Part shown: positions 1 through 64,000 of the stretch, in pieces | How the letters are laid out: the number at the start of each line of letters is the position of its first letter | How positions within the stretch are numbered: position 1 is the stretch's first letter | Virus record (IMG/VR): IMGVR_UViG_3300024429_000007 | Span: 1 to 64,000 of that record | DNA from: a virus | Strand: one strand, 5' to 3' | DNA: 64,000 nt | Position numbers and translations under genes: made by a program | Notes under the pieces: model-generated | The model's input: the letters and a program-made list of their open reading frames with translations, nothing else | The model's database searches: none | What the model was told of the DNA's origin: nothing

Positions 1-15
1 CGGAAGACGAGGATC

Positions 16-264
16 GTGACTGTCGAGGACGTGATGACAGCCAGCCAGGAGGAACTGTTGGAAGCCGCATGCCGGTACTACGACACGCTTTCCGGCACGG
101 ATAATCTTGTCGCAGGGATCCGACTCGGATTCAAGATCGCCGATCCCGATGAAGGATGGAAACAGGTCGCTTCGGCCTGGCTCGCAGATCTTCGAAGAGA
201 TTCCCTTGACAATCTGAGAAAAAAAGTTGCGGATTTAGTTCGCAAACCGGGGGAAGTCTCATGA
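16..264 (+). CDS. Small hypothetical protein, possibly 5'-incomplete
   Basis: Acidic, helical-looking protein of 82 residues with no recognised domain. The GTG at 16 has a GAGGA element just upstream, but the frame stays open to the left edge, so the true start may lie outside the window. Its stop overlaps the next start as ATGA, so it is translationally coupled to the SbcD-like nuclease gene and belongs to the same early/middle operon. Function unknown. Confidence 0.6.
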   Translation: MTVEDVMTASQEELLEAACRYYDTLSGTDNLVAGIRLGFKIADPDEGWKQVASAWLADLRRDSLDNLRKKVADLVRKPGEVS

Positions 265-1319
265 GAGTGGCAATCATCAGCGATACGCATTTCAGCAATC
301 GGACAAGCGACATCCACCGAACAATCTTTCAGGATTTGATGTTGCATATTGCCGGCCTTCCGGTAGATTTTTTAGTCTTCCTTGGAGATTTTTTGGATTC
401 GCAGAGTTGCTCACCGGAACTGTTTCGGTTCCTGATCGAGAGTTTAGAACCTATCCGGCGAGACTCGGTCCCAATCTACTTTATCCTGGGCGACCATGAG
501 ATGTCGAATCCCTTTCGTGCGACGCCGCTGATTTATTTCTCCGAGCTTCGGGGCTGCAAGGTTATCGAATCCGTCACCGGGATAGATTTGTATCACGAGT
601 CCTGTATGTTCTTGCCTTCGACCGTGAAGGATTTGAAAGCCCTGAGCTCGGACCATAATGCAGTCTTCTATCACGGCTTCTTGCGGAACGTCAAAGTTTC
701 AAGCGATTATCGGATGTATCGACCTTCGGATTTCTCGATTGGAAATTTCCTGGAGTCCGGCGCAAAGTATTACTTCTTCGGAGGAATCCATCGTCGAGTA
801 TTTTTCGATCCTCGAAAGGGCTATCCAGAAGTCGTCTTCGCGGGGTACACCGGCGCTCTCTTCCAAAGGACGTTTGGCGATGAGGGGAATCCTGCAGGTT
901 ATCTTCTTTGGGATTCTGAAAAGGGAGTCCAGACGGTTGACATCATTGCACCAAGGTTCAAAACCGTTCGTTTCCCGGGACGACTTCTTGAAGTTGCCGA
1001 GGCCCTTAAAGAGCTTGAGCTTCCGGCCGGACAATGGAATCTGAGAATTATCCTGGATTCGCATTTCGGGTCCGAGGATACGCAGATTCTTCGGAGGATG
1101 GCAAAGGAAAAAGAGCTTCTTTCTTTGCATTTCGAGACGAAACAGAAAAAGAGATCTGTTAAAAGGGGATCTGATCAGATCACTCTCGAAGATTCTCCGA
1201 TTGCGATTTTGGGAGAGTGGCTCAAAATCAAAGGCGTTAAACCCGAAAAGCAAAAGATCGTTTTGACACGAGCCGGAGATCTTCGGAAAAATACCATCGG
1301 GAAGGGGAAAGAGAGATGA
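261..1319 (+). CDS. SbcD/Mre11/T4 gp47-like metallophosphoesterase nuclease
   Basis: Likely nuclease subunit of a two-protein recombination/end-processing complex whose ATPase partner is encoded at 9118-11262. Calcineurin-like metal-binding motifs are visible in order: SDTH (residues 7-10), LGDFLD (41-46), GDHE (77-80, where most relatives have GNHE), YHGF near 138 and GGIH near 175 (usually GHIH). The Asn-to-Asp change and the missing first His of the last motif are deviations, so activity is likely but not certain. Length 352 suits the family. ATGA overlaps couple it to both neighbours. In T4-like systems such complexes process DNA ends for recombination-dependent replication; that role here is inferred. 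Confidence 0.88.
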   Translation: MRVAIISDTHFSNRTSDIHRTIFQDLMLHIAGLPVDFLVFLGDFLDSQSCSPELFRFLIESLEPIRRDSVPIYFILGDHEMSNPFRATPLIYFSELRGCKVIESVTGIDLYHESCMFLPSTVKDLKALSSDHNAVFYHGFLRNVKVSSDYRMYRPSDFSIGNFLESGAKYYFFGGIHRRVFFDPRKGYPEVVFAGYTGALFQRTFGDEGNPAGYLLWDSEKGVQTVDIIAPRFKTVRFPGRLLEVAEALKELELPAGQWNLRIILDSHFGSEDTQILRRMAKEKELLSLHFETKQKKRSVKRGSDQITLEDSPIAILGEWLKIKGVKPEKQKIVLTRAGDLRKNTIGKGKER

Positions 1320-1891
1320 TTCAAATCGTTCTGCATAAGCTGAATCTTGTCCTGCTGACCTGGGTAAGAGGAAGGATAAAATGCCCTTCAGAAGTTAGGC
1401 TTATTGGTTCCTCGAAAGAATTCGTTTGGGTGCTTCCAGATCTCGATAGAATTTTCTATGGAAAGGTTAATAACTGCCGAGAGCATATCATCAAAATCGC
1501 CCATTATGAGATTCCGGCTATCTCTTTCGAGGATGCTAATGCTGAAGTTGCCACATCGAAAATTCAGTACGAAGTGATTCGTTTGGCACCATGGAGAAGA
1601 GATTTCTCTCTGCCTCATGGTCGTACTTCATTCAACGAATTGTCGGAGGTAGCTTGTAGAGAAATGCTTGGGCAATTTGCCGATGTTGGGGAAATCTGGA
1701 TTTCCGATCCTTTTTGCACTTATCGAGAGGTCCTTGTTCCTCAAAGATGGCGATGGTCTTATCGAAAAATCTTAAACTACATCTGGACGAAATTTCTCAG
1801 ACGGACCATCGATTGGAAAAAATTTCCGCACGAGATTCGTGACCGATGGGATTTCACAATCAGGGTTGGTAGAGAGGGATCGGGAAGGTGA
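1316..1891 (+). CDS. Hypothetical basic protein
   Basis: Protein of 191 residues, rich in Arg and Lys and in aromatic residues in the C-terminal half (RWRWSYRKI near residue 143). No domain recognised. It starts by ATGA overlap with the SbcD-like gene and ends in a GTGA overlap with the DNA methyltransferase gene. A DNA- or protein-binding role would be a guess based only on charge and neighbours. Confidence 0.7.
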   Translation: MIQIVLHKLNLVLLTWVRGRIKCPSEVRLIGSSKEFVWVLPDLDRIFYGKVNNCREHIIKIAHYEIPAISFEDANAEVATSKIQYEVIRLAPWRRDFSLPHGRTSFNELSEVACREMLGQFADVGEIWISDPFCTYREVLVPQRWRWSYRKILNYIWTKFLRRTIDWKKFPHEIRDRWDFTIRVGREGSGR

Positions 1892-2715
1892 ATCAATTCT
1901 TTCAAACTAATTTGGGTCGACTTTACTGCGACGATTGCTTATCGATAATGACTGAAATGGCAACCGGATTGGTTGATCTAACTGTCACATCGCCTCCGTA
2001 TGGGAAGCTCAGAGAATATCATGGTTATTCCTTCAACTTCGGGAAAATTGTAAAAGAACTCTATAGGATCACCGCTCCCGGAGGCGTCGTCGTATGGGTC
2101 GTGGGTGACGAGATTATCGATGGATCGGAATCTGGAGTAAGCTTTCGGCAGGCTCTTTACTTTATGGATCTCGGTTTCAAATTACACGACACAATGATTT
2201 ACCAGAAGAATGGGCCGACTCACCCTGAGTTTATTCGGTATCATCAGGTTTTTGAGTTTATGTTCATCTTCAGCAGGGGGAAGCCAAAGACTGTAAATCT
2301 TCTGATGGATCGGCCGAACAAATGGCCGGGATCCTGGGGGCGAACTTCCTTTCGGAACAGGGATGGGACACTCGACAAAAGAGATAACAAAGTTCCGTAC
2401 AAGAAATTCGGCATCCGATTTAACATCTGGCAGATCAATTCAGGGTACGGTTTTACGACCAAAGATGAGATTGCATACGAACACCCGGCGATTTTCCCTG
2501 AAGCCCTTGCCCGCGATCATATCCGAAGCTGGTCGAATCCGGGTGATTTGGTCTTTGATCCGATGGTAGGTTCCGGTACGACCGCTTTAGAGGCCGAGAA
2601 GTTGAAGCGGCGGTGGATTGCTTGTGATGTCAGCAAAGTGTACTGTAAGATTGCCACTCACAGGATCAAAAAAGTCTGGGGTCGGCTTGCTCTGGATTTG
2701 AAGGTAGCAATTTAA
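1888..2715 (+). CDS. DNA methyltransferase (beta-class, TSPPY type)
   Basis: AdoMet-dependent amino-methyltransferase of DNA. The catalytic motif TSPPY is at residues 34-38 and the cofactor motif DPMVGSGTT lies near the C-terminus, so the catalytic motif precedes the AdoMet motif: the beta-class order. TSPPY is most common in N4-cytosine enzymes but also occurs in N6-adenine ones, so the modified base is not settled. The GTG start at 1888 overlaps the previous stop. No restriction endonuclease lies beside it, so it is probably an orphan enzyme that protects phage DNA from host restriction or marks it; this is inferred. Confidence 0.9.
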   Translation: MNQFFQTNLGRLYCDDCLSIMTEMATGLVDLTVTSPPYGKLREYHGYSFNFGKIVKELYRITAPGGVVVWVVGDEIIDGSESGVSFRQALYFMDLGFKLHDTMIYQKNGPTHPEFIRYHQVFEFMFIFSRGKPKTVNLLMDRPNKWPGSWGRTSFRNRDGTLDKRDNKVPYKKFGIRFNIWQINSGYGFTTKDEIAYEHPAIFPEALARDHIRSWSNPGDLVFDPMVGSGTTALEAEKLKRRWIACDVSKVYCKIATHRIKKVWGRLALDLKVAI

Positions 2716-2729
2716 TAAAAGAGAAGACT

Positions 2730-3071
2730 ATGAGAAGGAATTTGATGGAAAACCCAACGAGGATCGTCTCAGTCTTCACCTATGAGGTGGAGTATGAAGT
2801 TGTGAACCCCAAACTTCCAACGATGGTCACGGCCACTGCTCATATCTGTGGCGGATATGAGTTCATTGTCCGATCTCATCCTTATGGGTTTGGGATGTTT
2901 ACGGCGGATGGTTGGACTTTTGGGTTTGGCGGCAAGGGTTATTGGCTCAATACCACTGTCCTGGAGGATGCGATTGCTGAAGCTGAGCGACGTCTCCTCC
3001 TCTGGGCCAAACAGGGTCAAGCGTGGTATCAGGCTGTTATTGGTGAGTATCCTGAAGAGCAGGCAGAATGA
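2730..3071 (+). CDS. Hypothetical protein
   Basis: Protein of 113 residues with no recognised domain. The middle is Gly- and aromatic-rich (GWTFGFGGKGYW) and the C-terminus is a charged helix. The first ATG at 2730 follows a weak GAGA element; the internal ATG at 2745 has a better AAGGA upstream and may be the real start. It overlaps the next gene by ATGA. Confidence 0.65.
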   Translation: MRRNLMENPTRIVSVFTYEVEYEVVNPKLPTMVTATAHICGGYEFIVRSHPYGFGMFTADGWTFGFGGKGYWLNTTVLEDAIAEAERRLLLWAKQGQAWYQAVIGEYPEEQAE

Positions 3072-3310
3072 GAAAACATCGTTTTAGATTGATGCGGACC
3101 GAATTGTGTCCGACACGAGATGGGAATTGGAAGGATGCGGGCTTGTATAAGTGCGAACACTGTGAGACTACGCGACACCTCCATCCCTGGGAATTAAGGG
3201 AGATCGAGATTGCCCTTGCCAAATGTTCATCCTCCCCAATCAAGGCAGGTTGGTGGGAGCTTGCGAAAGGTAAAATTGATTGTGCTTACGATGCCAAAGA
3301 TCAGAAGTAA
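3068..3310 (+). CDS. Small protein with a possible zinc site
   Basis: Basic protein of 80 residues. A Cys-x-x-Cys pair (CEHC) followed by HLH could bind zinc, but no family is recognised. It starts in an ATGA overlap with the previous gene, and its end overlaps the start of the Dam-type methyltransferase gene by about 20 bases. Confidence 0.6.
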   Translation: MRKHRFRLMRTELCPTRDGNWKDAGLYKCEHCETTRHLHPWELREIEIALAKCSSSPIKAGWWELAKGKIDCAYDAKDQK

Positions 3311-3812
3311 GAGAACATCGACCACCGAATGGGAAACCCCGCAAGATTTCTTTGAGACTCTGGATCGGGAATTCCATTTCACTTTGGATGTCTGTGCCAC
3401 CCCAGAGAATACGAAATGCCAGAGGTTCTTTACCAAGAAAGAAGATGGCTTGAGACGGGATTGGTCAGAGGAAATTATTTGGCTGAATCCGCCGTATGAC
3501 AAAGATATAGTCAAATGGATGGCGAAAGCTTATCTAACGACTCGGAAGGGTGGACTCGTCGTAGCCCTGATCTCCGGTAAATCAACCGATACTGTGATGT
3601 GGCATAATTGCGTTATGAGATCCGATGAAATCAGATTTGTGAAGAACAGATTACACTTCAGTTCGAATGGAATGTCCAGACGAGCTAATTTGTCGAGCAT
3701 CGTGGTCATCTTCCGGCCGTTTTGTGAGGGCCCTCCTCGGACCTGCTCTATCTCCACTTCGGGTCAAATCCTCGATTACAAATGGGAAAGGAAAAGTTTA
3801 TGGAAAACGTAA
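3291..3812 (+). CDS. Phage Dam-type N6-adenine DNA methyltransferase
   Basis: Matches the compact phage N-6-adenine methyltransferase family: TTEWETPQDFF near the N-terminus, LDVCA (residues 32-36), catalytic NPPY (66-69), and a C-terminal region of the type seen in phage Dam proteins (GMSRRANLSSIVVIFRP). It transfers a methyl group to adenine in DNA; the target site cannot be read from sequence. I chose the ATG at 3291; TTG or GTG codons at 3276 and 3282 lie closer to an AAGG element and are alternatives. It is the second methyltransferase in this operon, consistent with defence against host restriction. Confidence 0.88.
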   Translation: MPKIRSKRTSTTEWETPQDFFETLDREFHFTLDVCATPENTKCQRFFTKKEDGLRRDWSEEIIWLNPPYDKDIVKWMAKAYLTTRKGGLVVALISGKSTDTVMWHNCVMRSDEIRFVKNRLHFSSNGMSRRANLSSIVVIFRPFCEGPPRTCSISTSGQILDYKWERKSLWKT

Positions 3813-4171
3813 AGGAAGTCCCCATATATAAAGCGGGCTCGATCGGAAATCAGATAATTCCAGACGTTTCCATTCTGATCGCTGGTGAACTTCCCGATTT
3901 CAAGGAGTTAAAAGAACACGCGGAGTTATATGACCGTGATGCTGAGAAAATCGTAGAGGCTTTGCGATCTCTACCAGGTGGGACTTGGAATAGAGTACTC
4001 GTCAAGATGTTAGAGAGGCAACTTTCTTATCTTCGCATATCACTTTTTCCTCTGCCTCCCGAGGCGAAGACTATCCCAATCTGTTATGGTCAGGACAAAT
4101 CCGTGGTCCATACGAGTCCAGAGTACGGACATTATGCAGATGAAGGCGTTGGAGAAGAAGGTAATGAATAA
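3800..4171 (+). CDS. Hypothetical protein
   Basis: About 123 residues, no recognised domain. The ATG at 3800 is chosen because AAGGA lies seven bases upstream; an ATG at 3782 in the same frame lacks a good ribosome site. It overlaps the Dam gene end and the next gene start by a few bases. Confidence 0.55.
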   Translation: MENVKEVPIYKAGSIGNQIIPDVSILIAGELPDFKELKEHAELYDRDAEKIVEALRSLPGGTWNRVLVKMLERQLSYLRISLFPLPPEAKTIPICYGQDKSVVHTSPEYGHYADEGVGEEGNE

Positions 4172-4436
4172 AATCATCTTTCCGTTCGGAACTGAAGACG
4201 GCCAAGTTGCATCGACTACAACAGAATCCATAGAATCAGATCCTCCCCTTCCCATCGAACAATTGAGGGAGATTTTCGCTGAATTTGCTATTGACCATAA
4301 GACAACGTACTTCATCGTAAAAGTATCGGGGGAGGGTGTAGATGTCATGCCGATTTCTCAACTCGCGGGCGATCAGCTTTGGAGATCGATGAAGTCGCTC
4401 TGGAAGATGGTTAAGTCGGTGTCATCCGATGAATAG
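4164..4436 (+). CDS. Hypothetical protein
   Basis: Protein of 90 residues beginning MNKIIFPFG, preceded by AGAAGG and overlapping the previous stop by eight bases. Acidic middle, no motif recognised. It ends in TAG, one of several genes here showing that TAG acts as a normal stop codon in this phage. Confidence 0.5.
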   Translation: MNKIIFPFGTEDGQVASTTTESIESDPPLPIEQLREIFAEFAIDHKTTYFIVKVSGEGVDVMPISQLAGDQLWRSMKSLWKMVKSVSSDE

Positions 4437-4448
4437 AAAGGATCTGTG

Positions 4449-4733
4449 ATGAGTCATACAGAATGGTGGGCTTTAGCTTTAGCACTCATCTTAATCGTAC
4501 TCTCGATCCTCGTTTTTCTGCTCCTCGGGAAAAAGAAGTGGATCAGTACAAATAGACGATTGCCGCATCCTGGTTCGGGGGTTTTCATGTACATTGAGAA
4601 GTTTAGTGGCGTAGGTAAATTCAGAGCGGGAAAGTTTGTGAACGATGACGAATGGCTATTCGATGCTGGAATCCTGCGTAATAACGAGATTTCTCACTGG
4701 CAACTTTTGCCGGAGCGACCGAACAATAATTGA
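4449..4733 (+). CDS. Membrane-anchored DUF551-like protein
   Basis: An N-terminal transmembrane segment (residues about 8-28, leucine/isoleucine/valine rich) is followed by a short domain that reads like DUF551: WIST..RLPHPGSGV early and HWQLLPERP at the end. DUF551 domains are common in phages and their function is unknown; the membrane anchor is an unusual addition. ATG at 4449 has AAGGA upstream. Confidence 0.65.
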   Translation: MSHTEWWALALALILIVLSILVFLLLGKKKWISTNRRLPHPGSGVFMYIEKFSGVGKFRAGKFVNDDEWLFDAGILRNNEISHWQLLPERPNNN

Positions 4734-4746
4734 GGAGATGGGGGCG

Positions 4747-5118
4747 ATGGAATACAACCATGCGGAAGCATTTTGTCTGATGAGGTACAAATGCGGGAGG
4801 TACGGATGCGAGGAGACTCTCTGGAACGCCCGGGATGGGGTAACACCGTTTATGATTCCCTGCTCGAAGTGCGGTGGAGATATGCAACATGTCCATTGGC
4901 ATTACGATAAGGTGACGCCCGATTATCTGCCAAAGAGGGGAATGAGAGTCTTCGTTGACAGTACTCCGCAAATCAATGATGTCTTCGCCCGGGCTAAAGT
5001 GCGCGAAGGATGGAACCGGGAACAGTATCCGATGAAAGATGCCTTCCCGACAGCGATGGACGCTGTTAGGGAGATTCAAGAATTTTGTGAAGGTCAGCCT
5101 TTCATAATGACTGTCTGA
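4747..5118 (+). CDS. Small zinc-ribbon-like protein
   Basis: Protein of 123 residues. Four cysteines in two pairs (CGRYGC and CSKCGG, residues about 16-44) suggest a zinc ribbon, followed by a His-rich stretch (HVHWHYD). The ATG at 4747 is chosen because GAGGAG lies at proper spacing; the ATG at 4738 is too close to it. No function recognised. Confidence 0.6.
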   Translation: MEYNHAEAFCLMRYKCGRYGCEETLWNARDGVTPFMIPCSKCGGDMQHVHWHYDKVTPDYLPKRGMRVFVDSTPQINDVFARAKVREGWNREQYPMKDAFPTAMDAVREIQEFCEGQPFIMTV

Positions 5119-5169
5119 GCATTCGAGTTAAACATTCACCGAAGGACAACATAGTAGGAGGAAAGATTG

Positions 5170-6099
5170 ATGAAATCTACTCCAATCGATAGCGGCATTC
5201 CTGTATTGAAAATTGTCGGGTCGACACTCCCGGAGGTGTGGGAGCGGTCGGTGATCGCATGTTGGGAGGAAGGTGCGGCCATTCGGACAGAATACGATAA
5301 GGAAGGAGATCCACCGAGCCGGGACTGCACGATGATTATGGTGGTGAGGGAGCCCCGGAAGGAACCTCGAATCCATCGAGCATTCCCAGGGGGATTGGAA
5401 GATCTGGAAACCTACCGGCAGGAGGTGGTCTATGGCGTACACGACCACTGGGTCAGTCGTACTGAAGGTGGCTGGTCTCATACTTACCACGGGCGCTTGG
5501 CGAAGTATGACCTCCCACTGCACAAAGAGAGCGAGTGCGGCGTTCTCCTTCGTCCACGGACGATCAATCAACTTGACCTGGTGGTTGAGAAGCTTATAGA
5601 AGCTCCATATACCAGACGGGCTCAAGTTGTCACATGGAAAGTCTGGTGCGACCCTCAGGATGAGTTCGCCCCGTGTCTCCAGAGGATCTGGTTCAGGATC
5701 GTGGGCGATGAGCTTATTTGTAACGTACATATCCGCAGCAATGATGCGTACAAGGCGGCTTTTATGAATCTATTCGCCTTCACCGATCTTCAGCGTGTCA
5801 TAGCAGAGCGTGTGAGCGCAGGGCTTGAACGAGTGATCAGACCCGGGCAACTCGTCTGGATCGCAGACAGCTATCACATTTACGGCTCTTACTTCGGAGA
5901 CTTCGAGGGCTTCCTGAAGTCCTTGACAGAGCGGAGCTTCGATGAGCGGACGTGGACTTCCAAGTTTGCCGAACCGTTCTTTGAGGATGCACGAGAACGA
6001 TTGAGGAAGGAGAAAGAGCAAGAGCAAGAGCAAGAGCAAGAGGAAAAAAGCCGGTTGGCAGTCGGAAAAGAGTGGCCCTATCTGGAATCGGATAAATGA
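5170..6099 (+). CDS. thyA: Thymidylate synthase (ThyA family)
   Basis: Makes dTMP from dUMP using methylene-tetrahydrofolate. Family residues are visible: PHRIHR-like RIHR near 67, the nucleophile Cys169 in APCLQ, the RSND phosphate-binding motif (189-192), Asn200 (the residue that favours dUMP; dCMP hydroxymethylases usually have Asp), and DSYHIY (233-238). The sequence is divergent and resembles archaeal-type ThyA proteins more than the E. coli one. A C-terminal extension carries a Glu-Gln run encoded by four GAGCAA hexamers. AGGAGG lies eight bases before the ATG. It likely supplies thymidylate for phage replication. Confidence 0.85.
   Translation: MKSTPIDSGIPVLKIVGSTLPEVWERSVIACWEEGAAIRTEYDKEGDPPSRDCTMIMVVREPRKEPRIHRAFPGGLEDLETYRQEVVYGVHDHWVSRTEGGWSHTYHGRLAKYDLPLHKESECGVLLRPRTINQLDLVVEKLIEAPYTRRAQVVTWKVWCDPQDEFAPCLQRIWFRIVGDELICNVHIRSNDAYKAAFMNLFAFTDLQRVIAERVSAGLERVIRPGQLVWIADSYHIYGSYFGDFEGFLKSLTERSFDERTWTSKFAEPFFEDARERLRKEKEQEQEQEQEEKSRLAVGKEWPYLESDK
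6016..6042 (+). repeat. GAGCAA hexamer tandem repeat
   Basis: Four perfect GAGCAA units plus a partial fifth inside the C-terminal tail of the thymidylate synthase gene, encoding alternating Glu-Gln. Such a microsatellite can change length by replication slippage without breaking the frame. Confidence 0.9.
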
Positions 6100-6109
6100 G
6101 GAGACCACG

Positions 6110-6328
6110 ATGAATCTAGAAGAGGTCAGACGGAAGTTGGTTGGAAGAATGGTTGTTCGCGTCGAGGCGAAAGAGTGGGATGAGAAACGGGAATGGCTAA
6201 GCTCGCCAGGCTCTGTAAGAATCTAGCTGGACGACGAAACCAGATTGAGTTCTTTAGGAGAACCGATGGGAGTTTGGTTTGGAGGCAGATGGGATCCGAC
6301 CGAGAGAATCAAACCCGGCAACCTTTGA
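6110..6328 (+). pseudogene. Small gene interrupted by an in-frame TAG
   Basis: An ATG at 6110 with GGAG upstream opens a frame of 38 codons that stops at TAG (6224-6226). The same frame then continues for 33 more sensible codons (LDDETRLSSLGEPMGVWFGG...) to TGA at 6328, so it reads like one 72-codon gene with a single nonsense codon. TAG is used as a normal stop elsewhere in the window, so genetic recoding is unlikely; nonsense mutation or read-through are the options. A second frame, 6193-6363 (56 codons), overlaps but looks less natural. Confidence 0.45.
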
Positions 6329-6352
6329 TCGGAAACTGGGAGGGAAAGTGGC

Positions 6353-6736
6353 ATGCATTGTGAAACCTGTCTCAACCATTATTTGGATTGCGCGTGCTAT
6401 AAGGGCAAGGCAAAGCTACGGCAAGGTATAGCACTCGTAGAGAAGGAAATCGAAGCCATAGAGATCCTCCTGAGCGGCTATCGAGAATTCAAGTTATGGA
6501 CGAGGAAGTCGATTGGTGGACGCCCCTACGAACTCGAATTAACGAAGGTGGGTGTGGAAATCGCGGACAATGGATTCCATATGGAGATAAAGGTGGAGTT
6601 CAGTGTCCCGAAGCGAACCGAAATCCGACAGATAGGTGTACAGATCCGGAAGAAGATGTTCTGGAAGAGGCTTTCGCCCTGGATCTCAGTGGATCCTGGG
6701 GATACCGTCACTATAACCTGGACATTAGGTTTCTAA
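6353..6736 (+). CDS. Hypothetical protein with N-terminal cysteine cluster
   Basis: Protein of 127 residues. Four cysteines in the first 15 residues (CETC..CAC) suggest metal binding, followed by a helical segment and a beta-rich C-terminal half ending GDTVTITWTLGF. No family recognised. Ribosome site AGGGAAAG lies upstream of the ATG. Confidence 0.6.
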   Translation: MHCETCLNHYLDCACYKGKAKLRQGIALVEKEIEAIEILLSGYREFKLWTRKSIGGRPYELELTKVGVEIADNGFHMEIKVEFSVPKRTEIRQIGVQIRKKMFWKRLSPWISVDPGDTVTITWTLGF

Positions 6737-6753
6737 GCAAAGGAAAGAATCAA

Positions 6754-6975
6754 ATGCTCTGGAATCGGAGCGCCGGTTTTCTTATACTCAGCCTCACCGA
6801 CGCGGACTTTCAGTTCAGCAATTGGAAGGGCTTCATCGCCGACTTAAAGTTTCAGATTTCATCTTCAGAGCGTGATTACGATCCCGAAGATCGGCAATGG
6901 TACATCGAGGCATCGGAGTACAACATCAGCATCGTTCGCCAATTGGCCGATAAGTATTTTCCATCAGGAGATTGA
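6754..6975 (+). CDS. Hypothetical protein
   Basis: Protein of 73 residues starting MLWNRSAGF, chosen because AAAGGA lies upstream; a longer same-frame ORF from 6496 would run inside the previous gene and is rejected. It has alternating hydrophobic and charged segments and no recognised domain. Confidence 0.5.
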   Translation: MLWNRSAGFLILSLTDADFQFSNWKGFIADLKFQISSSERDYDPEDRQWYIEASEYNISIVRQLADKYFPSGD

Positions 6976-6979
6976 AGGA

Positions 6980-7180
6980 ATGGGTATTCCAACCGAAGAA
7001 GGAAAGAAACGGTATCCGTATCCGCCAGTGGGAATCTATAAAGACTCTTTTCTCGATCCTTCTGAGAGCGAATTCTGGGAAGCTTGTACCTGTAAACCGG
7101 AATGCCCGAAACCGTGCAAGGGTGAATGTGGGTGCAGAGCATGTCATTGTAGTTGGGGAGATTTTTTAAGCGAAGAGTAG
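6980..7180 (+). CDS. Cysteine-rich small protein
   Basis: Protein of 66 residues whose C-terminal third holds nine cysteines in about 22 positions (CTCKPEC, CKGECGC, CHC), resembling a metallothionein-like or multi-zinc cluster. CAGGAG lies about nine bases before the ATG. No homologous family recognised; metal binding is inferred only from cysteine density. Confidence 0.6.
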   Translation: MGIPTEEGKKRYPYPPVGIYKDSFLDPSESEFWEACTCKPECPKPCKGECGCRACHCSWGDFLSEE

Positions 7181-7195
7181 TGAAAGGGGGCAACT

Positions 7196-7618
7196 ATGTC
7201 GGACAATCTTTTTCGAGAGGGCACTGAAGAAAGGAAAAAGCAGAAGTGGTTCGAAGAACTCCACCGCATAGCGAGTCGGAACGTTCCCCAAATGCTTCTT
7301 AGGGCATTTGAGGCTTCTCGTCAGACCGGAACAACGACTATGCTGGCGTGGCTGGCTCAACGAGAGCGCGTATCTGTGATCGTGGCGAATGAACGGCAAC
7401 TCGAAAGTTTCGAAAGGTGTATGAAACCAGGGGGGCATCCTGGGACTATAATTACAACGATCGCGCAATCGCCAATGAGACTGCGCGGTCTTCACTAACC
7501 GCTGGTTGTCGATAACGGTGCGATGATGGAGATCTTAGCGGATGCCGCGTACTGTATACGGGCAATTCCCGAGCTTCTGTCAATGATTCGGAGTCGGAGA
7601 ACGGATCATACCGAGTAG
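7196..7618 (+). pseudogene. P-loop NTPase gene interrupted by an in-frame TAA
   Basis: The first 100 codons carry a Walker A-like loop (RQTGTTT, with Thr where Lys is usual) and a following strand (SVIVANERQ). TAA at 7496-7498 stops the frame exactly where a Walker B-like strand should follow: after the stop, the same frame reads PLVVDNGAMMEIL and continues to TAG at 7616-7618. The two halves together look like one small ATPase of about 140 residues, so the stop is best read as a nonsense mutation or sequencing error. AAAGGGGG precedes the ATG. Confidence 0.6.
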
Positions 7619-7676
7619 GGTTTGGAGATTGCAAACAAACCGGATGGAAGGGGAAGACACGAGAGGTCCCGTGGAA

Positions 7677-7853
7677 ATGCCCAAATGGATTTTAAGCCCC
7701 TCAAATAGGACGGGTGGTGGGTTGACACCTAAAATGGCTTTCAAGGGCAGGATGGTGGCAATGCGGCTTGACTTGACCCCTCCAAGCTTCCTTTTTACCC
7801 CCAAAACAAGGAAAAATTGGTATGCTAAAGATCAGTCTTCAAATAACCAATGA
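7677..7853 (+). CDS. Doubtful small ORF
   Basis: A 58-codon frame (MPKWILSPSN...) fills the stretch between the broken ATPase and the next gene. GAGAGG lies ten bases upstream and the protein overlaps the next gene by 32 bases. No motif is recognised and coding is uncertain; the rest of 7619-7821 shows no other feature I can support. Confidence 0.25.
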   Translation: MPKWILSPSNRTGGGLTPKMAFKGRMVAMRLDLTPPSFLFTPKTRKNWYAKDQSSNNQ

Positions 7854-8025
7854 AGGAGTTGCGGTACACGGTTCAGAGCGCAACGAGAAGTTAATTTGTC
7901 AGCATCCTTCCTCTCAACGGTGGCAACATAGCGGAGGTATATGGACGTGTTGTGCTTGTGGCCAATCTTTCTGGGGCAGCAAAGAGAACACACCCGAAGT
8001 AGATATTTATGGAAGAGCCAGTTGA
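7822..8025 (+). CDS. Small zinc-binding-like protein
   Basis: Protein of 67 residues with Cys/His spacing typical of a small zinc ribbon: C..HPSS in the middle, then WTCCACGQSFWG. AAGGA lies upstream of the ATG. No specific family or role can be given. Confidence 0.55.
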   Translation: MLKISLQITNEGVAVHGSERNEKLICQHPSSQRWQHSGGIWTCCACGQSFWGSKENTPEVDIYGRAS

Positions 8026-8058
8026 GAAAAGTTGACTTTCCACGAAAGGAAAACCAAG

Positions 8059-8853
8059 ATGTCAAGGATTTGGTTTCATTCAATTGACAAGAGCGGTGTA
8101 ACTGGCCTCCTCAAAAGAGCCGGAGTAAGAGGCTCGGAGCGAGCGTATTTTGGCAACCTTTTCTGTGCGGATGTAACTTGGGCAGTTTTCCGGCTTCTCG
8201 CAGATGAAAGCACAGGAAGACAATCTATTCTTCGCAATATCTTCCCGGAAGATCATTACGCTTTAAGAAGAGATTGCTTCGCTGAAGATGCCGCTTTGTA
8301 TTTCCGGTTGGCAGAAGGTACGGTGATGTTCGGAGAAAAGAAAGTCAATTTGTTCACTCTGCAACTGAATACCACATATTATTTGGGTTCCGATCCAGTT
8401 CGACTCGGTGTCCGGCTACACGCTCAGAGTGAAATACATGCCTACGTTGAGGGGCCTAATCGAAGATGGCTCGCTGACATCATCAGACAAGGCAGAGCAT
8501 TTGAATTCTTTCATGGCGATGCGGGTTGGGAATCGGTGATCAAATTGTTGAAGGAAGATGATTCGTCTCCGGTTGTCACCAGTTACAGCGTTTGCAATTC
8601 ATTTCCAAACGAAGAGGTCGCAGGCTTTGTTCCCGTTCTTAGCGATCCCCAGTGGGTCGATGGGGAAAAGAATTGGGATGCTTGGGACACAATGCCTGCA
8701 CAAGAACAATGGGATATGGGAATTGCCGGACTTAGGAGATCAGGCGGTGGATTAGAGATGAAGCCTGAGAACTGGGACGATTACTACTTTGGCGATGGAA
8801 TGGATGCGAATCAGTTTGTGGTTGAGTTGCGTAAACTTTATCCTGACTCATGA
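8059..8853 (+). CDS. Hypothetical protein
   Basis: Protein of 264 residues with mixed alpha/beta character and an acidic C-terminal third rich in Trp and Asp. The N-terminal part (MSRIWFHSIDKSG) has AAAGGA eight bases before the ATG at 8059; a longer start at 8032 lacks a site. No domain recognised; it sits between small proteins and the SbcC-like gene. Confidence 0.7.
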   Translation: MSRIWFHSIDKSGVTGLLKRAGVRGSERAYFGNLFCADVTWAVFRLLADESTGRQSILRNIFPEDHYALRRDCFAEDAALYFRLAEGTVMFGEKKVNLFTLQLNTTYYLGSDPVRLGVRLHAQSEIHAYVEGPNRRWLADIIRQGRAFEFFHGDAGWESVIKLLKEDDSSPVVTSYSVCNSFPNEEVAGFVPVLSDPQWVDGEKNWDAWDTMPAQEQWDMGIAGLRRSGGGLEMKPENWDDYYFGDGMDANQFVVELRKLYPDS

Positions 8854-8863
8854 GAGGTTGACT

Positions 8864-9145
8864 ATGTTTGAATTCCCCATTATAGAGAATGCTACGGAAG
8901 AACAAAGGGCGGAGATAGAGGCACTATCGAAGTCGTGGAGGGCGGTCGATAAGGAAATGGAGATATATCTTTCAACGGCAAAGATGAAAAAACCTTGGGG
9001 GCGACGGAAGAGAGCGGCGAGGGAGAATGCAATCGTTTTGGCGAGAACAGCAGTAATGTTGGCGATGAAAAGAGCGGATGATATCTATCTATCGCTGGGA
9101 AATGAAGGAGACTTAAATTGCGTATCGAGAATATCAAGCTTCTAA
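8864..9145 (+). CDS. Hypothetical helical protein
   Basis: Protein of 93 residues, mostly charged helix, with a basic KKPWGRRKRAARE patch in the middle. AGAGG precedes the ATG at 8864. It overlaps the SbcC-like gene start by 28 bases, so the two are likely co-translated. Confidence 0.6.
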   Translation: MFEFPIIENATEEQRAEIEALSKSWRAVDKEMEIYLSTAKMKKPWGRRKRAARENAIVLARTAVMLAMKRADDIYLSLGNEGDLNCVSRISSF

Positions 9146-11262
9146 AGATAGCAAATCACGCGGAGACCGAGTTCAACTTCCCGGATGTCCCGATCTTAAC
9201 TTTTGTCGGTGATTCGGGAAGTGGAAAAACCTCGTTGATCGAAGCGGTTCCTCTTGCGATCTACGGCATAAGTCCTTCCAGGGATGCGAATGTCTATCAA
9301 TCGGCATCTCGATCTTGGAGGGGAAAGTGTTCAATTGAGGCGGTGGTCGCTGAGAATGGAGAGGGTGGACGAAGACTAAAGATCGCCCGAACTTGGATGC
9401 AGGGTGAGAACGTCACCGGATCCGAACATCGAGTCTTTATCTCTGAAGATCGGGAAGGGGAATGGGTTCAGATTAGCTCCGGGAAGATTTCCGATGCGAA
9501 GAAGATTCTGGATCCGCTTTTCCCGCCTTACGAGGTCTTCCTGGTCACTAACTTTGCCGCTCAGACAGGAGCGTCTCTGCTCACGGCCAGTCAAGAAGAG
9601 CGGAGAGAGATCCTCGGAACGTTGCTTTCACCGCTGCTCTTTGCCGAATTCGACTCACTCCACGAGGCCTCGAAATCAGAGCGTCAGATGGAAGAAGATC
9701 GAAACCGAAAGGTGAAGCAAAGACTTTCTTTCGTCCAAGATCGCTTCGTAGAGATCTCGGGGAAACAGGCTGTCCCGATTCTCGATATCCGGAAGGACAT
9801 CGCACGACAAGATCTGGTTCTCGCCGAGTCGAACGCCGAACTTGCGAGAATTTCGAAGGAGGGTAGCGACCTGAAGGTGGCATTCGTCGAAGTTCAATTT
9901 CAGCTTGAGACGCTGACTCGATTGAGTAAAGAACAGGAAACCGAGCAGAAACGTCTCGATCAAGTCACGAAAGAAATCGAAGCTTACGTCGAGGAGACCT
10001 TCGATCCGCACCAATTGCAGTTGTTAAGGACCGAGAAGAGAGAGAAAGCCGATCTTCAAAAGGAGCTTCAGGAGCTTCAAAATAAACGCATCGAGGCGGA
10101 ACAGAATTTGCGAAGGATCGAGTCAAGACGTATTGAGAAGTTTGGGATATTCCAAAATCTTCGGAAGGCCATTTCGACCCTGGACGACGTTCCCTGCGAC
10201 GAGGACCTCCAGAAGATCTGTCCATTCGTGAAAGACGCTGCCGAAGCCAAACGGGCGCTGCCCGATTTGGCGAAGGCGCTGGACGGGATCGACGGAGAAA
10301 TGGATGCGGCAGGAGAAATTGTCCGGGCCCGTGAAGGAGCGGTTTCGATTACATTGGGAAAGCTTGAGCGATTCGCTGATCTCGAAGACAAAGAACGTGA
10401 ACTATTAGAATTGAAGCAGTCCATTGAGCTTCGGAAAACAACTCACGAATCGTTATTGCGAGAACAAAAACAACTGGCCGATCGCATTGTGAAATTGAAG
10501 GAAGATTCGGCAGAGATCCAGATCGATCCAAAGGCGAGAGAGTTCCCGGAGTTGTTAGATCAACTCCGAAAACGGTGGTCGGAAGCTAAAGAAACGAACT
10601 CGGTTTTGAAAGGAAAGCTTCAGAACACTCGGCGAAGCCTGACTATCGCCGAGCAAAATGTCGAAGAGATCCACCAAATTAAGGGGCAGGTCGAAGAGAT
10701 CGGAAAAGAGATTTTAATCTCTGACGCCGAGATGGAAATCTGGGGCATTCTTGAAGAAGGCTTTTCCCGAAGAGGGGCCCAGGCGCTGTTACTTAAGAAT
10801 GAGCTCGATCTTTTTGAACATATCATTCAGGAATACCTCGATATTGTTTTCGCCAATACTGGGAAAGACATCAAACTTTCGTTCGTGATGGAAAAACTGC
10901 TGAAGACAAAAAAGGACGAGATCCGAGAGAGCTTAGGAATCCAATGCGAGATCAACGGGGTGGAGCTTGATGTGAATGAGTTGAGCGGAGGTGAAACTCA
11001 GGGCGTATCGATTGCCCAACGAGCGGGTTTGCTTTACTACAATCAGATGAAAAATGAAGGCAATCTCGGGTTTTGTTTTTGGGATGAGCCAACGAGCAAG
11101 ACGGACCGCAGGATTTCATTGAACGTTTCGGGAGTCCTTGATAAGCTACGGGAAGTGTACCCACAGATCATAGTTGCGACTTACGACCCCGAGCTTCTTA
11201 GAACTTCGGAAATCTTCGAGGTCAAAGAAGAAGACGGGGTTGCCGCGATTGGAAAGCTTTAG
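9118..11262 (+). CDS. SbcC/Rad50/T4 gp46-like SMC ATPase
   Basis: ATPase partner of the SbcD-like nuclease at 261-1319. Walker A GDSGSGKT (residues 31-38), a long coiled coil (about 170-560) broken near residues 360-375 by PC..(8)..CPF, which looks like a variant zinc hook instead of the usual CxxC, the ABC signature LSGGE (near 622) and Walker B GFCFWDEP (near 650). The start is TTG with GGAG eight bases upstream. Length 714 is normal for phage members. The complex probably resects or processes DNA ends. The two subunits are split by about 7.8 kb of other genes. Confidence 0.92.
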   Translation: MRIENIKLLKIANHAETEFNFPDVPILTFVGDSGSGKTSLIEAVPLAIYGISPSRDANVYQSASRSWRGKCSIEAVVAENGEGGRRLKIARTWMQGENVTGSEHRVFISEDREGEWVQISSGKISDAKKILDPLFPPYEVFLVTNFAAQTGASLLTASQEERREILGTLLSPLLFAEFDSLHEASKSERQMEEDRNRKVKQRLSFVQDRFVEISGKQAVPILDIRKDIARQDLVLAESNAELARISKEGSDLKVAFVEVQFQLETLTRLSKEQETEQKRLDQVTKEIEAYVEETFDPHQLQLLRTEKREKADLQKELQELQNKRIEAEQNLRRIESRRIEKFGIFQNLRKAISTLDDVPCDEDLQKICPFVKDAAEAKRALPDLAKALDGIDGEMDAAGEIVRAREGAVSITLGKLERFADLEDKERELLELKQSIELRKTTHESLLREQKQLADRIVKLKEDSAEIQIDPKAREFPELLDQLRKRWSEAKETNSVLKGKLQNTRRSLTIAEQNVEEIHQIKGQVEEIGKEILISDAEMEIWGILEEGFSRRGAQALLLKNELDLFEHIIQEYLDIVFANTGKDIKLSFVMEKLLKTKKDEIRESLGIQCEINGVELDVNELSGGETQGVSIAQRAGLLYYNQMKNEGNLGFCFWDEPTSKTDRRISLNVSGVLDKLREVYPQIIVATYDPELLRTSEIFEVKEEDGVAAIGKL

Positions 11263-11272
11263 AGAGGAAGGA

Positions 11273-11482
11273 ATGGAACAAGATGACGTGATGGAAGTAC
11301 GGATTTCCGGGGAAAAGAAATTGAGAAAGATCGATTACTATGAACAGGTGAATGATTTACCCTTTCCCAGAAACCGTTCCGTCCCCGTTCTTCGAATCGG
11401 CGAAGAGTTGATTAGAGTGCTCGATGATATCCCCCTTATAGTCAAACTGAGGCAAGAAAAGAGCTATTTTGGAAAGTTATGA
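11273..11482 (+). CDS. Hypothetical protein
   Basis: Protein of 69 residues. The segment SVPVLRIGEELIRVLDDIP vaguely recalls the C-terminal half of a glutaredoxin-like fold, but no CxxC active site is present, so no such claim is made. GAGAGGAAGGA precedes the ATG. Confidence 0.5.
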   Translation: MEQDDVMEVRISGEKKLRKIDYYEQVNDLPFPRNRSVPVLRIGEELIRVLDDIPLIVKLRQEKSYFGKL

Positions 11483-11512
11483 TGTCTCAAGCATTGTGGG
11501 AAGGAGATGCGT

Positions 11513-11734
11513 ATGTTGATCAAGTTTAGAATGAAAGCCGATGTCTGTTTTCAGGCAAGAGCTTTGGATGATGCGTTTAGACTTCTCTCGGAACATTTTC
11601 ATATTCTGGCGCAAGATTTGCATCTTCAAGAGGATTTCGATAAGCCCTATCTCTTCTCATCGGGTGTTATCGCGATCAAACCGGTGACGGTGTTTGAGAA
11701 GGAAGAAAGTTGTCAGAAGGTGAGTCCCAAATGA
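11513..11734 (+). CDS. Hypothetical protein
   Basis: Protein of 74 residues starting MLIKFRMKADVCFQAR with a short alpha/beta pattern. The ATG at 11513 is six bases after AAGGAG; the ATG at 11507 abuts it and is less likely. It overlaps the radical SAM gene by ATGA, so the two are coupled. Confidence 0.55.
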   Translation: MLIKFRMKADVCFQARALDDAFRLLSEHFHILAQDLHLQEDFDKPYLFSSGVIAIKPVTVFEKEESCQKVSPK

Positions 11735-12597
11735 AAGTCAATCTCCTAACAGACGCGCCGCGTCATAATCTGGCGTTGATGAAGATTTCGACTTACCATA
11801 AAAAGCAGGGCGATGAGGTAGCTCTGAATCAACCTCTCCGGCCAACGGATGTTTCCTATGGATCCTGGCTTTTTACTTCATCTCTCAAATACAACTGTGA
11901 TCTGGAAGGGGGGCCGGCCATCAGTCCGTATAATCGATCACCCTGTGAGATGGAAAGACCCGATTACGATCTGTTCCCGAATATGGATTATTCTCTGGGC
12001 TATACTTGGTCGTATTGCCCGCGCAGATGTAAGTTCTGCGTCGTACCGAAACAGCGTAATCCCCGGGTCCATCATTCGATTTGGGAATTCCACGAACCCA
12101 GATTTCGAAAGATATGTCTTCTGAACAACAACACTTTCAGCGATCCCCAATGGAGGGAGACCTTTGAAGAAATCTGGGACGCCGGTCTGACTGTTATCGA
12201 TGAAAATGGGTACGATCTCAGACTCGTAGATCACGAGCAAGCGGAAGCGCTCAAGCAAACGAATTTCTATACCGGAATTCATTTTGCTTGGGATCGGATA
12301 ACAGATGAACCAAAGATCATCAGGGGATTGAAGTTACTCAAAGAATATCACCTGCGATCCGTCAACAATCTGGTGTACGTGTTGATCGGTTTCGACACGA
12401 CTATGGAGGAAGATCTTCACCGGTGTCAGGTCATCAACGATCACGGTCTGACTCCTTATCCAATGCTCTACTCAAGAACTGAATATACCAGATCATTTAG
12501 ACGCTTCATCAATCTGCATTATTACAGGACGTACAAGACAATCACTGATGCCTGGAAGGATTACAAATACCGAAAAGAACAGGAGCCTTCCGAATGA
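11731..12597 (+). CDS. Radical SAM protein
   Basis: A [4Fe-4S]-dependent radical enzyme that cleaves AdoMet: the motif CPRRCKFC (CxxxCxxC) lies near residue 98. The first 90 residues (MKVNLLTDAPRHNLALMK) resemble the N-terminal region of B12-binding-type radical SAM proteins, though no cobalamin motif is clear. Substrate unknown. Coupled by ATGA overlaps to both neighbours. The need for an intact iron-sulphur cluster hints at an anaerobic or low-oxygen host, which is inference only. Confidence 0.85.
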   Translation: MKVNLLTDAPRHNLALMKISTYHKKQGDEVALNQPLRPTDVSYGSWLFTSSLKYNCDLEGGPAISPYNRSPCEMERPDYDLFPNMDYSLGYTWSYCPRRCKFCVVPKQRNPRVHHSIWEFHEPRFRKICLLNNNTFSDPQWRETFEEIWDAGLTVIDENGYDLRLVDHEQAEALKQTNFYTGIHFAWDRITDEPKIIRGLKLLKEYHLRSVNNLVYVLIGFDTTMEEDLHRCQVINDHGLTPYPMLYSRTEYTRSFRRFINLHYYRTYKTITDAWKDYKYRKEQEPSE

Positions 12598-12902
12598 AAG
12601 TCCTCGTAAAAAGAACATCCGGGAAGAGTAAGTGGGATAAGACAAAGATTCATATTGTCAACGAAAAAACCAAGAGAGCGGGGTGTACTCCTTGGCCGAC
12701 TACTGAATCTCCGGATTGGGACGTTCAGGAAATGGAGGAAAATGTTTATCTGAAGGATGAAAATACCTGTCTGAATTGTTGGAAGAGATTTGAACGCGCG
12801 CGGGGGAAGGAAGACTTCGACGCCACCAAGTCAAAGAAGGCAATCGCAAATAGGAAGTTAGCGGAGTGGAACAAGCTGGTAGAGAAAGCGAGGAAAAAAT
12901 GA
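12594..12902 (+). CDS. Hypothetical basic protein
   Basis: Protein of 102 residues, strongly basic at both ends, with a CLNC pair near residue 59 and one earlier Cys that might bind a metal. It follows the radical SAM gene by ATGA overlap and overlaps the amidase start, so it may act with either; no family recognised. Confidence 0.6.
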   Translation: MKVLVKRTSGKSKWDKTKIHIVNEKTKRAGCTPWPTTESPDWDVQEMEENVYLKDENTCLNCWKRFERARGKEDFDATKSKKAIANRKLAEWNKLVEKARKK

Positions 12903-13501
12903 GGATTGCAATGTCTATTGGTCATGGGTACGGAAACAACGAATTCGGTGAGCTTCTTTACGACCCGGGTGCGATAAACAAGAGTACCGGATTGACTGAA
13001 TTCGAGGCGGTCAAGCAGATCGGATTCACGCTTTGGTCAATGCTCGAGTACAGTTCGGTTGAGGTGGTTACGATTTCCTCCTGTTCACTGGAGGAGAAAA
13101 TTCAGATCATCAATGCGGAACATAAGCGGGAGTTCATCGAACTCGCCATCGAGATTCATTTGAATGCGCCTTCGCCATCGGTCGGTGTAGAGACGCCGGC
13201 CATCGATGCAGCGATCAATGGCACCGAGGTCTGGTATTATCCCGGATCTGCGATTGGGAATCTGGCCGCGCAACATCTTCAGGTAGCACTCGTAAAGACT
13301 CTTGGTTTTCGCAATCGACGCATTCGTTCGAATCATACGCTGGCATTTCTTCGAAATACGAAGCCTGCCGCTATTCTGACGGAAGCGGCGTTTATCACTC
13401 ACGATCCCGTGGCGATCGCCCTGAAAGAAGGGTCACTTGTTCCGAGAATCGCATGGGGACACGCTCTGGGAATCTGGAACTTTGTAGAAGCGCTGCAATG
13501 A
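12899..13501 (+). CDS. N-acetylmuramoyl-L-alanine amidase (Amidase_3), endolysin
   Basis: Zinc amidase that cuts the bond between muramic acid and L-alanine in peptidoglycan. Visible residues: His9 in IGHG, Glu34 in TEFE, His87 in EIHLNA and Glu162 in LTEAAF, the expected zinc and catalytic set. At 200 residues it is a single catalytic domain without a wall-binding module or signal peptide, as in phages that use a holin. The ATG overlaps the previous stop (ATGA) and GAGGA lies upstream. It ends the plus-strand operon together with a small membrane protein, forming a probable lysis pair. Confidence 0.88.
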   Translation: MRIAMSIGHGYGNNEFGELLYDPGAINKSTGLTEFEAVKQIGFTLWSMLEYSSVEVVTISSCSLEEKIQIINAEHKREFIELAIEIHLNAPSPSVGVETPAIDAAINGTEVWYYPGSAIGNLAAQHLQVALVKTLGFRNRRIRSNHTLAFLRNTKPAAILTEAAFITHDPVAIALKEGSLVPRIAWGHALGIWNFVEALQ

Positions 13502-13647
13502 TCGAGGAGAAGTCAGTGATCAGTAATTTCTCGTGGCTCGTGATCGTAGGCAATGGGATCGCCTGTTTTTTATTTGGCCTGGTTGTAGGCCGGCTGGCCA
13601 GATGGAGAGCGGATGGAAAGACTCGAACAAAGGAAGGAGAATCGTGA
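13498..13647 (+). CDS. Small single-span membrane protein, holin or spanin candidate
   Basis: Protein of 49 residues with one transmembrane span (about residues 8-32) and a basic C-terminus. It starts by ATGA overlap with the amidase gene and is the last gene before the terminator. Position and topology suit a lysis accessory protein such as a holin or inner-membrane spanin, but no family signature is present. Confidence 0.55.
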   Translation: MIEEKSVISNFSWLVIVGNGIACFLFGLVVGRLARWRADGKTRTKEGES

Positions 13648-13745
13648 TAAATGCATGACGGATTGTGCCTGTGGGATTGATATGCTTCTTCCTCGGCTGG
13701 TGGACAAATCATCGCTCTTGAGTCCACAGAAGGACCATAAAATTA

Positions 13746-13776
13746 GCTCGGGCAATCGCCGCCCGGGCTTTTTTTT
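13746..13776. terminator. Rho-independent terminator between convergent operons
   Basis: The stem GCTCGGGC / GCCCGGGC (8 bp, one wobble pair) with a 7-base loop is followed by eight T residues on the plus strand. It ends the plus-strand operon. On the minus strand the same hairpin is followed by TAATTTTA, a weaker tract that may stop the late operon just after the HIT gene. Confidence 0.88.
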
Positions 13777-14137
13777 ATTCCCAAAATTTTTTTACGTTAT
13801 CTTTCCTTCGAATGCGAATATGCAGATGATTGATAGTCACGTGCCACCCGATATGAGTCACTACTTCAAATTTGTCCAGTTTCATCATTACCGGGAGTTG
13901 CAAAAGCAGACTGGCAGCCATCGCCAGATTTTTCGGAGTGCATTCGATATGTTTCTTCGGAATCAAAAGGATATCATCGGACTTGATGTCCTTGATCGCC
14001 ATTGCAAATTCGGTTTCAAAATATATCGTAGCCGGGGTTCTTTTAGCTCCGATCTCACAAAAGACGCATCCTGGTTTTTCTTTGAGTCCGTAAAGCATAT
14101 CGTTTTCAGGGTCTTTACCAGTCGGCGCGGTACTCAA
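13775..14137 (-). CDS. HIT-family nucleotide hydrolase/transferase
   Basis: Histidine-triad fold protein. CVFC..I (near residue 25) and the KHI..-type strand match HIT proteins, and NHLHIRI near the C-terminus is the triad, but the first His of HxHxH is replaced by Ile. The second and third (including the usual catalytic His) remain. Relatives hydrolyse adenylated compounds such as aminoacyl-AMP or transfer nucleotides. It overlaps the GluQ-RS-like gene by 23 bases, suggesting a paired function. The listed start is TTG; ATG at 14098 is an alternative. Confidence 0.72.
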   Translation of the reverse strand: MSTAPTGKDPENDMLYGLKEKPGCVFCEIGAKRTPATIYFETEFAMAIKDIKSDDILLIPKKHIECTPKNLAMAASLLLQLPVMMKLDKFEVVTHIGWHVTINHLHIRIRRKDNVKKFWE

Positions 14138-15467
14138 AGTTGGGCTTCAGGCCGAGTCCGGAAAATGCCCTCTCAAAGTCGATTGCCTCGACTAAATCGG
14201 GCAGACCAAGCAGATCGGATTTCCACGAAATGATTCCTGCGCTCCGAGCAAGATTCGTAAGTACTTCATTTGGAGTCGATCCGCTTTCCAGTTTTTTAAT
14301 TGCAGGTGGGCTTCCGATGAATTTGCTCAATTTGACTTGTCTGCGATCGACCACCATCCCATGAAAGAGATTGTTCGCCACGTATCCGATAAGCTTTCCG
14401 GCTTCTCTTTCCAACATTGTGAAGGGTGCGATGTCCGATCCTCTGATCGAGTGTGTGATCCCGGCCTTCTGATCGTCTAATGCCGAAGTGAAACAAAGAT
14501 CCGGAATTCTGTTGAAATAAATCGCAACGTCAAGCGGAGCTTCGGACCGAACTCTAAGAACGGTTCGAGCGTTACGCAGATTACCTTTCTTTTGTAGATC
14601 TCTGCAATGATCGTCGTAGTAGTACTCGCGCTTGATCTCGTGGCACAGTTCATTTACCTCAAGCGTAATAAAACGAGTCTTGACCGGAGCAAACGAGAGC
14701 TGGTCGGCGACGGCGCCCTCGTAAGCGCCATTCGTTCTCGATGAGACGCAGAAGTTATTTTCTCGGGTTATAGAGACAAGTCCCCCGATACACAGTCCAT
14801 CTGGAATGCGAAGCCTGTAAGATTTCACCGGGTAAAAATTCCACAGCACTTCTACCGCTCCGACCCAAACTTCTTGACCAAGATCGATAGTTAAGTGAGT
14901 ATCACGGGGAGGGTCGCACAGCGCACCGACTTCATACGCCTTCCAGGATCTTTCCGAACCGTCTGTGACGTTTTGAGCTTCATATCCCTTTGCTTCGGTG
15001 CTGGCTTGTACCTTTTGGCCCAACGCCACGTCTCGACGGGTCTCCGCTCGGTTGGCGTCGAACACTTTTATCCGCTGAATCTCGCAAGGACCGGGATATT
15101 TTTCTTCTCGGATCAGAGCCTTCAAGTTCGATTGGTCAAATCGGGTGCGCTCAAAAATATCGCCGGCCGTGCAATCGCAGAAATATACTCTCGGATCGCT
15201 TGCGATTTCCTCGATCTGCTGTCGGTACCATCCTCTGCTATCGCACTGCCAAATGATCCTGTCCGGACATAATCCGAAAGTTTCGAGATCCCGGATGAGG
15301 TCATCGCCAATCTTTCTTCGCTGGTCGCCCACCTTCTGTCCATCCAATCTAAGATAAAATAACCCTCCCTCTCGCTTGGCAAAGGCATAATTCAGAAGAG
15401 CGTTGTAGAGCGTCCCCAAATGCAAACTCCCACTCAGAGTCGGCGCAGCTCGGGTAATAACTTCCAT
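14115..15467 (-). CDS. GluQ-RS-like class I synthetase with inserted discoidin-like domain
   Basis: The N-terminal part matches the catalytic domain of glutamyl-Q-tRNA(Asp) synthetases: SGSLHLG (residues 12-18, HIGH-like), and CDC..(24)..YPGPC (97-128) as in their zinc site. At about 140-275 an F5/8 type C (discoidin/galactose-binding-like) domain interrupts the fold (VTDG, TIDLGQ, FAPVKTRFITLEV). The catalytic fold then resumes with DD (331-332), ITHSIRG (337-343) and KLSKF (379-383, KMSKS-like). There is no anticodon-binding domain. ATG at 15467 follows AAGGAGG. It may activate an amino acid and attach it to a non-tRNA acceptor such as a glycan; this is inference from the insert and the glycan-gene context. 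Confidence 0.8.
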   Translation of the reverse strand: MEVITRAAPTLSGSLHLGTLYNALLNYAFAKREGGLFYLRLDGQKVGDQRRKIGDDLIRDLETFGLCPDRIIWQCDSRGWYRQQIEEIASDPRVYFCDCTAGDIFERTRFDQSNLKALIREEKYPGPCEIQRIKVFDANRAETRRDVALGQKVQASTEAKGYEAQNVTDGSERSWKAYEVGALCDPPRDTHLTIDLGQEVWVGAVEVLWNFYPVKSYRLRIPDGLCIGGLVSITRENNFCVSSRTNGAYEGAVADQLSFAPVKTRFITLEVNELCHEIKREYYYDDHCRDLQKKGNLRNARTVLRVRSEAPLDVAIYFNRIPDLCFTSALDDQKAGITHSIRGSDIAPFTMLEREAGKLIGYVANNLFHGMVVDRRQVKLSKFIGSPPAIKKLESGSTPNEVLTNLARSAGIISWKSDLLGLPDLVEAIDFERAFSGLGLKPNFEYRADW

Positions 15468-15478
15468 CAGATCCTCCT

Positions 15479-16381
15479 TCAGCATCCATTGTATCCGCTG
15501 ATAACAGAAACGGTTCCGTCAGCATTATTTGTCACAAAAGCTTTCTCTAAACTCTCATCGCAAATAACTCCGTAAGGGACATCCCCGACATCAATAGTCG
15601 CCGAAACTGTATTCGACGCGGTATGGATAATGGATACCGTGTCCGAACCAGAATTAGCTACGAATACTTTTCCGGCAGTCTCATCACAAGCTACGCCGTA
15701 TGGCTCAACTCCAACTCCAATAGTGGCTGAAACAGTATTCGATGCGATGTGAATCACAGAGACCGAATTCGAATCACGATTTGTTACAAAGGCCTTCCCG
15801 GCGTTTTCGTCAACAGCAACTCTGTGAGACTGGACTCCCACATTTATTGTAGCGGAAACAGTATCTGATGCGGTGTGAATCACAGATACTGTCGCATCAC
15901 GACTAACCGAAAAAACTTTACCTGCTGACTCATCACACGCAATTCCAGGGTTGCTGCTTCCCACAAGAATTGTCGCAGAAACCGTATTCGTGGGAGTATG
16001 AATAACGGTGACTGCGGCCCAACTGTGAAGTGCAATATACGTCTTCCCGGCACTCTCGTCGCAATCAACGCCATCGGGATGTTTTCCTACAATTACGGTA
16101 GCTGAAACAGTGTTCGATGGCGTATGAATCACCGATACTGTATCTGTAGTCGATCCTGATCGATTCGTTACAAACGTCTTTTCCGCCGTTTCATCACACG
16201 CCACTCCAGTAGGCGTAATCCCTACTCCGATAGTGGCTGAAACAGTGTTAGACGTAGCATGGATAACGGATATGTTATCCGAACCTGAATTTGCCACAAA
16301 TACCTTTCCAAGTATTTCGTCACAAGCGAGCAAGAGCGGAGAAGTTCCAACTCCTATTGTCGCTTCAACCACGATTGCCAT
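15479..16381 (-). CDS. Seven-bladed YVTN-type beta-propeller protein
   Basis: The 300 residues are almost entirely seven tandem units of about 42 residues built on SVIHTASNTVSATIGVG...GVACDETAGKVFVANSGSDT. Seven units equal a closed seven-bladed propeller. No signal peptide is seen. The N-terminus (MAIVVEATIGVG) and the C-terminus (VISGYNGC) are shared with the three-unit protein at 18333-18725. The units are very similar, implying recent duplication or homogenisation. Propellers of this type usually bind ligands or proteins; a virion surface or receptor-binding role is possible but unproven. It overlaps the upstream glycosyltransferase gene by 17 bases. Confidence 0.85.
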   Translation of the reverse strand: MAIVVEATIGVGTSPLLLACDEILGKVFVANSGSDNISVIHATSNTVSATIGVGITPTGVACDETAEKTFVTNRSGSTTDTVSVIHTPSNTVSATVIVGKHPDGVDCDESAGKTYIALHSWAAVTVIHTPTNTVSATILVGSSNPGIACDESAGKVFSVSRDATVSVIHTASDTVSATINVGVQSHRVAVDENAGKAFVTNRDSNSVSVIHIASNTVSATIGVGVEPYGVACDETAGKVFVANSGSDTVSIIHTASNTVSATIDVGDVPYGVICDESLEKAFVTNNADGTVSVISGYNGC

Positions 16382-18317
16382 GTTGCCTCACCTCCTCAGA
16401 ATCTGACCGTATAAGCTTCAGATTCTGATTTTGTTTTGCATCGCGGACGATAGCCAGATTTCTTCTCGCGTCCTCCAACAGCGGATTGTAATTCAAGGCC
16501 TTCTCGTAGCATTCTTCTGCCTTATCGAGTTGTCCAAGATTGAAATGACAGCTACCGAGATTCACCCACGACTTATAGTTGTACACACCCAGATCCAAAG
16601 GAATGAAAGTATCGAATTGCGGCTTCAACTGAAGCGCATTTTCAAAAGCTGCTGCCGCTTTGTGAAAGACTTTTTTGTAGAAGTACGCCAATCCAATAAC
16701 CGCAAACGGCTCAGCTCGCAGATTCGTGCATTTGATCGCCTCATACCCATAATCAATCGCCTCATCGTACTCCTTCTCATCCAGATACAACTCGGCTAAG
16801 CCCAGAGCCGCCAGGTATCTGAAGTTGCTCTTAAACTTATCCAATGTCATAACCAATTTGTACCTGGTCTCTGCATCTTGAATTCGACCCGCTCCCTTGT
16901 AAGCCCGGGCGAGGTTGAAATTCACAAAGAGATCCTCCGGTTTCTCTTCGATTTCCCTCAAGAGAATCCGGATATTGAAATCGTGCTGTCCACTTTTATC
17001 CTTGAACTTTGCAATCTCCGGTCCGCCATGAATTATAGGAAGATTGACTTTCTGAAAATCATCTCCCCTTAAATCAAGGGTCTCATGCAGACGACTGCGA
17101 AAGCGATAGCTTCTCCGGTTTTTGACCAGACGAATTCGAGTGTTGATCAGAAGTAATTCGCCAGTGTCTCCGAGGCAATGCGTCGGGAAAGCAAAGGCGG
17201 TTGTTCCATTGGAATTTAGCGTCAGATTCTTAATCGCATCAGCTTGCTCTTTTTGGACGTAATCGTCGGCATCAAGCCAGCAAATCCATCCCGATTCGGC
17301 TTTAGAAAATGCAAAGTTCCTCGCAGCGGAAAAATCGTCACCCCACTCGTAGTCGAAGATCTTATCGGTGTATTCCCTTGCAACTTCCTTCGTTCGGTCG
17401 GTCGAGCCGGTATCCACGATTACAATTTCATCCGCGACTTCTTTCAAATTTTCTAAACATCTTGGCAAGGTCTTCTCTTCATCCTTCACAATCAGGCAGA
17501 AACCCAAGCTGTTGTCTTCCTCAAAAAGATCATCGACCTCTTCATCTCCCCACTTTTCTCTCAATATCGATTGATTACCGGTCAACTGCTTATCGAAATC
17601 AAATTCCGGATCTTTCTTCAATTCCTCGAAGGTTTGATGTCCGTAATGATATATGAAAACGTCTCGGGCGACTCCGAGTCTCCAGCCAGCTTTTCGTATT
17701 CGAATGGAATAGTCAAAGTCATCGCTGCAACCGATTCCGAAGGCTTCATCCAAAAGGCCAACCTCCTCCAGAACCTCCCGCCGCATCAGAACACAAATCC
17801 CAATGAGCAGTTTGGTATCGAGAAGTTGCCCTTTACACTTTTCGTAATTCTCCTGGGCGGCATCATTGATCTCTTCCGGAGTCAGTTTTCCAGTATCACC
17901 GGCTAACTGAGCCGCCTGTTTCCACATCACGAAGTTCGAACAGGGTCCCACTGCGCCGACTTCAGGATGCGCTTCGAGATGAGCTAACATCCGCTCGAAA
18001 CAAAATTCGGTTGCGACCATATCGTTGTTCATAAAACAAGCGAATGGAGCAACCGATTCTTTCAAGCCTTGATTTACAGCCTTGACAAATCCGAGATTCT
18101 CCTTGTTGTGGATGAACCGTACTCCGGACCTTTCCATCTCAAAGAGGTCTTGATCGAAGACATCGCTGCCATTATCGATCAAGGTCAGTTTATAGGGTAC
18201 CCGGACGTAAGAGAAGATGCTGCGAATACATTGCTTCGTCAGGCCATTCTGATTCCAGTACGGGATAATAATATCGACAATCGGCTCCTGAGTCAGATCT
18301 TTCGAGTTCAATTTCAA
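16365..18317 (-). CDS. Two-domain GT2 glycosyltransferase with TPR repeats
   Basis: A GT-A fold GT2 domain (residues about 10-240; DIIIPYWN, MNNDM) is followed by a second GT2 domain (about 275-480; LIVKDEEKTL, VDTGSTDRT, WLDADD) and tetratricopeptide repeats to the end (EALQLKPQFD, KALNYNPLLED). The second half resembles SunS-like transferases, which glycosylate proteins or peptides. Length 650. The start is TTG after AAAGGA. Lying between two propeller genes, it may decorate virion or host glycans; target unknown. Confidence 0.85.
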   Translation of the reverse strand: MKLNSKDLTQEPIVDIIIPYWNQNGLTKQCIRSIFSYVRVPYKLTLIDNGSDVFDQDLFEMERSGVRFIHNKENLGFVKAVNQGLKESVAPFACFMNNDMVATEFCFERMLAHLEAHPEVGAVGPCSNFVMWKQAAQLAGDTGKLTPEEINDAAQENYEKCKGQLLDTKLLIGICVLMRREVLEEVGLLDEAFGIGCSDDFDYSIRIRKAGWRLGVARDVFIYHYGHQTFEELKKDPEFDFDKQLTGNQSILREKWGDEEVDDLFEEDNSLGFCLIVKDEEKTLPRCLENLKEVADEIVIVDTGSTDRTKEVAREYTDKIFDYEWGDDFSAARNFAFSKAESGWICWLDADDYVQKEQADAIKNLTLNSNGTTAFAFPTHCLGDTGELLLINTRIRLVKNRRSYRFRSRLHETLDLRGDDFQKVNLPIIHGGPEIAKFKDKSGQHDFNIRILLREIEEKPEDLFVNFNLARAYKGAGRIQDAETRYKLVMTLDKFKSNFRYLAALGLAELYLDEKEYDEAIDYGYEAIKCTNLRAEPFAVIGLAYFYKKVFHKAAAAFENALQLKPQFDTFIPLDLGVYNYKSWVNLGSCHFNLGQLDKAEECYEKALNYNPLLEDARRNLAIVRDAKQNQNLKLIRSDSEEVRQHGNRG

Positions 18318-18332
18318 AAGTCCTTTCTTAGT

Positions 18333-18725
18333 TTAACACCCGTTGTACCCGGTGATTACGGAGACTGTATCCGGTCCATAATTCACCACAAAGGTCTTTC
18401 CAACAGTCTCATCACAGGCAACACCAGCAGGCTGAACACCCACTCCAATCGTTGCGCTTACCGTATCGGATCCCGTGTGAATTACTGAGACACTATCATC
18501 GTTCCAATTCGTTATGAATGTTTTCCCTGCAGCCTCATCGCAAGCGACTCTGTAAGGGCCTGCCCCTACCCCGATAGTTGCGCTCACGGTATTCGATGGT
18601 GTATGAATGACGGAGATTGTATCATCACCATAATTCGCAACGAAAGTTTTTTCAGCAGTCTCATCACAACCTACTCCGTAAGGACCACCTCCTACGTCGA
18701 TTGTAGCCTCAACTATCGCTGCCAT
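18333..18725 (-). CDS. Three-unit YVTN-type propeller protein
   Basis: Only three of the 42-residue units are present, framed by the same N-terminus (MAAIVEAT) and C-terminus (VITGYNGC) as the seven-unit protein at 15479-16381. This looks like a copy that lost four units by recombination between repeats. Three blades cannot close a normal propeller alone, so it would have to oligomerise or be non-functional. GGGGGTGA precedes the ATG. Confidence 0.75.
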   Translation of the reverse strand: MAAIVEATIDVGGGPYGVGCDETAEKTFVANYGDDTISVIHTPSNTVSATIGVGAGPYRVACDEAAGKTFITNWNDDSVSVIHTGSDTVSATIGVGVQPAGVACDETVGKTFVVNYGPDTVSVITGYNGC

Positions 18726-18741
18726 ATTCGTTCACCCCCGA

Positions 18742-19890
18742 TCAGAGAAGCAGGAAATTATACGAATGAAGCTCGCCCGGGTCCGCAATAAAATAGAGAG
18801 GCGAGTCGGTCAATCGAATCGATCCTCCCGATACATCAATCGGTTGCCCAATTACACCGAAAACAGAAACGTCCTTAAATGGAAACTCTCGATCCATCTC
18901 CAGTCTTTCCGTAGTCCAGATTACGTGGATCTCCTTGTCATCTCTTTCGAAAACGAACCAGTTGATCTTGTCGGTGCACCAACGTTCCTCGACTGTTCGA
19001 CTGGGATACGCTTTCATCTGCGTTTTGAAGATCGCTCCCTTCAAGAAATCCTTGATCGTTCGCATCGCATAATAAGACGGCCTCGGCTTCCCTCTCGTGT
19101 CTAACAGACCCCACCCCAGATGTTTCAGGGCAAACCAGATCGCGTAATCGATCCCGACCGAATTGAAAAGCACGTGTTGTTTGACGAGAGAAATCGCCTG
19201 ACGCTCTGGGGTCTGGATAATGTGAAGGAATTTTGGATCTCCGGTACAGGGAACTCCGCATTCTGCGACGACGACAGGTTTCTCAACGCGGTACCAGGCG
19301 AGAATCTCATTGACTTTCGAAATCCCCTGAAGGATATTCTTTGTTCCTCCGTATCCGTAAGTATAGAAATTCAGGCTGATAAAGTCTAGCACCTGTCCAA
19401 TCCCAAGTGCAAAACAGTTCTCGAAAAACTGACTTCGATCCTCATTCCCAAAGCTGCCATTGAACGTCGGAGTAATCCACCCGCAGCCTCCGATTACGTT
19501 TTCAGGATCGATCTTTTTGCCCATCTCGTAGAACGTCCGAACCTGACGAACGAATTCCTCCTCGTCCCCCGAGAACCGGCACCCTGGCTGATCGGGACGA
19601 GTCTCTGGCTCTCCTCCGAAATCCCAAATCCGAATGAGGCCCCGATATTTCTCCAACACTTCCTTGAAGGCCGCGTGGGGAACGTTGTTCACGCCCACCG
19701 GCAGAATGAACTTACCGATCAGCCTCGTGTCCGAATCGATGACTGCTGCACAATCTTCGGGAGAGGGACTATTCAGGTGCAATGGAAGCTGGACCAAATC
19801 TGGATCAAGGTCGAAGATATGATCCTTGAATTTCGTCAAAACGCCAGCGACTGCAACTCCAAACTGATCAACGGTCCATTTTTGAATCAT
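18742..19890 (-). CDS. Clan GH-A-like glycoside hydrolase
   Basis: A TIM-barrel pattern with GGEPE (residues 92-96; likely acid/base Glu94 or Glu96) and VVVAECG (Glu210, likely nucleophile) matches retaining glycosidases of clan GH-A, closest in feel to GH39/GH5-like proteins. Length 382 gives one barrel plus a small C-terminal beta domain. No signal peptide, so it acts in the cytoplasm or on the virion. GGAG lies upstream of the ATG. It could trim host surface glycan or the glycan made by neighbouring genes; the specific substrate cannot be read. Confidence 0.78.
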   Translation of the reverse strand: MIQKWTVDQFGVAVAGVLTKFKDHIFDLDPDLVQLPLHLNSPSPEDCAAVIDSDTRLIGKFILPVGVNNVPHAAFKEVLEKYRGLIRIWDFGGEPETRPDQPGCRFSGDEEEFVRQVRTFYEMGKKIDPENVIGGCGWITPTFNGSFGNEDRSQFFENCFALGIGQVLDFISLNFYTYGYGGTKNILQGISKVNEILAWYRVEKPVVVAECGVPCTGDPKFLHIIQTPERQAISLVKQHVLFNSVGIDYAIWFALKHLGWGLLDTRGKPRPSYYAMRTIKDFLKGAIFKTQMKAYPSRTVEERWCTDKINWFVFERDDKEIHVIWTTERLEMDREFPFKDVSVFGVIGQPIDVSGGSIRLTDSPLYFIADPGELHSYNFLLL

Positions 19891-19893
19891 AGC

Positions 19894-20700
19894 CTACTCC
19901 TTTATCTTTTCGGCAATGACCAACATCTCATCCATCTGCGACGATGGGAGTTTCCGGGATGTCTTAAACCCCTCCAACTTCAGCAAAAGATTCAGCGTGG
20001 AATGATCGTAGTGGAAACAATGCTGGTACAACGACCAGAAGGGATGCAGAGGATCATCTCCGTACTTCGCAGTATCCGGCATTTGGATAATCATGAGCAT
20101 ATTTTCCGAACTGTGCGTAAAGATCTTCCGAAGCAATTTCCGAGGATGCTGCGAATGTTCCAGACTATCCCAGAGCAGCACACAATCGAAAATCTCTTCA
20201 TTGTCCAGAACGAGTTCGTCCATGTCCTGACACCGGAGTTCCAGGCCCAAATGCTCTCTGCCCCAATCCACTGCCCACTTAGAGAACTCGATTCCAACGA
20301 CTCTCCATCCCCGATCGAAATACGGTTTGCTCATGTGCCCGGTGGCGCACCCGAAATCGATCAACGAACAGGGCTTCCGGGTTTTGTCTTTCCAACGTCT
20401 ATTGAACCAAGAGAGAGTAAGCTTCCCGAAGTAAATCTTCGCTCCGAGGTGATCTTCCTCGATGTAATTCGGGTACCCGATGCACCCTTTGGGATCGGCG
20501 ATGTAGTACTCTTTTTTATGATACGCCTTTCGATCCGCCGCGGAGATGTTCGGGTTGAAAAAAAGCAGCCCGCATTCTTCGCACCGCTCGACTTTTAATG
20601 GCTGTTCCTGAGCCCAGTTGTTCGGCGGGCATTCGAACAGAAATTCGGACTTCGTTCGATGGTCGTGTAAGGGACAATGGACTTCGATCAGCTCAGGCAT
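19894..20700 (-). CDS. SAM-dependent methyltransferase with N-terminal zinc motif
   Basis: Class I methyltransferase of the Methyltransf_23 type: glycine motif DFGCATGHM (near residue 97), acidic VVGIEFS and post-motif LLWDSLEHS. The first 45 residues have CEECGLLFFNP, a zinc-ribbon start typical of sugar or small-molecule methyltransferases in glycan clusters. ATG at 20700 follows GAGGAGG; a longer TTG frame is rejected. Probably O-methylates a sugar. Confidence 0.85.
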   Translation of the reverse strand: MPELIEVHCPLHDHRTKSEFLFECPPNNWAQEQPLKVERCEECGLLFFNPNISAADRKAYHKKEYYIADPKGCIGYPNYIEEDHLGAKIYFGKLTLSWFNRRWKDKTRKPCSLIDFGCATGHMSKPYFDRGWRVVGIEFSKWAVDWGREHLGLELRCQDMDELVLDNEEIFDCVLLWDSLEHSQHPRKLLRKIFTHSSENMLMIIQMPDTAKYGDDPLHPFWSLYQHCFHYDHSTLNLLLKLEGFKTSRKLPSSQMDEMLVIAEKIKE

Positions 20701-20711
20701 TTTTCTCCTCC

Positions 20712-21215
20712 TCAAAAATAAGTCGCTTCGGTTAAACCAACAATTGCATCTATCTTCTCGGTTCCTTCGCTGAGCATCAGCATAGACCGGTGAAAGCCAT
20801 CAATGACTTCGAATTCTCCGTTCAACTTCTCAGAAAATTTCTGCACAACCGTAATCTTTTGTTTCTCTGGGTGAATTGAACCGGTCCCATGAGTAATCCG
20901 TTTGCTACAATCTCGAAGATTCCCATTCCACTTTCTCAAGAGCGGATTCCAAATCGGATCCACGGCGGTCACGCAGAGTTCCTTCGTAGACAGACTGATC
21001 TCGACCCATTCGACAATCTGCTCATTTCTCCTATCGGTCTTGTAGCCAAGCGTCCAGACTCCAAAGGGATTCACCTGTCTATTGTGGAAGCATTGACTAC
21101 GAACAAGTTGCTCTAATACTCGATCATCTCGGATCGTTTTCCCAGATTCCAAGAATAGAAAATAACGTAAAACGTCTGAAAAAGCAAGGCATTTTTTTGC
21201 AATATAGTTTTTCAT
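20712..21215 (-). CDS. ParB/Srx-like domain protein
   Basis: Protein of 167 residues. Near the end FEVIDGFHRSMLMLSEG followed by IDAIVG matches the core of ParB/sulfiredoxin-like folds (usually VIDGxHRxxAxxxxG). Such free-standing domains occur in phages and in nucleotide- or sugar-linked contexts. It starts by ATGA overlap with the GT-B gene, so it is co-translated with a glycan enzyme, which is an odd setting. Function unknown. Confidence 0.55.
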   Translation of the reverse strand: MKNYIAKKCLAFSDVLRYFLFLESGKTIRDDRVLEQLVRSQCFHNRQVNPFGVWTLGYKTDRRNEQIVEWVEISLSTKELCVTAVDPIWNPLLRKWNGNLRDCSKRITHGTGSIHPEKQKITVVQKFSEKLNGEFEVIDGFHRSMLMLSEGTEKIDAIVGLTEATYF

Positions 21216-22345
21216 CGTTGCTGACTTTTCCGAAATGGGATAATATCCTGCGGATTCAGATCTAATGGAACTTCATCTCCCTTGATAATATCGGCATATA
21301 GATCTGTTACGTCTTCCAGGCTGTAACGTTCCAAGCACCATGTACGCGCCCACGCAGATCTACTAATTCGCTTTTTTTGGACTTTGGGCAACCACCCATA
21401 CCCATCCACATACCTCAATGGCGGGGATTGCTTTTTCAAATAATTCACCAACTCCACATCGTCTTGAAAAATGCACTCCACTGGGTGCATCTCATCCGCA
21501 CCTGGCCAATTAAATATCACCGGCACGCACCCGCAGAGCATTCCTTCCGTAATTGCAGCGTGCCAACTTTCATCCTCAGAGAAACTGATTACAAAATCAA
21601 TATCAGCAAACCACTTTATAACCGCATCTCCACTCACATGGTCAAGAACCTGGATACGATCCGAAGATCGAACTACAGACTCAAGTTCAGCAATGTAATC
21701 TGGAAAGTGTGTTCGATCATTTTCCTCAAAACCAAGCAAGCTCAACGAAAAATTCGGTGAAAGACAATTCGCTTCCGTCCAACGATTAGATATTGGATAT
21801 TCCATTGCTAATGGCCCATCGAGCAATTTAGCAAATTCGACAACTCGTTTCCGTGGAATACACCGGCCCAACATACCTAATCTCCGACCATAGTCACGCT
21901 GATTTATGAAATCATTCAAAAACCGCCAGTGCTGTTCATCTACCAATCTGGGTACAGTTATACATCGTTCCTGCATATCATCCAGAACATTTGCAACACA
22001 ATTCTCAAGGAAAAGATTCCTGTAATGATTACTCATGAACAGAACTGCGGAGGCATTCTCCCAATAGTAGAACGGTGAATTCTCATGCCAGACATCGCCG
22101 CGATGCGTTCGTACAATAATCCGCTTCTCTGGAAAATTCTCCAGATAAAACTGCGCCCACGCCAATCCCCAATCCACAAAAATTACATCCGCCCATTTCG
22201 CCAAGCTCCTTTGGACATAATCTCGTGGATGCTCACGGTCAAGAAAATTACAGCTAAACCGTTGCGACATGATTGCCTTAAATCTCTTTGGAACAAACTG
22301 CCACAACCCGCCAGCATCGAATAATACCTTCAGTTTATGCTCCAT
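21212..22345 (-). CDS. GT-B glycosyltransferase (GT4-like)
   Basis: Two Rossmann-type halves: the N-terminal half has VLFDAGG and WADVIFVDWG, the C-terminal half has LGMLGRCIPRKRV (near residue 180) and the donor-binding ESWHAAITEGMLCGCVPV, which carries the E-x(7)-E pattern of GT4-like enzymes. It transfers a sugar from a nucleotide-sugar donor; acceptor unknown. AAGGA lies upstream of the ATG. Confidence 0.82.
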   Translation of the reverse strand: MEHKLKVLFDAGGLWQFVPKRFKAIMSQRFSCNFLDREHPRDYVQRSLAKWADVIFVDWGLAWAQFYLENFPEKRIIVRTHRGDVWHENSPFYYWENASAVLFMSNHYRNLFLENCVANVLDDMQERCITVPRLVDEQHWRFLNDFINQRDYGRRLGMLGRCIPRKRVVEFAKLLDGPLAMEYPISNRWTEANCLSPNFSLSLLGFEENDRTHFPDYIAELESVVRSSDRIQVLDHVSGDAVIKWFADIDFVISFSEDESWHAAITEGMLCGCVPVIFNWPGADEMHPVECIFQDDVELVNYLKKQSPPLRYVDGYGWLPKVQKKRISRSAWARTWCLERYSLEDVTDLYADIIKGDEVPLDLNPQDIIPFRKSQQR

Positions 22346-22358
22346 CGGAATCCTTCTT

Positions 22359-22997
22359 TCATTGATATACTTCTACTCGGAATTCACCTACCCAATCGAA
22401 AACAGTCTCCCGGAATCGGTGAGGAAGATTAACACGGCTTTTTTTTGCATTTGCGAATAGAACATAATCCTTCCAGGCCTTCACGGCAGAACTATCGATT
22501 ACTTCGTTCCATAATGCAGAAGAAAGGAAAGTCGGCTTCTTTTCAAAAACCAAAGTATTCGTATAAAAAGAAACCAACCAGTAGTGGTATGGTAGAGGAT
22601 GAAGCATCTCTTTGAAAGGCGATGGCGTCTTGATCCGGCCACGTGCACCGATTCGCATCAATTCTTCGCAGGCCGCTTTTGGATCGAGAATATGTTCAAG
22701 GATATGAGAACACCAGATAAAATCAAAGCTTTCGCTCCTGAAGGGCAGCGCCTCAACTCCGGACAGCAAAAACTTCCGACCTTGATATACCGGAATCAGA
22801 TCAGGATTCATATCGACCAGTACATCCGCCCGGGGGAATGCCGATTCAGTAAGCTGAACCCGAGGAGCACCCGGACCGCATCCAATATCCAGTACGCGAT
22901 CATCTTCCCAGATTCCGTAATCTAAAGCAATTTCATCTCTCGTCCAGCGCGGACGATGCTCTTTCGCTCTCGGTCCCAGATCGGCAAGCGTTACCAT
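22359..22997 (-). CDS. SAM-dependent methyltransferase
   Basis: Class I fold: VLDIGCGPGAPR (near residue 36), VDMNPD, LPFRSESFDFIWCSHILEHILDP. Length 212. No substrate signature; in this setting a sugar or glycolipid methyltransferase is likely. Its start overlaps the end of the glycosyltransferase gene 22991-23962 by seven bases. Confidence 0.85.
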   Translation of the reverse strand: MVTLADLGPRAKEHRPRWTRDEIALDYGIWEDDRVLDIGCGPGAPRVQLTESAFPRADVLVDMNPDLIPVYQGRKFLLSGVEALPFRSESFDFIWCSHILEHILDPKAACEELMRIGARGRIKTPSPFKEMLHPLPYHYWLVSFYTNTLVFEKKPTFLSSALWNEVIDSSAVKAWKDYVLFANAKKSRVNLPHRFRETVFDWVGEFRVEVYQ

Positions 22998-23962
22998 CCC
23001 AATTCCTCAGCACTCTTTCCATAGTACGGATGCTCCAACATAACCACAGGATAAGTCCCAGTAAATTTTTCGAGATGTTCTTCGACCGACTCATCGTAAA
23101 TTCCAGTCCAGATTTTATGATACGTTTGATAGTACTCCATGATTTCTCCGTCGTTCGATTCAAGGATCGGTGCACACCATCGCTTCATTCTTTCGTCGCC
23201 ACCGCCTCGTGCAACCAGGTTTCGAGTCGCATGCGCCCATCGCAGAATATGTCGTTCCATTTTCTCCGGAGTATGCACCCATCCGAAGTGTAGAATATCA
23301 AAGAGACCGGCCGGCTCGAAAAGATATAGTTTTTCGCCTTTCTTGTCAAGCGTTTTTAATTCTTGGAATCGAGTACGCCGAAGACCCAATTCCATTTTCT
23401 GGCCAAGTCGATAAGGTCGTTGTCCAAGAATCTCAATGTCGGGGAGATATTTCCAAAAAAGCCCGGAGTCGATATAGTTACACATCTGAAGATAATCTTC
23501 TCCGACTGTGAGGATATGATTCAAATCGAGGAAAAACATCAACTCTTTCGCCGCGATCATCCAGATTGAAGGATATCCGATTACCAGATTCCGGAGACAT
23601 TGGATCTCTCTTGGTCGATACACCGCGTCCGAATCCAAGATTAAACAATAATCTGTATTCGAACTGACATTCTGATGGCAATGTCTTCGCAAGTCATTTA
23701 CCGATTGCTGCCAACCGTACCGGATGTACTTGATCTTATGATCTGCGTCTTCATCGAGCATGCGTTGAATCTCCGCCTGTGTACCGTCGGTTGAGAGACC
23801 TTCTTCGGTTAAAAACCCTTGCTCGATTGCCTCTCTTCCATATCGATTTCGGGCGGCGCCCTCCACGATGACGATCTCTTCGACCACATCATAGATCGAC
23901 TTCAGCGCGAAGTAAACGTAATCCTCTTCGTTAATCACCACCATCTGAACTGTGAGCTTCAT
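22991..23962 (-). CDS. GT-A glycosyltransferase, paralogue 4
   Basis: Member of a phage-internal family with four copies here: opening VQMVVINEEDYVYFALKSIYD, then EEIVIVEGAA, GLSTDGT, and a DSD acidic motif (LILDSDAVY) expected to hold the metal and sugar nucleotide. ATG at 23962 follows AGAGGGA; the longer frame to 24046 is rejected. It overlaps the WbqC-like gene by 32 bases. Conserved C-terminal TGTYPVVMLEHPYYGKS is shared with the sister copies. Confidence 0.8.
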   Translation of the reverse strand: MKLTVQMVVINEEDYVYFALKSIYDVVEEIVIVEGAARNRYGREAIEQGFLTEEGLSTDGTQAEIQRMLDEDADHKIKYIRYGWQQSVNDLRRHCHQNVSSNTDYCLILDSDAVYRPREIQCLRNLVIGYPSIWMIAAKELMFFLDLNHILTVGEDYLQMCNYIDSGLFWKYLPDIEILGQRPYRLGQKMELGLRRTRFQELKTLDKKGEKLYLFEPAGLFDILHFGWVHTPEKMERHILRWAHATRNLVARGGGDERMKRWCAPILESNDGEIMEYYQTYHKIWTGIYDESVEEHLEKFTGTYPVVMLEHPYYGKSAEELGW

Positions 23963-24650
23963 TTGTCCCTCTTTTGAGATACCGGATGCTGTCTGTACCA
24001 CAATTAAAAAATAGATCAAGAATGGACAACCCGGGGATGAACTCATTTCCGAGTTGAGGGTACTCGAATTGTTGAAAGCTCGAATACGTCAGGCGAAATC
24101 CGGAATCCTCGAAATTCTCAGCGATTTGATAACTCCTCGCTCCGTTACCCGAGAGATATTCACTGCCTCCGACAGCTCTCAAGATTTCAATGATCCTGTT
24201 CTCTTTCGTCGCTTGAACTTTCAAATCGGAAGCAAGGATGAACTCAGATCCGATTCCGAACACTCTCGCAAGAACCTGAATCAACTCTATGTTCAGATCA
24301 CAGAGCTTTTCGTAAGGCCTTCGTAGTACGCACTCGATGACCGGAAACCAACGCTCAAAGTACTCCGCCTTGCCATAATTCTGCTGAAGCGTCCGCACCA
24401 TTTTCGGTCGCCACGGAGTATTCACTATCTCGACACTCTGAATCTTCTGCCCGGAGCGCCCCTTCGTCCGAATGGGAACGGTGAGCCATTGGGGTCCCCT
24501 CGGCGTCCAGATGCTGCAACGATTGGTGAAGCTACCCTTTGAAAATGGAACATCGTCCAGAAAGACGAAGATATCGCAGTGTGCCATCTTGTAAAAATAG
24601 CCGAGCCAGGGAGCAAAGTTGGGCTGGTGTATGGCGACGGTGCAACTCAT
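23931..24650 (-). CDS. WbqC-family protein
   Basis: Family signature IHQPNFAPWLGYF (residues 7-19) and LDDVPFSKGSFTNR (31-44), with the usual length near 240. WbqC proteins occur in O-antigen and other surface glycan clusters; their chemistry is not firmly established, though roles in acylating or amino-sugar steps have been proposed. GGAGG precedes the ATG. Confidence 0.88.
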   Translation of the reverse strand: MSCTVAIHQPNFAPWLGYFYKMAHCDIFVFLDDVPFSKGSFTNRCSIWTPRGPQWLTVPIRTKGRSGQKIQSVEIVNTPWRPKMVRTLQQNYGKAEYFERWFPVIECVLRRPYEKLCDLNIELIQVLARVFGIGSEFILASDLKVQATKENRIIEILRAVGGSEYLSGNGARSYQIAENFEDSGFRLTYSSFQQFEYPQLGNEFIPGLSILDLFFNCGTDSIRYLKRGTNEAHSSDGGD

Positions 24651-24662
24651 CAGTACCTCCTC

Positions 24663-25322
24663 TCAGGACCTTCTTCGATTGGTTTCAAGAGCTTGGGGAT
24701 ACTTGGTGAAATCCGGCCGATAAAGAAAGATCGTGAAGTCATTTTCTTTGTAGGTGTGATCTAAAAAGGCCCCTCGCGGAGAAATCTCTTTTGTAAGAAG
24801 TGTGAATATCTCGCCTGGATCCGAATAAAAGGAATCGAGGTCCCGGCCCAGCCCGAACTTGCTCAGAAAATTTACCCCGACCCCAATCCGACAGAGGGCG
24901 TACATCTTTGTCACAATCTCAATCACCCTAGCATGCCAGTCTTTTTCATCTAAGGCAAACAATCCCGATCCAAAGACGAAATCAAATTGGTCATCGAAAT
25001 TCAGCCCGCGCACGTCGAATATCAAAAAGCTATGGCATGGGTGTTTCTTTCGGGCAATTTGAATCGCCGCTTCAACGAGATCGCAACCCAAGTACCGAGC
25101 GATCTGATACTCTTCTTCGATCAGAAATTTGAGAAAATCTCCCGTTCCACATCCAACGTCCAAAATCGATCTAGTATCGAGATCTCCGATCCGAGTCAGC
25201 GCTCGGAATCTTACCTCTTGCGACTCCTGGCTATTCCAGAAAGTCTCTGGAGAATCACCAAGTTTCCTGAACCGGTCTGTATAGTACTTCAAATTTCTAT
25301 CGGATAATCCAGTGAATTGCAT
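24663..25322 (-). CDS. SAM-dependent methyltransferase
   Basis: Class I methyltransferase: SILDVGCGTGDFLKF (near residue 53), LGCDLV, and DFVFGSGLFALDE. ATG at 25322 is chosen because GGAGG lies upstream; the frame extends to 25394 inside the PIG-L gene. Length 219. Substrate unknown; one of four methyltransferases in this glycan island. Confidence 0.85.
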   Translation of the reverse strand: MQFTGLSDRNLKYYTDRFRKLGDSPETFWNSQESQEVRFRALTRIGDLDTRSILDVGCGTGDFLKFLIEEEYQIARYLGCDLVEAAIQIARKKHPCHSFLIFDVRGLNFDDQFDFVFGSGLFALDEKDWHARVIEIVTKMYALCRIGVGVNFLSKFGLGRDLDSFYSDPGEIFTLLTKEISPRGAFLDHTYKENDFTIFLYRPDFTKYPQALETNRRRS

Positions 25323-25926
25323 TGAAGGCCTCCGCGTATTGAGTCCCGATCTGACCACCTCGTGCGCGAACGAGACTCCGGATAAAATCTTCATTGATGT
25401 AATCCCTTCCCAACTGTGAGAAGTAGCATTTCAACGCTCGGATCTTCAACTCGATGAATTGCTCCTCCAGAAAGATGAAACATTCTGTCCTGAAGGATAA
25501 GTTGTTCCAGGGAATTTCGTATCCAAGAAGAGTTGATTTCTTGAAGGCGCGGAATCCTTCGGCTGCAATAACCTGATGATCCTGATGTGTATCATCTGCC
25601 GAGGGCAGAAAGACCAAATCCGGTTCGATTACGTCTCTCAGTTCGATCATATCTTCGAGAATACTTTGACGATGAGCAGGGAAATCCCGGACTTCGTAAT
25701 CGAAAAGAATCAGATTCTCTCTTGTAATCCCAAGCGCAGCGGTTGCCTTTTTAACTTCCTCTCGGAGAATCCCTTTTGGCAACTCGGGTGGAACAGATTT
25801 CTCGGCAGATGAGAAAGCCACATAGAAGACTTCTTTATCTTCAGCGAGAAATCGAGCCAGACTACCACCACAACCGAATTCGCAATCGTCGGTATGTGGA
25901 CTCAGCGCCAGTATTCGCTGAACCAT
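25297..25926 (-). CDS. PIG-L/LmbE-family deacetylase
   Basis: Zinc-dependent N-acetylglucosamine-type deacetylase. Signature SPHTDDCEFGCGG (residues 9-21; His11 and Asp14 as ligand and base) and HQDH (114-117). Length 209 is slightly short for the family but complete. It would remove an acetyl group from an amino sugar, leaving a free amine. It lies between methyltransferase genes in the glycan island. Confidence 0.9.
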   Translation of the reverse strand: MVQRILALSPHTDDCEFGCGGSLARFLAEDKEVFYVAFSSAEKSVPPELPKGILREEVKKATAALGITRENLILFDYEVRDFPAHRQSILEDMIELRDVIEPDLVFLPSADDTHQDHQVIAAEGFRAFKKSTLLGYEIPWNNLSFRTECFIFLEEQFIELKIRALKCYFSQLGRDYINEDFIRSLVRARGGQIGTQYAEAFNAIHWIIR

Positions 25927-25927
25927 T

Positions 25928-26431
25928 TCAGTATGTCCTTTCTCTGCTCTTAACTCCTCTGTATCCGAATTCTTCCCACGTTCCCCTTGCTTCGCCTCGC
26001 GCTACGAGATATTCGAGAGATACAAAATCTGCTCGATTCAACAAATTTCTTAGGGACCCTCGCCAGAACATACATTTGTGCGCCATAAAGGGACTGGCAT
26101 CGGGATCATATCCAAAAATCACTATGTTAAGCCACTCGTACTCACATTCTCCATGAGTCCAACGATGGAAGGCCTCAAGAGCATTGGGAACATAGACCGT
26201 AATTTTGCCTTCTGCCTTCAGTACACGATTCCACTCTTGAAGGATAACAATCGAAGACTCCTGACGAAAATGCTCCAGAATATGGGACGCCCAGAGTTCA
26301 TCGGCAACTGTATCCTGAAATGGAAGAAATTGCGCATCGGCTACGACATCGGGTCGGAGCGATCGGTCAAGATCGATTACAACCCACTCATTCCGCCGTG
26401 CGCCTCCTCCGATGTCCAGTTTAAGCCTCAT
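25928..26431 (-). CDS. SAM-dependent methyltransferase, short
   Basis: Compact class I methyltransferase of 167 residues: LDIGGGARR (5-13), VIDLDR, ADELWASHILEHF. The cofactor motif starts almost at the N-terminus, so either the fold is minimal or the true start is upstream; the ribosome site is weak. Probably acts on a sugar or lipid in this cluster. Confidence 0.78.
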   Translation of the reverse strand: MRLKLDIGGGARRNEWVVIDLDRSLRPDVVADAQFLPFQDTVADELWASHILEHFRQESSIVILQEWNRVLKAEGKITVYVPNALEAFHRWTHGECEYEWLNIVIFGYDPDASPFMAHKCMFWRGSLRNLLNRADFVSLEYLVARGEARGTWEEFGYRGVKSRERTY

Positions 26432-26437
26432 TTAAAA

Positions 26438-26644
26438 TTATATACCCCAGAGCTTTCCTTGCAGTGACCAGAGTCTTACTTGCGCCTCTCGAAGAAATTC
26501 CTGCATTTCAGTTTCGACTTCTTGAAGCTCCTCTTCGCTTAATACTTCGACCAGTTTACTTAAACGATTCAAGTCCCGCAAGACTTTCTTTTGAATATCT
26601 AATATCGACTTCGCTCGATCACTTACTCCCAGATCTTTCGACAT
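26438..26644 (-). CDS. Small coiled-coil protein
   Basis: Protein of 68 residues, nearly all helical with heptad-like leucines (LDIQKKVLRDLNRLSKLVEVL). No family recognised. AGAGGT precedes the ATG. It lies between a methyltransferase and a glycosyltransferase gene. Confidence 0.6.
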   Translation of the reverse strand: MSKDLGVSDRAKSILDIQKKVLRDLNRLSKLVEVLSEEELQEVETEMQEFLREAQVRLWSLQGKLWGI

Positions 26645-26664
26645 GCGGGTACCTCTTCAACAAT

Positions 26665-27660
26665 TCAGTCCCACCATTTCAAATCGTAGAAAGGAGACCT
26701 CTGATCACCCTCGGGGTCCTCGTGTCTGAACCACTCTTCCGGTTTATCGAAATAAGGATGTTTCTGAATCAGCCCATCGAGAGGATACGATCCCTTGAAC
26801 TCATCCACATGTTCAACATCGGTATCTAAGACCTTGGTATAGAATTTGTGGTACATCCTCAGCCAGTCCATCAGCGTCTCCCGTCGCCGATCAGGAAGTA
26901 CGAGACGGTTCTTCTCCATCGTCTGTGGAGCGAAAAACTTCCGCATGAGCTGAACTTCCATTCGCTCCTTCAACTGGACATTTCCAAAGTGGAATACGTC
27001 CAGCAAGTCGGGACTGTAAACAATGTATTTCTGATCTCCGTACTCATATTCACGAAGACGCAAAAAATCAATCCAGTCAATCTTGGTTCGTTCACTGGTA
27101 CTCCCGTCACCGAACCAAATTGTTCGTTCTCTTTCAAAATACATCGTCGGGTTATACCTGAAAAAACACCAACGCCAATAATCCTTTCGTTCTATTCCAG
27201 TATGTAGGACGTGCCGGAAGTCCCAGATAAATGACCAACAGTATTCCGCCACTTCATAAACTTGGGGATATGTCTTTAAGACTTTTTTTGCCTTCAGAAT
27301 ATTTCTTGGCTTAAAGAGACAATCCCCATCCTGAATGAGTTCGATGTCGGTATCCTCGGGCAACATCGAGTGCGCTTTGTTCCGAAGATCCTCCCAACTG
27401 TGCACAAAGCCAACTTGTTCATAATGCACCTTCCCTTCGGGATCGTCATTGGCAATGAACCTTTGGACTTCCTCGCCAGTATTATCCAACGATAGCCCCT
27501 CACTTGTTGCAGGAACGTGGTCGTACTTATTATGGAAAACATCGTGCGTGATCGCACCCTCAACAACGGCGATGTAATCGACTGCCGGATATGATGATTT
27601 TAAGGCCCAGTAAACATAAGGCTGGTCATTGAGAGTAAGCATGTGACAACCAATTTTCAC
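26665..27660 (-). CDS. GT-A glycosyltransferase, paralogue 3 (mini-array homologue)
   Basis: Family pattern GCHMLTLNDQPYVYWALKSS, then YIAVVEGAI, GLSLDNTG and acidic motif IQDGD. A GTG at 27660 with AGGAG eight bases upstream is the chosen start; it aligns with starts of the sister copies, while a TTG at 27699 lacks a site. Codons 24-35 or so (KSSYPAVDYIAV) are the segment repeated, with nine synonymous changes, in the spacer of the mini-CRISPR array just upstream. C-terminal GSYPLDGLIQKHPYFDK is shared with the family. Confidence 0.82.
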   Translation of the reverse strand: MKIGCHMLTLNDQPYVYWALKSSYPAVDYIAVVEGAITHDVFHNKYDHVPATSEGLSLDNTGEEVQRFIANDDPEGKVHYEQVGFVHSWEDLRNKAHSMLPEDTDIELIQDGDCLFKPRNILKAKKVLKTYPQVYEVAEYCWSFIWDFRHVLHTGIERKDYWRWCFFRYNPTMYFERERTIWFGDGSTSERTKIDWIDFLRLREYEYGDQKYIVYSPDLLDVFHFGNVQLKERMEVQLMRKFFAPQTMEKNRLVLPDRRRETLMDWLRMYHKFYTKVLDTDVEHVDEFKGSYPLDGLIQKHPYFDKPEEWFRHEDPEGDQRSPFYDLKWWD

Positions 27661-27692
27661 TATATCATCTCCTGATGCTGCCAGTGAACGAT

Positions 27693-27802
27693 GTTTCAAT
27701 CCTTGTTTTAATGGATAGCGTTCTTAAACTACTGCGATGTAATCGACAGCGGGATACGAACTCTTATTTCAATCCTTATTTTGATGGATAGCGCTCTTAA
27801 AC
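27693..27802 (-). CRISPR. Single-spacer mini-CRISPR array
   Basis: Two 37-base repeats (27693-27729 and 27766-27802; 33 of 37 identical) flank one 36-base spacer (27730-27765). Read on the minus strand the repeat begins GTTTAAGA and ends AAGGATTGAAAC, with an internal ATCC/GGAT stem; the last eight bases match the ATTGAAAC-type 5' handle made by Cas6 in many type I and III systems. There are no cas genes in the window, so host Cas proteins would be needed. No leader is visible: the array starts six bases after the stop of the upstream gene and would be read with the late operon. The spacer encodes KSSYPAVDYIAV, identical to the downstream glycosyltransferase but with nine silent base differences. 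Confidence 0.85.
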
Positions 27803-27808
27803 TTTCCT

Positions 27809-28810
27809 TTATAGTCCTTCTTCCAGTCCAAACCAATGCTTACTCTTTCCAAAAAATGGATGACTGCGAAGCATCTGATCCATCGGATACTTACCTAAAT
27901 ACGGAACAACTCGCTCTCCAACTTTGTCATCGAAAATACCTGTCCAGATCTTGTGATACAATCGGTGATAATCCAAGATCTCCTCGGCACTCATATCTAT
28001 AAATGGCATCCAATAGTTTCGGTCCGTATCCGTGACTTTCTCTGGATCGTGTTTCAGAAGCCATTGCAACCTGAGCACTCTCGACCAAGTCGTCTTCAGC
28101 AGATGCGCCTCTATCGCCATTCTACGCCCAACCCATCCAAAATGCCAGAACTGAAACATCGGCGGATATACTGCGACATCATCTTTCGTTCCTTCCAACT
28201 GATCGGGGCGAACCTCGAGGATCGGATGCAACCAGCCCTCCGGTTCAAACTGGTTATCGAAAAAAGAAATCTCCCCCTTATATCTCAATCGCTCATCGTA
28301 TCGGTAGAAGAGACACGCCAAATGATGACCATACGGCCGCTTGTATTCTTCATTGATCTGGAGAACATGGTGCATATCCAGAAAGAAGATCAATTGATCG
28401 GAATAGACGACTCGAATGTTTGGATACTGTTCACAGAGACTCTTAACCTGCTGAAGTTGCGACTCATCATACAGATGATCCGCATCTGCCACTAAAATAT
28501 AATCCGTATCCTTCGGGCACTCCCGTAAAGCAAGCTCTCTCAGCGTTCCAATCGTCGGCTGGAATCCAGCCTGGATATACTTAATCTTACCTTCCGAATC
28601 GTATTCTTCGATAAACCTCTCAATCTCTCCCTCCGTATTATCAAGTGACAATCCAAACCGATCGAAAGAACCAAATTCCTTCCATTTATCTTTAGCCACA
28701 CCTTCCACTATGACGATATGATCCACTACATCGTAGATCGATCTCAGCGACCACCAGACCCAATCCTCTTCATTTATTACAATCATCAATGCTGTAAGTT
28801 TCAAAGCCAT
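27809..28810 (-). CDS. GT-A glycosyltransferase, paralogue 2
   Basis: Begins MALKLTALMIVINEEDWVWW, then HIVIVEGVAK, GLSLDNTEG, and DADH (LVADADHLY) as the acidic motif. C-terminal KYPMDQMLRSHPFFGK is common to the family. ATG at 28810 follows GGAGGG and overlaps the previous gene's stop by ten bases; an upstream in-frame extension is rejected. Donor and acceptor unknown. Confidence 0.82.
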   Translation of the reverse strand: MALKLTALMIVINEEDWVWWSLRSIYDVVDHIVIVEGVAKDKWKEFGSFDRFGLSLDNTEGEIERFIEEYDSEGKIKYIQAGFQPTIGTLRELALRECPKDTDYILVADADHLYDESQLQQVKSLCEQYPNIRVVYSDQLIFFLDMHHVLQINEEYKRPYGHHLACLFYRYDERLRYKGEISFFDNQFEPEGWLHPILEVRPDQLEGTKDDVAVYPPMFQFWHFGWVGRRMAIEAHLLKTTWSRVLRLQWLLKHDPEKVTDTDRNYWMPFIDMSAEEILDYHRLYHKIWTGIFDDKVGERVVPYLGKYPMDQMLRSHPFFGKSKHWFGLEEGL

Positions 28811-29796
28811 CCGAAGTCCCTCCTCTGCATGCCGAAGAAGGGATGATCTTTCATTGGAAGCGGATGCTCTCCCACTGCCTCCCACAAGATTTGGTCGCAT
28901 CGGATCCGATTGACCTTCGATGGAGGAAATTTTTGAAGAACATCTTCATCGGGCAAGATCCCCGTCCAGATCGGATTATACGTTTCGATGAACTCGGTTA
29001 GCTCCTGATCCGAAGATTCAGCCCGAACATTCAGCCCGGAATACGCATCAGATCTGCGATACGTCTGAAGAACCCGCTCGATCATCTTTTCACGTTTCCG
29101 AACCCACCCGTAATGATACTGTGGAATTACCCGCTTTCGCAATGTAATTCCATCGAGCCCTTGTTCCTGTGCATCTTTGATTCCTGTTTCGATGTCATCT
29201 TGAGCAATCCAAGGTAGCCACCAATTTATCAGAGGTTCGCCCTCGAAGTAAGGATTGTGTTCAGCGCTTTTCTCGGGATAGTACTCTCCTGGATAGAACT
29301 TTCTGAACATCGTTCCGCCAGTCGGTTCCAATTTGCCCATTTTCTTTGAAATCCGGCGAGTCCAGAAGTCCAGATAAAAATGGATCCGATCCACAGCAAC
29401 GCCACACAATCTCGGATGATCCGAGAACATCTGCCGAACTCGCAAAATGTCCAACGCCTTGTAACATTCATCCGCATCTACGTTGAGGAAATGAGTGGTC
29501 TCTCGTGGAAAAAGATCCACTGCATGGTTTGCCAATTCCGCGTAGTTTTTCGCAAAACCGTATTTGTAATTCCAAACCTTTCCATCCGGATCGTCGTTGG
29601 CGATGAATCGTTCAATCTCCTCGGAGCTACGATCTATCGAGAGTCCGGATTTGGAATAAAAACCCTCAATCCTTCCGTACTCTCCGATACATCCTTCGAC
29701 GATCACAATTGCATCGACAGCATCGTACATCGACTTTAGAACGTACCAGATATAGTCCTCTTCGTTCAGGAACAGTACTCGAGCTGTCAGAAACAT
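28801..29796 (-). CDS. GT-A glycosyltransferase, paralogue 1
   Basis: Begins MFLTARVLFLNEEDYIWYVL, then AIVIVEGCIG, GLSIDRSS and DADE (NVDADECY). About 330 residues, with a family C-terminus (MKDHPFFGM). It is the most divergent of the four copies in the second half. GGAGG precedes the ATG; it overlaps the GT9 gene by ten bases, so the array is translationally coupled. Confidence 0.82.
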   Translation of the reverse strand: MFLTARVLFLNEEDYIWYVLKSMYDAVDAIVIVEGCIGEYGRIEGFYSKSGLSIDRSSEEIERFIANDDPDGKVWNYKYGFAKNYAELANHAVDLFPRETTHFLNVDADECYKALDILRVRQMFSDHPRLCGVAVDRIHFYLDFWTRRISKKMGKLEPTGGTMFRKFYPGEYYPEKSAEHNPYFEGEPLINWWLPWIAQDDIETGIKDAQEQGLDGITLRKRVIPQYHYGWVRKREKMIERVLQTYRRSDAYSGLNVRAESSDQELTEFIETYNPIWTGILPDEDVLQKFPPSKVNRIRCDQILWEAVGEHPLPMKDHPFFGMQRRDFGWL

Positions 29797-30755
29797 CCAA
29801 TATCCTCCAATGTGTTAATCACCATTTCAACGGTGATCTTCTTGAGACACTGGCGATAATGAGGCCGCTTATGACAAGCATGCGTCTGCCAGTCCCAACA
29901 TGGATTGCAGTCAACTCTTAAACTGAGACCGGTAGTTTTGGGATAGTACCCGATCCGAAACTCCGGTGGGATCGGTCCGAATAAGGCGACCGAAGGAATT
30001 TGGAGAAGGCCTGCCAGGTGCATAATGCCCGAATCTGGACAAACGAGATACTCACAAAACGAGAGCAACCCCAACAGATCGATCAAGGCGGTCTTGTCAG
30101 GCACAATTACGTGATCGAATTTCCGAAATTGCTCTCGGACTGCATGACTCTCCAAAATCAAAATCTTCCATCCCTCTCGGTCCGATAACCGCTCAACCAA
30201 TTCAAGATTGCGTTCCACGGGCCAGGTTCGAATAGCGGAATATGCCATCAGGTGTAAACCGAACAACTTTTCACCTCGCCAACCTGCCCTTTGCAGAATT
30301 GTTCTTGCCTTTACAATTTCGCTCTTCAAAATCGGAAAGTCGAACCGCGGACAGTAACATTGAGGATTTAGCTCCAGTAATCTCGCAAAGAGATCTTGCC
30401 TCGGTGCTTCGCAGCAGATTGGAAGAAAATCAACTTTGTTCTGGAGATCGACTACCAGGTCGTATCGTCCTTTCACCTCGGCCTGCTTTTCATTCACCAA
30501 ACGGTCGATGAAATCGAATCGTCGAAGCAACGGAAAGAAGATTGGTGAAGTCCCGAAGACCAGTTTCGTCTTCGGTCCGTACTTTCCCTTCAATGCCTTC
30601 AAAGCAGGTAAAACCTGCAAGACATCGCCAAGACCCCGAAATCGTTTCACCAGAACTGCGGACTGCTTTCCTTTTCCGGTTCTGAAACCAGCATTGAAAA
30701 GTTGAATCTCTTCAGACATAGTTCTGGAATCCGGGACATCCCTTGTACGCGGCAT
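29787..30755 (-). CDS. GT9-family heptosyltransferase-like protein
   Basis: GT-B enzyme related to ADP-heptose:LPS heptosyltransferases: N-terminal VKRFRGLGDVLQVLPAL (near 36-52) and C-terminal VCPDSGIMHLAGLLQIPSVALFGP (around 230), the donor-site pattern of this family. Cysteines near the end (CNPCW, CHKRPHYRQC) also fit the family. It would add a heptose-like sugar, which suggests that the glycan resembles part of a Gram-negative surface polysaccharide. AGGAGG precedes the ATG. Confidence 0.88.
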   Translation of the reverse strand: MPRTRDVPDSRTMSEEIQLFNAGFRTGKGKQSAVLVKRFRGLGDVLQVLPALKALKGKYGPKTKLVFGTSPIFFPLLRRFDFIDRLVNEKQAEVKGRYDLVVDLQNKVDFLPICCEAPRQDLFARLLELNPQCYCPRFDFPILKSEIVKARTILQRAGWRGEKLFGLHLMAYSAIRTWPVERNLELVERLSDREGWKILILESHAVREQFRKFDHVIVPDKTALIDLLGLLSFCEYLVCPDSGIMHLAGLLQIPSVALFGPIPPEFRIGYYPKTTGLSLRVDCNPCWDWQTHACHKRPHYRQCLKKITVEMVINTLEDIGCF

Positions 30756-30764
30756 CAGTTCCTC

Positions 30765-31223
30765 CTATCCTGAAACAAAGATAAAAACGGCCGCTGCCGG
30801 CGCAGCACCGCTCGGTAGGTAATTCGCAAGATAAATATCGTAGACTCCGAGATCACCTACTGAAAGCTCAAAGATTTTGCCCCAAGTCGTCACGTCAATT
30901 CGAATCTCGTCTTCGGTCAATCCATTGAAACGAACCTGGATATCCTGGTCCGTGATAATGAAACCTGCCTGCGCTCTGATTCGCCCATCAGCGCCGTACC
31001 TCGCCTGAAGATCTGTTCCAACGTCGATATGTACCGCATTGGCCCAGGGCACGTTCGCATCGAGGCTGATATGGTACGCCCGGTAATGCTCGTTTGCGTC
31101 GACCCGGGTAAGTCCCCCGCCGAAAATTGATCCCCGCCGCTGCCGGGGTTTTCCATCCGGGTCGAGGAGAAGTTCTACGGGGACCCGATTGTCATCTCTC
31201 TTCGCAACTTCGCCTTCCGACAT
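30765..31223 (-). CDS. Predicted virion-associated hypothetical protein
   Basis: Protein of 152 residues, beta-rich with a Gly/Arg-rich segment near residue 30 and an Ala-rich C-terminus. Position after the tail-fibre genes and strong AAGGAG site suggest a structural or fibre accessory role, but no domain is recognised. Confidence 0.6.
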   Translation of the reverse strand: MSEGEVAKRDDNRVPVELLLDPDGKPRQRRGSIFGGGLTRVDANEHYRAYHISLDANVPWANAVHIDVGTDLQARYGADGRIRAQAGFIITDQDIQVRFNGLTEDEIRIDVTTWGKIFELSVGDLGVYDIYLANYLPSGAAPAAAVFIFVSG

Positions 31224-31243
31224 TGTGGTTGCTCCTTTCTTTT

Positions 31244-32098
31244 CTAAACTGGAGATTTGTTTAGAAGATGCGCTCCGATTAAGTTGATACTTCCCGTATG
31301 CCCCACATAAATATCACCGAAATAGGTTCTCGCAAAATCTCCGTTCCACCTGGAAACCACCATGAACTCGTTGTCGTCGTGCGGCTGGAAGACCATTAGG
31401 TCACTGTCCGAGATCCTCGTGCGCTTCTCTTCTTCTACTTTTGTCAAATACTCGTAAGCCATACTCGCTTGGAAGCGCCATCCTCGGAGATATTCCTGAG
31501 TTCGACCCGATAAAAGTTCAAATCGTGCTTCCAACTCCTTCCCAAAAACAGACTCAAAAACCTCCGGAACTCGAAGATTTATTTTCTCCGTGACCTCATA
31601 GAGATTTACGTTATCAAAATACGAAAGCCCGAGCATAGTATCGGTTCCGTAGAGTCGAACTTCAATTTCAGTTGGCCCAATCACAGGACTGCCCAACGGC
31701 AGAAAGACGAAGTAATAGAAATAATGTGTGAACTTCCCGCTCTCGGCAGTAAATGTTTGATTGAACGTTTGGTAATCATCAACGTCCTTGATCAAGATTT
31801 TAATATCCCGGTCGACATCGGTGCGGATTGCAAACTCCAGGATAAATGACCTTCCCCAAAGCTCTGCCGAAGTCTCGACTGTCGTAAGGGCATAGGCATT
31901 CAGATCACTGCTCGCATCGACCTTCATCGAGTACTCGCCCCAGAACGTTAAAACATCTTCGATTCGGGCGATATTGCCCGCAGCGGGCTTTCCCGTCCAA
32001 TCAGTCAGGTTGACTTCGAAATTCCAATTTGTAATAAATACTTCCGTGCTCGCAAGATAAAAGACGCACGGGCCCGTTCCACCTACGACCAGATTCAT
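31244..32098 (-). CDS. Putative tail protein with CBM-like N-terminal domain
   Basis: The first ~170 residues read like a carbohydrate-binding jelly roll (NWNFEVNLTDW, GEYSMKVDAS, YFDNVNLYE at its end), as in CBM4/9-type domains. The remaining 110 residues have no match. It starts by ATGA overlap with the large tail protein gene. Likely part of the tail tip or fibres with sugar-binding ability; inferred. Confidence 0.62.
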   Translation of the reverse strand: MNLVVGGTGPCVFYLASTEVFITNWNFEVNLTDWTGKPAAGNIARIEDVLTFWGEYSMKVDASSDLNAYALTTVETSAELWGRSFILEFAIRTDVDRDIKILIKDVDDYQTFNQTFTAESGKFTHYFYYFVFLPLGSPVIGPTEIEVRLYGTDTMLGLSYFDNVNLYEVTEKINLRVPEVFESVFGKELEARFELLSGRTQEYLRGWRFQASMAYEYLTKVEEEKRTRISDSDLMVFQPHDDNEFMVVSRWNGDFARTYFGDIYVGHTGSINLIGAHLLNKSPV

Positions 32099-35000
32099 TG
32101 CTCGACTAACCCCATTTCTGTTTGCCCGTTTGAGTTACGTAATCGAAAGGAGACGATACTTCGACTCTTACTTGGATCAACTCCTTTCGAAATAATTTTC
32201 AGAAGATCTTCTCGCTCGAAATGCGGAAGATATTTCGCGGTGATCGGAAGCAGAGTCCGCTCCTTGAAGAAGTATTTCCCGTAAATCTCCGCCAACTTCT
32301 CTGCAAAATGCCGATCCTGAACAAGTGGATTAGAGATCTTCAGAACTCTCTGATTACGTCCTGTCAAACCCCAAGACTCGGTACCCTTTAATTCCTGAAA
32401 AGACCAACTCACCGCGCAACCATCGTAAATAAACTTCCATGTTTTTTCGGGCTTCACCTCGACCAACTCATCTTCTAGCGTTGAAGAACTACCAGGAACA
32501 GTCTCCCGCTTTTCAACAATCGCAACTCGATCAGGATCTACTCTAAGAATCGCATTTGCAGCTTGACTGAGCTTCGTTGCAGCCTGCCGACAATTATCAT
32601 CCCCAAAATCAGCGAGTTGCACCCTCGGAACCCAACTCGTTCCGTAAGACCACATCGTCCCAGAGGGCTTCGAGAGCCCATAGAGAATGTCTCCAACCCA
32701 GACCAAAGATTCGGCTGAGTAATCACCGGAGCGGAGCACACCAATTTTTCGGATCGTAATGTCGGGGCTACTCCACGTAATTTCGATCAGGAAGGCATCT
32801 TCAATCTGAAATCGATCATCGGTACAGACGGCATACATCTTCCCGTCGTGGAAGGTAAAACATTTGATTGGACGATACCAGTCAAAACTGAAATTGGATC
32901 CAGTTTGAATCGAATACTTTGCGCCGGCCGGAGTATCCTCGAAGACCGCATAGTGATAGCGAAGAGTGTCCCGATCAAAAAAGGTCAGATGAATCACATC
33001 CTGATCGGGGTCATATCCCAGACCAATCGGAGTACAAGTTTCTTCCTGACCCGACATCGTACCACTTACTGAGGAGGACGCGGAATGAAAGATGGTTGCC
33101 CCCGCGCCGGTTCTCAGATTATGGCGGGTCACATAAGCATCGGACTTCTGAGGTACGAAGGAGACATTTGTATCATTCCACACCATCGACCCATAGATTA
33201 TTTCTGGGGCAGTGGGAGTTCCGGAATTCTCTTTCAATGCGCCGCAGCAGATCTGTCGATCTTGGGTGTCCAGATCAAAGTACCGATCAAGACTCCATGC
33301 GGAAGCCGAGTAGTCCGCCTCCGCAATGTAATTCTGCTCACCCAGAGTTTGACTGGAATCAAAATCGTGATAGATATAGCTACGATAATACGGACTCCAA
33401 ACTACGACGCCCGGTTGTCCAAAAGTGAAACGGAGGTGCACATCGTCAATCGTAGACGTTTCAAGTGCTCCAGTCCAAACTACCCGATAATAAAACCCCG
33501 GAGAAGTAAGAGCAAACCGACCATGAGCAAATTCATCTTCGCCCGCCACTAAGTCACCGTACTGAAAACGCTCGATGTCATACTGATCGCCCCAGTATAA
33601 AACGTGCGTTTCAATCAACTTTGTCGCTCGGCGCAAGGAGACGTGACGATTGATTTGTCCGACAAAAATTGGATACATGATCGAAGAATAGTGCCCCGGT
33701 TCAGGGACAGCGATCATTTCTCCTCCCGTCGTCTCGTGCTGAGGAGTGCCACCAATCTCCCACCAGGGCCACCCATTCTGATTTCCTGTTCCATTACGAT
33801 GAAAAACCTCGCCGGAGAGGAAACGAGACTCCGCGGTCTCCCATTCTGCGATGGGCTCTCCAATCACCTGTTGTTCCAAAACACCGGTATCAAAGTCGTA
33901 GCGAAAGAGAATCGCCGGGGTACATCTCCCCTTTTTCGCATCAGCCTGGACATCGGTAACTGGCCGATATTCGGTGTTGTTATATCGCTTCCATGCCACT
34001 CCGAAGACGGCATTGTAAGCGTCATCGTAATCCATTCTCCGAATTTCAACGTCAAATGGCTTACTCAAGCTCGTAGAATAATAATCCCGGAGTTTGAAGA
34101 CAAATTCAAATCCCGTGTGTTCGGTAACTTTCCAGACCTCTTTCCCGATTCCAATCAAAATCACACGTCCGGCGCTACCGAGATCCTCGCCTTCACAAAG
34201 ACAACGAGCTTCACCCGGGTACGCTGGATAAGGAGGAATTCCCCAGATGGAGAATTGTGGTTTCGAAGTCGTATAGCTCAGTTGTTCGACCTCTCGACAA
34301 CTTGCAGAGAAGCCCGAGGCGGCCAATAGCGAAGATGAAGGATCTGACCCGGATCCACTTCCAAGAAGGAGTTCAACCGGGAGATTTTTTTTCCAAGTCG
34401 CCGGTACAAAAACCGAGGAATCCGAATCACTCGGTCGAATGATTACGTCTTCAGTTACCCTCTCGTCATCCGTCTCCTCGATTTGCTCGAAATTGACTCC
34501 GATCTCAATCGCATCTCCGTCTTGACCAACTGCTAAATACCGTCTCGTCAAATATCTGATTTTTGCGGTTCCGCTTCCCCAAGCTGAGACTGTGATCTTC
34601 AGCCAAAATCTCTCGACAACGATGTCATCTCCGCCGTCCTCACCGACCTTTTGTCCGGCCTTGGTCCAGTTAAACGGTGGAGTGATCGTTATGGTCCCGT
34701 CCTGACTAAAATCGCTCGTTCCGTCCGTCATATAGCTACTGAGGTCGCCCCAAGCCGCGAAGGATCCCTGAGAGTACTCGAAGGTCAGAGTTGCTCCGGT
34801 TAGAAATTCATCGAACTCGAAGGTGATCCCCCGAAACTTCTCAACAGCACTGATATAAAGAGTATCCGTTGAGGCTCCAAGCGCTGTTTCGGATTCTTGC
34901 TGCTGAACCATACAACTCTGCGAGATGTCGTAGAGCGTTCCTCCCACATCCTCCCGGATGATGAAGGTGAACGGAGCACCCAGATAGACAGGATTCCCAC

Positions 35001-35577
35001 TGTCGAAGATGATCTCAATTCCACCACGCTTGATAACTGACTGACCGATAATCAGAAAAACTTCGATATTATCGTCTTGCGTAAACCCTGCAAAAGAACA
35101 TTCGATGGTCGAGTCATCCCAGGCTGCAATCGTAGATTGATCTCCCAAATCCTTCCGGACCCAGGGGCCCTGATCCCACTGAAACCAACCCCACGATCTG
35201 TATTTCAGGACTTTGATTCCATCCGTAGTATCTGCACTTATGTTCACCACTGATACTTCAGGCAACCCACGCGATCCAGCTTCCCCTTCTTCCGCTTTGG
35301 ATCCTCGGCGGGATTTGAGCTTCGTTTTTGTAGAGGGGAATTTGAAGCTGAATTCCCGGACGCTCGTAGCAGGCCTATTCGGTCCTTCGACGTAAGCCTT
35401 CAGATCGACACCGGGGATTCTGAAAAAAGCACCGAACTCCTCAGAGACCAGTGCGGCGGGAAACTGTTCCATCCGCTTCAAGAAGTCGTAACTCTCGATC
35501 TGGATCGTTCTCTCACGGAGAGCATCTTGAATCGCAATGGGTTGAATGATTCCTGAGTATCGCAAGAATTTGCTCAT
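32095..35577 (-). CDS. Large tail tip/fibre structural protein
   Basis: Protein of about 1160 residues, rich in beta strands, Tyr and Trp, with repeated short strand-turn segments through the middle (for example FHDGKMYAVCTDD, LVWVGDILYGLSK, which look like propeller-type strands). The C-terminal 120 residues are alpha/beta. ATG at 35577 overlaps the previous stop (ATGA) and follows GAGGG; the annotated frame reaching 35793 lies inside the neighbour and is rejected. Size and place after the tape-measure region suit a tail-tip or host-recognition protein. Confidence 0.7.
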   Translation of the reverse strand: MSKFLRYSGIIQPIAIQDALRERTIQIESYDFLKRMEQFPAALVSEEFGAFFRIPGVDLKAYVEGPNRPATSVREFSFKFPSTKTKLKSRRGSKAEEGEAGSRGLPEVSVVNISADTTDGIKVLKYRSWGWFQWDQGPWVRKDLGDQSTIAAWDDSTIECSFAGFTQDDNIEVFLIIGQSVIKRGGIEIIFDSGNPVYLGAPFTFIIREDVGGTLYDISQSCMVQQQESETALGASTDTLYISAVEKFRGITFEFDEFLTGATLTFEYSQGSFAAWGDLSSYMTDGTSDFSQDGTITITPPFNWTKAGQKVGEDGGDDIVVERFWLKITVSAWGSGTAKIRYLTRRYLAVGQDGDAIEIGVNFEQIEETDDERVTEDVIIRPSDSDSSVFVPATWKKNLPVELLLGSGSGSDPSSSLLAASGFSASCREVEQLSYTTSKPQFSIWGIPPYPAYPGEARCLCEGEDLGSAGRVILIGIGKEVWKVTEHTGFEFVFKLRDYYSTSLSKPFDVEIRRMDYDDAYNAVFGVAWKRYNNTEYRPVTDVQADAKKGRCTPAILFRYDFDTGVLEQQVIGEPIAEWETAESRFLSGEVFHRNGTGNQNGWPWWEIGGTPQHETTGGEMIAVPEPGHYSSIMYPIFVGQINRHVSLRRATKLIETHVLYWGDQYDIERFQYGDLVAGEDEFAHGRFALTSPGFYYRVVWTGALETSTIDDVHLRFTFGQPGVVVWSPYYRSYIYHDFDSSQTLGEQNYIAEADYSASAWSLDRYFDLDTQDRQICCGALKENSGTPTAPEIIYGSMVWNDTNVSFVPQKSDAYVTRHNLRTGAGATIFHSASSSVSGTMSGQEETCTPIGLGYDPDQDVIHLTFFDRDTLRYHYAVFEDTPAGAKYSIQTGSNFSFDWYRPIKCFTFHDGKMYAVCTDDRFQIEDAFLIEITWSSPDITIRKIGVLRSGDYSAESLVWVGDILYGLSKPSGTMWSYGTSWVPRVQLADFGDDNCRQAATKLSQAANAILRVDPDRVAIVEKRETVPGSSSTLEDELVEVKPEKTWKFIYDGCAVSWSFQELKGTESWGLTGRNQRVLKISNPLVQDRHFAEKLAEIYGKYFFKERTLLPITAKYLPHFEREDLLKIISKGVDPSKSRSIVSFRLRNSNGQTEMGLVEQ

Positions 35578-36329
35578 GCCGCCGCCCTCAAACCTGCATA
35601 GAATTTCAAATTGAACCAGACTCCCAAACTTACGAGAAAAGCATCGCCAACCGATGCTCCATCGGTAAGTAGGGTTCCAACGACCACAACCGCTCCGGAG
35701 GTATTCGAAAGAATGGGATATTCCCGATTTTTCCCATCTCCCGACAGAACGGTCAACACACCACCTTTGAAGACATTCACTATCAAAGTACAATTAGTGA
35801 AAGTGACCTGTGTTTCGGCTATCGCAGTCGATTCCAAAAGTTCAGCGCCATTCCACAGGATCCCGGTATTTAATTCTGCGTCTAGAAAATACTTGTCCGC
35901 ATTATCCAACTTACAATTGAAAGTCGAAGACTGGAACAAATTTAGAGTTGAGCCCTCGATAGACTCCGAAACATCTCCCATCGACTCTTTCAAGATACGA
36001 TCTGAGACCAGAAAAATTCTTGAAACGCGGGCCCCGAGATCGGAAGCCGAAACCGATCCGCTCGACAAAACGAAAATTGTTTCCGAAGTCGAAAAGGTAA
36101 CTGATAAGATGACTTCTGTCTCGGAAAATTTCTTCGTAGACAACTGAATTGAATTTCCCGATACAAATAGCGCGGTTGCATCGCCCGCGACTCGAAATTG
36201 AGTCGAGCTATCGACCTGCGTAATCGGCCAGTAGCCTTCCCTCAAAATCTCGACATCTGAAATAATCTCGACACCGGATTCTTTTCGCATAAGACTGAGA
36301 TAGCTCGCATCTGTTCCGCCTGGTCGCAA
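35574..36329 (-). CDS. Putative tail protein, beta-rich
   Basis: Protein of 251 residues, Ser/Thr-rich and beta-rich, without cysteine clusters or known domains. The start is TTG just after the upstream stop, with AGGGTGA upstream. Coupled to the large tail protein by ATGA overlap, so probably in the same tail substructure. Confidence 0.6.
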   Translation of the reverse strand: MRPGGTDASYLSLMRKESGVEIISDVEILREGYWPITQVDSSTQFRVAGDATALFVSGNSIQLSTKKFSETEVILSVTFSTSETIFVLSSGSVSASDLGARVSRIFLVSDRILKESMGDVSESIEGSTLNLFQSSTFNCKLDNADKYFLDAELNTGILWNGAELLESTAIAETQVTFTNCTLIVNVFKGGVLTVLSGDGKNREYPILSNTSGAVVVVGTLLTDGASVGDAFLVSLGVWFNLKFYAGLRAAA

Positions 36330-38240
36330 TTATTTCACCCTATATCGTGACACATTGTCGGTGATTCTCATTCGAACGGTTCTCGTTTTCATTCTCTCGA
36401 CTTGTACCTTCGGTGGCGGCGGGGCCTCCATGAAAACTTCCGGAGCAACTGCTGGCGGTACTCGTCTTGGAAGAGGTGCCGGTTTCGCACTTGGGTACAC
36501 TCGTTTAACAACTGGCTGTGGTACTGCGACTGCTGGTGGTACCCGCTTTGCAAGGGGTACCGGTTCCGCACTCGGGTACGCTCGTTTAACAACTGGTGGT
36601 ACTTTCGCAACAGGATAAGATACAGCTTTAACTGGTGGTACTTCCTCAACAGGATAAGATACGGCTTCAACTGGTGGCTCCGGTGCTGCAACTGCTTTTC
36701 TTGCGAAGGGCGAAGGCCCGGGAACCCCCTCCTTGAAAATTGATTCAACTTCTTCGGTAAAAAGAACCTGCTCGGATATCGCTTCGGTTTTAGAGAAAGA
36801 TGTTACTTCGGAGAAAACCAGATCCTCGAAAAGATCAACTTGGGTTTTATGAGGACCGATCCAAATATGAATTTCTCTTAGGAGAACTTCAGAAAAGACA
36901 ATCTCTTCATCAATCAATCGGAGATTGTTCCAGAGTTCTTCCGTAAAGACAATCGCTTCGCTGATTTCAACCTGCCGAACAACCTCTTCTTCAAAGTAAA
37001 TTGATTCTGAAAGATTTACAGGAATACCGCGCTGAACCTGTTCAGTAAGATTGAATGTTTCATCAAGGCTGAGTCGACTTTGATAAATCTCTTCGGAAAA
37101 GAAGATTGACTCTTGGATACCATACGCTGATTCAACGCTTTCTGAGAAAAAAATTTGCTCATTGCAAATTCTCAGAATCTGAAGCTTTACTTCCTCATGA
37201 AGATAAAATTGATCAGAGGTTGACTGGACAATATCTAATGTTATAGATTCTTGTAAATATACCGATTCGGGGATCGGTCCGACTTGACTCGGGTAAACTC
37301 CCTCAGAGAAAACAATTGTCTCTGAGATTGTTTGTCTTAGCTCAAGCTCTTCTGAAAAGAGAACCTGTTCTTCGATCGGGGAAGGTATAATTTGACGAAC
37401 TAAAAGTTCTTCAAATTCAATGGTTTCTCGAAGAAGTGATGGAATATGAACAACGTCTTCAGTAAAAGAAACCGATTCCTCGATAATTTTAACAATCTCG
37501 GGAGGAAAAATGTCTTCGGAAAAAACAAATTCTTCTTCAATGGTCAGTCCTACGACCTGAACCTCAAGACTTTCGCTCAAAAGAACTTCTTCGAAAATTT
37601 CCCTCGGCAGCTCGCGTTCAACCGCTTCTCCGAATACGATTGATTCGGAAATCAGGAGAACTCCATCAGTCCAGATTTCTAAATCTTCAGGGAAGTAGAT
37701 CGTTTCAATCTGAAGAGCTTCAGTTCCAAAGAACCAAAACGATAACAGTCTCGGTGTCTTTGTACATATTGCTTCGACTTCCTCAGAAAACAGGACAGTC
37801 TCATCAATACGGGGAATTTTGTTGGCAATGATCTCTTCGGAAAAGAAAACCGATTCAGAAACAGCCGCGAGGAGTGGATTTACTTCCTCAGAAAACCATA
37901 CGGATTCCTCAATTGCTATCTCAAACTTCGCTTGAAAATAAAAAGTAAGCAGGCGCGGAGTAAAACCAGTTGTCAGCGAAACTTCCTCAGAAAACAGGAT
38001 GGTCTCATCAATATCACGACTATTATCTGCGGTAAGATCGATCTCCTCCGAGAATATAATTGACTCTTCAATCCCTGCATACAGTACATTTATTTCCTCG
38101 GAAAGCAGTACAGATTCTTCGATTTCTTCAAAGTACTGAGGTCGATACACCTCCTCGGAAAACTGCACAGACTCCTCAATCTCTACAACAAGCTGAGCCT
38201 GAAAATAGAATGATCGTAACTCTGGAGTCTGTGCAGCCAC
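36330..38240 (-). CDS. Repetitive FSEEV-motif protein with proline-rich tail
   Basis: About 470 residues carry roughly 25 degenerate units of ~19 residues built on IEESVxFSEEV (variants LFSEEI, VFSEDI, YLQESI), each a short strand plus acidic turn. Three longer superunits start TPELRSFYFQ, TPRLLTFYFQ and TPRLLSFWFF. The last ~110 residues are Pro/Val/Lys-rich with units like PPVVKRAYPSA. The N-terminal part is strongly acidic, the tail basic. The regular repeat suggests an elongated beta-solenoid or fibre. GTG start after GAGGAT. Confidence 0.75.
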   Translation of the reverse strand: MAAQTPELRSFYFQAQLVVEIEESVQFSEEVYRPQYFEEIEESVLLSEEINVLYAGIEESIIFSEEIDLTADNSRDIDETILFSEEVSLTTGFTPRLLTFYFQAKFEIAIEESVWFSEEVNPLLAAVSESVFFSEEIIANKIPRIDETVLFSEEVEAICTKTPRLLSFWFFGTEALQIETIYFPEDLEIWTDGVLLISESIVFGEAVERELPREIFEEVLLSESLEVQVVGLTIEEEFVFSEDIFPPEIVKIIEESVSFTEDVVHIPSLLRETIEFEELLVRQIIPSPIEEQVLFSEELELRQTISETIVFSEGVYPSQVGPIPESVYLQESITLDIVQSTSDQFYLHEEVKLQILRICNEQIFFSESVESAYGIQESIFFSEEIYQSRLSLDETFNLTEQVQRGIPVNLSESIYFEEEVVRQVEISEAIVFTEELWNNLRLIDEEIVFSEVLLREIHIWIGPHKTQVDLFEDLVFSEVTSFSKTEAISEQVLFTEEVESIFKEGVPGPSPFARKAVAAPEPPVEAVSYPVEEVPPVKAVSYPVAKVPPVVKRAYPSAEPVPLAKRVPPAVAVPQPVVKRVYPSAKPAPLPRRVPPAVAPEVFMEAPPPPKVQVERMKTRTVRMRITDNVSRYRVK

Positions 38241-38277
38241 ATCCTCGATCTCCTCAGACTACAATACCGTGGCCGGA

Positions 38278-38766
38278 CTACGATACTGCGGCGGTAATCG
38301 TCCATTTCACGATAAGCGAATCTCCTGACGTGAGCGCTACAGCCGTGATCGCAACCTCGCTGTAGGTGGTCGTCCATGATCCATTGAGAACTCCCAAACG
38401 AACCGGCGTCACTGAAATGCTTCCCGTCGCCGTCAATGTGGCCTTCCAACGTATCCAAGCCTCGGTACCGGCTCCTCCTCCATCGATGGAAGTTGCTTGC
38501 GCGTGACCCCACGCTCCGTCGTAATAGAAATCCATCGCATCCACAGCGGCCATCGATCCGCCGCCCAGTGCATTTGCGACAGCGTTCAGGAACGCTGCTT
38601 GAATGGTATTTGAGAATACCATCTTCTCAACCCGACCATCCTGTCGCCGAATCTCAAGCTCGACCTTTCCCCGAAACGCACAGCACTCTTCAACGTGTTG
38701 TCCATCATCTCTCGACCTAAGAACTGTGGTTGCGACTTCTTCGCTAAACCCCGTTCGGTCTCTCAT
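38278..38766 (-). CDS. Putative fibre/virion protein
   Basis: Protein of 162 residues. The C-terminal 100 residues (TIQAAFLNAVANALGGGS..., MDFYYDGAWG) look like a small beta domain of the type found in phage tail-fibre or receptor-binding regions. ATG at 38766 follows GGGAGG; the frame up to 38829 is rejected. It sits between two repetitive structural genes. Confidence 0.6.
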   Translation of the reverse strand: MRDRTGFSEEVATTVLRSRDDGQHVEECCAFRGKVELEIRRQDGRVEKMVFSNTIQAAFLNAVANALGGGSMAAVDAMDFYYDGAWGHAQATSIDGGGAGTEAWIRWKATLTATGSISVTPVRLGVLNGSWTTTYSEVAITAVALTSGDSLIVKWTITAAVS

Positions 38767-38810
38767 CTGATCCTCCCTTTCTTGAGAATTTGAAAACTCA
38801 ATCCTCAAAA

Positions 38811-41123
38811 TCAAGTCGTATCGCCCCAAAAAGTTGCACGAAATTGAACGTAGCGCTTGCGTTCACTATCTTCTGCGTAGCCTCCGGATTCGTATTCCGC
38901 GAAGGGAAGAGTATAATTGATTTCCTCAACATCTGAAATAACTGAAACTGAATCGTCTCCGTTGTTTGCTGCAAATATCTTTCCGGCCGATTCATCGCAA
39001 TCAATACCATAAGGACCGTCGCCGATACTGATCGTTCCAACAACAAGATTACTCGAACTATCAACTACTGAAACACAATCATTCCCACTATTGGTTACGA
39101 AAGTTTTTCCGACCCCCTCATCACAAACTACATCGCGAGGATTAGATCCTACATTGACCGTAGCGCTGACTGTATTTGACGGTGTGTGAATCACCGACAC
39201 AGTATTGTCATCATAATTCGCCACAAAAGTTTTCTCTACGGTCTCGTCGCAAGCGACACCGCGGGGATTAGATCCCACACTGATCGTAGCGCTGATTGAG
39301 TTTGACGGTGTGTGGATCACCGACACAGAATCATCTCCAGAATTCGATACGAATGTCTTTCCCGCTGTCTCGTCACATGCAACTCCCGAAGCAGTAGTTC
39401 CAACGAAAATTGTTGCACTGATCGTGTTCGAAGCGGTATGGATCACAGAGACTTTAGGCAAATACATAAGAACTAGCTCTGGTGGATTCCCTGCGTTGCG
39501 AGCATCAAACTCGGCCCATCGGTCGTACTGGAGAGGAGGACCTGTTGAGAGTCTAATACCATAATTCAGATACGTCCCTTCACTCCATCCCTGTGCCAAA
39601 GAAGTTAAATTTATCTCGTACCATCCTGCCGTATTGACCCAAAACGATGTGTACCCAGCAACCGCAGGCTGATTATTCCAAGTTATAGTATATTCCTCCC
39701 AATCTGCCAGAACCCGGCCAATGGAAATCAGATGCGATCCAATTCCAACTCCGTTAGCATATATACGAAGAACGGCAGATGTTATTCCCTCACCAACCGG
39801 AAAGCGGATAAATGCGTTTTTCTGCCTCGACAGATGAGTATTATTCGCAACATCTAATTCCGGATCTCCACCATAATTGCCCCCTGGATTGAGAGTATCA
39901 GTCCAAGAATCCCCAGTTGGATAAACTGTGAGTGGTGCAACTCCACTGGCGGCCACAAAGGTCTTCCCTGCGGTCTCATCGCAGGCAACAGCTTGAGGAT
40001 TAGATCCTACGCTGATCGTGGCACTAATAGTATTCGAAGCCGCATGGATAACAGATACAGAACTCGATCCCGAATTCACCACAAACGCCTTTACTGCAGT
40101 TTCATCGCAGGCAACTCCTTCGGGATTAGTTCCTACTCCGATAGTTGCAACCACGGAATTTGAAGCGGTGCTGATTACAGAAACTGTATCAGAAGTCCGA
40201 TTTACAACGAAGGTCTTTCCCACGGCTTCATCGCATGCAACTCCGCGTGGAGCATCGCCAACCGAAATCGTCGCAAGCAAATCATAGGTCGCAGTTCCTC
40301 CCCACTCGGGATCTGCTATATCCGGCACATCCTTATCCGCCCAAGCCCCGCCTCCTTTTTTAATGGTCGGGACGACATTGGAAGCTCGAACAGAAATTGT
40401 CTTAGGTGGAGGTGGAACGGTATCAATCGCTGTCGGACTTGGTTCCTGAGAAGTCCATTTCACAGAACTCAACTGAACCTCGTCTCCTAAATCGACCGCT
40501 CCGCTGGTAAATTTTCCAGTTTCAACATAATCACCGGGCGTTCCGGCAAGTTCGATTTGAAGTTGGGTCGGAGGATCGGTTTGAACTTTGTAGGCTAGTT
40601 CACTACCAGAATAGAATGACCACGATCCTCCATAGATCGCCTGCCAAGTACCCGTTCCTCCAGATCCTTTCATATAGATCTTCGCCGTGTTACCCCCTGT
40701 GTTACTTCGGTATAAAGCCCCAACCCAAATCGGACCCGTAGTTACAGCGAAATCTAAATCCCAAGTGTACCAAGCTTTCGGAAAGGGGCCATAGAGTGGA
40801 GGACCGGGTGACGTCCAAGCTGGATCTACAGTATCTGCTGGTACCCCACTCTCATCCAGCCAAAGTTTTGCGAAAATCAAATCAGGGTCATCAACTAATG
40901 AAATCAAAAGACTTATTTTCTTAATCACTGAATCGAGGGGTACGATAATTTTCGAGCAAACACAACGAGAGACGTGGTACCCTGCACTTACATAAGTACC
41001 CCCATCAGTTTGCTCAAGATACCAACCCCCTTCGATCTCCGTATCATCCAGACTGTCCGCCGAATTCGGACTTGGTCCAAAGTCTACCCAAGCTATCTCA
41101 GCATCCGCTCCACCGATCTTCAT
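38811..41123 (-). CDS. Tail propeller protein: YVTN repeats with inserted DNRLRE-like domain
   Basis: The N-terminal ~270 residues form a beta-rich domain (GTWQAIYGGSWSFYSGSELA). Then seven YVTN-type units follow, the same 42-residue type as the two propeller genes at 15.5-18.7 kb. The third blade is split by about 165 residues resembling a DNRLRE domain (FIRFPVG...TITWNNQPAVAGY). The last 35 residues form a tail. Thus a closed seven-bladed propeller carries a probable sugar-binding or fibre domain on one blade. It follows the tape measure by ATGA overlap, so it is a strong tail-tip candidate. Confidence 0.78.
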   Translation of the reverse strand: MKIGGADAEIAWVDFGPSPNSADSLDDTEIEGGWYLEQTDGGTYVSAGYHVSRCVCSKIIVPLDSVIKKISLLISLVDDPDLIFAKLWLDESGVPADTVDPAWTSPGPPLYGPFPKAWYTWDLDFAVTTGPIWVGALYRSNTGGNTAKIYMKGSGGTGTWQAIYGGSWSFYSGSELAYKVQTDPPTQLQIELAGTPGDYVETGKFTSGAVDLGDEVQLSSVKWTSQEPSPTAIDTVPPPPKTISVRASNVVPTIKKGGGAWADKDVPDIADPEWGGTATYDLLATISVGDAPRGVACDEAVGKTFVVNRTSDTVSVISTASNSVVATIGVGTNPEGVACDETAVKAFVVNSGSSSVSVIHAASNTISATISVGSNPQAVACDETAGKTFVAASGVAPLTVYPTGDSWTDTLNPGGNYGGDPELDVANNTHLSRQKNAFIRFPVGEGITSAVLRIYANGVGIGSHLISIGRVLADWEEYTITWNNQPAVAGYTSFWVNTAGWYEINLTSLAQGWSEGTYLNYGIRLSTGPPLQYDRWAEFDARNAGNPPELVLMYLPKVSVIHTASNTISATIFVGTTASGVACDETAGKTFVSNSGDDSVSVIHTPSNSISATISVGSNPRGVACDETVEKTFVANYDDNTVSVIHTPSNTVSATVNVGSNPRDVVCDEGVGKTFVTNSGNDCVSVVDSSSNLVVGTISIGDGPYGIDCDESAGKIFAANNGDDSVSVISDVEEINYTLPFAEYESGGYAEDSERKRYVQFRATFWGDTT

Positions 41124-44100
41124 TCGATTACCTCCGCAATCGTCTCCTTCAAACGCTCGATCCTGCGCCGCTTCGCAGGCAACCAAATATCTTCATAAAC
41201 TTTGTCAATCGTGGTTATGTCGTTGATCATCGGAACGCTACCAGTAAAGTCAATCGTATCGCCTTCAAAAGTCACGCTAATATCTACCTTCTGTTCCGTT
41301 TTCATAGAAGCCGGTCTTGATCTTGCACCAAGAGCAGCAGTCGCCTCGGGACTTAATCGAATCAAACCTTCAGTTTGAGCAGCGGACCGAAGCAGCGATG
41401 GAATCGTCTCTTCAAGACCGAGAAGCGGCTGAAGAATCTCTCGCCCTCGTTCCGAAATTCCCAGTCTCCCCGCTTTCCGCGTCAATGGAATTACAGCTTC
41501 TGGGCCTTCCTCGCCAATGAGAGCAGCCGTTTTTTTCTTGATGATCCCGCCTTTGGCAAAAAGACCGAGAAGCGGCTGAAGAATCTCTCGCCCGCGCTCC
41601 GAAACTCCGAGCTTCCCTTTTCTCCTCTCTAAAGGGATCACGGCTTCCGGGCCTTCCTCACCAATGAGAGCAGCGGTTCGCTTTTTGACAACCCCACCTT
41701 TAGCAAACTTAACCAACCCGGTCATTTTTGCAATGAAACCGGCGACGACACCCGCACCGATAACCATTCCAATCGGGCCGAGCCCTGTGAACCAATTCCA
41801 GAGCTTAGAGACTCCTTGTGCCGTCTGTTCAGAAACTACCGCTTTAGTGATCCCCTTCTCGACCGCCAGTTTCTTCATGCTCTCTGCAATGATTCCAACT
41901 ATCAGTTTAGAAAATTCCGCCAACGCAGTTCTTTGTAGGCTCTTCCACAGTTCACCCATATTTTTTGTGAAGCCCCTGCGCCGATTTTCGACTTCCTCAG
42001 TAAACTTCCGATCCATTTCATCGAGTTCGAGGTAATATCGTTCACGATTGATTTTTCCCTCTTCAAGATCATCTCTGAGTCTCTGTTTCCGCTCTTCGTT
42101 TCTTTCCGCAATCAATTCCAGAGATTCTCGACTGTATTCATCTTCTAACCCGATCATCTTCTGAAGTGAGGAGGAAATCACATTTTCCAAATCCTGATAG
42201 AGCCTACTGAATATCCTTTTTACCATGTCTGAAAATGTTCCAATTCGTTTCAAGTAATCTTCCGAAGCACCGGTCATACCAGCCATGATACTTATCCAGG
42301 CACGACTGCTCGAATCGGCCATCTCCTGGTCATCTTCCGTAAGTGCCTTGACTACGTGCTGCTTGACTCTAAGCAGATACTTGAAATAGGCCTCAGCTTC
42401 CTTAAACCTTGCCTTATAGAGCGCCACATCGCGCCAGATCGTGCTTACAACCTCATCCTCGTCTAACTTCTCAAGAACTTTTTTCCTTTCGTCCGCATCG
42501 GTAATCTCTTTTTCAGTACTCACCGCGCGCTGTTTTTCGATATTATCCAGATGCTTCCGATGAATGTCACCGATTCTTTTCGCAATGTTTTGCCACGCTG
42601 TGACAGTCTGACGGTAATTTTCGACGGTATTTTTCGCTCGGAGATCTGCTCTTTTCTTCGCCCAATGTGCTTCAATTTCAGAACGTTCAATTTCGTTTTG
42701 TACGGTAAGCTTGGTCAATGCCTTTTGATGCGCTTTGGTTGCAGCCGTCTGTGCACTTTGACTCGCTTCTCTAGATTCAGTAATTTCTGCAACCTCTTCT
42801 GCGGCCGCCGTCTTCCGTTTTTCGTAATTCTGTTTCAAGGCTACCAGGTCTTTTTTGCCGCCCGCGATCAATTTCCCGTGGCGAAAGTTTGTCTGCTCCT
42901 TCAAAAGACCTGTCAACTCTTTAAGCGCCTTCTTTTCAATCTGGAGCAGGGCGATCCCTTTATTGACCTGAAGTAATTTTTCTTTGTCCGCCGACTCCTG
43001 AAGCAATTCATACAGGTCATCCAAACCGTAGTGCCTTGCTTGTATCCGAGCCATTTCTATCGCGTTCATTCCTTCAAGCGTTTCATTTTCCAGCGCTTTC
43101 ATCGCATCGGAAATTATATCCGCTTCTGCAGTTCCTGCTTCGTACTGCATTCGAGCCCGGATTAACAGATTCAGAGCGTATATTTTTTCAAGCTCGGATC
43201 CTGCCGCCCGAGAATCCTCAAGCTGTCTGTCTAACGAGGTTTTCTGAGTCTGTCGCATTGCATCCCAAGCTTTACGATACTTTTCACTGAGTCCCTTCAA
43301 AGCCTTTGAAAAGATTGCCTCTCTTTTTGTAGTAAAATAAGTTTCGATCAGACTGGCATCAGCTTCCTTTGCCTTCATGACCATGATGCGCTGATCTAAA
43401 GCGTAAAGCTGATTTTCTAAACCGGACTGTTGTAGTTTTCGGAGTTCCTGTAGAGTTTCACCTTCGATACGAACTCGCTCGCCCATCAGTTCTTCGTCGG
43501 CCTCCGTAATCAGACCCATTCTCTTCCTCAGTTGCGTTTCTTCGACTCCAAGCCAAATTGACCAAGTACGGATCATGTATTCCTGCATCCTTTGCGCGTG
43601 CTCGGTCTCAGTCAATTCTTCCTTATCCAACTCCTTTGCATAGGCATCCCTTCTCTTCTCCCACATTTTCATCAACTTGTAATTTGCAATCCGATAGGAA
43701 AGATTTCGAAGACTAAGAAAGGAGGCAATCTTCGAAAGCAAACCCTTCTGAATCGCTACCTCTTCGAAAGCAAACTGCATAGACTTCTTCGTAAATTTTC
43801 CAGTTATCGCATCCCAGGCCACACCGAAAGCACCCATCGCACCAATTGCTATTCCGAACCAACCCGCGAATTTTCCAAGCCTTCCTAATACTCGGCCAAT
43901 CGCCGGGACAAACTTTGTAAAGTTCCCAACAATGCCTTTCATTGCCGCTCCAAGACCGATCACTCTCTGATTTACCTTAGTCCGAGTGAACGCTCTCCCT
44001 ACCAAGAGCAAACTTAATCCAAGCCTATCAACCCATTTTCCGAGCGCCGATGTCGGAGCGATTGCTTTTCCAGAGGACAGGCGCCAAGCAATCAGCGCCA

Positions 44101-45652
44101 CGGGAATTTTCTCTATAGAACCTAGCAGCATTCCCACCGCACGACCGAGATCTTCGGACAAATCGATGGCTCTTAAAAGAACCTTGTTAAGAGAAGCAAG
44201 TTGCCCCGAGAACGTTTGGGTCTGAATCGCACCCCGAACCATCGCTGTAATGTTCATCGAAACGGCATTGCCGAGTATTTTTAATTGTGCGGAGGGGTCG
44301 GATTCGACCAGCGCAACCATCGATTCGACCAGATCATAAGTTGCTTCTCTGTTTATCCGAATCTGTTCGGCCAGCTTCTCAAAGTTCTCAGCCAGTGTAA
44401 TCACTCGAATCCCACGTAAACCCAAGAGATCAATCATCTCAGCAGCTTTCTGAGTACTGACCGCAAATTCATCAGTATCTGAAGACGACTTGCGAAGCTC
44501 CTGGCCAATCAACCTCACCGCTTGTTCAAATTGCAGAGGCCTAGACGGATCAAAAGCAAAGCCAGTGACTTTTGCAAGGCGCTCCGGATACCTCAGCAGT
44601 CGAGCGAAAGTACGAGCTAAAGCAGTCCCACCCTTCGAGCTTTTAACAAAGTGCGTTCCTAAGACTCCAAGCGAAGCAACTAAAACCTCTAACGAAACTC
44701 CGGCAGTCTTACTTAAAGCGCCGACGTAAGTCATTGCCTTGTTGTAATCCGCCATTTCAATGTCTTGTTGCCTAAAAGTGGCGGTTAGGATCGCCGAAAT
44801 CTTCTGCATCTTCGCAACTGGCGTCCGAGCAGTGGTCAGCGTCTTTCCGAAGACATTATACAACGAAGTCAGCGTTCGAGTTGTTTGAATGGCATCTTCA
44901 TCGAGCGCGATGGCAGTCTCCATCGTGGTATCAATCGTCTCTTGTGCAACGTTCCAAGCTAGGCCGGCGGTCGTCAGATAGTAGAATGACTTGATATAAT
45001 CCCGGAGACTTTTTGTATGCTGCGCGGTGAACCGGATCGCTTCCCGGGTTAGAGCATTCCGTTTAACCAGCAGTTCGACCTCGTTACTCAAGGCATCCGC
45101 ACCAGTTCGAAGAGCCAATGAGGTTTCATGCATCAGCACATTGATATTCTCTAAGGCATCTTGCAATTTCGACCACAAAAACCAGAAACTTCGCCAAACC
45201 ACAAACCATCTCACGTTCAATTTAATAAACTTTGCGACCCCCTCCTGAAATGAGATGATCGCGCCCAGTTGTTGTTTGCCCCGGGATATCATCTGCTTTC
45301 CAGCCTTATCCATCGTACTGGCTGTTTGTTGAACCGAGGTGCGAGTCTTCCTGCCAGAAGCTTGCGCCTGATCCGAGGAAGTTTTGTACTGCTTGCTAAC
45401 CGCAGACATTGCGCTCTGAGTTTGCTTCGTTCCGGCAGTGACCGCACTCGTTGTCTCTCGTACCGATGCACTAACGGCTTTCGCCATTCCAGCGAAAGCC
45501 GCTTTCTGTTTCGAAGCTTCGGCGTTGAACTTCTTCAGCGCATTTAACGCTTTAGCCATCTGATCCCGAAAAGCTTTCGTTCGGGCCAGTAAAGTGATAG
45601 CAAGCGTTCCAAGCGCTATTCCTGTCGCTTCGAGACCCTGCGGATCGGGCAT
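41120..45652 (-). CDS. Tail tape measure protein
   Basis: Very long helical protein (1510 residues) with an Ala/Lys/Gln-rich N-terminus, hydrophobic segments in the middle (FVVWRSFWFLW, WFGIAIGAMGAFGVAW, PIGMVIGAGVVAGFIA) and long coiled coils (residues about 700-1250). Near the C-terminus the typical ALIGEEGPEAVIPL motif occurs twice. It sets tail length and may pass through the host membrane during DNA entry. GGAGG precedes the ATG. It directly follows the tail chaperones, the standard order in siphoviruses. Confidence 0.92.
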   Translation of the reverse strand: MPDPQGLEATGIALGTLAITLLARTKAFRDQMAKALNALKKFNAEASKQKAAFAGMAKAVSASVRETTSAVTAGTKQTQSAMSAVSKQYKTSSDQAQASGRKTRTSVQQTASTMDKAGKQMISRGKQQLGAIISFQEGVAKFIKLNVRWFVVWRSFWFLWSKLQDALENINVLMHETSLALRTGADALSNEVELLVKRNALTREAIRFTAQHTKSLRDYIKSFYYLTTAGLAWNVAQETIDTTMETAIALDEDAIQTTRTLTSLYNVFGKTLTTARTPVAKMQKISAILTATFRQQDIEMADYNKAMTYVGALSKTAGVSLEVLVASLGVLGTHFVKSSKGGTALARTFARLLRYPERLAKVTGFAFDPSRPLQFEQAVRLIGQELRKSSSDTDEFAVSTQKAAEMIDLLGLRGIRVITLAENFEKLAEQIRINREATYDLVESMVALVESDPSAQLKILGNAVSMNITAMVRGAIQTQTFSGQLASLNKVLLRAIDLSEDLGRAVGMLLGSIEKIPVALIAWRLSSGKAIAPTSALGKWVDRLGLSLLLVGRAFTRTKVNQRVIGLGAAMKGIVGNFTKFVPAIGRVLGRLGKFAGWFGIAIGAMGAFGVAWDAITGKFTKKSMQFAFEEVAIQKGLLSKIASFLSLRNLSYRIANYKLMKMWEKRRDAYAKELDKEELTETEHAQRMQEYMIRTWSIWLGVEETQLRKRMGLITEADEELMGERVRIEGETLQELRKLQQSGLENQLYALDQRIMVMKAKEADASLIETYFTTKREAIFSKALKGLSEKYRKAWDAMRQTQKTSLDRQLEDSRAAGSELEKIYALNLLIRARMQYEAGTAEADIISDAMKALENETLEGMNAIEMARIQARHYGLDDLYELLQESADKEKLLQVNKGIALLQIEKKALKELTGLLKEQTNFRHGKLIAGGKKDLVALKQNYEKRKTAAAEEVAEITESREASQSAQTAATKAHQKALTKLTVQNEIERSEIEAHWAKKRADLRAKNTVENYRQTVTAWQNIAKRIGDIHRKHLDNIEKQRAVSTEKEITDADERKKVLEKLDEDEVVSTIWRDVALYKARFKEAEAYFKYLLRVKQHVVKALTEDDQEMADSSSRAWISIMAGMTGASEDYLKRIGTFSDMVKRIFSRLYQDLENVISSSLQKMIGLEDEYSRESLELIAERNEERKQRLRDDLEEGKINRERYYLELDEMDRKFTEEVENRRRGFTKNMGELWKSLQRTALAEFSKLIVGIIAESMKKLAVEKGITKAVVSEQTAQGVSKLWNWFTGLGPIGMVIGAGVVAGFIAKMTGLVKFAKGGVVKKRTAALIGEEGPEAVIPLERRKGKLGVSERGREILQPLLGLFAKGGIIKKKTAALIGEEGPEAVIPLTRKAGRLGISERGREILQPLLGLEETIPSLLRSAAQTEGLIRLSPEATAALGARSRPASMKTEQKVDISVTFEGDTIDFTGSVPMINDITTIDKVYEDIWLPAKRRRIERLKETIAEVIE
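41410..41710 (-). repeat. Internal duplication in the tape measure C-terminus
   Basis: A unit of ~49 codons occurs twice in tandem: KGGVVKKRTAALIGEEGPEAV... and KGGIIKKKTAALIGEEGPEAV..., both ending GREILQPLLGL. This is an in-frame duplication of the conserved tape-measure tail motif; boundaries are approximate. Confidence 0.8.
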
Positions 45653-45653
45653 T

Positions 45654-45941
45654 TCATCCCTCCTGATGAATCTGAATTCCGACCTGACTCACAAATGCTG
45701 CTAATTGACCCGGATCTGAGGCTTGGAAAGTCGGTTTCCGGGGCTGTTGTCCAGATTCACTGTGAACGACCTCGAGTCCTGCTTCGAGCAACAATTCGAG
45801 CTCATCAATTGTCCGCTTCAGAGTCTCGTCAACCGTCCATCCAAATTCCGAAGAAAAATACCAGAGCACTTTCGATATCCCTAACTTAGACCGAACTGTA
45901 GAAATGTCTCCAGAGTTTTCCGGTCTAAGATGCCGAGCCAA
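45654..45941 (-). CDS. Frameshift extension of tail assembly chaperone (GT-like)
   Basis: This frame is expected to be expressed mainly as the C-terminal part of a fusion made by -1 ribosomal frameshifting from the gene at 45881-46321. After slipping on a run of seven T, the ribosome would read YELARHLRPENSGDIS and onward. Alone it would start with TTG and lacks a strong ribosome site. It corresponds to the T part of lambda gpGT, which links tail tube and tape measure during assembly. Confidence 0.8.
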   Translation of the reverse strand: MARHLRPENSGDISTVRSKLGISKVLWYFSSEFGWTVDETLKRTIDELELLLEAGLEVVHSESGQQPRKPTFQASDPGQLAAFVSQVGIQIHQEG

Positions 45942-46321
45942 CTCATAAAAAAAGGCTTCACCACCTTTGCGATAGAAGCGAAAGACAGGTTTTCTTCAAC
46001 CCAGGTCTTTTCTCTTTCCATCAGGAGTGCAGCCACTTGAATCGATAGCTCCGGGATGTACGCCAACGCCAAATTGATCATCTCTACGGTGTTCAGGTCC
46101 TCATTCACCAGCTTCTCAACTTCCGATCCTGCTTTCTTAGTTTCCTTGCGAATCGCGGCGATAACTTGAAGCTCTTTCTTCGCAGGAAATCTCAAAACTA
46201 CCTCAATCTCTTCTCCACCGATCGTTGTGAGTTTGACTTTCTCCGGAATCTCACCCCAGATTTGAGCTTCGTCCTTCTCGTCGGTACCTTTCTCGTCGGC
46301 CACTACTGTGGGACCCGACAT
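45881..46321 (-). CDS. Tail assembly chaperone (lambda gpG-like)
   Basis: Acidic, mostly helical protein of 146 residues between the tail-tube and tape-measure genes, the standard place of the G/GT chaperones. Its last helix-rich part (KVVKPFFMSWLG) contains the slippery T run. The ATG at 46321 follows AAGGAGG. Role assigned by position, size and the frameshift arrangement rather than by sequence motif. Confidence 0.8.
   Translation of the reverse strand: MSGPTVVADEKGTDEKDEAQIWGEIPEKVKLTTIGGEEIEVVLRFPAKKELQVIAAIRKETKKAGSEVEKLVNEDLNTVEMINLALAYIPELSIQVAALLMEREKTWVEENLSFASIAKVVKPFFMSWLGILDRKTLETFLQFGLS
45947..45953 (-). promoter_or_regulatory. Slippery sequence for -1 programmed frameshift
   Basis: On the coding (minus) strand the codons CCT TTT TTT ATG contain T-TTT-TTT, which allows simultaneous slippage of both tRNAs by one base back. 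The -1 frame then joins the downstream ORF exactly. The overlap between the frames is about 60 bases. The zero-frame stop lies 20 codons further on. Confidence 0.85.
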
Positions 46322-46410
46322 GCTGACCTCCTTTCGGTTCTTTCCGGCCTCTCTGACCTGAACCAAATTTAGAGTTGCCTGTCGTTTGCTATTTGTGTGA
46401 CTACCACGCT

Positions 46411-46995
46411 TTATGTAGGTGCAACAACTCGATTCATCCGGTAGTACCGCTCGTCACCAGTTATCGCCGGACACGTATCGTTCCCCCACTCGTAACCTGC
46501 ATCAAGCGCCTGGAAACTGACTGGGAAAGTGTGTAAATCCTCGGAGAAAGCGATCGGCATATCGCCAATTGAGCGTGCTTTCCAGATCCGGATCTCAATG
46601 GTATCCCCAACCGTTTTTCCGACATTCGGCGGCATCTGATGTCGCAATATCATCGATACTTCGGTAAAGCGCAACGAACCGCCGAAGCCAAAGGTTTCAT
46701 CCGATGCTGCTGCAGTGTACTCTCCGCCACCGACGTACATCTTCATATTGGCGAGATTCCATTGAAGCCCGGTGAAAGCGAACGTAACTCCTTCGGCTTG
46801 CCGGAAACTCGCAACGATCCTTCTTGGCGATCCCTGCAAAGCATCCAGCGCATCGACCGAATGAGTCAAAACCATTCCAACATCAACAGCACCCACGTCA
46901 CCTGTCGGCGTTACACCAGCCAAAGCCATTGAGACTACTCCTGGTCCGAAGGATAGCTGTTTGTCATCGACGGTCGGCATATTAAAGACACCCAT
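46411..46995 (-). CDS. Major tail (tube) protein
   Basis: Protein of 194 residues with mostly beta structure, beginning MGVFNMPTVDDKQLSFGPG. Place (before the tail chaperones), size and beta-rich composition with a late acidic/Gly segment (FQALDAGYEWGND) fit the siphovirus tail tube. AAAGGAGGG lies upstream of the ATG, a strong ribosome site expected for an abundant structural protein. Confidence 0.82.
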   Translation of the reverse strand: MGVFNMPTVDDKQLSFGPGVVSMALAGVTPTGDVGAVDVGMVLTHSVDALDALQGSPRRIVASFRQAEGVTFAFTGLQWNLANMKMYVGGGEYTAAASDETFGFGGSLRFTEVSMILRHQMPPNVGKTVGDTIEIRIWKARSIGDMPIAFSEDLHTFPVSFQALDAGYEWGNDTCPAITGDERYYRMNRVVAPT

Positions 46996-46998
46996 CTC

Positions 46999-47229
46999 TT
47001 ATCCCTCCTTTGACTCCTCTGAAACTCTTTGTTCTGACTCTTGCTCCAGCGTATTGATGGATCCGCAATTCCGGCAAGTCATCGAGACATCCCCGTTCCT
47101 GACCCAGATGTAAGCATCTTTGACTTTGATCGTCAGAACACTCCGACCGACATCAAGCATCCCAAGTTTTGCTTTGCAATTCTCACATTTCCACGGCAGC
47201 GTACCTACTTTCAACTCATTTTCAGCCAT
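46999..47229 (-). CDS. Com-like zinc-ribbon protein
   Basis: Protein of 76 residues with two Cys pairs: WKCENCKAKLG near residue 14 and MTCRNCGSIN near 51, ending acidic. This spacing resembles phage Mu Com and related phage zinc ribbons. In Mu, Com activates translation of the mom DNA-modification gene; here it lies between tail terminator and tail tube genes, so the role may differ. ATG at 47229 follows GGGAGA and overlaps the previous gene by eight bases. Confidence 0.65.
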   Translation of the reverse strand: MAENELKVGTLPWKCENCKAKLGMLDVGRSVLTIKVKDAYIWVRNGDVSMTCRNCGSINTLEQESEQRVSEESKEG

Positions 47230-47614
47230 GAATTGCTCTCCCAAAATAGTTGACTGTTTCACAAAACAAATCAGACTCGGAAATTTCAACTGGTCTTGAC
47301 GCTGGATCCAAAACAGCCGACATTTCCTCGCCAACGATGATAGAGTTTCTCAAGACTGCATCTCCAAGCGCATATAATTTATGCGCGGCCCCCATTGATT
47401 CTTCGGTGTAAAACCAAAAGCGAATTGAAAAAGTTGAGTACGGAGCACCTCGATAGGGAAAAGCGCCCCCTTCAGTTTCAAAGTTAATACATGGAAACTT
47501 CGGATCCTGAACGCTCGCGAGTCGAGCGGGGTAAACTCTCCATCCGACTTGATCCCGGATTGAGGTTGTCTGAACCAGCATTTGAATGAGATTCTTTTTC
47601 CATGTCCCTTCCAC
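47222..47614 (-). CDS. Tail terminator/completion protein (DUF3168-like)
   Basis: Protein of 130 residues with pattern GWRVYPARLASVQDPKFPCINF followed by beta strands, as in DUF3168-type tail completion proteins. It lies just before the tail tube gene (with one small gene between), the usual position. GTG start with GGAGG upstream. It would cap the tail tube and join it to the head. Confidence 0.72.
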   Translation of the reverse strand: MEGTWKKNLIQMLVQTTSIRDQVGWRVYPARLASVQDPKFPCINFETEGGAFPYRGAPYSTFSIRFWFYTEESMGAAHKLYALGDAVLRNSIIVGEEMSAVLDPASRPVEISESDLFCETVNYFGRAIHG

Positions 47615-47629
47615 GGGAGAACCTCCATC

Positions 47630-48151
47630 TTAATCACGCCACGGGGCCCCTGTCTTTATTTTCCACGCGGCTCCCTTCCTTATTCTGGTTCGGAGCATCA
47701 GCTTGCGGATAATCTGAAGATTGCCCATCACTGACTCCATCATAAAATTTCTTCCGACCATTTTTGATGTACCGAGAATGACCATCGGCCCGTATTTTTC
47801 GGTCTTCGAACCTCTCTTTACTCCGATCTGAATCCAAATTGATTCGGCAGTTACGTTAATCGGGAAAACGGCCAAGTCTCGGTTAAGCTGCCCGGTTTGC
47901 CGGTTGATTAGCCACTCAGGAGCATGAGGAATCGGTGATCGGGGTTTTACTGTTGGTAAAATTCCGTAAGGATACCCCATCGCTTTAAGCTGGGCTAAAC
48001 TATAATTTGGACTCGGCGAAGTGGCATCCTGGAACTTCTCCAGAATAAAGTCAGCGGCTGTCGAAAGGTTCCTGATGACTCGGTTCATCTCTTGCCCATA
48101 AACTTGCTTCAGATAGGGCGTTGCACGATCTTTAATCCTGAGTGAAATCAT
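47630..48151 (-). CDS. HK97 gp10-like head-tail joining protein
   Basis: Protein of 173 residues. Position between head-closure genes and the tail terminator, plus an N-terminal helix followed by a basic, mixed C-terminus, fits HK97 gp10-like tail-completion proteins. ATG at 48151 follows GGGAG; a TTG four codons earlier is less likely. It overlaps the end of the inserted glycosyltransferase gene by 20 bases, so that gene is fully integrated into the operon. Confidence 0.62.
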   Translation of the reverse strand: MISLRIKDRATPYLKQVYGQEMNRVIRNLSTAADFILEKFQDATSPSPNYSLAQLKAMGYPYGILPTVKPRSPIPHAPEWLINRQTGQLNRDLAVFPINVTAESIWIQIGVKRGSKTEKYGPMVILGTSKMVGRNFMMESVMGNLQIIRKLMLRTRIRKGAAWKIKTGAPWRD

Positions 48152-50396
48152 TGACGCTCCCAAGTAAGGTCTGGTAGCTTTGTTTCAGAGGATAAGAATC
48201 CGGCATAATGTCCACCGCTGAAGAAATGTGATCCCGGGACTCTCGAAGAAGAATCAAACCCAATTCTGTTCTTGCCTGAACAAATTTCGGATCAAGCCGA
48301 ATTGCTTTTCTCAACAACTCGACTACTCCGTCTTCTCCCTTCTCTCGGAGATGAAGAGCCAATGAAAAAAGCAGGATCGGATCATTCGGAGTTTTTTCTA
48401 ATTCGGAACGAATCTTTGCCTCGTAGTCTCGCAGTTTTTCTTGAAGAAATTCTTCCTCTTTGAGAAAGCCCAGATGCACAATTCCCACGGGCGAAACTGA
48501 GACCGCTCCCGATACTTCGATATGCTCATGAATCGCTCCCGACCAACGAACCCGATTATCTAAATGAAACAGCCGCACACGCTCGGTAATCGTATGCCGC
48601 CCGTCCTTTCTAAGATTCTGGACCCAAAACATCCAGGCATCCGTAGGAAAGTCGAGCAACTTTCGAAGGATCGGCCAGCCCTCAAATCGTTCATCCGTAT
48701 CGAGAGAAAAAACCCAATCTTCTTGCGACTGCGAAAGAAGAAGATTTCGCTTAGCCGAAAAGTCTTTGCATTTCCCGAAGATTACTTCGACCTGGAAAAG
48801 CTTTTTAAGTTGATCGATGTCGGGAAGAATTGGGCTCCGATGATCGGGTTCGACAAAAAACTCTGGATCCCGATCGAGATAAATCAATCGTTGTTGAAAC
48901 GCTCCCCAAGATTCGAGTAGCACTTCGGAGAGATCGGCTAAATCCTCCAGTCTAGCTAAGATGTTCAGAGAGGCGTGTACTCCCGGTACATATTTTACGA
49001 GAAGCATCCGACTCTCATCGCGGAGATGCGAGTAGTCAGGAGCACCGATCCAATTGACATTCTTCTCTTGGTCTCCATCCTGGTAAAATTCAAACTTCCT
49101 TTCCCGCTGTTCTTCCGAATTGTATCCGTAATGCAAAACTCGAAGAGTAGTACCTCTTCGGCAATCCTCCGGGTACAAGGGGAACGATGAACAGTGTAGC
49201 CCTGGCAAGGACTGTCTGTTTCCGTGTCGGCTCAAACTCATTTCTGGCCCGATACGGAAAAGTTTTCCTCTCGTCATATCGGCCCAGAGACCGTCATTCC
49301 GATAATGGGTACGATTCCAGAAGGTGATCTCAGGAAAAATAATCTGCCGAATTGAGGGATCTGGAACTCGAACGAGGTCGTGGAGCTTTTGAAAGGTAAC
49401 ATATCCTTCAAGCTGCTCGTCGGAGTCCAAAGCCAATGCCCAATCGCAACCACATCCTTCCAACCACCCCAACAGGACCATCCGATCTGCGTATTCATCG
49501 AATCCCTGGTCCGGCTCCTTGTAGTAGTACCTCTTGATTTTTGGAAAATGTTGAATAATCTCACGTAACGGAGGGTCGGACCGATCATCGAAAACGTAAA
49601 TCACATCAACTTGCTTCGAAGTCTGTTCTAAGGAATCAATGAAATTATCTCTGTCATTATGCACCCGGTAAATTGCAACGATCTTCGGCTCCGGCCGGTA
49701 ATGCTTTTCGTAGTACCGAAATCGGTTATCAAAGACCCGTTCTTGACCTCCAAATTCCCGCTGAAAGGTCTGCCCTCCGCGGTGAAAAATGAAGACCTCT
49801 TTGTTCAGTAACGTTTTCCAGCCTTTTTCCCACGCCCGAATTTGATAGTCATCGTCCTCGAAACCACCCGGCCCCCACTCTTCAAGCTCTCCGACCTCAT
49901 TGATCATCTCAGAATCAAGCAGGGTGCAGAAAAATCCGAGAGTTCCGATTTCTGTAATCATGCCAGCATGTTCCGACCGGTGCTTTCTCGAAAAGTCTTC
50001 GAGCGCCCCCCTCTCAGGTACCACGACCTTCTGATGATTCTTGGCGTAATTGCTTACCGGACCCACAAAACCAACGCTCTTCCCGGCTCGTTCTTTCGTA
50101 TCGAGCAAGCCTTCGAGCCACCCTTCGGTAAGAACTATATCATTGTTCAAAAGAACAAAAACATTGCTTTCAACTATTTCCAGACCCGTGTTTATGGCGT
50201 GCCCGAAACCTCGGTCACGAACTCTCAGAACCCGGATACTCTGGCTTTCAAAGAACTCTGGAGTTCCGTCTGAACTCTCCGAATCAATTATGGTTAAACG
50301 GTACCGGCTGGTTGTCCTCTGTAAAGAATCGAACATCTGCACAGAATCGCTCAGACCATTTCTCGTTGGAACCAAAATATCAATTTTCAATTTCAC
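48132..50396 (-). CDS. Three-domain GT-A glycosyltransferase with TPR tail
   Basis: Residues 1-230 form a GT2 domain (DILVPTRNG, LLNNDIVL, GFEDDDYQIRAW). Residues ~235-460 form a second one (IVAIYRVHNDRDNF, LALDSDEQLEG) and ~490-660 a third, shorter one (GKCKDFSAKRNLLL, FSLDTDERFEG), followed by tetratricopeptide-like helices (LFSLALHLREKGEDGV). It resembles the gene at 16365-18317. It is inserted between head-tail joining genes, a typical moron place. Listed start is GTG; TTG at 50390 is better spaced from GAGG. Substrate unknown. Confidence 0.85.
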   Translation of the reverse strand: MKLKIDILVPTRNGLSDSVQMFDSLQRTTSRYRLTIIDSESSDGTPEFFESQSIRVLRVRDRGFGHAINTGLEIVESNVFVLLNNDIVLTEGWLEGLLDTKERAGKSVGFVGPVSNYAKNHQKVVVPERGALEDFSRKHRSEHAGMITEIGTLGFFCTLLDSEMINEVGELEEWGPGGFEDDDYQIRAWEKGWKTLLNKEVFIFHRGGQTFQREFGGQERVFDNRFRYYEKHYRPEPKIVAIYRVHNDRDNFIDSLEQTSKQVDVIYVFDDRSDPPLREIIQHFPKIKRYYYKEPDQGFDEYADRMVLLGWLEGCGCDWALALDSDEQLEGYVTFQKLHDLVRVPDPSIRQIIFPEITFWNRTHYRNDGLWADMTRGKLFRIGPEMSLSRHGNRQSLPGLHCSSFPLYPEDCRRGTTLRVLHYGYNSEEQRERKFEFYQDGDQEKNVNWIGAPDYSHLRDESRMLLVKYVPGVHASLNILARLEDLADLSEVLLESWGAFQQRLIYLDRDPEFFVEPDHRSPILPDIDQLKKLFQVEVIFGKCKDFSAKRNLLLSQSQEDWVFSLDTDERFEGWPILRKLLDFPTDAWMFWVQNLRKDGRHTITERVRLFHLDNRVRWSGAIHEHIEVSGAVSVSPVGIVHLGFLKEEEFLQEKLRDYEAKIRSELEKTPNDPILLFSLALHLREKGEDGVVELLRKAIRLDPKFVQARTELGLILLRESRDHISSAVDIMPDSYPLKQSYQTLLGSVNDFTQD

Positions 50397-50399
50397 ACC

Positions 50400-50987
50400 T
50401 CAGAGTTCGTAAGGTTCCCGGCTGACCACCACTTTCAAATGCGAAACGAAATTCGGAAAGCCCCTGATCGGAACAACCGATTCAACTTTATATTTCACTC
50501 CACTATCTAAAAATTCAAGTCCCTCTACAATATCATCCCTATTTGGAAAAAAATACTTAAACCGTTGACGTAGCGCGCGGGCTTCGCCCGGGACCTCGAC
50601 GGAAATTGTATAAGGATCGGCAGACTTATCCACCAAAATATCTTCTCCGGTTTCGGATCCGGTGGCCGGAGAACCATCTCCCCGCAAAGGATATACTTTA
50701 ACGTTTCCACCCAAATCGCCAGTCGCTGCAATCGAATCTAAGGTATCGAATAGCTGGAAGCCCCGGTTCTCAACTTCTGCTGTGAGGGCAACCGATTCGG
50801 AAACAGGTGTCGAATTCTTTTTTCCGGTTATATCGAATGTCAAGGTCTTCGCTTCTGACAACGTGAAGGCAAGACAAGAACCGGCTGGTATCGCTGAAAA
50901 TGGGAGGGTGCTTTGGACTGGGCCGTCGTAAATTTCGAAGCGGCGATGGAGAAGCGTGATCTTTGTCTTAAAAAAGGGCTTCAGCAT
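50400..50987 (-). CDS. Head-tail connector region protein
   Basis: Protein of 195 residues, beta-rich, no clear family. It lies between the gp6-like adaptor gene and tail-completion genes, where head-closure (stopper) proteins are usually found. The late segment GVKYKVESVVPIRG resembles the beta strands of stopper folds. Role assigned from position. Confidence 0.55.
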   Translation of the reverse strand: MLKPFFKTKITLLHRRFEIYDGPVQSTLPFSAIPAGSCLAFTLSEAKTLTFDITGKKNSTPVSESVALTAEVENRGFQLFDTLDSIAATGDLGGNVKVYPLRGDGSPATGSETGEDILVDKSADPYTISVEVPGEARALRQRFKYFFPNRDDIVEGLEFLDSGVKYKVESVVPIRGFPNFVSHLKVVVSREPYEL

Positions 50988-50988
50988 T

Positions 50989-51522
50989 TCAAATCACCAT
51001 GCCGTACCGTACCAAAATCTCTATGGCGAGCGGAGGCAATGCACGCTTACGCTCGAAGGAACGATCGTCCAATTTCTGTTTCGTGATGCTGGTATCGCCG
51101 ATCTCCATCCGATCTTCGATAATGGCAAAGGCAGCGATCTTCAACATCTTTGGGATAGTAGTATACCCCGCAGGATATGTTATGTCGAAAATATCTGTCG
51201 GAATAGTCGCATCGGAACTAATACCATCCCAGTAGTCCGTTTGCAACATCACCAGTCCCGCCGCAAGATCTTCATCGAGTGGTGTGACAGTAGTTCCGGC
51301 CTTATTCGTCAAAGATGTTATGGAAACAACCGGATAGTTACTGAGACGTAGAACGAGATTCGGAAAGCGCAAGAAGATTTTCTCGGTGTAAGTAGCTAAA
51401 TCGAAAACTCTTCCGCAAAGATCTGGGATCAGTTCATTGATCGCTTCAGTAACCATCGTCAATTTGAAGCTCTCTGTCATATTTAGGAATTGAATGACCT
51501 CTTCAAGAGATACAATCGCCAT
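50989..51522 (-). CDS. gp6-like head-tail adaptor protein
   Basis: Pattern typical of phage gp6-like/adaptor proteins: an N-terminal helix (VIQFLNMTESFKLTMVTEAI), CGRVF, then strands ending LRLSNYPVVSITSLT. The C-terminal helix (IPKMLKIAAFAIIEDR) also fits. 177 residues. It docks on the portal ring. Its presence implies that a portal gene exists, although none is recognised in the window. Confidence 0.78.
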   Translation of the reverse strand: MAIVSLEEVIQFLNMTESFKLTMVTEAINELIPDLCGRVFDLATYTEKIFLRFPNLVLRLSNYPVVSITSLTNKAGTTVTPLDEDLAAGLVMLQTDYWDGISSDATIPTDIFDITYPAGYTTIPKMLKIAAFAIIEDRMEIGDTSITKQKLDDRSFERKRALPPLAIEILVRYGMVI

Positions 51523-51534
51523 TACCGCCTCCGC

Positions 51535-52008
51535 TTACCTCTTCCTTTTCTTTCGCCCGGGGCGTCCCGACCTCGTTACCAGTACCTCGACATCCTCTAC
51601 GGTCAAGGCGGTCTCCTCGGTCGGAGGTTCGGCTTGACTCTGATCATCACTTTTCTCTTCGGGCGACTCATCCAACTCAAATGTCATGGGACTTGGCGTC
51701 TCCCCTTCAGCCGTCTCGACTTCAATCGTCTCGACTTCAATCGTCTCGACTTCAGCCGTCTCGGTCTCAGCCGTCTCGACTTCAATCGTCTCGGTCTCAG
51801 CCGTCTCAACTTCGGTGTTTTCAGCGTCCGGCAGGACTTCCGGTACTTCCGGCACTTCCACGAAACTCCCCTTCCGAGGCGTTTTCAGAGCGATGATCGA
51901 ATTCGGATGAGTAACCTTGGCATAACCTTTCTCGACAGTTACGACTTCATCGTAAGTCCAAATCTGAAACCAGGCGATCTTTGAAAACTTCTCAGAATAC
52001 ATTCTCAT
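51535..52008 (-). CDS. Capsid-proximal protein with acidic VETAE repeats
   Basis: The first 50 residues form a small domain (YSEKFSKIAWFQIWTYDE), then an acidic linker with repeated VETAETETIE units (residues ~65-105), then an acidic region and a strongly basic C-terminus (RSGRPGRKKRKR). It lies between the major capsid and adaptor genes and has GGAGG upstream. Possibly a capsid accessory or head decoration protein; unproven. Confidence 0.6.
   Translation of the reverse strand: MRMYSEKFSKIAWFQIWTYDEVVTVEKGYAKVTHPNSIIALKTPRKGSFVEVPEVPEVLPDAENTEVETAETETIEVETAETETAEVETIEVETIEVETAEGETPSPMTFELDESPEEKSDDQSQAEPPTEETALTVEDVEVLVTRSGRPGRKKRKR
51705..51809 (-). repeat. 15-bp tandem repeat, seven units
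   Basis: Seven units of 15 bases (CTTCAGCCGTCTCGA and close variants on the plus strand) encode the VETAE/VETIE linker. Unit number can change without shifting the frame, so linker length is likely to vary among relatives. Confidence 0.88.
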
Positions 52009-52026
52009 CTCAAATCCTCCACAAAG

Positions 52027-52065
52027 AAGAGACTCGTAGAAGTTTCGTCTTCCAAAACGTCTCTT
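52027..52065 (-). other. Hairpin downstream of the major capsid gene
   Basis: AAGAGAC pairs with GTCTCTT, enclosing a shorter GAAG/CTTC stem, between the major capsid stop and the next gene. There is no strong T run, so it is more likely an mRNA-stabilising or partial attenuator structure than a full terminator. Confidence 0.4.
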
Positions 52066-52087
52066 CAGTAAAATTCAGGACCTGCGC

Positions 52088-53233
52088 TTAGCCGATCTTA
52101 ACTCCGGTCAGCTTGGCTTGAGGCAGAGGATTCGACAACACGACGGTAACGTCCTCGAAGATGTCGAAACTCGTGTACTGACTCGAAAGCTTGATCTCTT
52201 CATACGTCAGCTTCTGGCGCTCACCGACCCACAGAAAATCCCAGTTAAGCGCGAAGAGAGTCGTCGTAGATCCGGTGATGATCGTGGTCAACAGATTGGT
52301 CGTTGCGAGTGACGCGCTGATAGTCACCGTCGTATTCGGCGATGAATAAGAGACAACCGAGATGGTAGCGGCGATGATGCCGTCTGCCCCGCAATCCATG
52401 TTGACCGTGGCCCCAACCTTATAGTCCAGACTCACATCACCGACAATGGTGAACTGAGTCCCGGAGACGTAGGTTGACACCAACCGTTGCGCGGCGTACC
52501 CATCAGCATTGAGACCGATCGTATCCGGGACATTCGAAGAGGTAAAGATCGGAATTTCGAGGTACGAGGGTACCCGGAATCCGCCCTTCACGTCCATCAT
52601 GTCCAGGAACATCTGCTGCGGCTGAAGTGCGCTCGACAACTGACGCCGAGCAGCCAACGACATAATCAGCATCTTCGGCTTAAACGGTGCGCACTTGTCG
52701 ATGAACTCATCCATCTTGGCGAGAGTGAGTGCCGCCCCGACCGCGGTATTCGCTATCCGAAGAGTCCGAGCGTCGGTGATCAACGTGTCGATCCCGTCGT
52801 ACTCGTAATTCTCGTTCGGAGCCGCGAAATGCTTCGCCCAGATCATGCACCACTCTTCCTTGTTCTTGAACTCCAGAATCCTCTGTTCAATCTCCTCGGT
52901 CTTCAGATCAAGCTGATCCTTGGTGGCGAGAACTGCGGTACGCATGATCTCACCGTTGACGCCAATGGTCCGATACGTGAATTCCTGATCGGCGTAGGTG
53001 CCCTTTCCGCCGGTGGTAAATGTCTTCGTATCGGGGCTGTAGAAGGCAATCTTATTGTCAGTAGCAGGAGTCCTCTGCACGAGAATCCAGGATTTGCCCG
53101 AACCTGTCCGTCTGGGCATGTTCGCGCGAATCGGATTGTCGAATGTTGCCAGGTGTTGGATCACCCTGTCGATCTCTTTTGGAACCAAGACATCGACATC
53201 GCTTAACTTCAACGCTTTCTCGATCTGATCCAT
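52088..53233 (-). CDS. Major capsid protein (HK97 fold)
   Basis: Protein of 381 residues directly after the protease-scaffold gene. Features of HK97-type capsids: an extended N-terminal arm (PKEIDRVIQHLA), a spine-helix region (KTEEIEQRILEFKNKEEW), a P domain with a KMDEFIDKCAPFKPKML helix-strand, and a late segment VFTSSNVPDT-like (IFTSSNVPDTIG). About 70 residues of beta structure (SGTQFTIVGDVSLDYK...) may be an inserted domain. GGAG lies ten bases before the ATG. Confidence 0.85.
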   Translation of the reverse strand: MDQIEKALKLSDVDVLVPKEIDRVIQHLATFDNPIRANMPRRTGSGKSWILVQRTPATDNKIAFYSPDTKTFTTGGKGTYADQEFTYRTIGVNGEIMRTAVLATKDQLDLKTEEIEQRILEFKNKEEWCMIWAKHFAAPNENYEYDGIDTLITDARTLRIANTAVGAALTLAKMDEFIDKCAPFKPKMLIMSLAARRQLSSALQPQQMFLDMMDVKGGFRVPSYLEIPIFTSSNVPDTIGLNADGYAAQRLVSTYVSGTQFTIVGDVSLDYKVGATVNMDCGADGIIAATISVVSYSSPNTTVTISASLATTNLLTTIITGSTTTLFALNWDFLWVGERQKLTYEEIKLSSQYTSFDIFEDVTVVLSNPLPQAKLTGVKIG

Positions 53234-53308
53234 CTCACCAGACTCCTATCGATTGTTGTGAGTTACTTCTGAAAATAACTGACTGACGGGGAGAAACGCA
53301 TATCCGCG

Positions 53309-54730
53309 CTACTTCCCCTCCAACTTCCCAAACAGGAACCCGAGCTTATCCCGAGGCTCCAAGTCCTGATACGCCTTATCCTCGGTGAAAGGCTTCTTCT
53401 CCTGATCTCGCCGCTCCCCTTCTCTCGTCAAACCCTTTCGAATGGGAAGCTTTGACATTACTTGCGAAAGTTTTTCCACTTCCGTCTTCATTGTGACCAC
53501 CTGCTCGGCCATCTCAACGAGCCGATCGCTCTCGATCTGGGAGGCGGCGTCCTTAACGCTCTTTTGAACCTCCTGCAGAGTCTCCTCGATGGCATTGACG
53601 ACCTCGTCGGTGGACTTTTTCTTCTCCTCCCCCCCTTTCCCCTTCTCCTTCTTCTCTCCCTCTCCCTTCTCAACCGCTTTTGAAAGCTCCTTCAGCGTAT
53701 TGAGAACAGCAGTGAGAGGGCCACGATCTGCTTCGGGAAGATCGGCGATTTGCTTCTCCAGGCCTTCTGTCATCCCCGCAGCGATCTCCCTGGACTTCTG
53801 AAGTGCGGCGTCCTTTGCATCCTTTATGGCCTTCTCCGCGGCTATCCTCACAGCGTCCTCTTCCTCTTTCGACTTCTGCTGTGGGGCAGGATATTTTGTT
53901 TCCACAGCTTCGACCAAGGCGATCACGTCGTCAACGAGCTTCTGGGTACCCCCTTCCACTTGGCCACGCAGATTCTTCAGGGCAGTCAGAACCTTCCCGA
54001 TCTGACTCTTCAGGTCGTTCTCAACCTCCTCCTCGCCACCGCCCTCGTCTTTCTTGACCTCGACCTCGATCAGATCCATGATCTTCTCGATATTGCCCCA
54101 TTGCTCATCCTCTGCCGTGAGCCCAAGCAGATCCCGGATCGCCTCTTTCGCAGGACCTAAGCCGATCTTCTCCAGATCCTTGATTTCCATTGGAAGTCCT
54201 CCTCCGTTCCTCTTCATTTTCTCGACATAGTAAGACAGGATTTCAGCAGTCTTCAGCGTCGGGACTGAAACTATCGAGACCTCGGCACCTTCGTAAGCAA
54301 TTGCCTCCTCGATAATCCCTCGGCGTTTGTCCTGCGTCGAGCGCGACTCAGCTATCCCCTTGATCGAAAGCTTATTCAGAACCTTCTCTTTGATCTTCTG
54401 CCAGATATCAGGAACAGTCTTCGAAATCAGAATTTTAAGCCATGCACCCCAAATCTCCGGTTCTTTTTGAACCAAGACGACCTTTGCCTCCTCGATTGCT
54501 CCGATCTCTTCATCTTTCAGATGATTATGGAGAACAGTGGTTAAGACGCGAGCATCCCTAACCAAGTCCTCCAAAGCAGGCTTAGTCATCCTAAAGTTTT
54601 CACTGTCGATTTCATCGGTCGAAGCAAGGGCTTCGACGTACCACTTTCCTTCTTTTTCGTACTCCTTGTAGTGGTCCTTCTGAATCGGGTCCTTAAACGA
54701 TAAGTTTTTCTGAATCAGCTTCTTGTCCAC
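53309..54730 (-). CDS. Prohead protease fused to scaffold
   Basis: The N-terminal ~200 residues match XkdF-like phage serine proteases: YVEALASTDEID (31-42), candidate catalytic His68 or His70 in VLHNH, and Ser122 in LSIKG. The remaining ~270 residues are acidic, coiled-coil and Glu/Lys-rich, as in scaffolding proteins. So one polypeptide likely provides scaffold and maturation protease. GTG at 54730 is chosen because GAGGAGG lies upstream, after the previous stop; the frame reaching 54802 lies inside the neighbour. It directly precedes the major capsid gene. Confidence 0.85.
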   Translation of the reverse strand: MDKKLIQKNLSFKDPIQKDHYKEYEKEGKWYVEALASTDEIDSENFRMTKPALEDLVRDARVLTTVLHNHLKDEEIGAIEEAKVVLVQKEPEIWGAWLKILISKTVPDIWQKIKEKVLNKLSIKGIAESRSTQDKRRGIIEEAIAYEGAEVSIVSVPTLKTAEILSYYVEKMKRNGGGLPMEIKDLEKIGLGPAKEAIRDLLGLTAEDEQWGNIEKIMDLIEVEVKKDEGGGEEEVENDLKSQIGKVLTALKNLRGQVEGGTQKLVDDVIALVEAVETKYPAPQQKSKEEEDAVRIAAEKAIKDAKDAALQKSREIAAGMTEGLEKQIADLPEADRGPLTAVLNTLKELSKAVEKGEGEKKEKGKGGEEKKKSTDEVVNAIEETLQEVQKSVKDAASQIESDRLVEMAEQVVTMKTEVEKLSQVMSKLPIRKGLTREGERRDQEKKPFTEDKAYQDLEPRDKLGFLFGKLEGK

Positions 54731-54743
54731 TCTCAAAACCTCC

Positions 54744-57700
54744 TCAAGTCTCACCGCCAGGCTCTGCTGGCGTTCTCTCGACGTACCAATGATCCTCCGC
54801 ACGCTTAAAGAGAAACACTCCTTTCAGTTTCTTGCCCTTAAACTGAATCTTTTTCAACTCAGGCTTGTCGATCAGCATAATCGCTTTCCCAGAACCCAAA
54901 AGTCGAATGAACGATGGAGTATCCGTCGTCGGATTCAGGGGAGTCCCGGGCTTGACATAGCCAGTCTTCCGGTACTCTTCATTGCCCCAATTATCTTCCC
55001 GAATCATTCCGCCAGTCTCGTCAGCCTCTAATATATTATCATTCAGCTTAAAAATCAAGTACTTTTCTCCGGTTTTGATCCAGAGCAAGAATCTTTCACG
55101 TGTCGGACCCTCCCGGACAACCTTCGGACCCTTCCAAAACTGATACGTGAATCGAAATTCGGTCACGGCAGCTTTCGAAACTCCGACAGACTCGGGTTTG
55201 GAATCCTTCTCGGATTTAAGTCGTTCAAGAAAAACTTCAAACTCTTTAGCAGCACCTTTGATCTCTTCACTCGCAAAATACTCCGCCAGTTGCTCTTTAA
55301 TGTTCGGATTCCGATTGTCGGCAAATTTTTTCGCTGCCTCGCCGTCTTTGACGAGCTTCACATAATCAACGTCATCGCCTTTTCCGGACCACGGATTGGT
55401 CTCCTTCCCAAGCCACTTCACAAAGCAAGGCCAGCAGAACCAAGCGTGCCCGTGACCATTTGCCCAGATAATCTCGAGTACCGGCTTATGAGAGCATTCC
55501 ATACACGTGTCATGGCGATGACGAGCTTTCTCGATTGCTTCCCATTCGTCTCTTCTCGACCCGACCCAGAGAACCTCGACCGGCGCTTCCTTCTCGACAG
55601 ATTTCCCAAAAGGATCCCGGTCCCCCTTCTGAGCTTTACTCAGGATCCCTTCCTCTTTCCATCTTTTGACCAAAACCTTTCGCATTTCGAATGCCTTCGG
55701 CTTATCCTTCACCGTCCAATACTCTTCTTCCGTCTTAACGTGTTTTCTCCAATGCTTCGGAAGCGCACTAATGGTCGGCGGTGGAAGGAAACCCTGCTCG
55801 ATGGCTCGGTTCGAAAGGACGTAAGGAATCTGATCGTCGGGATTGATACAAAGCCACCCGAGCTCTGGACCCAGACCTTCTTCCTTGCCGGGCGGAATGA
55901 CGAAAGCTTTCAGAATATCTTCTTCTTTCAGTCCCCTATTCATCGGATCATCGACTGAAACTTCCGATTCCGCGGGCAGACCCATTTCTTTCATGACCTC
56001 AATCAATTGCGGTTCGATCCATTGCCGGATCTCCTCATCGGTCATTCCCTCACCCTTCAAAACTGCAAAAGCCCGGCTGTTCAGATCCGCTATGTGATTC
56101 CACAACACTTCGCTGCCGAGAATCTCCTGTTGATCGGGCTCATCATCAGATTTTTTCGTCTTCCAGGCTCGAAGCTGACGGAAAAAGAATCGTCCCTTCT
56201 TAAGAACCTTCCCATCAAAAAAATATTCGTGGAGCCACGGCTTTTGCGAAAGGTACTCCGCCTTCCCCCGATCGACAATAACAAATACCCCGGGAAATTC
56301 CTTCGTCGCTCCGAGGACTCCTGGTTTAACGACACCTTCAAATGTCATCCAACTTTTCGGTTCCGGAGATTTGCGAGTCGCAACCAATTCGACTCGAACT
56401 GTCGTTCCTGGTTTCGTACTTTTCTTCTCTCTCTCCGCCCACTCGCCCGTCTGCAAATTGATTTTGTAGTATTTCGTAGAATCGGCATTGATCTTTCTCA
56501 AATCGCCCATCGAGAGAATCGGTTCTTTGATCGCACCTTCTCTTTGAATCATTAGGGTCCATCCGACCAAGAACTCCTTTCCCAGGCTTTGAATTCGCAA
56601 ATCCGCGTGGACCGATCGCCCTCTCGCGTGAGTGTGCATCATATAACTGTAGTCCCCGCTCTCGTCGGGGTAAACGCTAAAGGGATCGGCTTTCGCTTTT
56701 TCAATCTCTGCTTTTTCTTGTTCCTCTCCCTCCGACTTCCGAACGGAGACCCAGAGGATCTCCGACATTCTTCTTTTGTTCTGCTGTGCTGATGGTAAGC
56801 TGGCTGCGATTGCTCCGGAACCAGTCAGAGCGAAGCGTTTCTGACTGGCCTGGCGCTTCGTTCTTTCAAAAAGCGCTTTCCATTTGATCGGACAGGCGGG
56901 ACTAGTCGAAACAAAGAGATATTTGCAATGCCCGGCCAACTTTTCAGCAAGCGCCTGTACCTGATCCTGGGTAACTTCTTTCTTATCCCAATCCTTCTGA
57001 AGTAGAATCGCATTCAACTTTCCAAACTTTGTGATGTACTTGAACAGTTTTTCCGAGTACGGTGGATCGAAGTAAATCATATCGACCGAGGGAATCTCCA
57101 TCGTCAAGGCGTCTAAATTGGTAACTGTCCCCTCGATTTCGAAAGAACGTAGTTGCTTCGCGTAAAATCCGAGCTTGGATTTGAATTCTGCAAAACTCCA
57201 TTTTCGATACGGTCCGCCAAACGACCCAAACCAATTCAAGAGGCAGGCAGACAACACTCCAAGATAGTAATGTCCAAACTTCGCCTCCCTCGCCCGAAGG
57301 ATATATCCATCTATAAACTTCTGAGCATGCTTCCTACCAGCCAGGATTGGAAAGAGTTTTTTTGCATTTTGAAAATAGTACCCCTCGACTTCATTTACAG
57401 ATTTAAGAAATGCTTTGAACTCTTCTTCGTTCGGCTTATTTTTCAAAAACATCGCCCGGGCGGTATAAAAAGGCGCCGTCGAGTAATCGTTTGCAATGAT
57501 CCTCTTTCCTTGCTTCGCCATCTCCGCTAAAAACAGAGCAGTCCCACACATTGGATCGAAAATTGTTTTGACATCCTCCGGAACCAATTTCGCAAATTGA
57601 TTCTTTAGTCTCCCCTTGCTTCCCAAATAGAATATCTTCTCGATGTCAAGAAAATCGGCCTTCAGCGTTAAGGGGTCAGCTAGATCGAAACCTTCGAAGT

Positions 57701-57797
57701 CGGGAATTGTCCGTGCGAAAACTTCAGTTGGAATGGAGAAGTGAACATTGTCCCCCTCGATTTTCAGAATTTTGGCTCGATATTTGACTCTCCCCAT
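54744..57797 (-). CDS. DNA methyltransferase fused to LigD-type 3'-phosphoesterase domain
   Basis: Residues 1-~320: DNA adenine methyltransferase-like domain with cofactor motif FDPMCGT (80-86) and catalytic DPPY (244-247). Residues ~376-542: a domain matching the phosphoesterase (PE) part of bacterial LigD, with H388-T-H390, RGRSVHADLR (His397, Asp399) and GWTL; in LigD it trims 3' ends before ligation. A four-Cys zinc motif is at 765-791 (CMEC..CWPC). The last ~110 residues may be a degenerate second PE-like domain. Its stop is 14 bases before the protease-scaffold start; nine bases separate it from the ligase gene. The domain mix is highly unusual. Confidence 0.82.
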   Translation of the reverse strand: MGRVKYRAKILKIEGDNVHFSIPTEVFARTIPDFEGFDLADPLTLKADFLDIEKIFYLGSKGRLKNQFAKLVPEDVKTIFDPMCGTALFLAEMAKQGKRIIANDYSTAPFYTARAMFLKNKPNEEEFKAFLKSVNEVEGYYFQNAKKLFPILAGRKHAQKFIDGYILRAREAKFGHYYLGVLSACLLNWFGSFGGPYRKWSFAEFKSKLGFYAKQLRSFEIEGTVTNLDALTMEIPSVDMIYFDPPYSEKLFKYITKFGKLNAILLQKDWDKKEVTQDQVQALAEKLAGHCKYLFVSTSPACPIKWKALFERTKRQASQKRFALTGSGAIAASLPSAQQNKRRMSEILWVSVRKSEGEEQEKAEIEKAKADPFSVYPDESGDYSYMMHTHARGRSVHADLRIQSLGKEFLVGWTLMIQREGAIKEPILSMGDLRKINADSTKYYKINLQTGEWAEREKKSTKPGTTVRVELVATRKSPEPKSWMTFEGVVKPGVLGATKEFPGVFVIVDRGKAEYLSQKPWLHEYFFDGKVLKKGRFFFRQLRAWKTKKSDDEPDQQEILGSEVLWNHIADLNSRAFAVLKGEGMTDEEIRQWIEPQLIEVMKEMGLPAESEVSVDDPMNRGLKEEDILKAFVIPPGKEEGLGPELGWLCINPDDQIPYVLSNRAIEQGFLPPPTISALPKHWRKHVKTEEEYWTVKDKPKAFEMRKVLVKRWKEEGILSKAQKGDRDPFGKSVEKEAPVEVLWVGSRRDEWEAIEKARHRHDTCMECSHKPVLEIIWANGHGHAWFCWPCFVKWLGKETNPWSGKGDDVDYVKLVKDGEAAKKFADNRNPNIKEQLAEYFASEEIKGAAKEFEVFLERLKSEKDSKPESVGVSKAAVTEFRFTYQFWKGPKVVREGPTRERFLLWIKTGEKYLIFKLNDNILEADETGGMIREDNWGNEEYRKTGYVKPGTPLNPTTDTPSFIRLLGSGKAIMLIDKPELKKIQFKGKKLKGVFLFKRAEDHWYVERTPAEPGGET

Positions 57798-57806
57798 CTC
57801 TTCTCC

Positions 57807-59228
57807 TTAACCAGTGGATTCGACCTGCTGAACCACCCTATCGGGAATATCTTTCACAGAAGGATACGATTTCGATCGCGACCGATGTGTGAAAACGTAG
57901 TACCCATCCTCATCTCTGCCGACGCTAACGCCCCGTAATCTTCCACCTTTTCGCGGATACGTACCCTCGCCCTCCTCAAGATCGGAGACCTTTTTGTTGG
58001 TGAGCTTCGGAAAGGGGTGCTTCATCTTCTCAATGCTAAGTTGCTTATTCATTTTTTCAACATCTATCTCGGGCTCATCGGTGACAAACCAGACAAATCG
58101 CCCTTTGCGTAGCTCATCCGGCACAGTCTCCATTTTAAGAACACCACTATCGAATTCTGCGCTCCGGCGATAGCCGGGGACCCAGTTTTTCATTTCTTCG
58201 GGGGGCACTCTCCACAACAAATCCATCGCCTTCGTGAAAGCTTTCTCGATTAACAAATTGACAGTCTGACCGATCTTAATTGCAATCGAAAAATAATCCG
58301 GCTCCTTTTTTTCAACCCAAATTTCAACGACTATCGGCTCATATAAATGAAGGCGATTGAAACCTGATTCATCGTCGTGGTACAAATTCATAGTATGAAA
58401 CTTCATCGTCAAAACCGTTCCGATCTGAGCCTTGATGTTGGTATTGTAACTACGTCCGACGTAGACGTATTCCTTGCCTTTGATTTCCTTCACCCGTTTC
58501 GGATCAACCTTATCCGACGGCCGGAATCGCAAATACAATTCGTAATTGAAAGTGTCCGGCCCAACCTTCGTCGAATTTACCTGACCGACAAGACAGTGAA
58601 CTTCGGCGAACTTTTTCTGCTTGAAGACCCCAGAAGTCATGCCTGACATACTATATCCCGAGCTAGCGGTATCGAGAAGTTTGATCATCGCGCCTTCTGA
58701 ACCAGGGGCCTTCAGACACTTCTGGAGGGCAGACTCGGCTTCTTTCAGCGTCTCACAATACAGCGAAGGCGTCAGATTGAGAATCAAACTTTCACTTGGT
58801 ACGCCCATCGTCGATTGCGGAAACGCGAATTTCTCCAAGAATTCCCGGCGCTCTCTCTTCGTGAGCTTATGGATGTCCCGGTCGTAATATAGACAGTCAA
58901 AGACATTATAGGTAATCGTCTTCCTGGTGATGACTTCCTTTTTATGCAGGAGCGCCGCCATCTCTTCTCTGGGACGATGCTTTCCACCAACCCAGTATTC
59001 CATTTCTCCAATCAAACAGAAATTCTTAACGCGGTCCCTTATTTTTGGAACCTCGTCGACAAGATCCGGAAGACTGCTCTCAACCCACTTGCCGCTGTCC
59101 GTAAAGATCTTAACTTTGTCCCCAGAACAAAAAGTCACCAGGACGATCCCATCGTACTTCTTCTCGATCGCTACTTGCGGGATCGCTCCGGACTTGAGCA
59201 CAAAATCTTCGTCCTTTTCAAAATTCAT
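57807..59228 (-). CDS. ATP-dependent DNA ligase
   Basis: Seals DNA nicks with ATP. Motif I KYDG has the adenylated Lys24; motif III is CLIGEME (71-77); motif IV EGAMIK (178-183); motif V FKQKK (202-206). The nucleotidyltransferase core starts almost at residue 1, with an OB-fold-like C-terminal part and an extra ~150 residues of unknown function. ATGA overlap with the nucleotidyltransferase gene and GAGGAA upstream show translational coupling. In a capsid operon this is unexpected; see findings. Confidence 0.9.
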   Translation of the reverse strand: MNFEKDEDFVLKSGAIPQVAIEKKYDGIVLVTFCSGDKVKIFTDSGKWVESSLPDLVDEVPKIRDRVKNFCLIGEMEYWVGGKHRPREEMAALLHKKEVITRKTITYNVFDCLYYDRDIHKLTKRERREFLEKFAFPQSTMGVPSESLILNLTPSLYCETLKEAESALQKCLKAPGSEGAMIKLLDTASSGYSMSGMTSGVFKQKKFAEVHCLVGQVNSTKVGPDTFNYELYLRFRPSDKVDPKRVKEIKGKEYVYVGRSYNTNIKAQIGTVLTMKFHTMNLYHDDESGFNRLHLYEPIVVEIWVEKKEPDYFSIAIKIGQTVNLLIEKAFTKAMDLLWRVPPEEMKNWVPGYRRSAEFDSGVLKMETVPDELRKGRFVWFVTDEPEIDVEKMNKQLSIEKMKHPFPKLTNKKVSDLEEGEGTYPRKGGRLRGVSVGRDEDGYYVFTHRSRSKSYPSVKDIPDRVVQQVESTG

Positions 59229-60367
59229 CGAATTCCTCGTTCATATAATTTCTGCAAGTAATCCAACGTCTGTGAAACCGAATACGTCTCCTGGACTCGA
59301 TATGCCATCATCGCCGAAACTGAGGTCTTCTGCGGATAGAATCTTCTATTCATCACAACCCGGTCTTGACGCATCGATTGTTTCGCTTCACGATTCGCGG
59401 CCACGCCCTCTTTCCCGGCCAATCCAAACTCGGCTTTTTGAATTTCCAAATGAAATCGCGCCTTCTCCACAAACTCTTCTGGAAACCCTTCTTCGCCCAG
59501 ACTCTTCTCAATCTCCGAGAGAACTCCGTCTTTGTCCTCCTTCTCCTCTTCCAAATCTCTACTCATTTCGACCCGAACAAATTCCTCGTGATTATCGACT
59601 TTCAAATCCGCTAACTCGTAGTGCGTAGTGAACGGACCCTGATAGAGATCATATAAAATATGGACGCGAGGTCGATCCTCCGGTGCAAACATCCGATAGA
59701 TTCTAAACTCCAATGGGATCCTGAACGAGTCCGGTAAATCCTCTTCCGCTTTGACCAAAATATCGATGTCTCCGGTTGTTTTGCCATTGTTAGCCAGACC
59801 ACCGACCAAATAGAGAAACGGCTTCCTCAATAGGAACGATTCGAACTTTTCCAGGACTTCCTCAACGGTGACCTCTCGTCCCTTCTTATCGCCCGATGGC
59901 TTCACTTCAGCGTACTCATCGTCCTTCTCTTCTTCTTCCGTTGTCTCTTTCTGACCTTTTCCTTGTTCCTTATCGACTTTGGCATTCTCTTCGGCCTCCT
60001 TGAGTAGAATCTCGATCTCAGTCTTACTCAGTTCCTTCGCTACCCTCTCCCAGAGCTTCTTCGCCGCCGATTTCATCTCATCGGGATTCACGGTATACTT
60101 ATATTCTTCTGGATCGAGCTTCTTACACCGCGCAATCTCCTTGTAAACCTTGACGGCGACAGCGACAATCTCCACCTCACTGAACTTGATCTCTTTGTCC
60201 GGGTCCAAGAATGTGGCGTACCATCCCGCACAAATCCGGGCATCATCCTTCAATGCCGCCCAGTCTTTTGTTCCGTCTGGCTTCAATGCCGCCCAGTCTT
60301 TTGTTCCATCTGGATCGTAGTCCGAAATGTCCTTGATCTTCTCGATTTCAAGATTTAGATTCTGCAT
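59225..60367 (-). CDS. Nucleotidyltransferase-domain protein (pol beta-like fold)
   Basis: The middle contains YLVGGLANNGKTTGDIDILV (187-206), the GG..(9)..DxD signature of MNT/pol beta-type nucleotidyltransferases; Asp200 and Asp202 would bind metal. Residues 1-160 are acidic and helical and include a tandem 11-residue repeat (PDGTKDWAALK). The C-terminus (~300-380) is helical and basic. It might add nucleotides to DNA ends or modify a protein or nucleotide; the neighbouring ligase and PE domain favour DNA ends. It overlaps the previous gene by 20 bases. Confidence 0.75.
   Translation of the reverse strand: MQNLNLEIEKIKDISDYDPDGTKDWAALKPDGTKDWAALKDDARICAGWYATFLDPDKEIKFSEVEIVAVAVKVYKEIARCKKLDPEEYKYTVNPDEMKSAAKKLWERVAKELSKTEIEILLKEAEENAKVDKEQGKGQKETTEEEEKDDEYAEVKPSGDKKGREVTVEEVLEKFESFLLRKPFLYLVGGLANNGKTTGDIDILVKAEEDLPDSFRIPLEFRIYRMFAPEDRPRVHILYDLYQGPFTTHYELADLKVDNHEEFVRVEMSRDLEEEKEDKDGVLSEIEKSLGEEGFPEEFVEKARFHLEIQKAEFGLAGKEGVAANREAKQSMRQDRVVMNRRFYPQKTSVSAMMAYRVQETYSVSQTLDYLQKLYERGIR
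60248..60313 (-). repeat. 33-bp tandem duplication
   Basis: Two adjacent 33-base units (60248-60280 and 60281-60313) differ by one base and encode PDGTKDWAALK twice near the N-terminus of the nucleotidyltransferase protein. A recent in-frame duplication. Confidence 0.9.
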
Positions 60368-60695
60368 GTTCCGCACTCTTCCTCTTCGGGACCGGCTTCT
60401 TTATATCGATGTAGCCCGATCCCTCACATTTTTCGCAGGCATCCCGGACTCCGAAAAGCCTACGTCGCTCTTTCGGATCCCTTTCGGCCAACAGCTTCTC
60501 CAGACATTCACACTTTTTGATCACCTTCTGCGCTTCGAGGTTCTCCAGAAGCCGAACCAGCTCTCGATTTACGGTGTTCTTGAGCGTAGTCTTGATCTGG
60601 TCCACCTGCCGATCGTCCAGCGGACTAATTCGCAGGAGATCCAATACCTCACCCATCAAACCCAAGATTGTCGTCCTGATCTCTTTCGCAATCAT
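60348..60695 (-). CDS. Small protein with DnaJ-type zinc motif
   Basis: Protein of 115 residues: N-terminal helices, then CEC and CEKCEGSGYI, which matches one CxxCxGxG repeat of DnaJ zinc centres, and a basic C-terminus (KKPVPKRKSAEH). It starts in a TGATG overlap with the membrane protein gene. Function unknown. Confidence 0.6.
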   Translation of the reverse strand: MIAKEIRTTILGLMGEVLDLLRISPLDDRQVDQIKTTLKNTVNRELVRLLENLEAQKVIKKCECLEKLLAERDPKERRRLFGVRDACEKCEGSGYIDIKKPVPKRKSAEHAESKS

Positions 60696-60952
60696 CAGTC
60701 TCCTTCCTTTCTGACAAAATCTTCAATCCTTTGCAGTGTCTTACTCTGAGTTTCCTGCTCCTTCTTGATCCATTTCAGATCGGTCTCAACTCCAGTCAGC
60801 CGATGCTGAACATCATTTGAAAGTTTTGCGATAACCTTTTCGATCTCATGAATCCGCTTTTCATTCTGCGAAATTCTCCTCGACAGAAATCCAAGCAGAA
60901 CGAGTAACAGTGTGAGAACGGCACCCGCTACGATCTGAAGAGCTAATAGCAT
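60695..60952 (-). CDS. Membrane-anchored coiled-coil protein
   Basis: One N-terminal transmembrane span (residues 4-26, LALQIVAGAVLTLLLVLLGFL) followed by a coiled coil to the end (85 residues). This topology resembles inner-membrane spanins or phage membrane anchors; hemolysin XhlA-like proteins have the opposite order. AAGGA precedes the ATG. Role unclear. Confidence 0.6.
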   Translation of the reverse strand: MLLALQIVAGAVLTLLLVLLGFLSRRISQNEKRIHEIEKVIAKLSNDVQHRLTGVETDLKWIKKEQETQSKTLQRIEDFVRKEGD

Positions 60953-60961
60953 CGATTTCCT

Positions 60962-61744
60962 TTATCCAACTGCGACTTCAACCATTTGCTCAATTTGAAT
61001 TCTGCCTGGATTCAAGAGATCTCTGCCACCGAGATCTCGGACACCGAGAAACTTGAAACACCATTCTTCGTAATGACACATCACCGTTCGACACCCGATC
61101 TGAGCCGCCAACTGCGTGATCGATGAACAAATCCCGACCGTCGCCACCGCCTGCTTCAAGATCCAAGCGGTCTCCCACAGAGGCCGGCCATTCTCAACCT
61201 GAGCATCCCGAACTGTTCTTTCGTCTTTTCCCCCAACGTTCACAACTGGAAACGGAAACTCCGCCGCAAACAAAGCCGGAATTTCCTTTCGTTTCGAGAC
61301 CGAAGACGGATGAACCGCGATGAATTTTTCGGGGAGATCGACTTCCGGTGTATGCGCGAAGGCAATTTCAAATTCTGTCAGATCGTCGTGGAGATCCGGC
61401 AAGATCGGGTAAAAAACTCTGTCGAAAGGATATCCGGCCTTTTCCACTTCTGGGTCGACCCGGAAAAGCTCAACGTCACCGTCCCAATCACGCGATCTCT
61501 GTTTTCTTCCCGCACGATTCAGGATCTCCGCAAAAGGAAAAACCGCCGATTCTGAGATCGGGATATCCGAAGATCGTATAAAGAGATCCACGACTCCTGC
61601 ATTCCAGTCGTCGCAAAATGCTACCATCCCCTCATTCGGCGCAAGAAATTGCCGTGCGGTCTTCAAAAACTTAGCCACTCTGAGCGTGTCCCCGACCAGT
61701 AGCCCTCCCAGATTTACTGCTGCGCTTGGGCTCAGTTCCTTCAT
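60962..61744 (-). CDS. GT9-like glycosyltransferase, short
   Basis: Rossmann-type protein of 260 residues. N-terminal GGLLVGDTLRVAKFL resembles the start of GT9 enzymes, the C-terminal half has KFIAVHPSSVSKRKE and VGICSSITQLAAQIGCRTV, matching the GT-B donor site pattern. It is shorter than typical members, so function is uncertain. It overlaps the upstream glycosyltransferase gene by 74 bases; the true start may be a little further in. Confidence 0.6.
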   Translation of the reverse strand: MKELSPSAAVNLGGLLVGDTLRVAKFLKTARQFLAPNEGMVAFCDDWNAGVVDLFIRSSDIPISESAVFPFAEILNRAGRKQRSRDWDGDVELFRVDPEVEKAGYPFDRVFYPILPDLHDDLTEFEIAFAHTPEVDLPEKFIAVHPSSVSKRKEIPALFAAEFPFPVVNVGGKDERTVRDAQVENGRPLWETAWILKQAVATVGICSSITQLAAQIGCRTVMCHYEEWCFKFLGVRDLGGRDLLNPGRIQIEQMVEVAVG

Positions 61745-62531
61745 CTGTTGTTACCTTCTCCTCTATCTCAACCTCGACGACTTTTTTTTTCTTAGCCTCG
61801 AACTGTGCCAGGTACTTAATCAAAGCCGGATCCGGCTCAACTTCAGCGACTCCTGGCCAAGCGTCCGGGACTATTGGGTGAAGGTTCTCCATTCCCGGGA
61901 TCCAACCCTTCCAAATTCGCTCGTACCAGAGTGGATGAAGGGGTACTCGTCGGCATTTTTCAAGTTGCGCTTCTGGCGGAAGCGCCAATCCGAAATGATG
62001 GAAATGGACTTCATGCGCAGGAATGTTTATCTCTCTCCAGCCCCGGGCAATTCGCCCCTCGTCGAAATGGACATCCCGACTCACAGCGACCACGCCCGTC
62101 GGATGCTTGATCACAAGCTGATGGTTCACGTCTTTCCAGTACCCGGTAAATGTCATCGAATAAAGCTGGTAGGGATGTACTTCGATCCAATCCATAGCTT
62201 TGTCCAGCATTGGCGGCAAGATGATCTCATCCGGGTCGAAAACCAAGATCATGTCGCTCTCCTGGAACAGACTCATCCCCAGATTTCTCACGAACGCCTC
62301 ACTCGGGTACTCTTCCTTCGTGATCTTCAACTTCGGACACTTCAGGCCTTCTAAGATCTCCTCGGTTCTGTCAGGCGTGATCTCTCTGCCGCAGAAGTAA
62401 TGCCCCTGAGAAAGCAGCACGTTGATCTCAACAATACGCTCCGATTCCAAGAACGGCGTCAGACTCTGCTCGATGTACGTCTCATCGGTCGAAGCGATCA
62501 TCATCAGCCCAAAAATCGGTTCATCGCCCAT
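61671..62531 (-). CDS. GT-A glycosyltransferase-like protein
   Basis: Protein of 286 residues: GLMMIASTDETYIEQSL at the start, FVRNLGMSLF, then VFDPDEIILPP with an acidic DPDE motif expected to bind the metal and sugar donor, and HFHHFG later. The C-terminal 40 residues are Lys/Glu/Ser-rich and low in complexity. Substrate unknown. Confidence 0.75.
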   Translation of the reverse strand: MGDEPIFGLMMIASTDETYIEQSLTPFLESERIVEINVLLSQGHYFCGREITPDRTEEILEGLKCPKLKITKEEYPSEAFVRNLGMSLFQESDMILVFDPDEIILPPMLDKAMDWIEVHPYQLYSMTFTGYWKDVNHQLVIKHPTGVVAVSRDVHFDEGRIARGWREINIPAHEVHFHHFGLALPPEAQLEKCRRVPLHPLWYERIWKGWIPGMENLHPIVPDAWPGVAEVEPDPALIKYLAQFEAKKKKVVEVEIEEKVTTDEGTEPKRSSKSGRATGRGHAQSG

Positions 62532-62567
62532 TCAGTACCTCACTTTCTAATTTATTACGCGCCTTAC

Positions 62568-63125
62568 TCACTCCCCGTTCAGCGGATCTATCGGACCGAA
62601 CACTTCATAGTCGGATAAATCAACTTCGGAGAACGGATCGGGCTTCCACGCCTTGAGAAAAACCCCCGGGACCTGAGGATCTTTTCGTAATAGCTGTATC
62701 TCGCAATCGGAGAAAATATGCTCCATATCGGATAGTTCGTATCGCCAGAAATCGAAAGGAGCAGTATGGTGGGGAAAACCAAGAGATCGCGTTGTAATTA
62801 GAATCATCCCTCGCGGTTTACAAACCCGTTTAATGTTCGAAATAACCTTCTTCCAGTCCCTTACGTGCTCAAGAACTTCGGTAGAGAGCACGACATCAAA
62901 TCGATTCTCTCCGAAATGCTCTATGACCCTCTCCGCCGAAAGAACCAGATCGACCCTCGGCCCACTCATCAAATCTATTCCGATGTATTCGCTCGGGCCA
63001 AAAGATTTAATTCGAGGACGGAAGCTGCCGTTTATGTCGTAAGAGCCGACCTCGAGGACACTTTTCCCCTCAATCTCTTCTCGACCCAAACACCTCATTC
63101 CGAATGCAAGACAAGATTCATGCAT
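62568..63125 (-). CDS. SAM-dependent methyltransferase
   Basis: Class I methyltransferase of 185 residues: SVLEVGSYDINGSF (near residue 22) as a variant glycine motif, YIGIDLMSGP, and DVVLSTEVLEHVRDW. Likely modifies a sugar. AAGGA lies upstream. It follows the structured element at 63158-63420. Confidence 0.8.
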   Translation of the reverse strand: MHESCLAFGMRCLGREEIEGKSVLEVGSYDINGSFRPRIKSFGPSEYIGIDLMSGPRVDLVLSAERVIEHFGENRFDVVLSTEVLEHVRDWKKVISNIKRVCKPRGMILITTRSLGFPHHTAPFDFWRYELSDMEHIFSDCEIQLLRKDPQVPGVFLKAWKPDPFSEVDLSDYEVFGPIDPLNGE

Positions 63126-63157
63126 CTGCCTATGTCCTTATCGGGAAAGGAACGGGC

Positions 63158-63420
63158 TTGACACTCCCCCACGACTGAAGCCGGGGGGATTATCGGGCGG
63201 TCATCGCAAAGAACCTAGTTCCATGCAACTACCGAGGGCTGTGCCAAACAGCCACTACTCCAAGAGACACCTACCTCCGGGAGGTACTTTGTGCATATTC
63301 CTTTCACAGACCTAAACTGCCTGTATGCCCTCAAGCTCTCACTTATACTTGAGTTGATCTGTGAGAATGGCCTTCGGCCAGCACTTCTTCATCCCCACGA
63401 TTGAAATCGGGGGCTTTCAA
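63158..63420 (-). mobile_element. IS200/IS605-like non-autonomous element, omega-RNA-like
   Basis: Two hairpins of identical plan face the same way: CCCCC-A-CG..CG-GGGGG with an eight-base loop (63166-63188) and CCCC-A-CG..CG-GGGG with an eight-base loop (63394-63414). Each has one bulged A. The minus-strand right end reads GGGAGTGTCAA (TCAA at 63158-63161), as in many TnpB-type IS605 elements. Between them lie further hairpins: GGCTGT/ACAGCC (63237-63253), TACCTCC/GGAGGTA (63272-63286), TGGCC/GGCCA (63369-63381). No transposase is encoded. Such structured 3' regions match guide (omega) RNAs of TnpB or IscB. The exonuclease reading frame ends inside it. Confidence 0.6.
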
Positions 63421-63978
63421 AGTGCAATTTCTATAACACTTCCGGATCACCCGCGCATCCCAGAGCGCATTGTGCTTGTCCGCTTTGGAAGAGAAAAGTC
63501 CGGCGAACGCTTCCCGATTCACGTCCGTATCTTCTCCAACTATCCAGAGGAGCGTACACAGATCGAAGGGGATGTAGTAAATCTCATCAGGAACCTTCAG
63601 CGCACCGCCCCAAAGCTCGCAAAAAAGGACCCAATCGTATGCCAGACAGTCCGACCAGAGTTCGATCTTTACTGCACTATGCCGATCGAGGAGAACCTTG
63701 AACCATTGGCCCAAGTTGGCTTTAATGTGCTGCGGATTGTTCCTGGTCCGCACCTCATCGGGAAAGCCGCGCACTGTAAATGTGTGATCGTAGAGCAAAT
63801 GCTCAAAGACGTTCTTCTTGAACCACTTATTTTTCAGAGCCCTCTGATCCCAACCGATAAACTCGGCGTAGAACGTCTCATCGGTCTCCGCGATCAGGCC
63901 GATACTCACCAGGGTTGTCTGCTGATGCAACCCGGTAAACTCAGAATCAAAGAACACCTTCAGCCGTTTCTCTCCCAT
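63343..63978 (-). CDS. DEDD-type 3'-5' exonuclease
   Basis: RNase T/DnaQ-like exonuclease: FFDSEFTG (residues 9-16, Asp and Glu metal ligands), LWSDCLAYDW with the second Asp (near 107), and HNALWDAR with the final His/Asp (near 172). It degrades RNA or single-stranded DNA from the 3' end. The last ~25 codons (APDFNRGDEEVL onward) lie inside the IS605-like element, so the original C-terminus seems to have been replaced. GGGAGG precedes the ATG. It is the first minus-strand gene in the window; the operon may begin further right. Confidence 0.82.
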   Translation of the reverse strand: MGEKRLKVFFDSEFTGLHQQTTLVSIGLIAETDETFYAEFIGWDQRALKNKWFKKNVFEHLLYDHTFTVRGFPDEVRTRNNPQHIKANLGQWFKVLLDRHSAVKIELWSDCLAYDWVLFCELWGGALKVPDEIYYIPFDLCTLLWIVGEDTDVNREAFAGLFSSKADKHNALWDARVIRKCYRNCTLKAPDFNRGDEEVLAEGHSHRSTQV

Positions 63979-64000
63979 GTCCAGAACCTCCCTAAATCAA

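Follow-up and report, generated by a model that had tools for sequence, protein, structure and literature searches.

A phage-borne mini-CRISPR array whose spacer is a silent-site variant of the neighboring glycosyltransferase gene

Why would a phage carry a pair of CRISPR repeats around a spacer that encodes the same peptide as its own adjacent gene and yet differs from that gene at nine of 36 bases? The question arises from a locus in a stretch of 64,000 nucleotides (here called the window), positions 1 to 64,000 of IMG/VR record IMGVR_UViG_3300024429_000007, a virus record of 71,287 bases. The array takes up the space that separates two co-directional genes belonging to one gene run, and the locus is made up of the following features.

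27809..28867, minus strand: upstream co-directional glycosyltransferase-2-like gene (weak match to PF00535)
27766..27802, minus strand: first (5′) CRISPR repeat, DR7 family, GTTTAAGAGCGCTATCCATCAAAATAAGGATTGAAAT (RF01320, 37.8 bits)
27730..27765, minus strand: spacer, 36 nt, coding sense KSSYPAVDYIAV, a silent-site variant of the adjacent glycosyltransferase
27693..27729, minus strand: second (3′) CRISPR repeat, GTTTAAGAACGCTATCCATTAAAACAAGGATTGAAAC (RF01320, 50.5 bits)
26665..27660, minus strand: glycosyltransferase-like gene holding the homologous site (from the ORF list and an alignment of paralogs)
27565..27600, minus strand: carrier site homologous to the spacer (27 of 36 bases and 12 of 12 residues identical)

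The earlier note on this DNA had described 37-base repeats around a 36-base spacer, and this description is correct. The two 37-nt minus-strand repeats (27802-27766 and 27729-27693) are identical at 33 of 37 positions and differ at four. The Rfam family CRISPR-DR7 (RF01320) matches both on the minus strand over the full length of the model, with scores above the Rfam gathering score for this family (37 bits). Each repeat has the hairpin AUCC...GGAU and a 3′ handle, AUUGAAAC/U; the phage DR7 repeat sequence is GTTTAAGARCGCTATCCATYAAAAYAAGGATTGAAAC. No further DR7 copies were found elsewhere in the 64-kb window, and there were none in shuffled windows, as expected by chance. We recognized no leader at the array. 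The 5′ repeat ends in GAAAT and the two repeats are unlike, so some decay is possible. The repeats are paired, with a repeat-to-repeat distance of 73 nt, and hence do not fit the definition of an RNA anti-CRISPR (Racr) or solitary repeat unit as a single repeat; they do fit that of a mini-array, in which bona fide CRISPR repeats of a virus genome enclose one or two spacers. The Rfam CRISPR repeat matches, together with the silent-only differences of the spacer, rule out a tandem duplication of gene fragments. Judged from its sequence, the element is a real CRISPR mini-array.

Written 5′ to 3′ as crRNA, the spacer (27765-27730) is AAGAGTTCGTATCCCGCTGTCGATTACATCGCAGTA, and in frame it reads KSSYPAVDYIAV. 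Compared codon by codon with the homologous site in the carrier's own gene, it has mismatches at spacer positions 3, 4, 5, 6, 9, 15, 18, 33, and 36, and all nine are synonymous. This comparison bears out two earlier claims: that 12 of 12 residues are the same while 9 of 36 bases differ silently, and that five of the nine differences lie in the first nine spacer bases. Of 100 shuffled spacers compared with the whole window, none matched at more than 24 positions, against 27/36 for the real spacer, and the protein was kept in none of 2,000,000 random versions of the carrier site with nine substitutions. Random choice of synonymous codons gives a mean identity of 26.6/36, close to the 27/36 observed, indicating that silent-site divergence is saturated. 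At one serine codon the spacer has AGT where the gene has TCA, and a single synonymous step cannot interconvert the two. Divergence that is both silent only and saturated points to a protein-coding ortholog, rather than a decayed local copy, as the source of the spacer. These codon patterns led us to conclude that the spacer was derived from a functional but evolutionarily distant ortholog and not from a recent ancestor that merely escaped.

The gene at 26665..27660 belongs to a group of four paralogs within the window that are 29 to 32% identical. Its most likely start is the GTG at 27660, and in a Pfam search no single family reached the threshold. The motif encoded by the spacer differs by several residues among the four paralogs of the phage, and the source is hence nearer to the 26665-27660 gene than the other paralogs are. 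The array lies 93 to 128 bp from the homologous site (~165 bp from center to center). With uniform placement, such closeness would be expected ~0.3% of the time (genome of at least 117.8 kb).

Our preferred explanation, to which we assign a probability of about two in three, is that this phage-borne, apparently cas-less mini-array steers a host CRISPR system, probably of type I-B, at the orthologous glycosyltransferase gene of a rival, while the carrier escapes. Minus-strand transcription of the glycosyltransferase gene run would carry the pre-crRNA; the upstream gene has its stop (27809-27811) 6 nt ahead of the array, making co-transcription possible. Cleavage of the repeats by host Cas6 would release a crRNA made up of the handle AUUGAAAU and the 36-nt guide, ending up as AUUGAAAU-AAGAGUUCG..., and this crRNA would load host Cascade, probably of type I-B. 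Since the guide has the sequence of the coding strand, it would pair with the DNA template strand rather than with mRNA, which favors DNA targeting and speaks against antisense or transcript targeting. The guide would direct Cascade to the ortholog of the glycosyltransferase gene in a related phage infecting the same cell, and host Cas3 would destroy that phage. The carrier gene, different at nine of 36 sites and mostly in the seed, would be spared. In type I systems, spacer positions 1 to 9 are the PAM-proximal side; with five of the nine mismatches located there, interference against the carrier should fail. Iranzo et al. point out that sufficiently strong divergence would restrict primed adaptation against the carrier as well (PMC7099407). 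The earlier note had called the silent divergence immunity. That statement describes a consequence: because the divergence equals full synonymous saturation, selection for escape need not have shaped it. We infer transcription, processing, host type, target phage, and the exclusion effect.

A perfect protospacer in the glycosyltransferase gene of a related phage, which the earlier note had named as evidence to seek, was looked for in IMG/VR and was not found: degenerate patterns covering every codon choice of the KSSYPAVDYIAV spacer matched only this phage. In the same database, orthologs of the 26665..27660 glycosyltransferase were either from the same phage or relatives at 25 to 31%, and tblastn found no close relative in phage or plasmid collections. 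Hence, where the spacer had been said to match an orthologous gene of another phage, a coding ortholog as its source is upheld, but the perfect match is lacking from IMG/VR. We infer that a rival phage exists as the target.

Host genomes were searched for the repeat. The exact phage repeat was absent from the genome contig collection, and no repeat with up to three mismatches was found in samples from the phyla of L007 and L004. A loose DR7 repeat pattern identified related arrays in five metagenome-assembled genomes (MAGs) of the genome collection; a host search thus recovered the repeat family, though not an identical host repeat. In one MAG (L008/L100), a six-repeat DR7 array adjoins cas4, cas2, cas1, cas3, a cas5b-like gene, and cas7/csh2, which make up a type I-B locus. 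The repeat family therefore lies beside I-B cas genes in one MAG, in which the 5′ half of the repeat is unlike that of the phage. The phage array is probably type I-B, an assignment based on the repeat family. The spacers of the DR7-type arrays that were examined have no match in the phage, and distant relatives that share a virion or packaging gene with the phage are without a DR7 unit.

A second IMG/VR record, IMGVR_UViG_3300009528_000013 (117,770 bases), is 99.99% identical to the window source over the 10.9 kb compared and contains the window array unchanged. It also holds a second DR7 mini-array with an unrelated spacer, a newly reported feature.

IMGVR_UViG_3300009528_000013 16943-16837 (L015:7838-7944), outside the window, minus strand: second DR7 mini-array, two repeats and one spacer

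The spacer of the second mini-array is CTCAACATCACAGTCGTTACCGACGATTCGACTG (about 34 nt). Like the window array, this mini-array is co-directional with the surrounding genes. Its repeats have an intact 3′ half, containing the hairpin and handle, and a decayed 5′ half. Both mini-arrays of the phage have CATCAAAA in the first repeat and CATTAAAA in the second, an order that may reflect shared ancestry. Compared with the phage regions for which sequence was available, the second spacer matched nowhere significantly (in its own neighborhood there was only a 20-nt inverted match at 80%, with 19/34 overall, which is within noise), and degenerate patterns covering every codon choice of its peptide gave no protospacer in IMG/VR, matching this phage only. 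No cas families were found among the 25 best matches listed per library for 101 scanned ORFs, a subset of those in the phage. Among the phage's genes are those for an N-acetylmuramoyl-L-alanine amidase and a DnaG-type primase, which make a bacterium the most likely host. At L016:1972-4566 (minus strand), a LAGLIDADG homing endonuclease lies in an intein-like segment that splits a DNA helicase gene.

In IMG/VR, 13 other contigs (L087-L099) contain the 24-nt 3′ half of DR7, consisting of the hairpin plus handle (ATCCATYAAAAYAAGGATTGAAAY), against an estimated chance expectation of ~0.01 occurrences. Most of these half-units are intergenic and nearly all stand alone; their 5′ halves bear no relation to CRISPR repeats. 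By analogy, they look like solitary repeat units and are candidate RNA anti-CRISPRs (PMC10651486). One contig (L097) has two half-units 64 nt apart. In two others (L089 and L098), one and the same truncated DR7 unit with near-identical flanks lies between inverted copies of ATGTAAGTTTCAAT / ATTGAAACTTACAT.

Such units bring up the possibility that the repeats of the phage act as RNA anti-CRISPRs that sequester host Cas6, Cas5, and Cas7, the spacer having been picked up incidentally when phage and host array recombined. With other CRISPR types, inhibition by solitary repeat units of phages has been proven (PMC10651486), and the intact 3′ halves and decayed 5′ halves of the second array, as well as its spacer without a known target, fit this explanation as do the 13 viral contigs. 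The solitary half-units make a decoy worth retaining as a rival, especially for the second array; they leave the coding homology of the first spacer and its adjacency unexplained. A pure decoy gives no reason for the in-frame homology of spacer 1 to the neighboring gene, or for a repeat pair around a spacer of normal length twice in one phage (36 nt and about 34 nt), and the 5′ halves of the window array are conserved as well. We consider a decoy role unlikely. That the array is instead a nonfunctional relic of recombination with a host array is very unlikely. The four differing repeat positions, the loss of the terminal C from the 5′ repeat, and the missing leader would suit a relic, but all four repeat copies of the phage retain the spacing, handle, and hairpin, and both arrays follow the direction of the surrounding genes. 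The array is also identical in two phage records, although these records are near-identical throughout.

The short distance between the array and the homologous site would be accounted for if the array were an RNA-guided homing (drive) unit, in which host Cascade-Cas3 breaks the allele of a rival and repair from the carrier copies both the array and the resistant allele into rivals that survive, by analogy with intronless homing by phage homing endonucleases. The resistant allele of the carrier is indeed linked to the array, and like proximity in SPV1/SPV2 was termed unclear by Medvedeva et al. (PMC6858448). Against homing, Cas3 of type I systems shreds DNA, so that destruction is favored over efficient repair, and the second array shows no homolog of its spacer nearby. 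Our literature search found no published proposal of RNA-guided homing by viral mini-arrays, and we regard it as improbable; if true, it would explain why targets of viral mini-arrays are close to the arrays. The adjacency might also suggest that the crRNA pairs partially with the carrier's own glycosyltransferase gene and represses it in a CreTA-like manner, the partial match adjoining the array and lying near the start of the gene. However, the five mismatches in positions 1 to 9 should block seed pairing, and the differences resemble random synonymous drift, so that we give such repression hardly any credence.

Exclusion of a rival phage, the reading we prefer, has close precedents. Medvedeva et al. 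(2019) described cas-less viral mini-arrays with one or two spacers for inter-virus exclusion, with targets close to the arrays and with point mutations or deletions that prevent self-targeting (PMC6858448). As in the Saccharolobus portogloboviruses SPV1 and SPV2, one or two spacers lie between CRISPR repeats in an intergenic position, here apparently without virus cas genes, and the spacer is homologous to a locus near the array whose carrier copy is mutated, so that it should go untargeted. In contrast to SPV1/SPV2 (PMC6858448), the carrier here is a tailed phage, most likely of a bacterium, and its repeats are of the DR7 family (probably type I-B); the array sits in a gene run with no recognized leader, the self-copy has nine silent changes, and the target virus and an identical host repeat were looked for and not found. 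Faure et al. (2019), as cited in two later papers, reported leaderless mini-arrays of phages and prophages, some of whose spacers target adjacent genes of close relatives and spare the carrier; these resemble the array described here, but their repeats are cited as identical to host repeats, whereas ours match at the level of the family (PMC6858448, PMC7099407). RNA anti-CRISPRs and solitary repeat units (Camara-Wilpert et al. 2023) share with our array the phage-encoded, host-like repeats in intergenic positions, apparently without cas genes, but in our element the repeats come as a pair around a spacer that has a recognizable coding homolog, and SRUFinder would class the element as an array (PMC10651486). 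The Chiyouvirus of Bathyarchaeia likewise has two mini-arrays per viral genome; its arrays have three spacers each, with two perfect self-matches, unlike the single spacers without a perfect self-match in our phage (PMC10848311).

The phage array probably belongs with the known virus-borne mini-CRISPR arrays. The earlier reading is thus sustained as to a mini-array, an ortholog-derived spacer, and a published pattern (PMC6858448), but neither a perfect protospacer nor a host with the same repeat was found. The idea of self-sparing mini-arrays is already published and is not new (PMC6858448); the present array would be a known sort of viral weapon in an unusually clear form. It adds an independent case from a bacterial phage, with probable type I-B repeats, to the small set of viral arrays that seem to direct host CRISPR at rival viruses. 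Its spacer bears the proof of its own origin as a saturated silent-site variant of the neighboring gene. The proximity of array and target, which is unexplained in archaeal viruses, recurs here, and the reason for the adjacency thereby becomes testable.

A large glycan-type cluster extends over positions 14115-30755 of the window, with glycosyltransferases, methyltransferases, a WbqC-like protein, a PIG-L deacetylase, and a heptosyltransferase-like protein. The ORF at 14115-15485 has a class I (Glu/Gln) tRNA-synthetase catalytic domain, with a weak F5/8 type C match farther on. Related repeat proteins of the VFVANxGxDxISVI type, which are beta-propeller-like, occur at 15479-16381, 18333-18725, and about 39060-40245, and these three places in the window align with each other at the DNA level.
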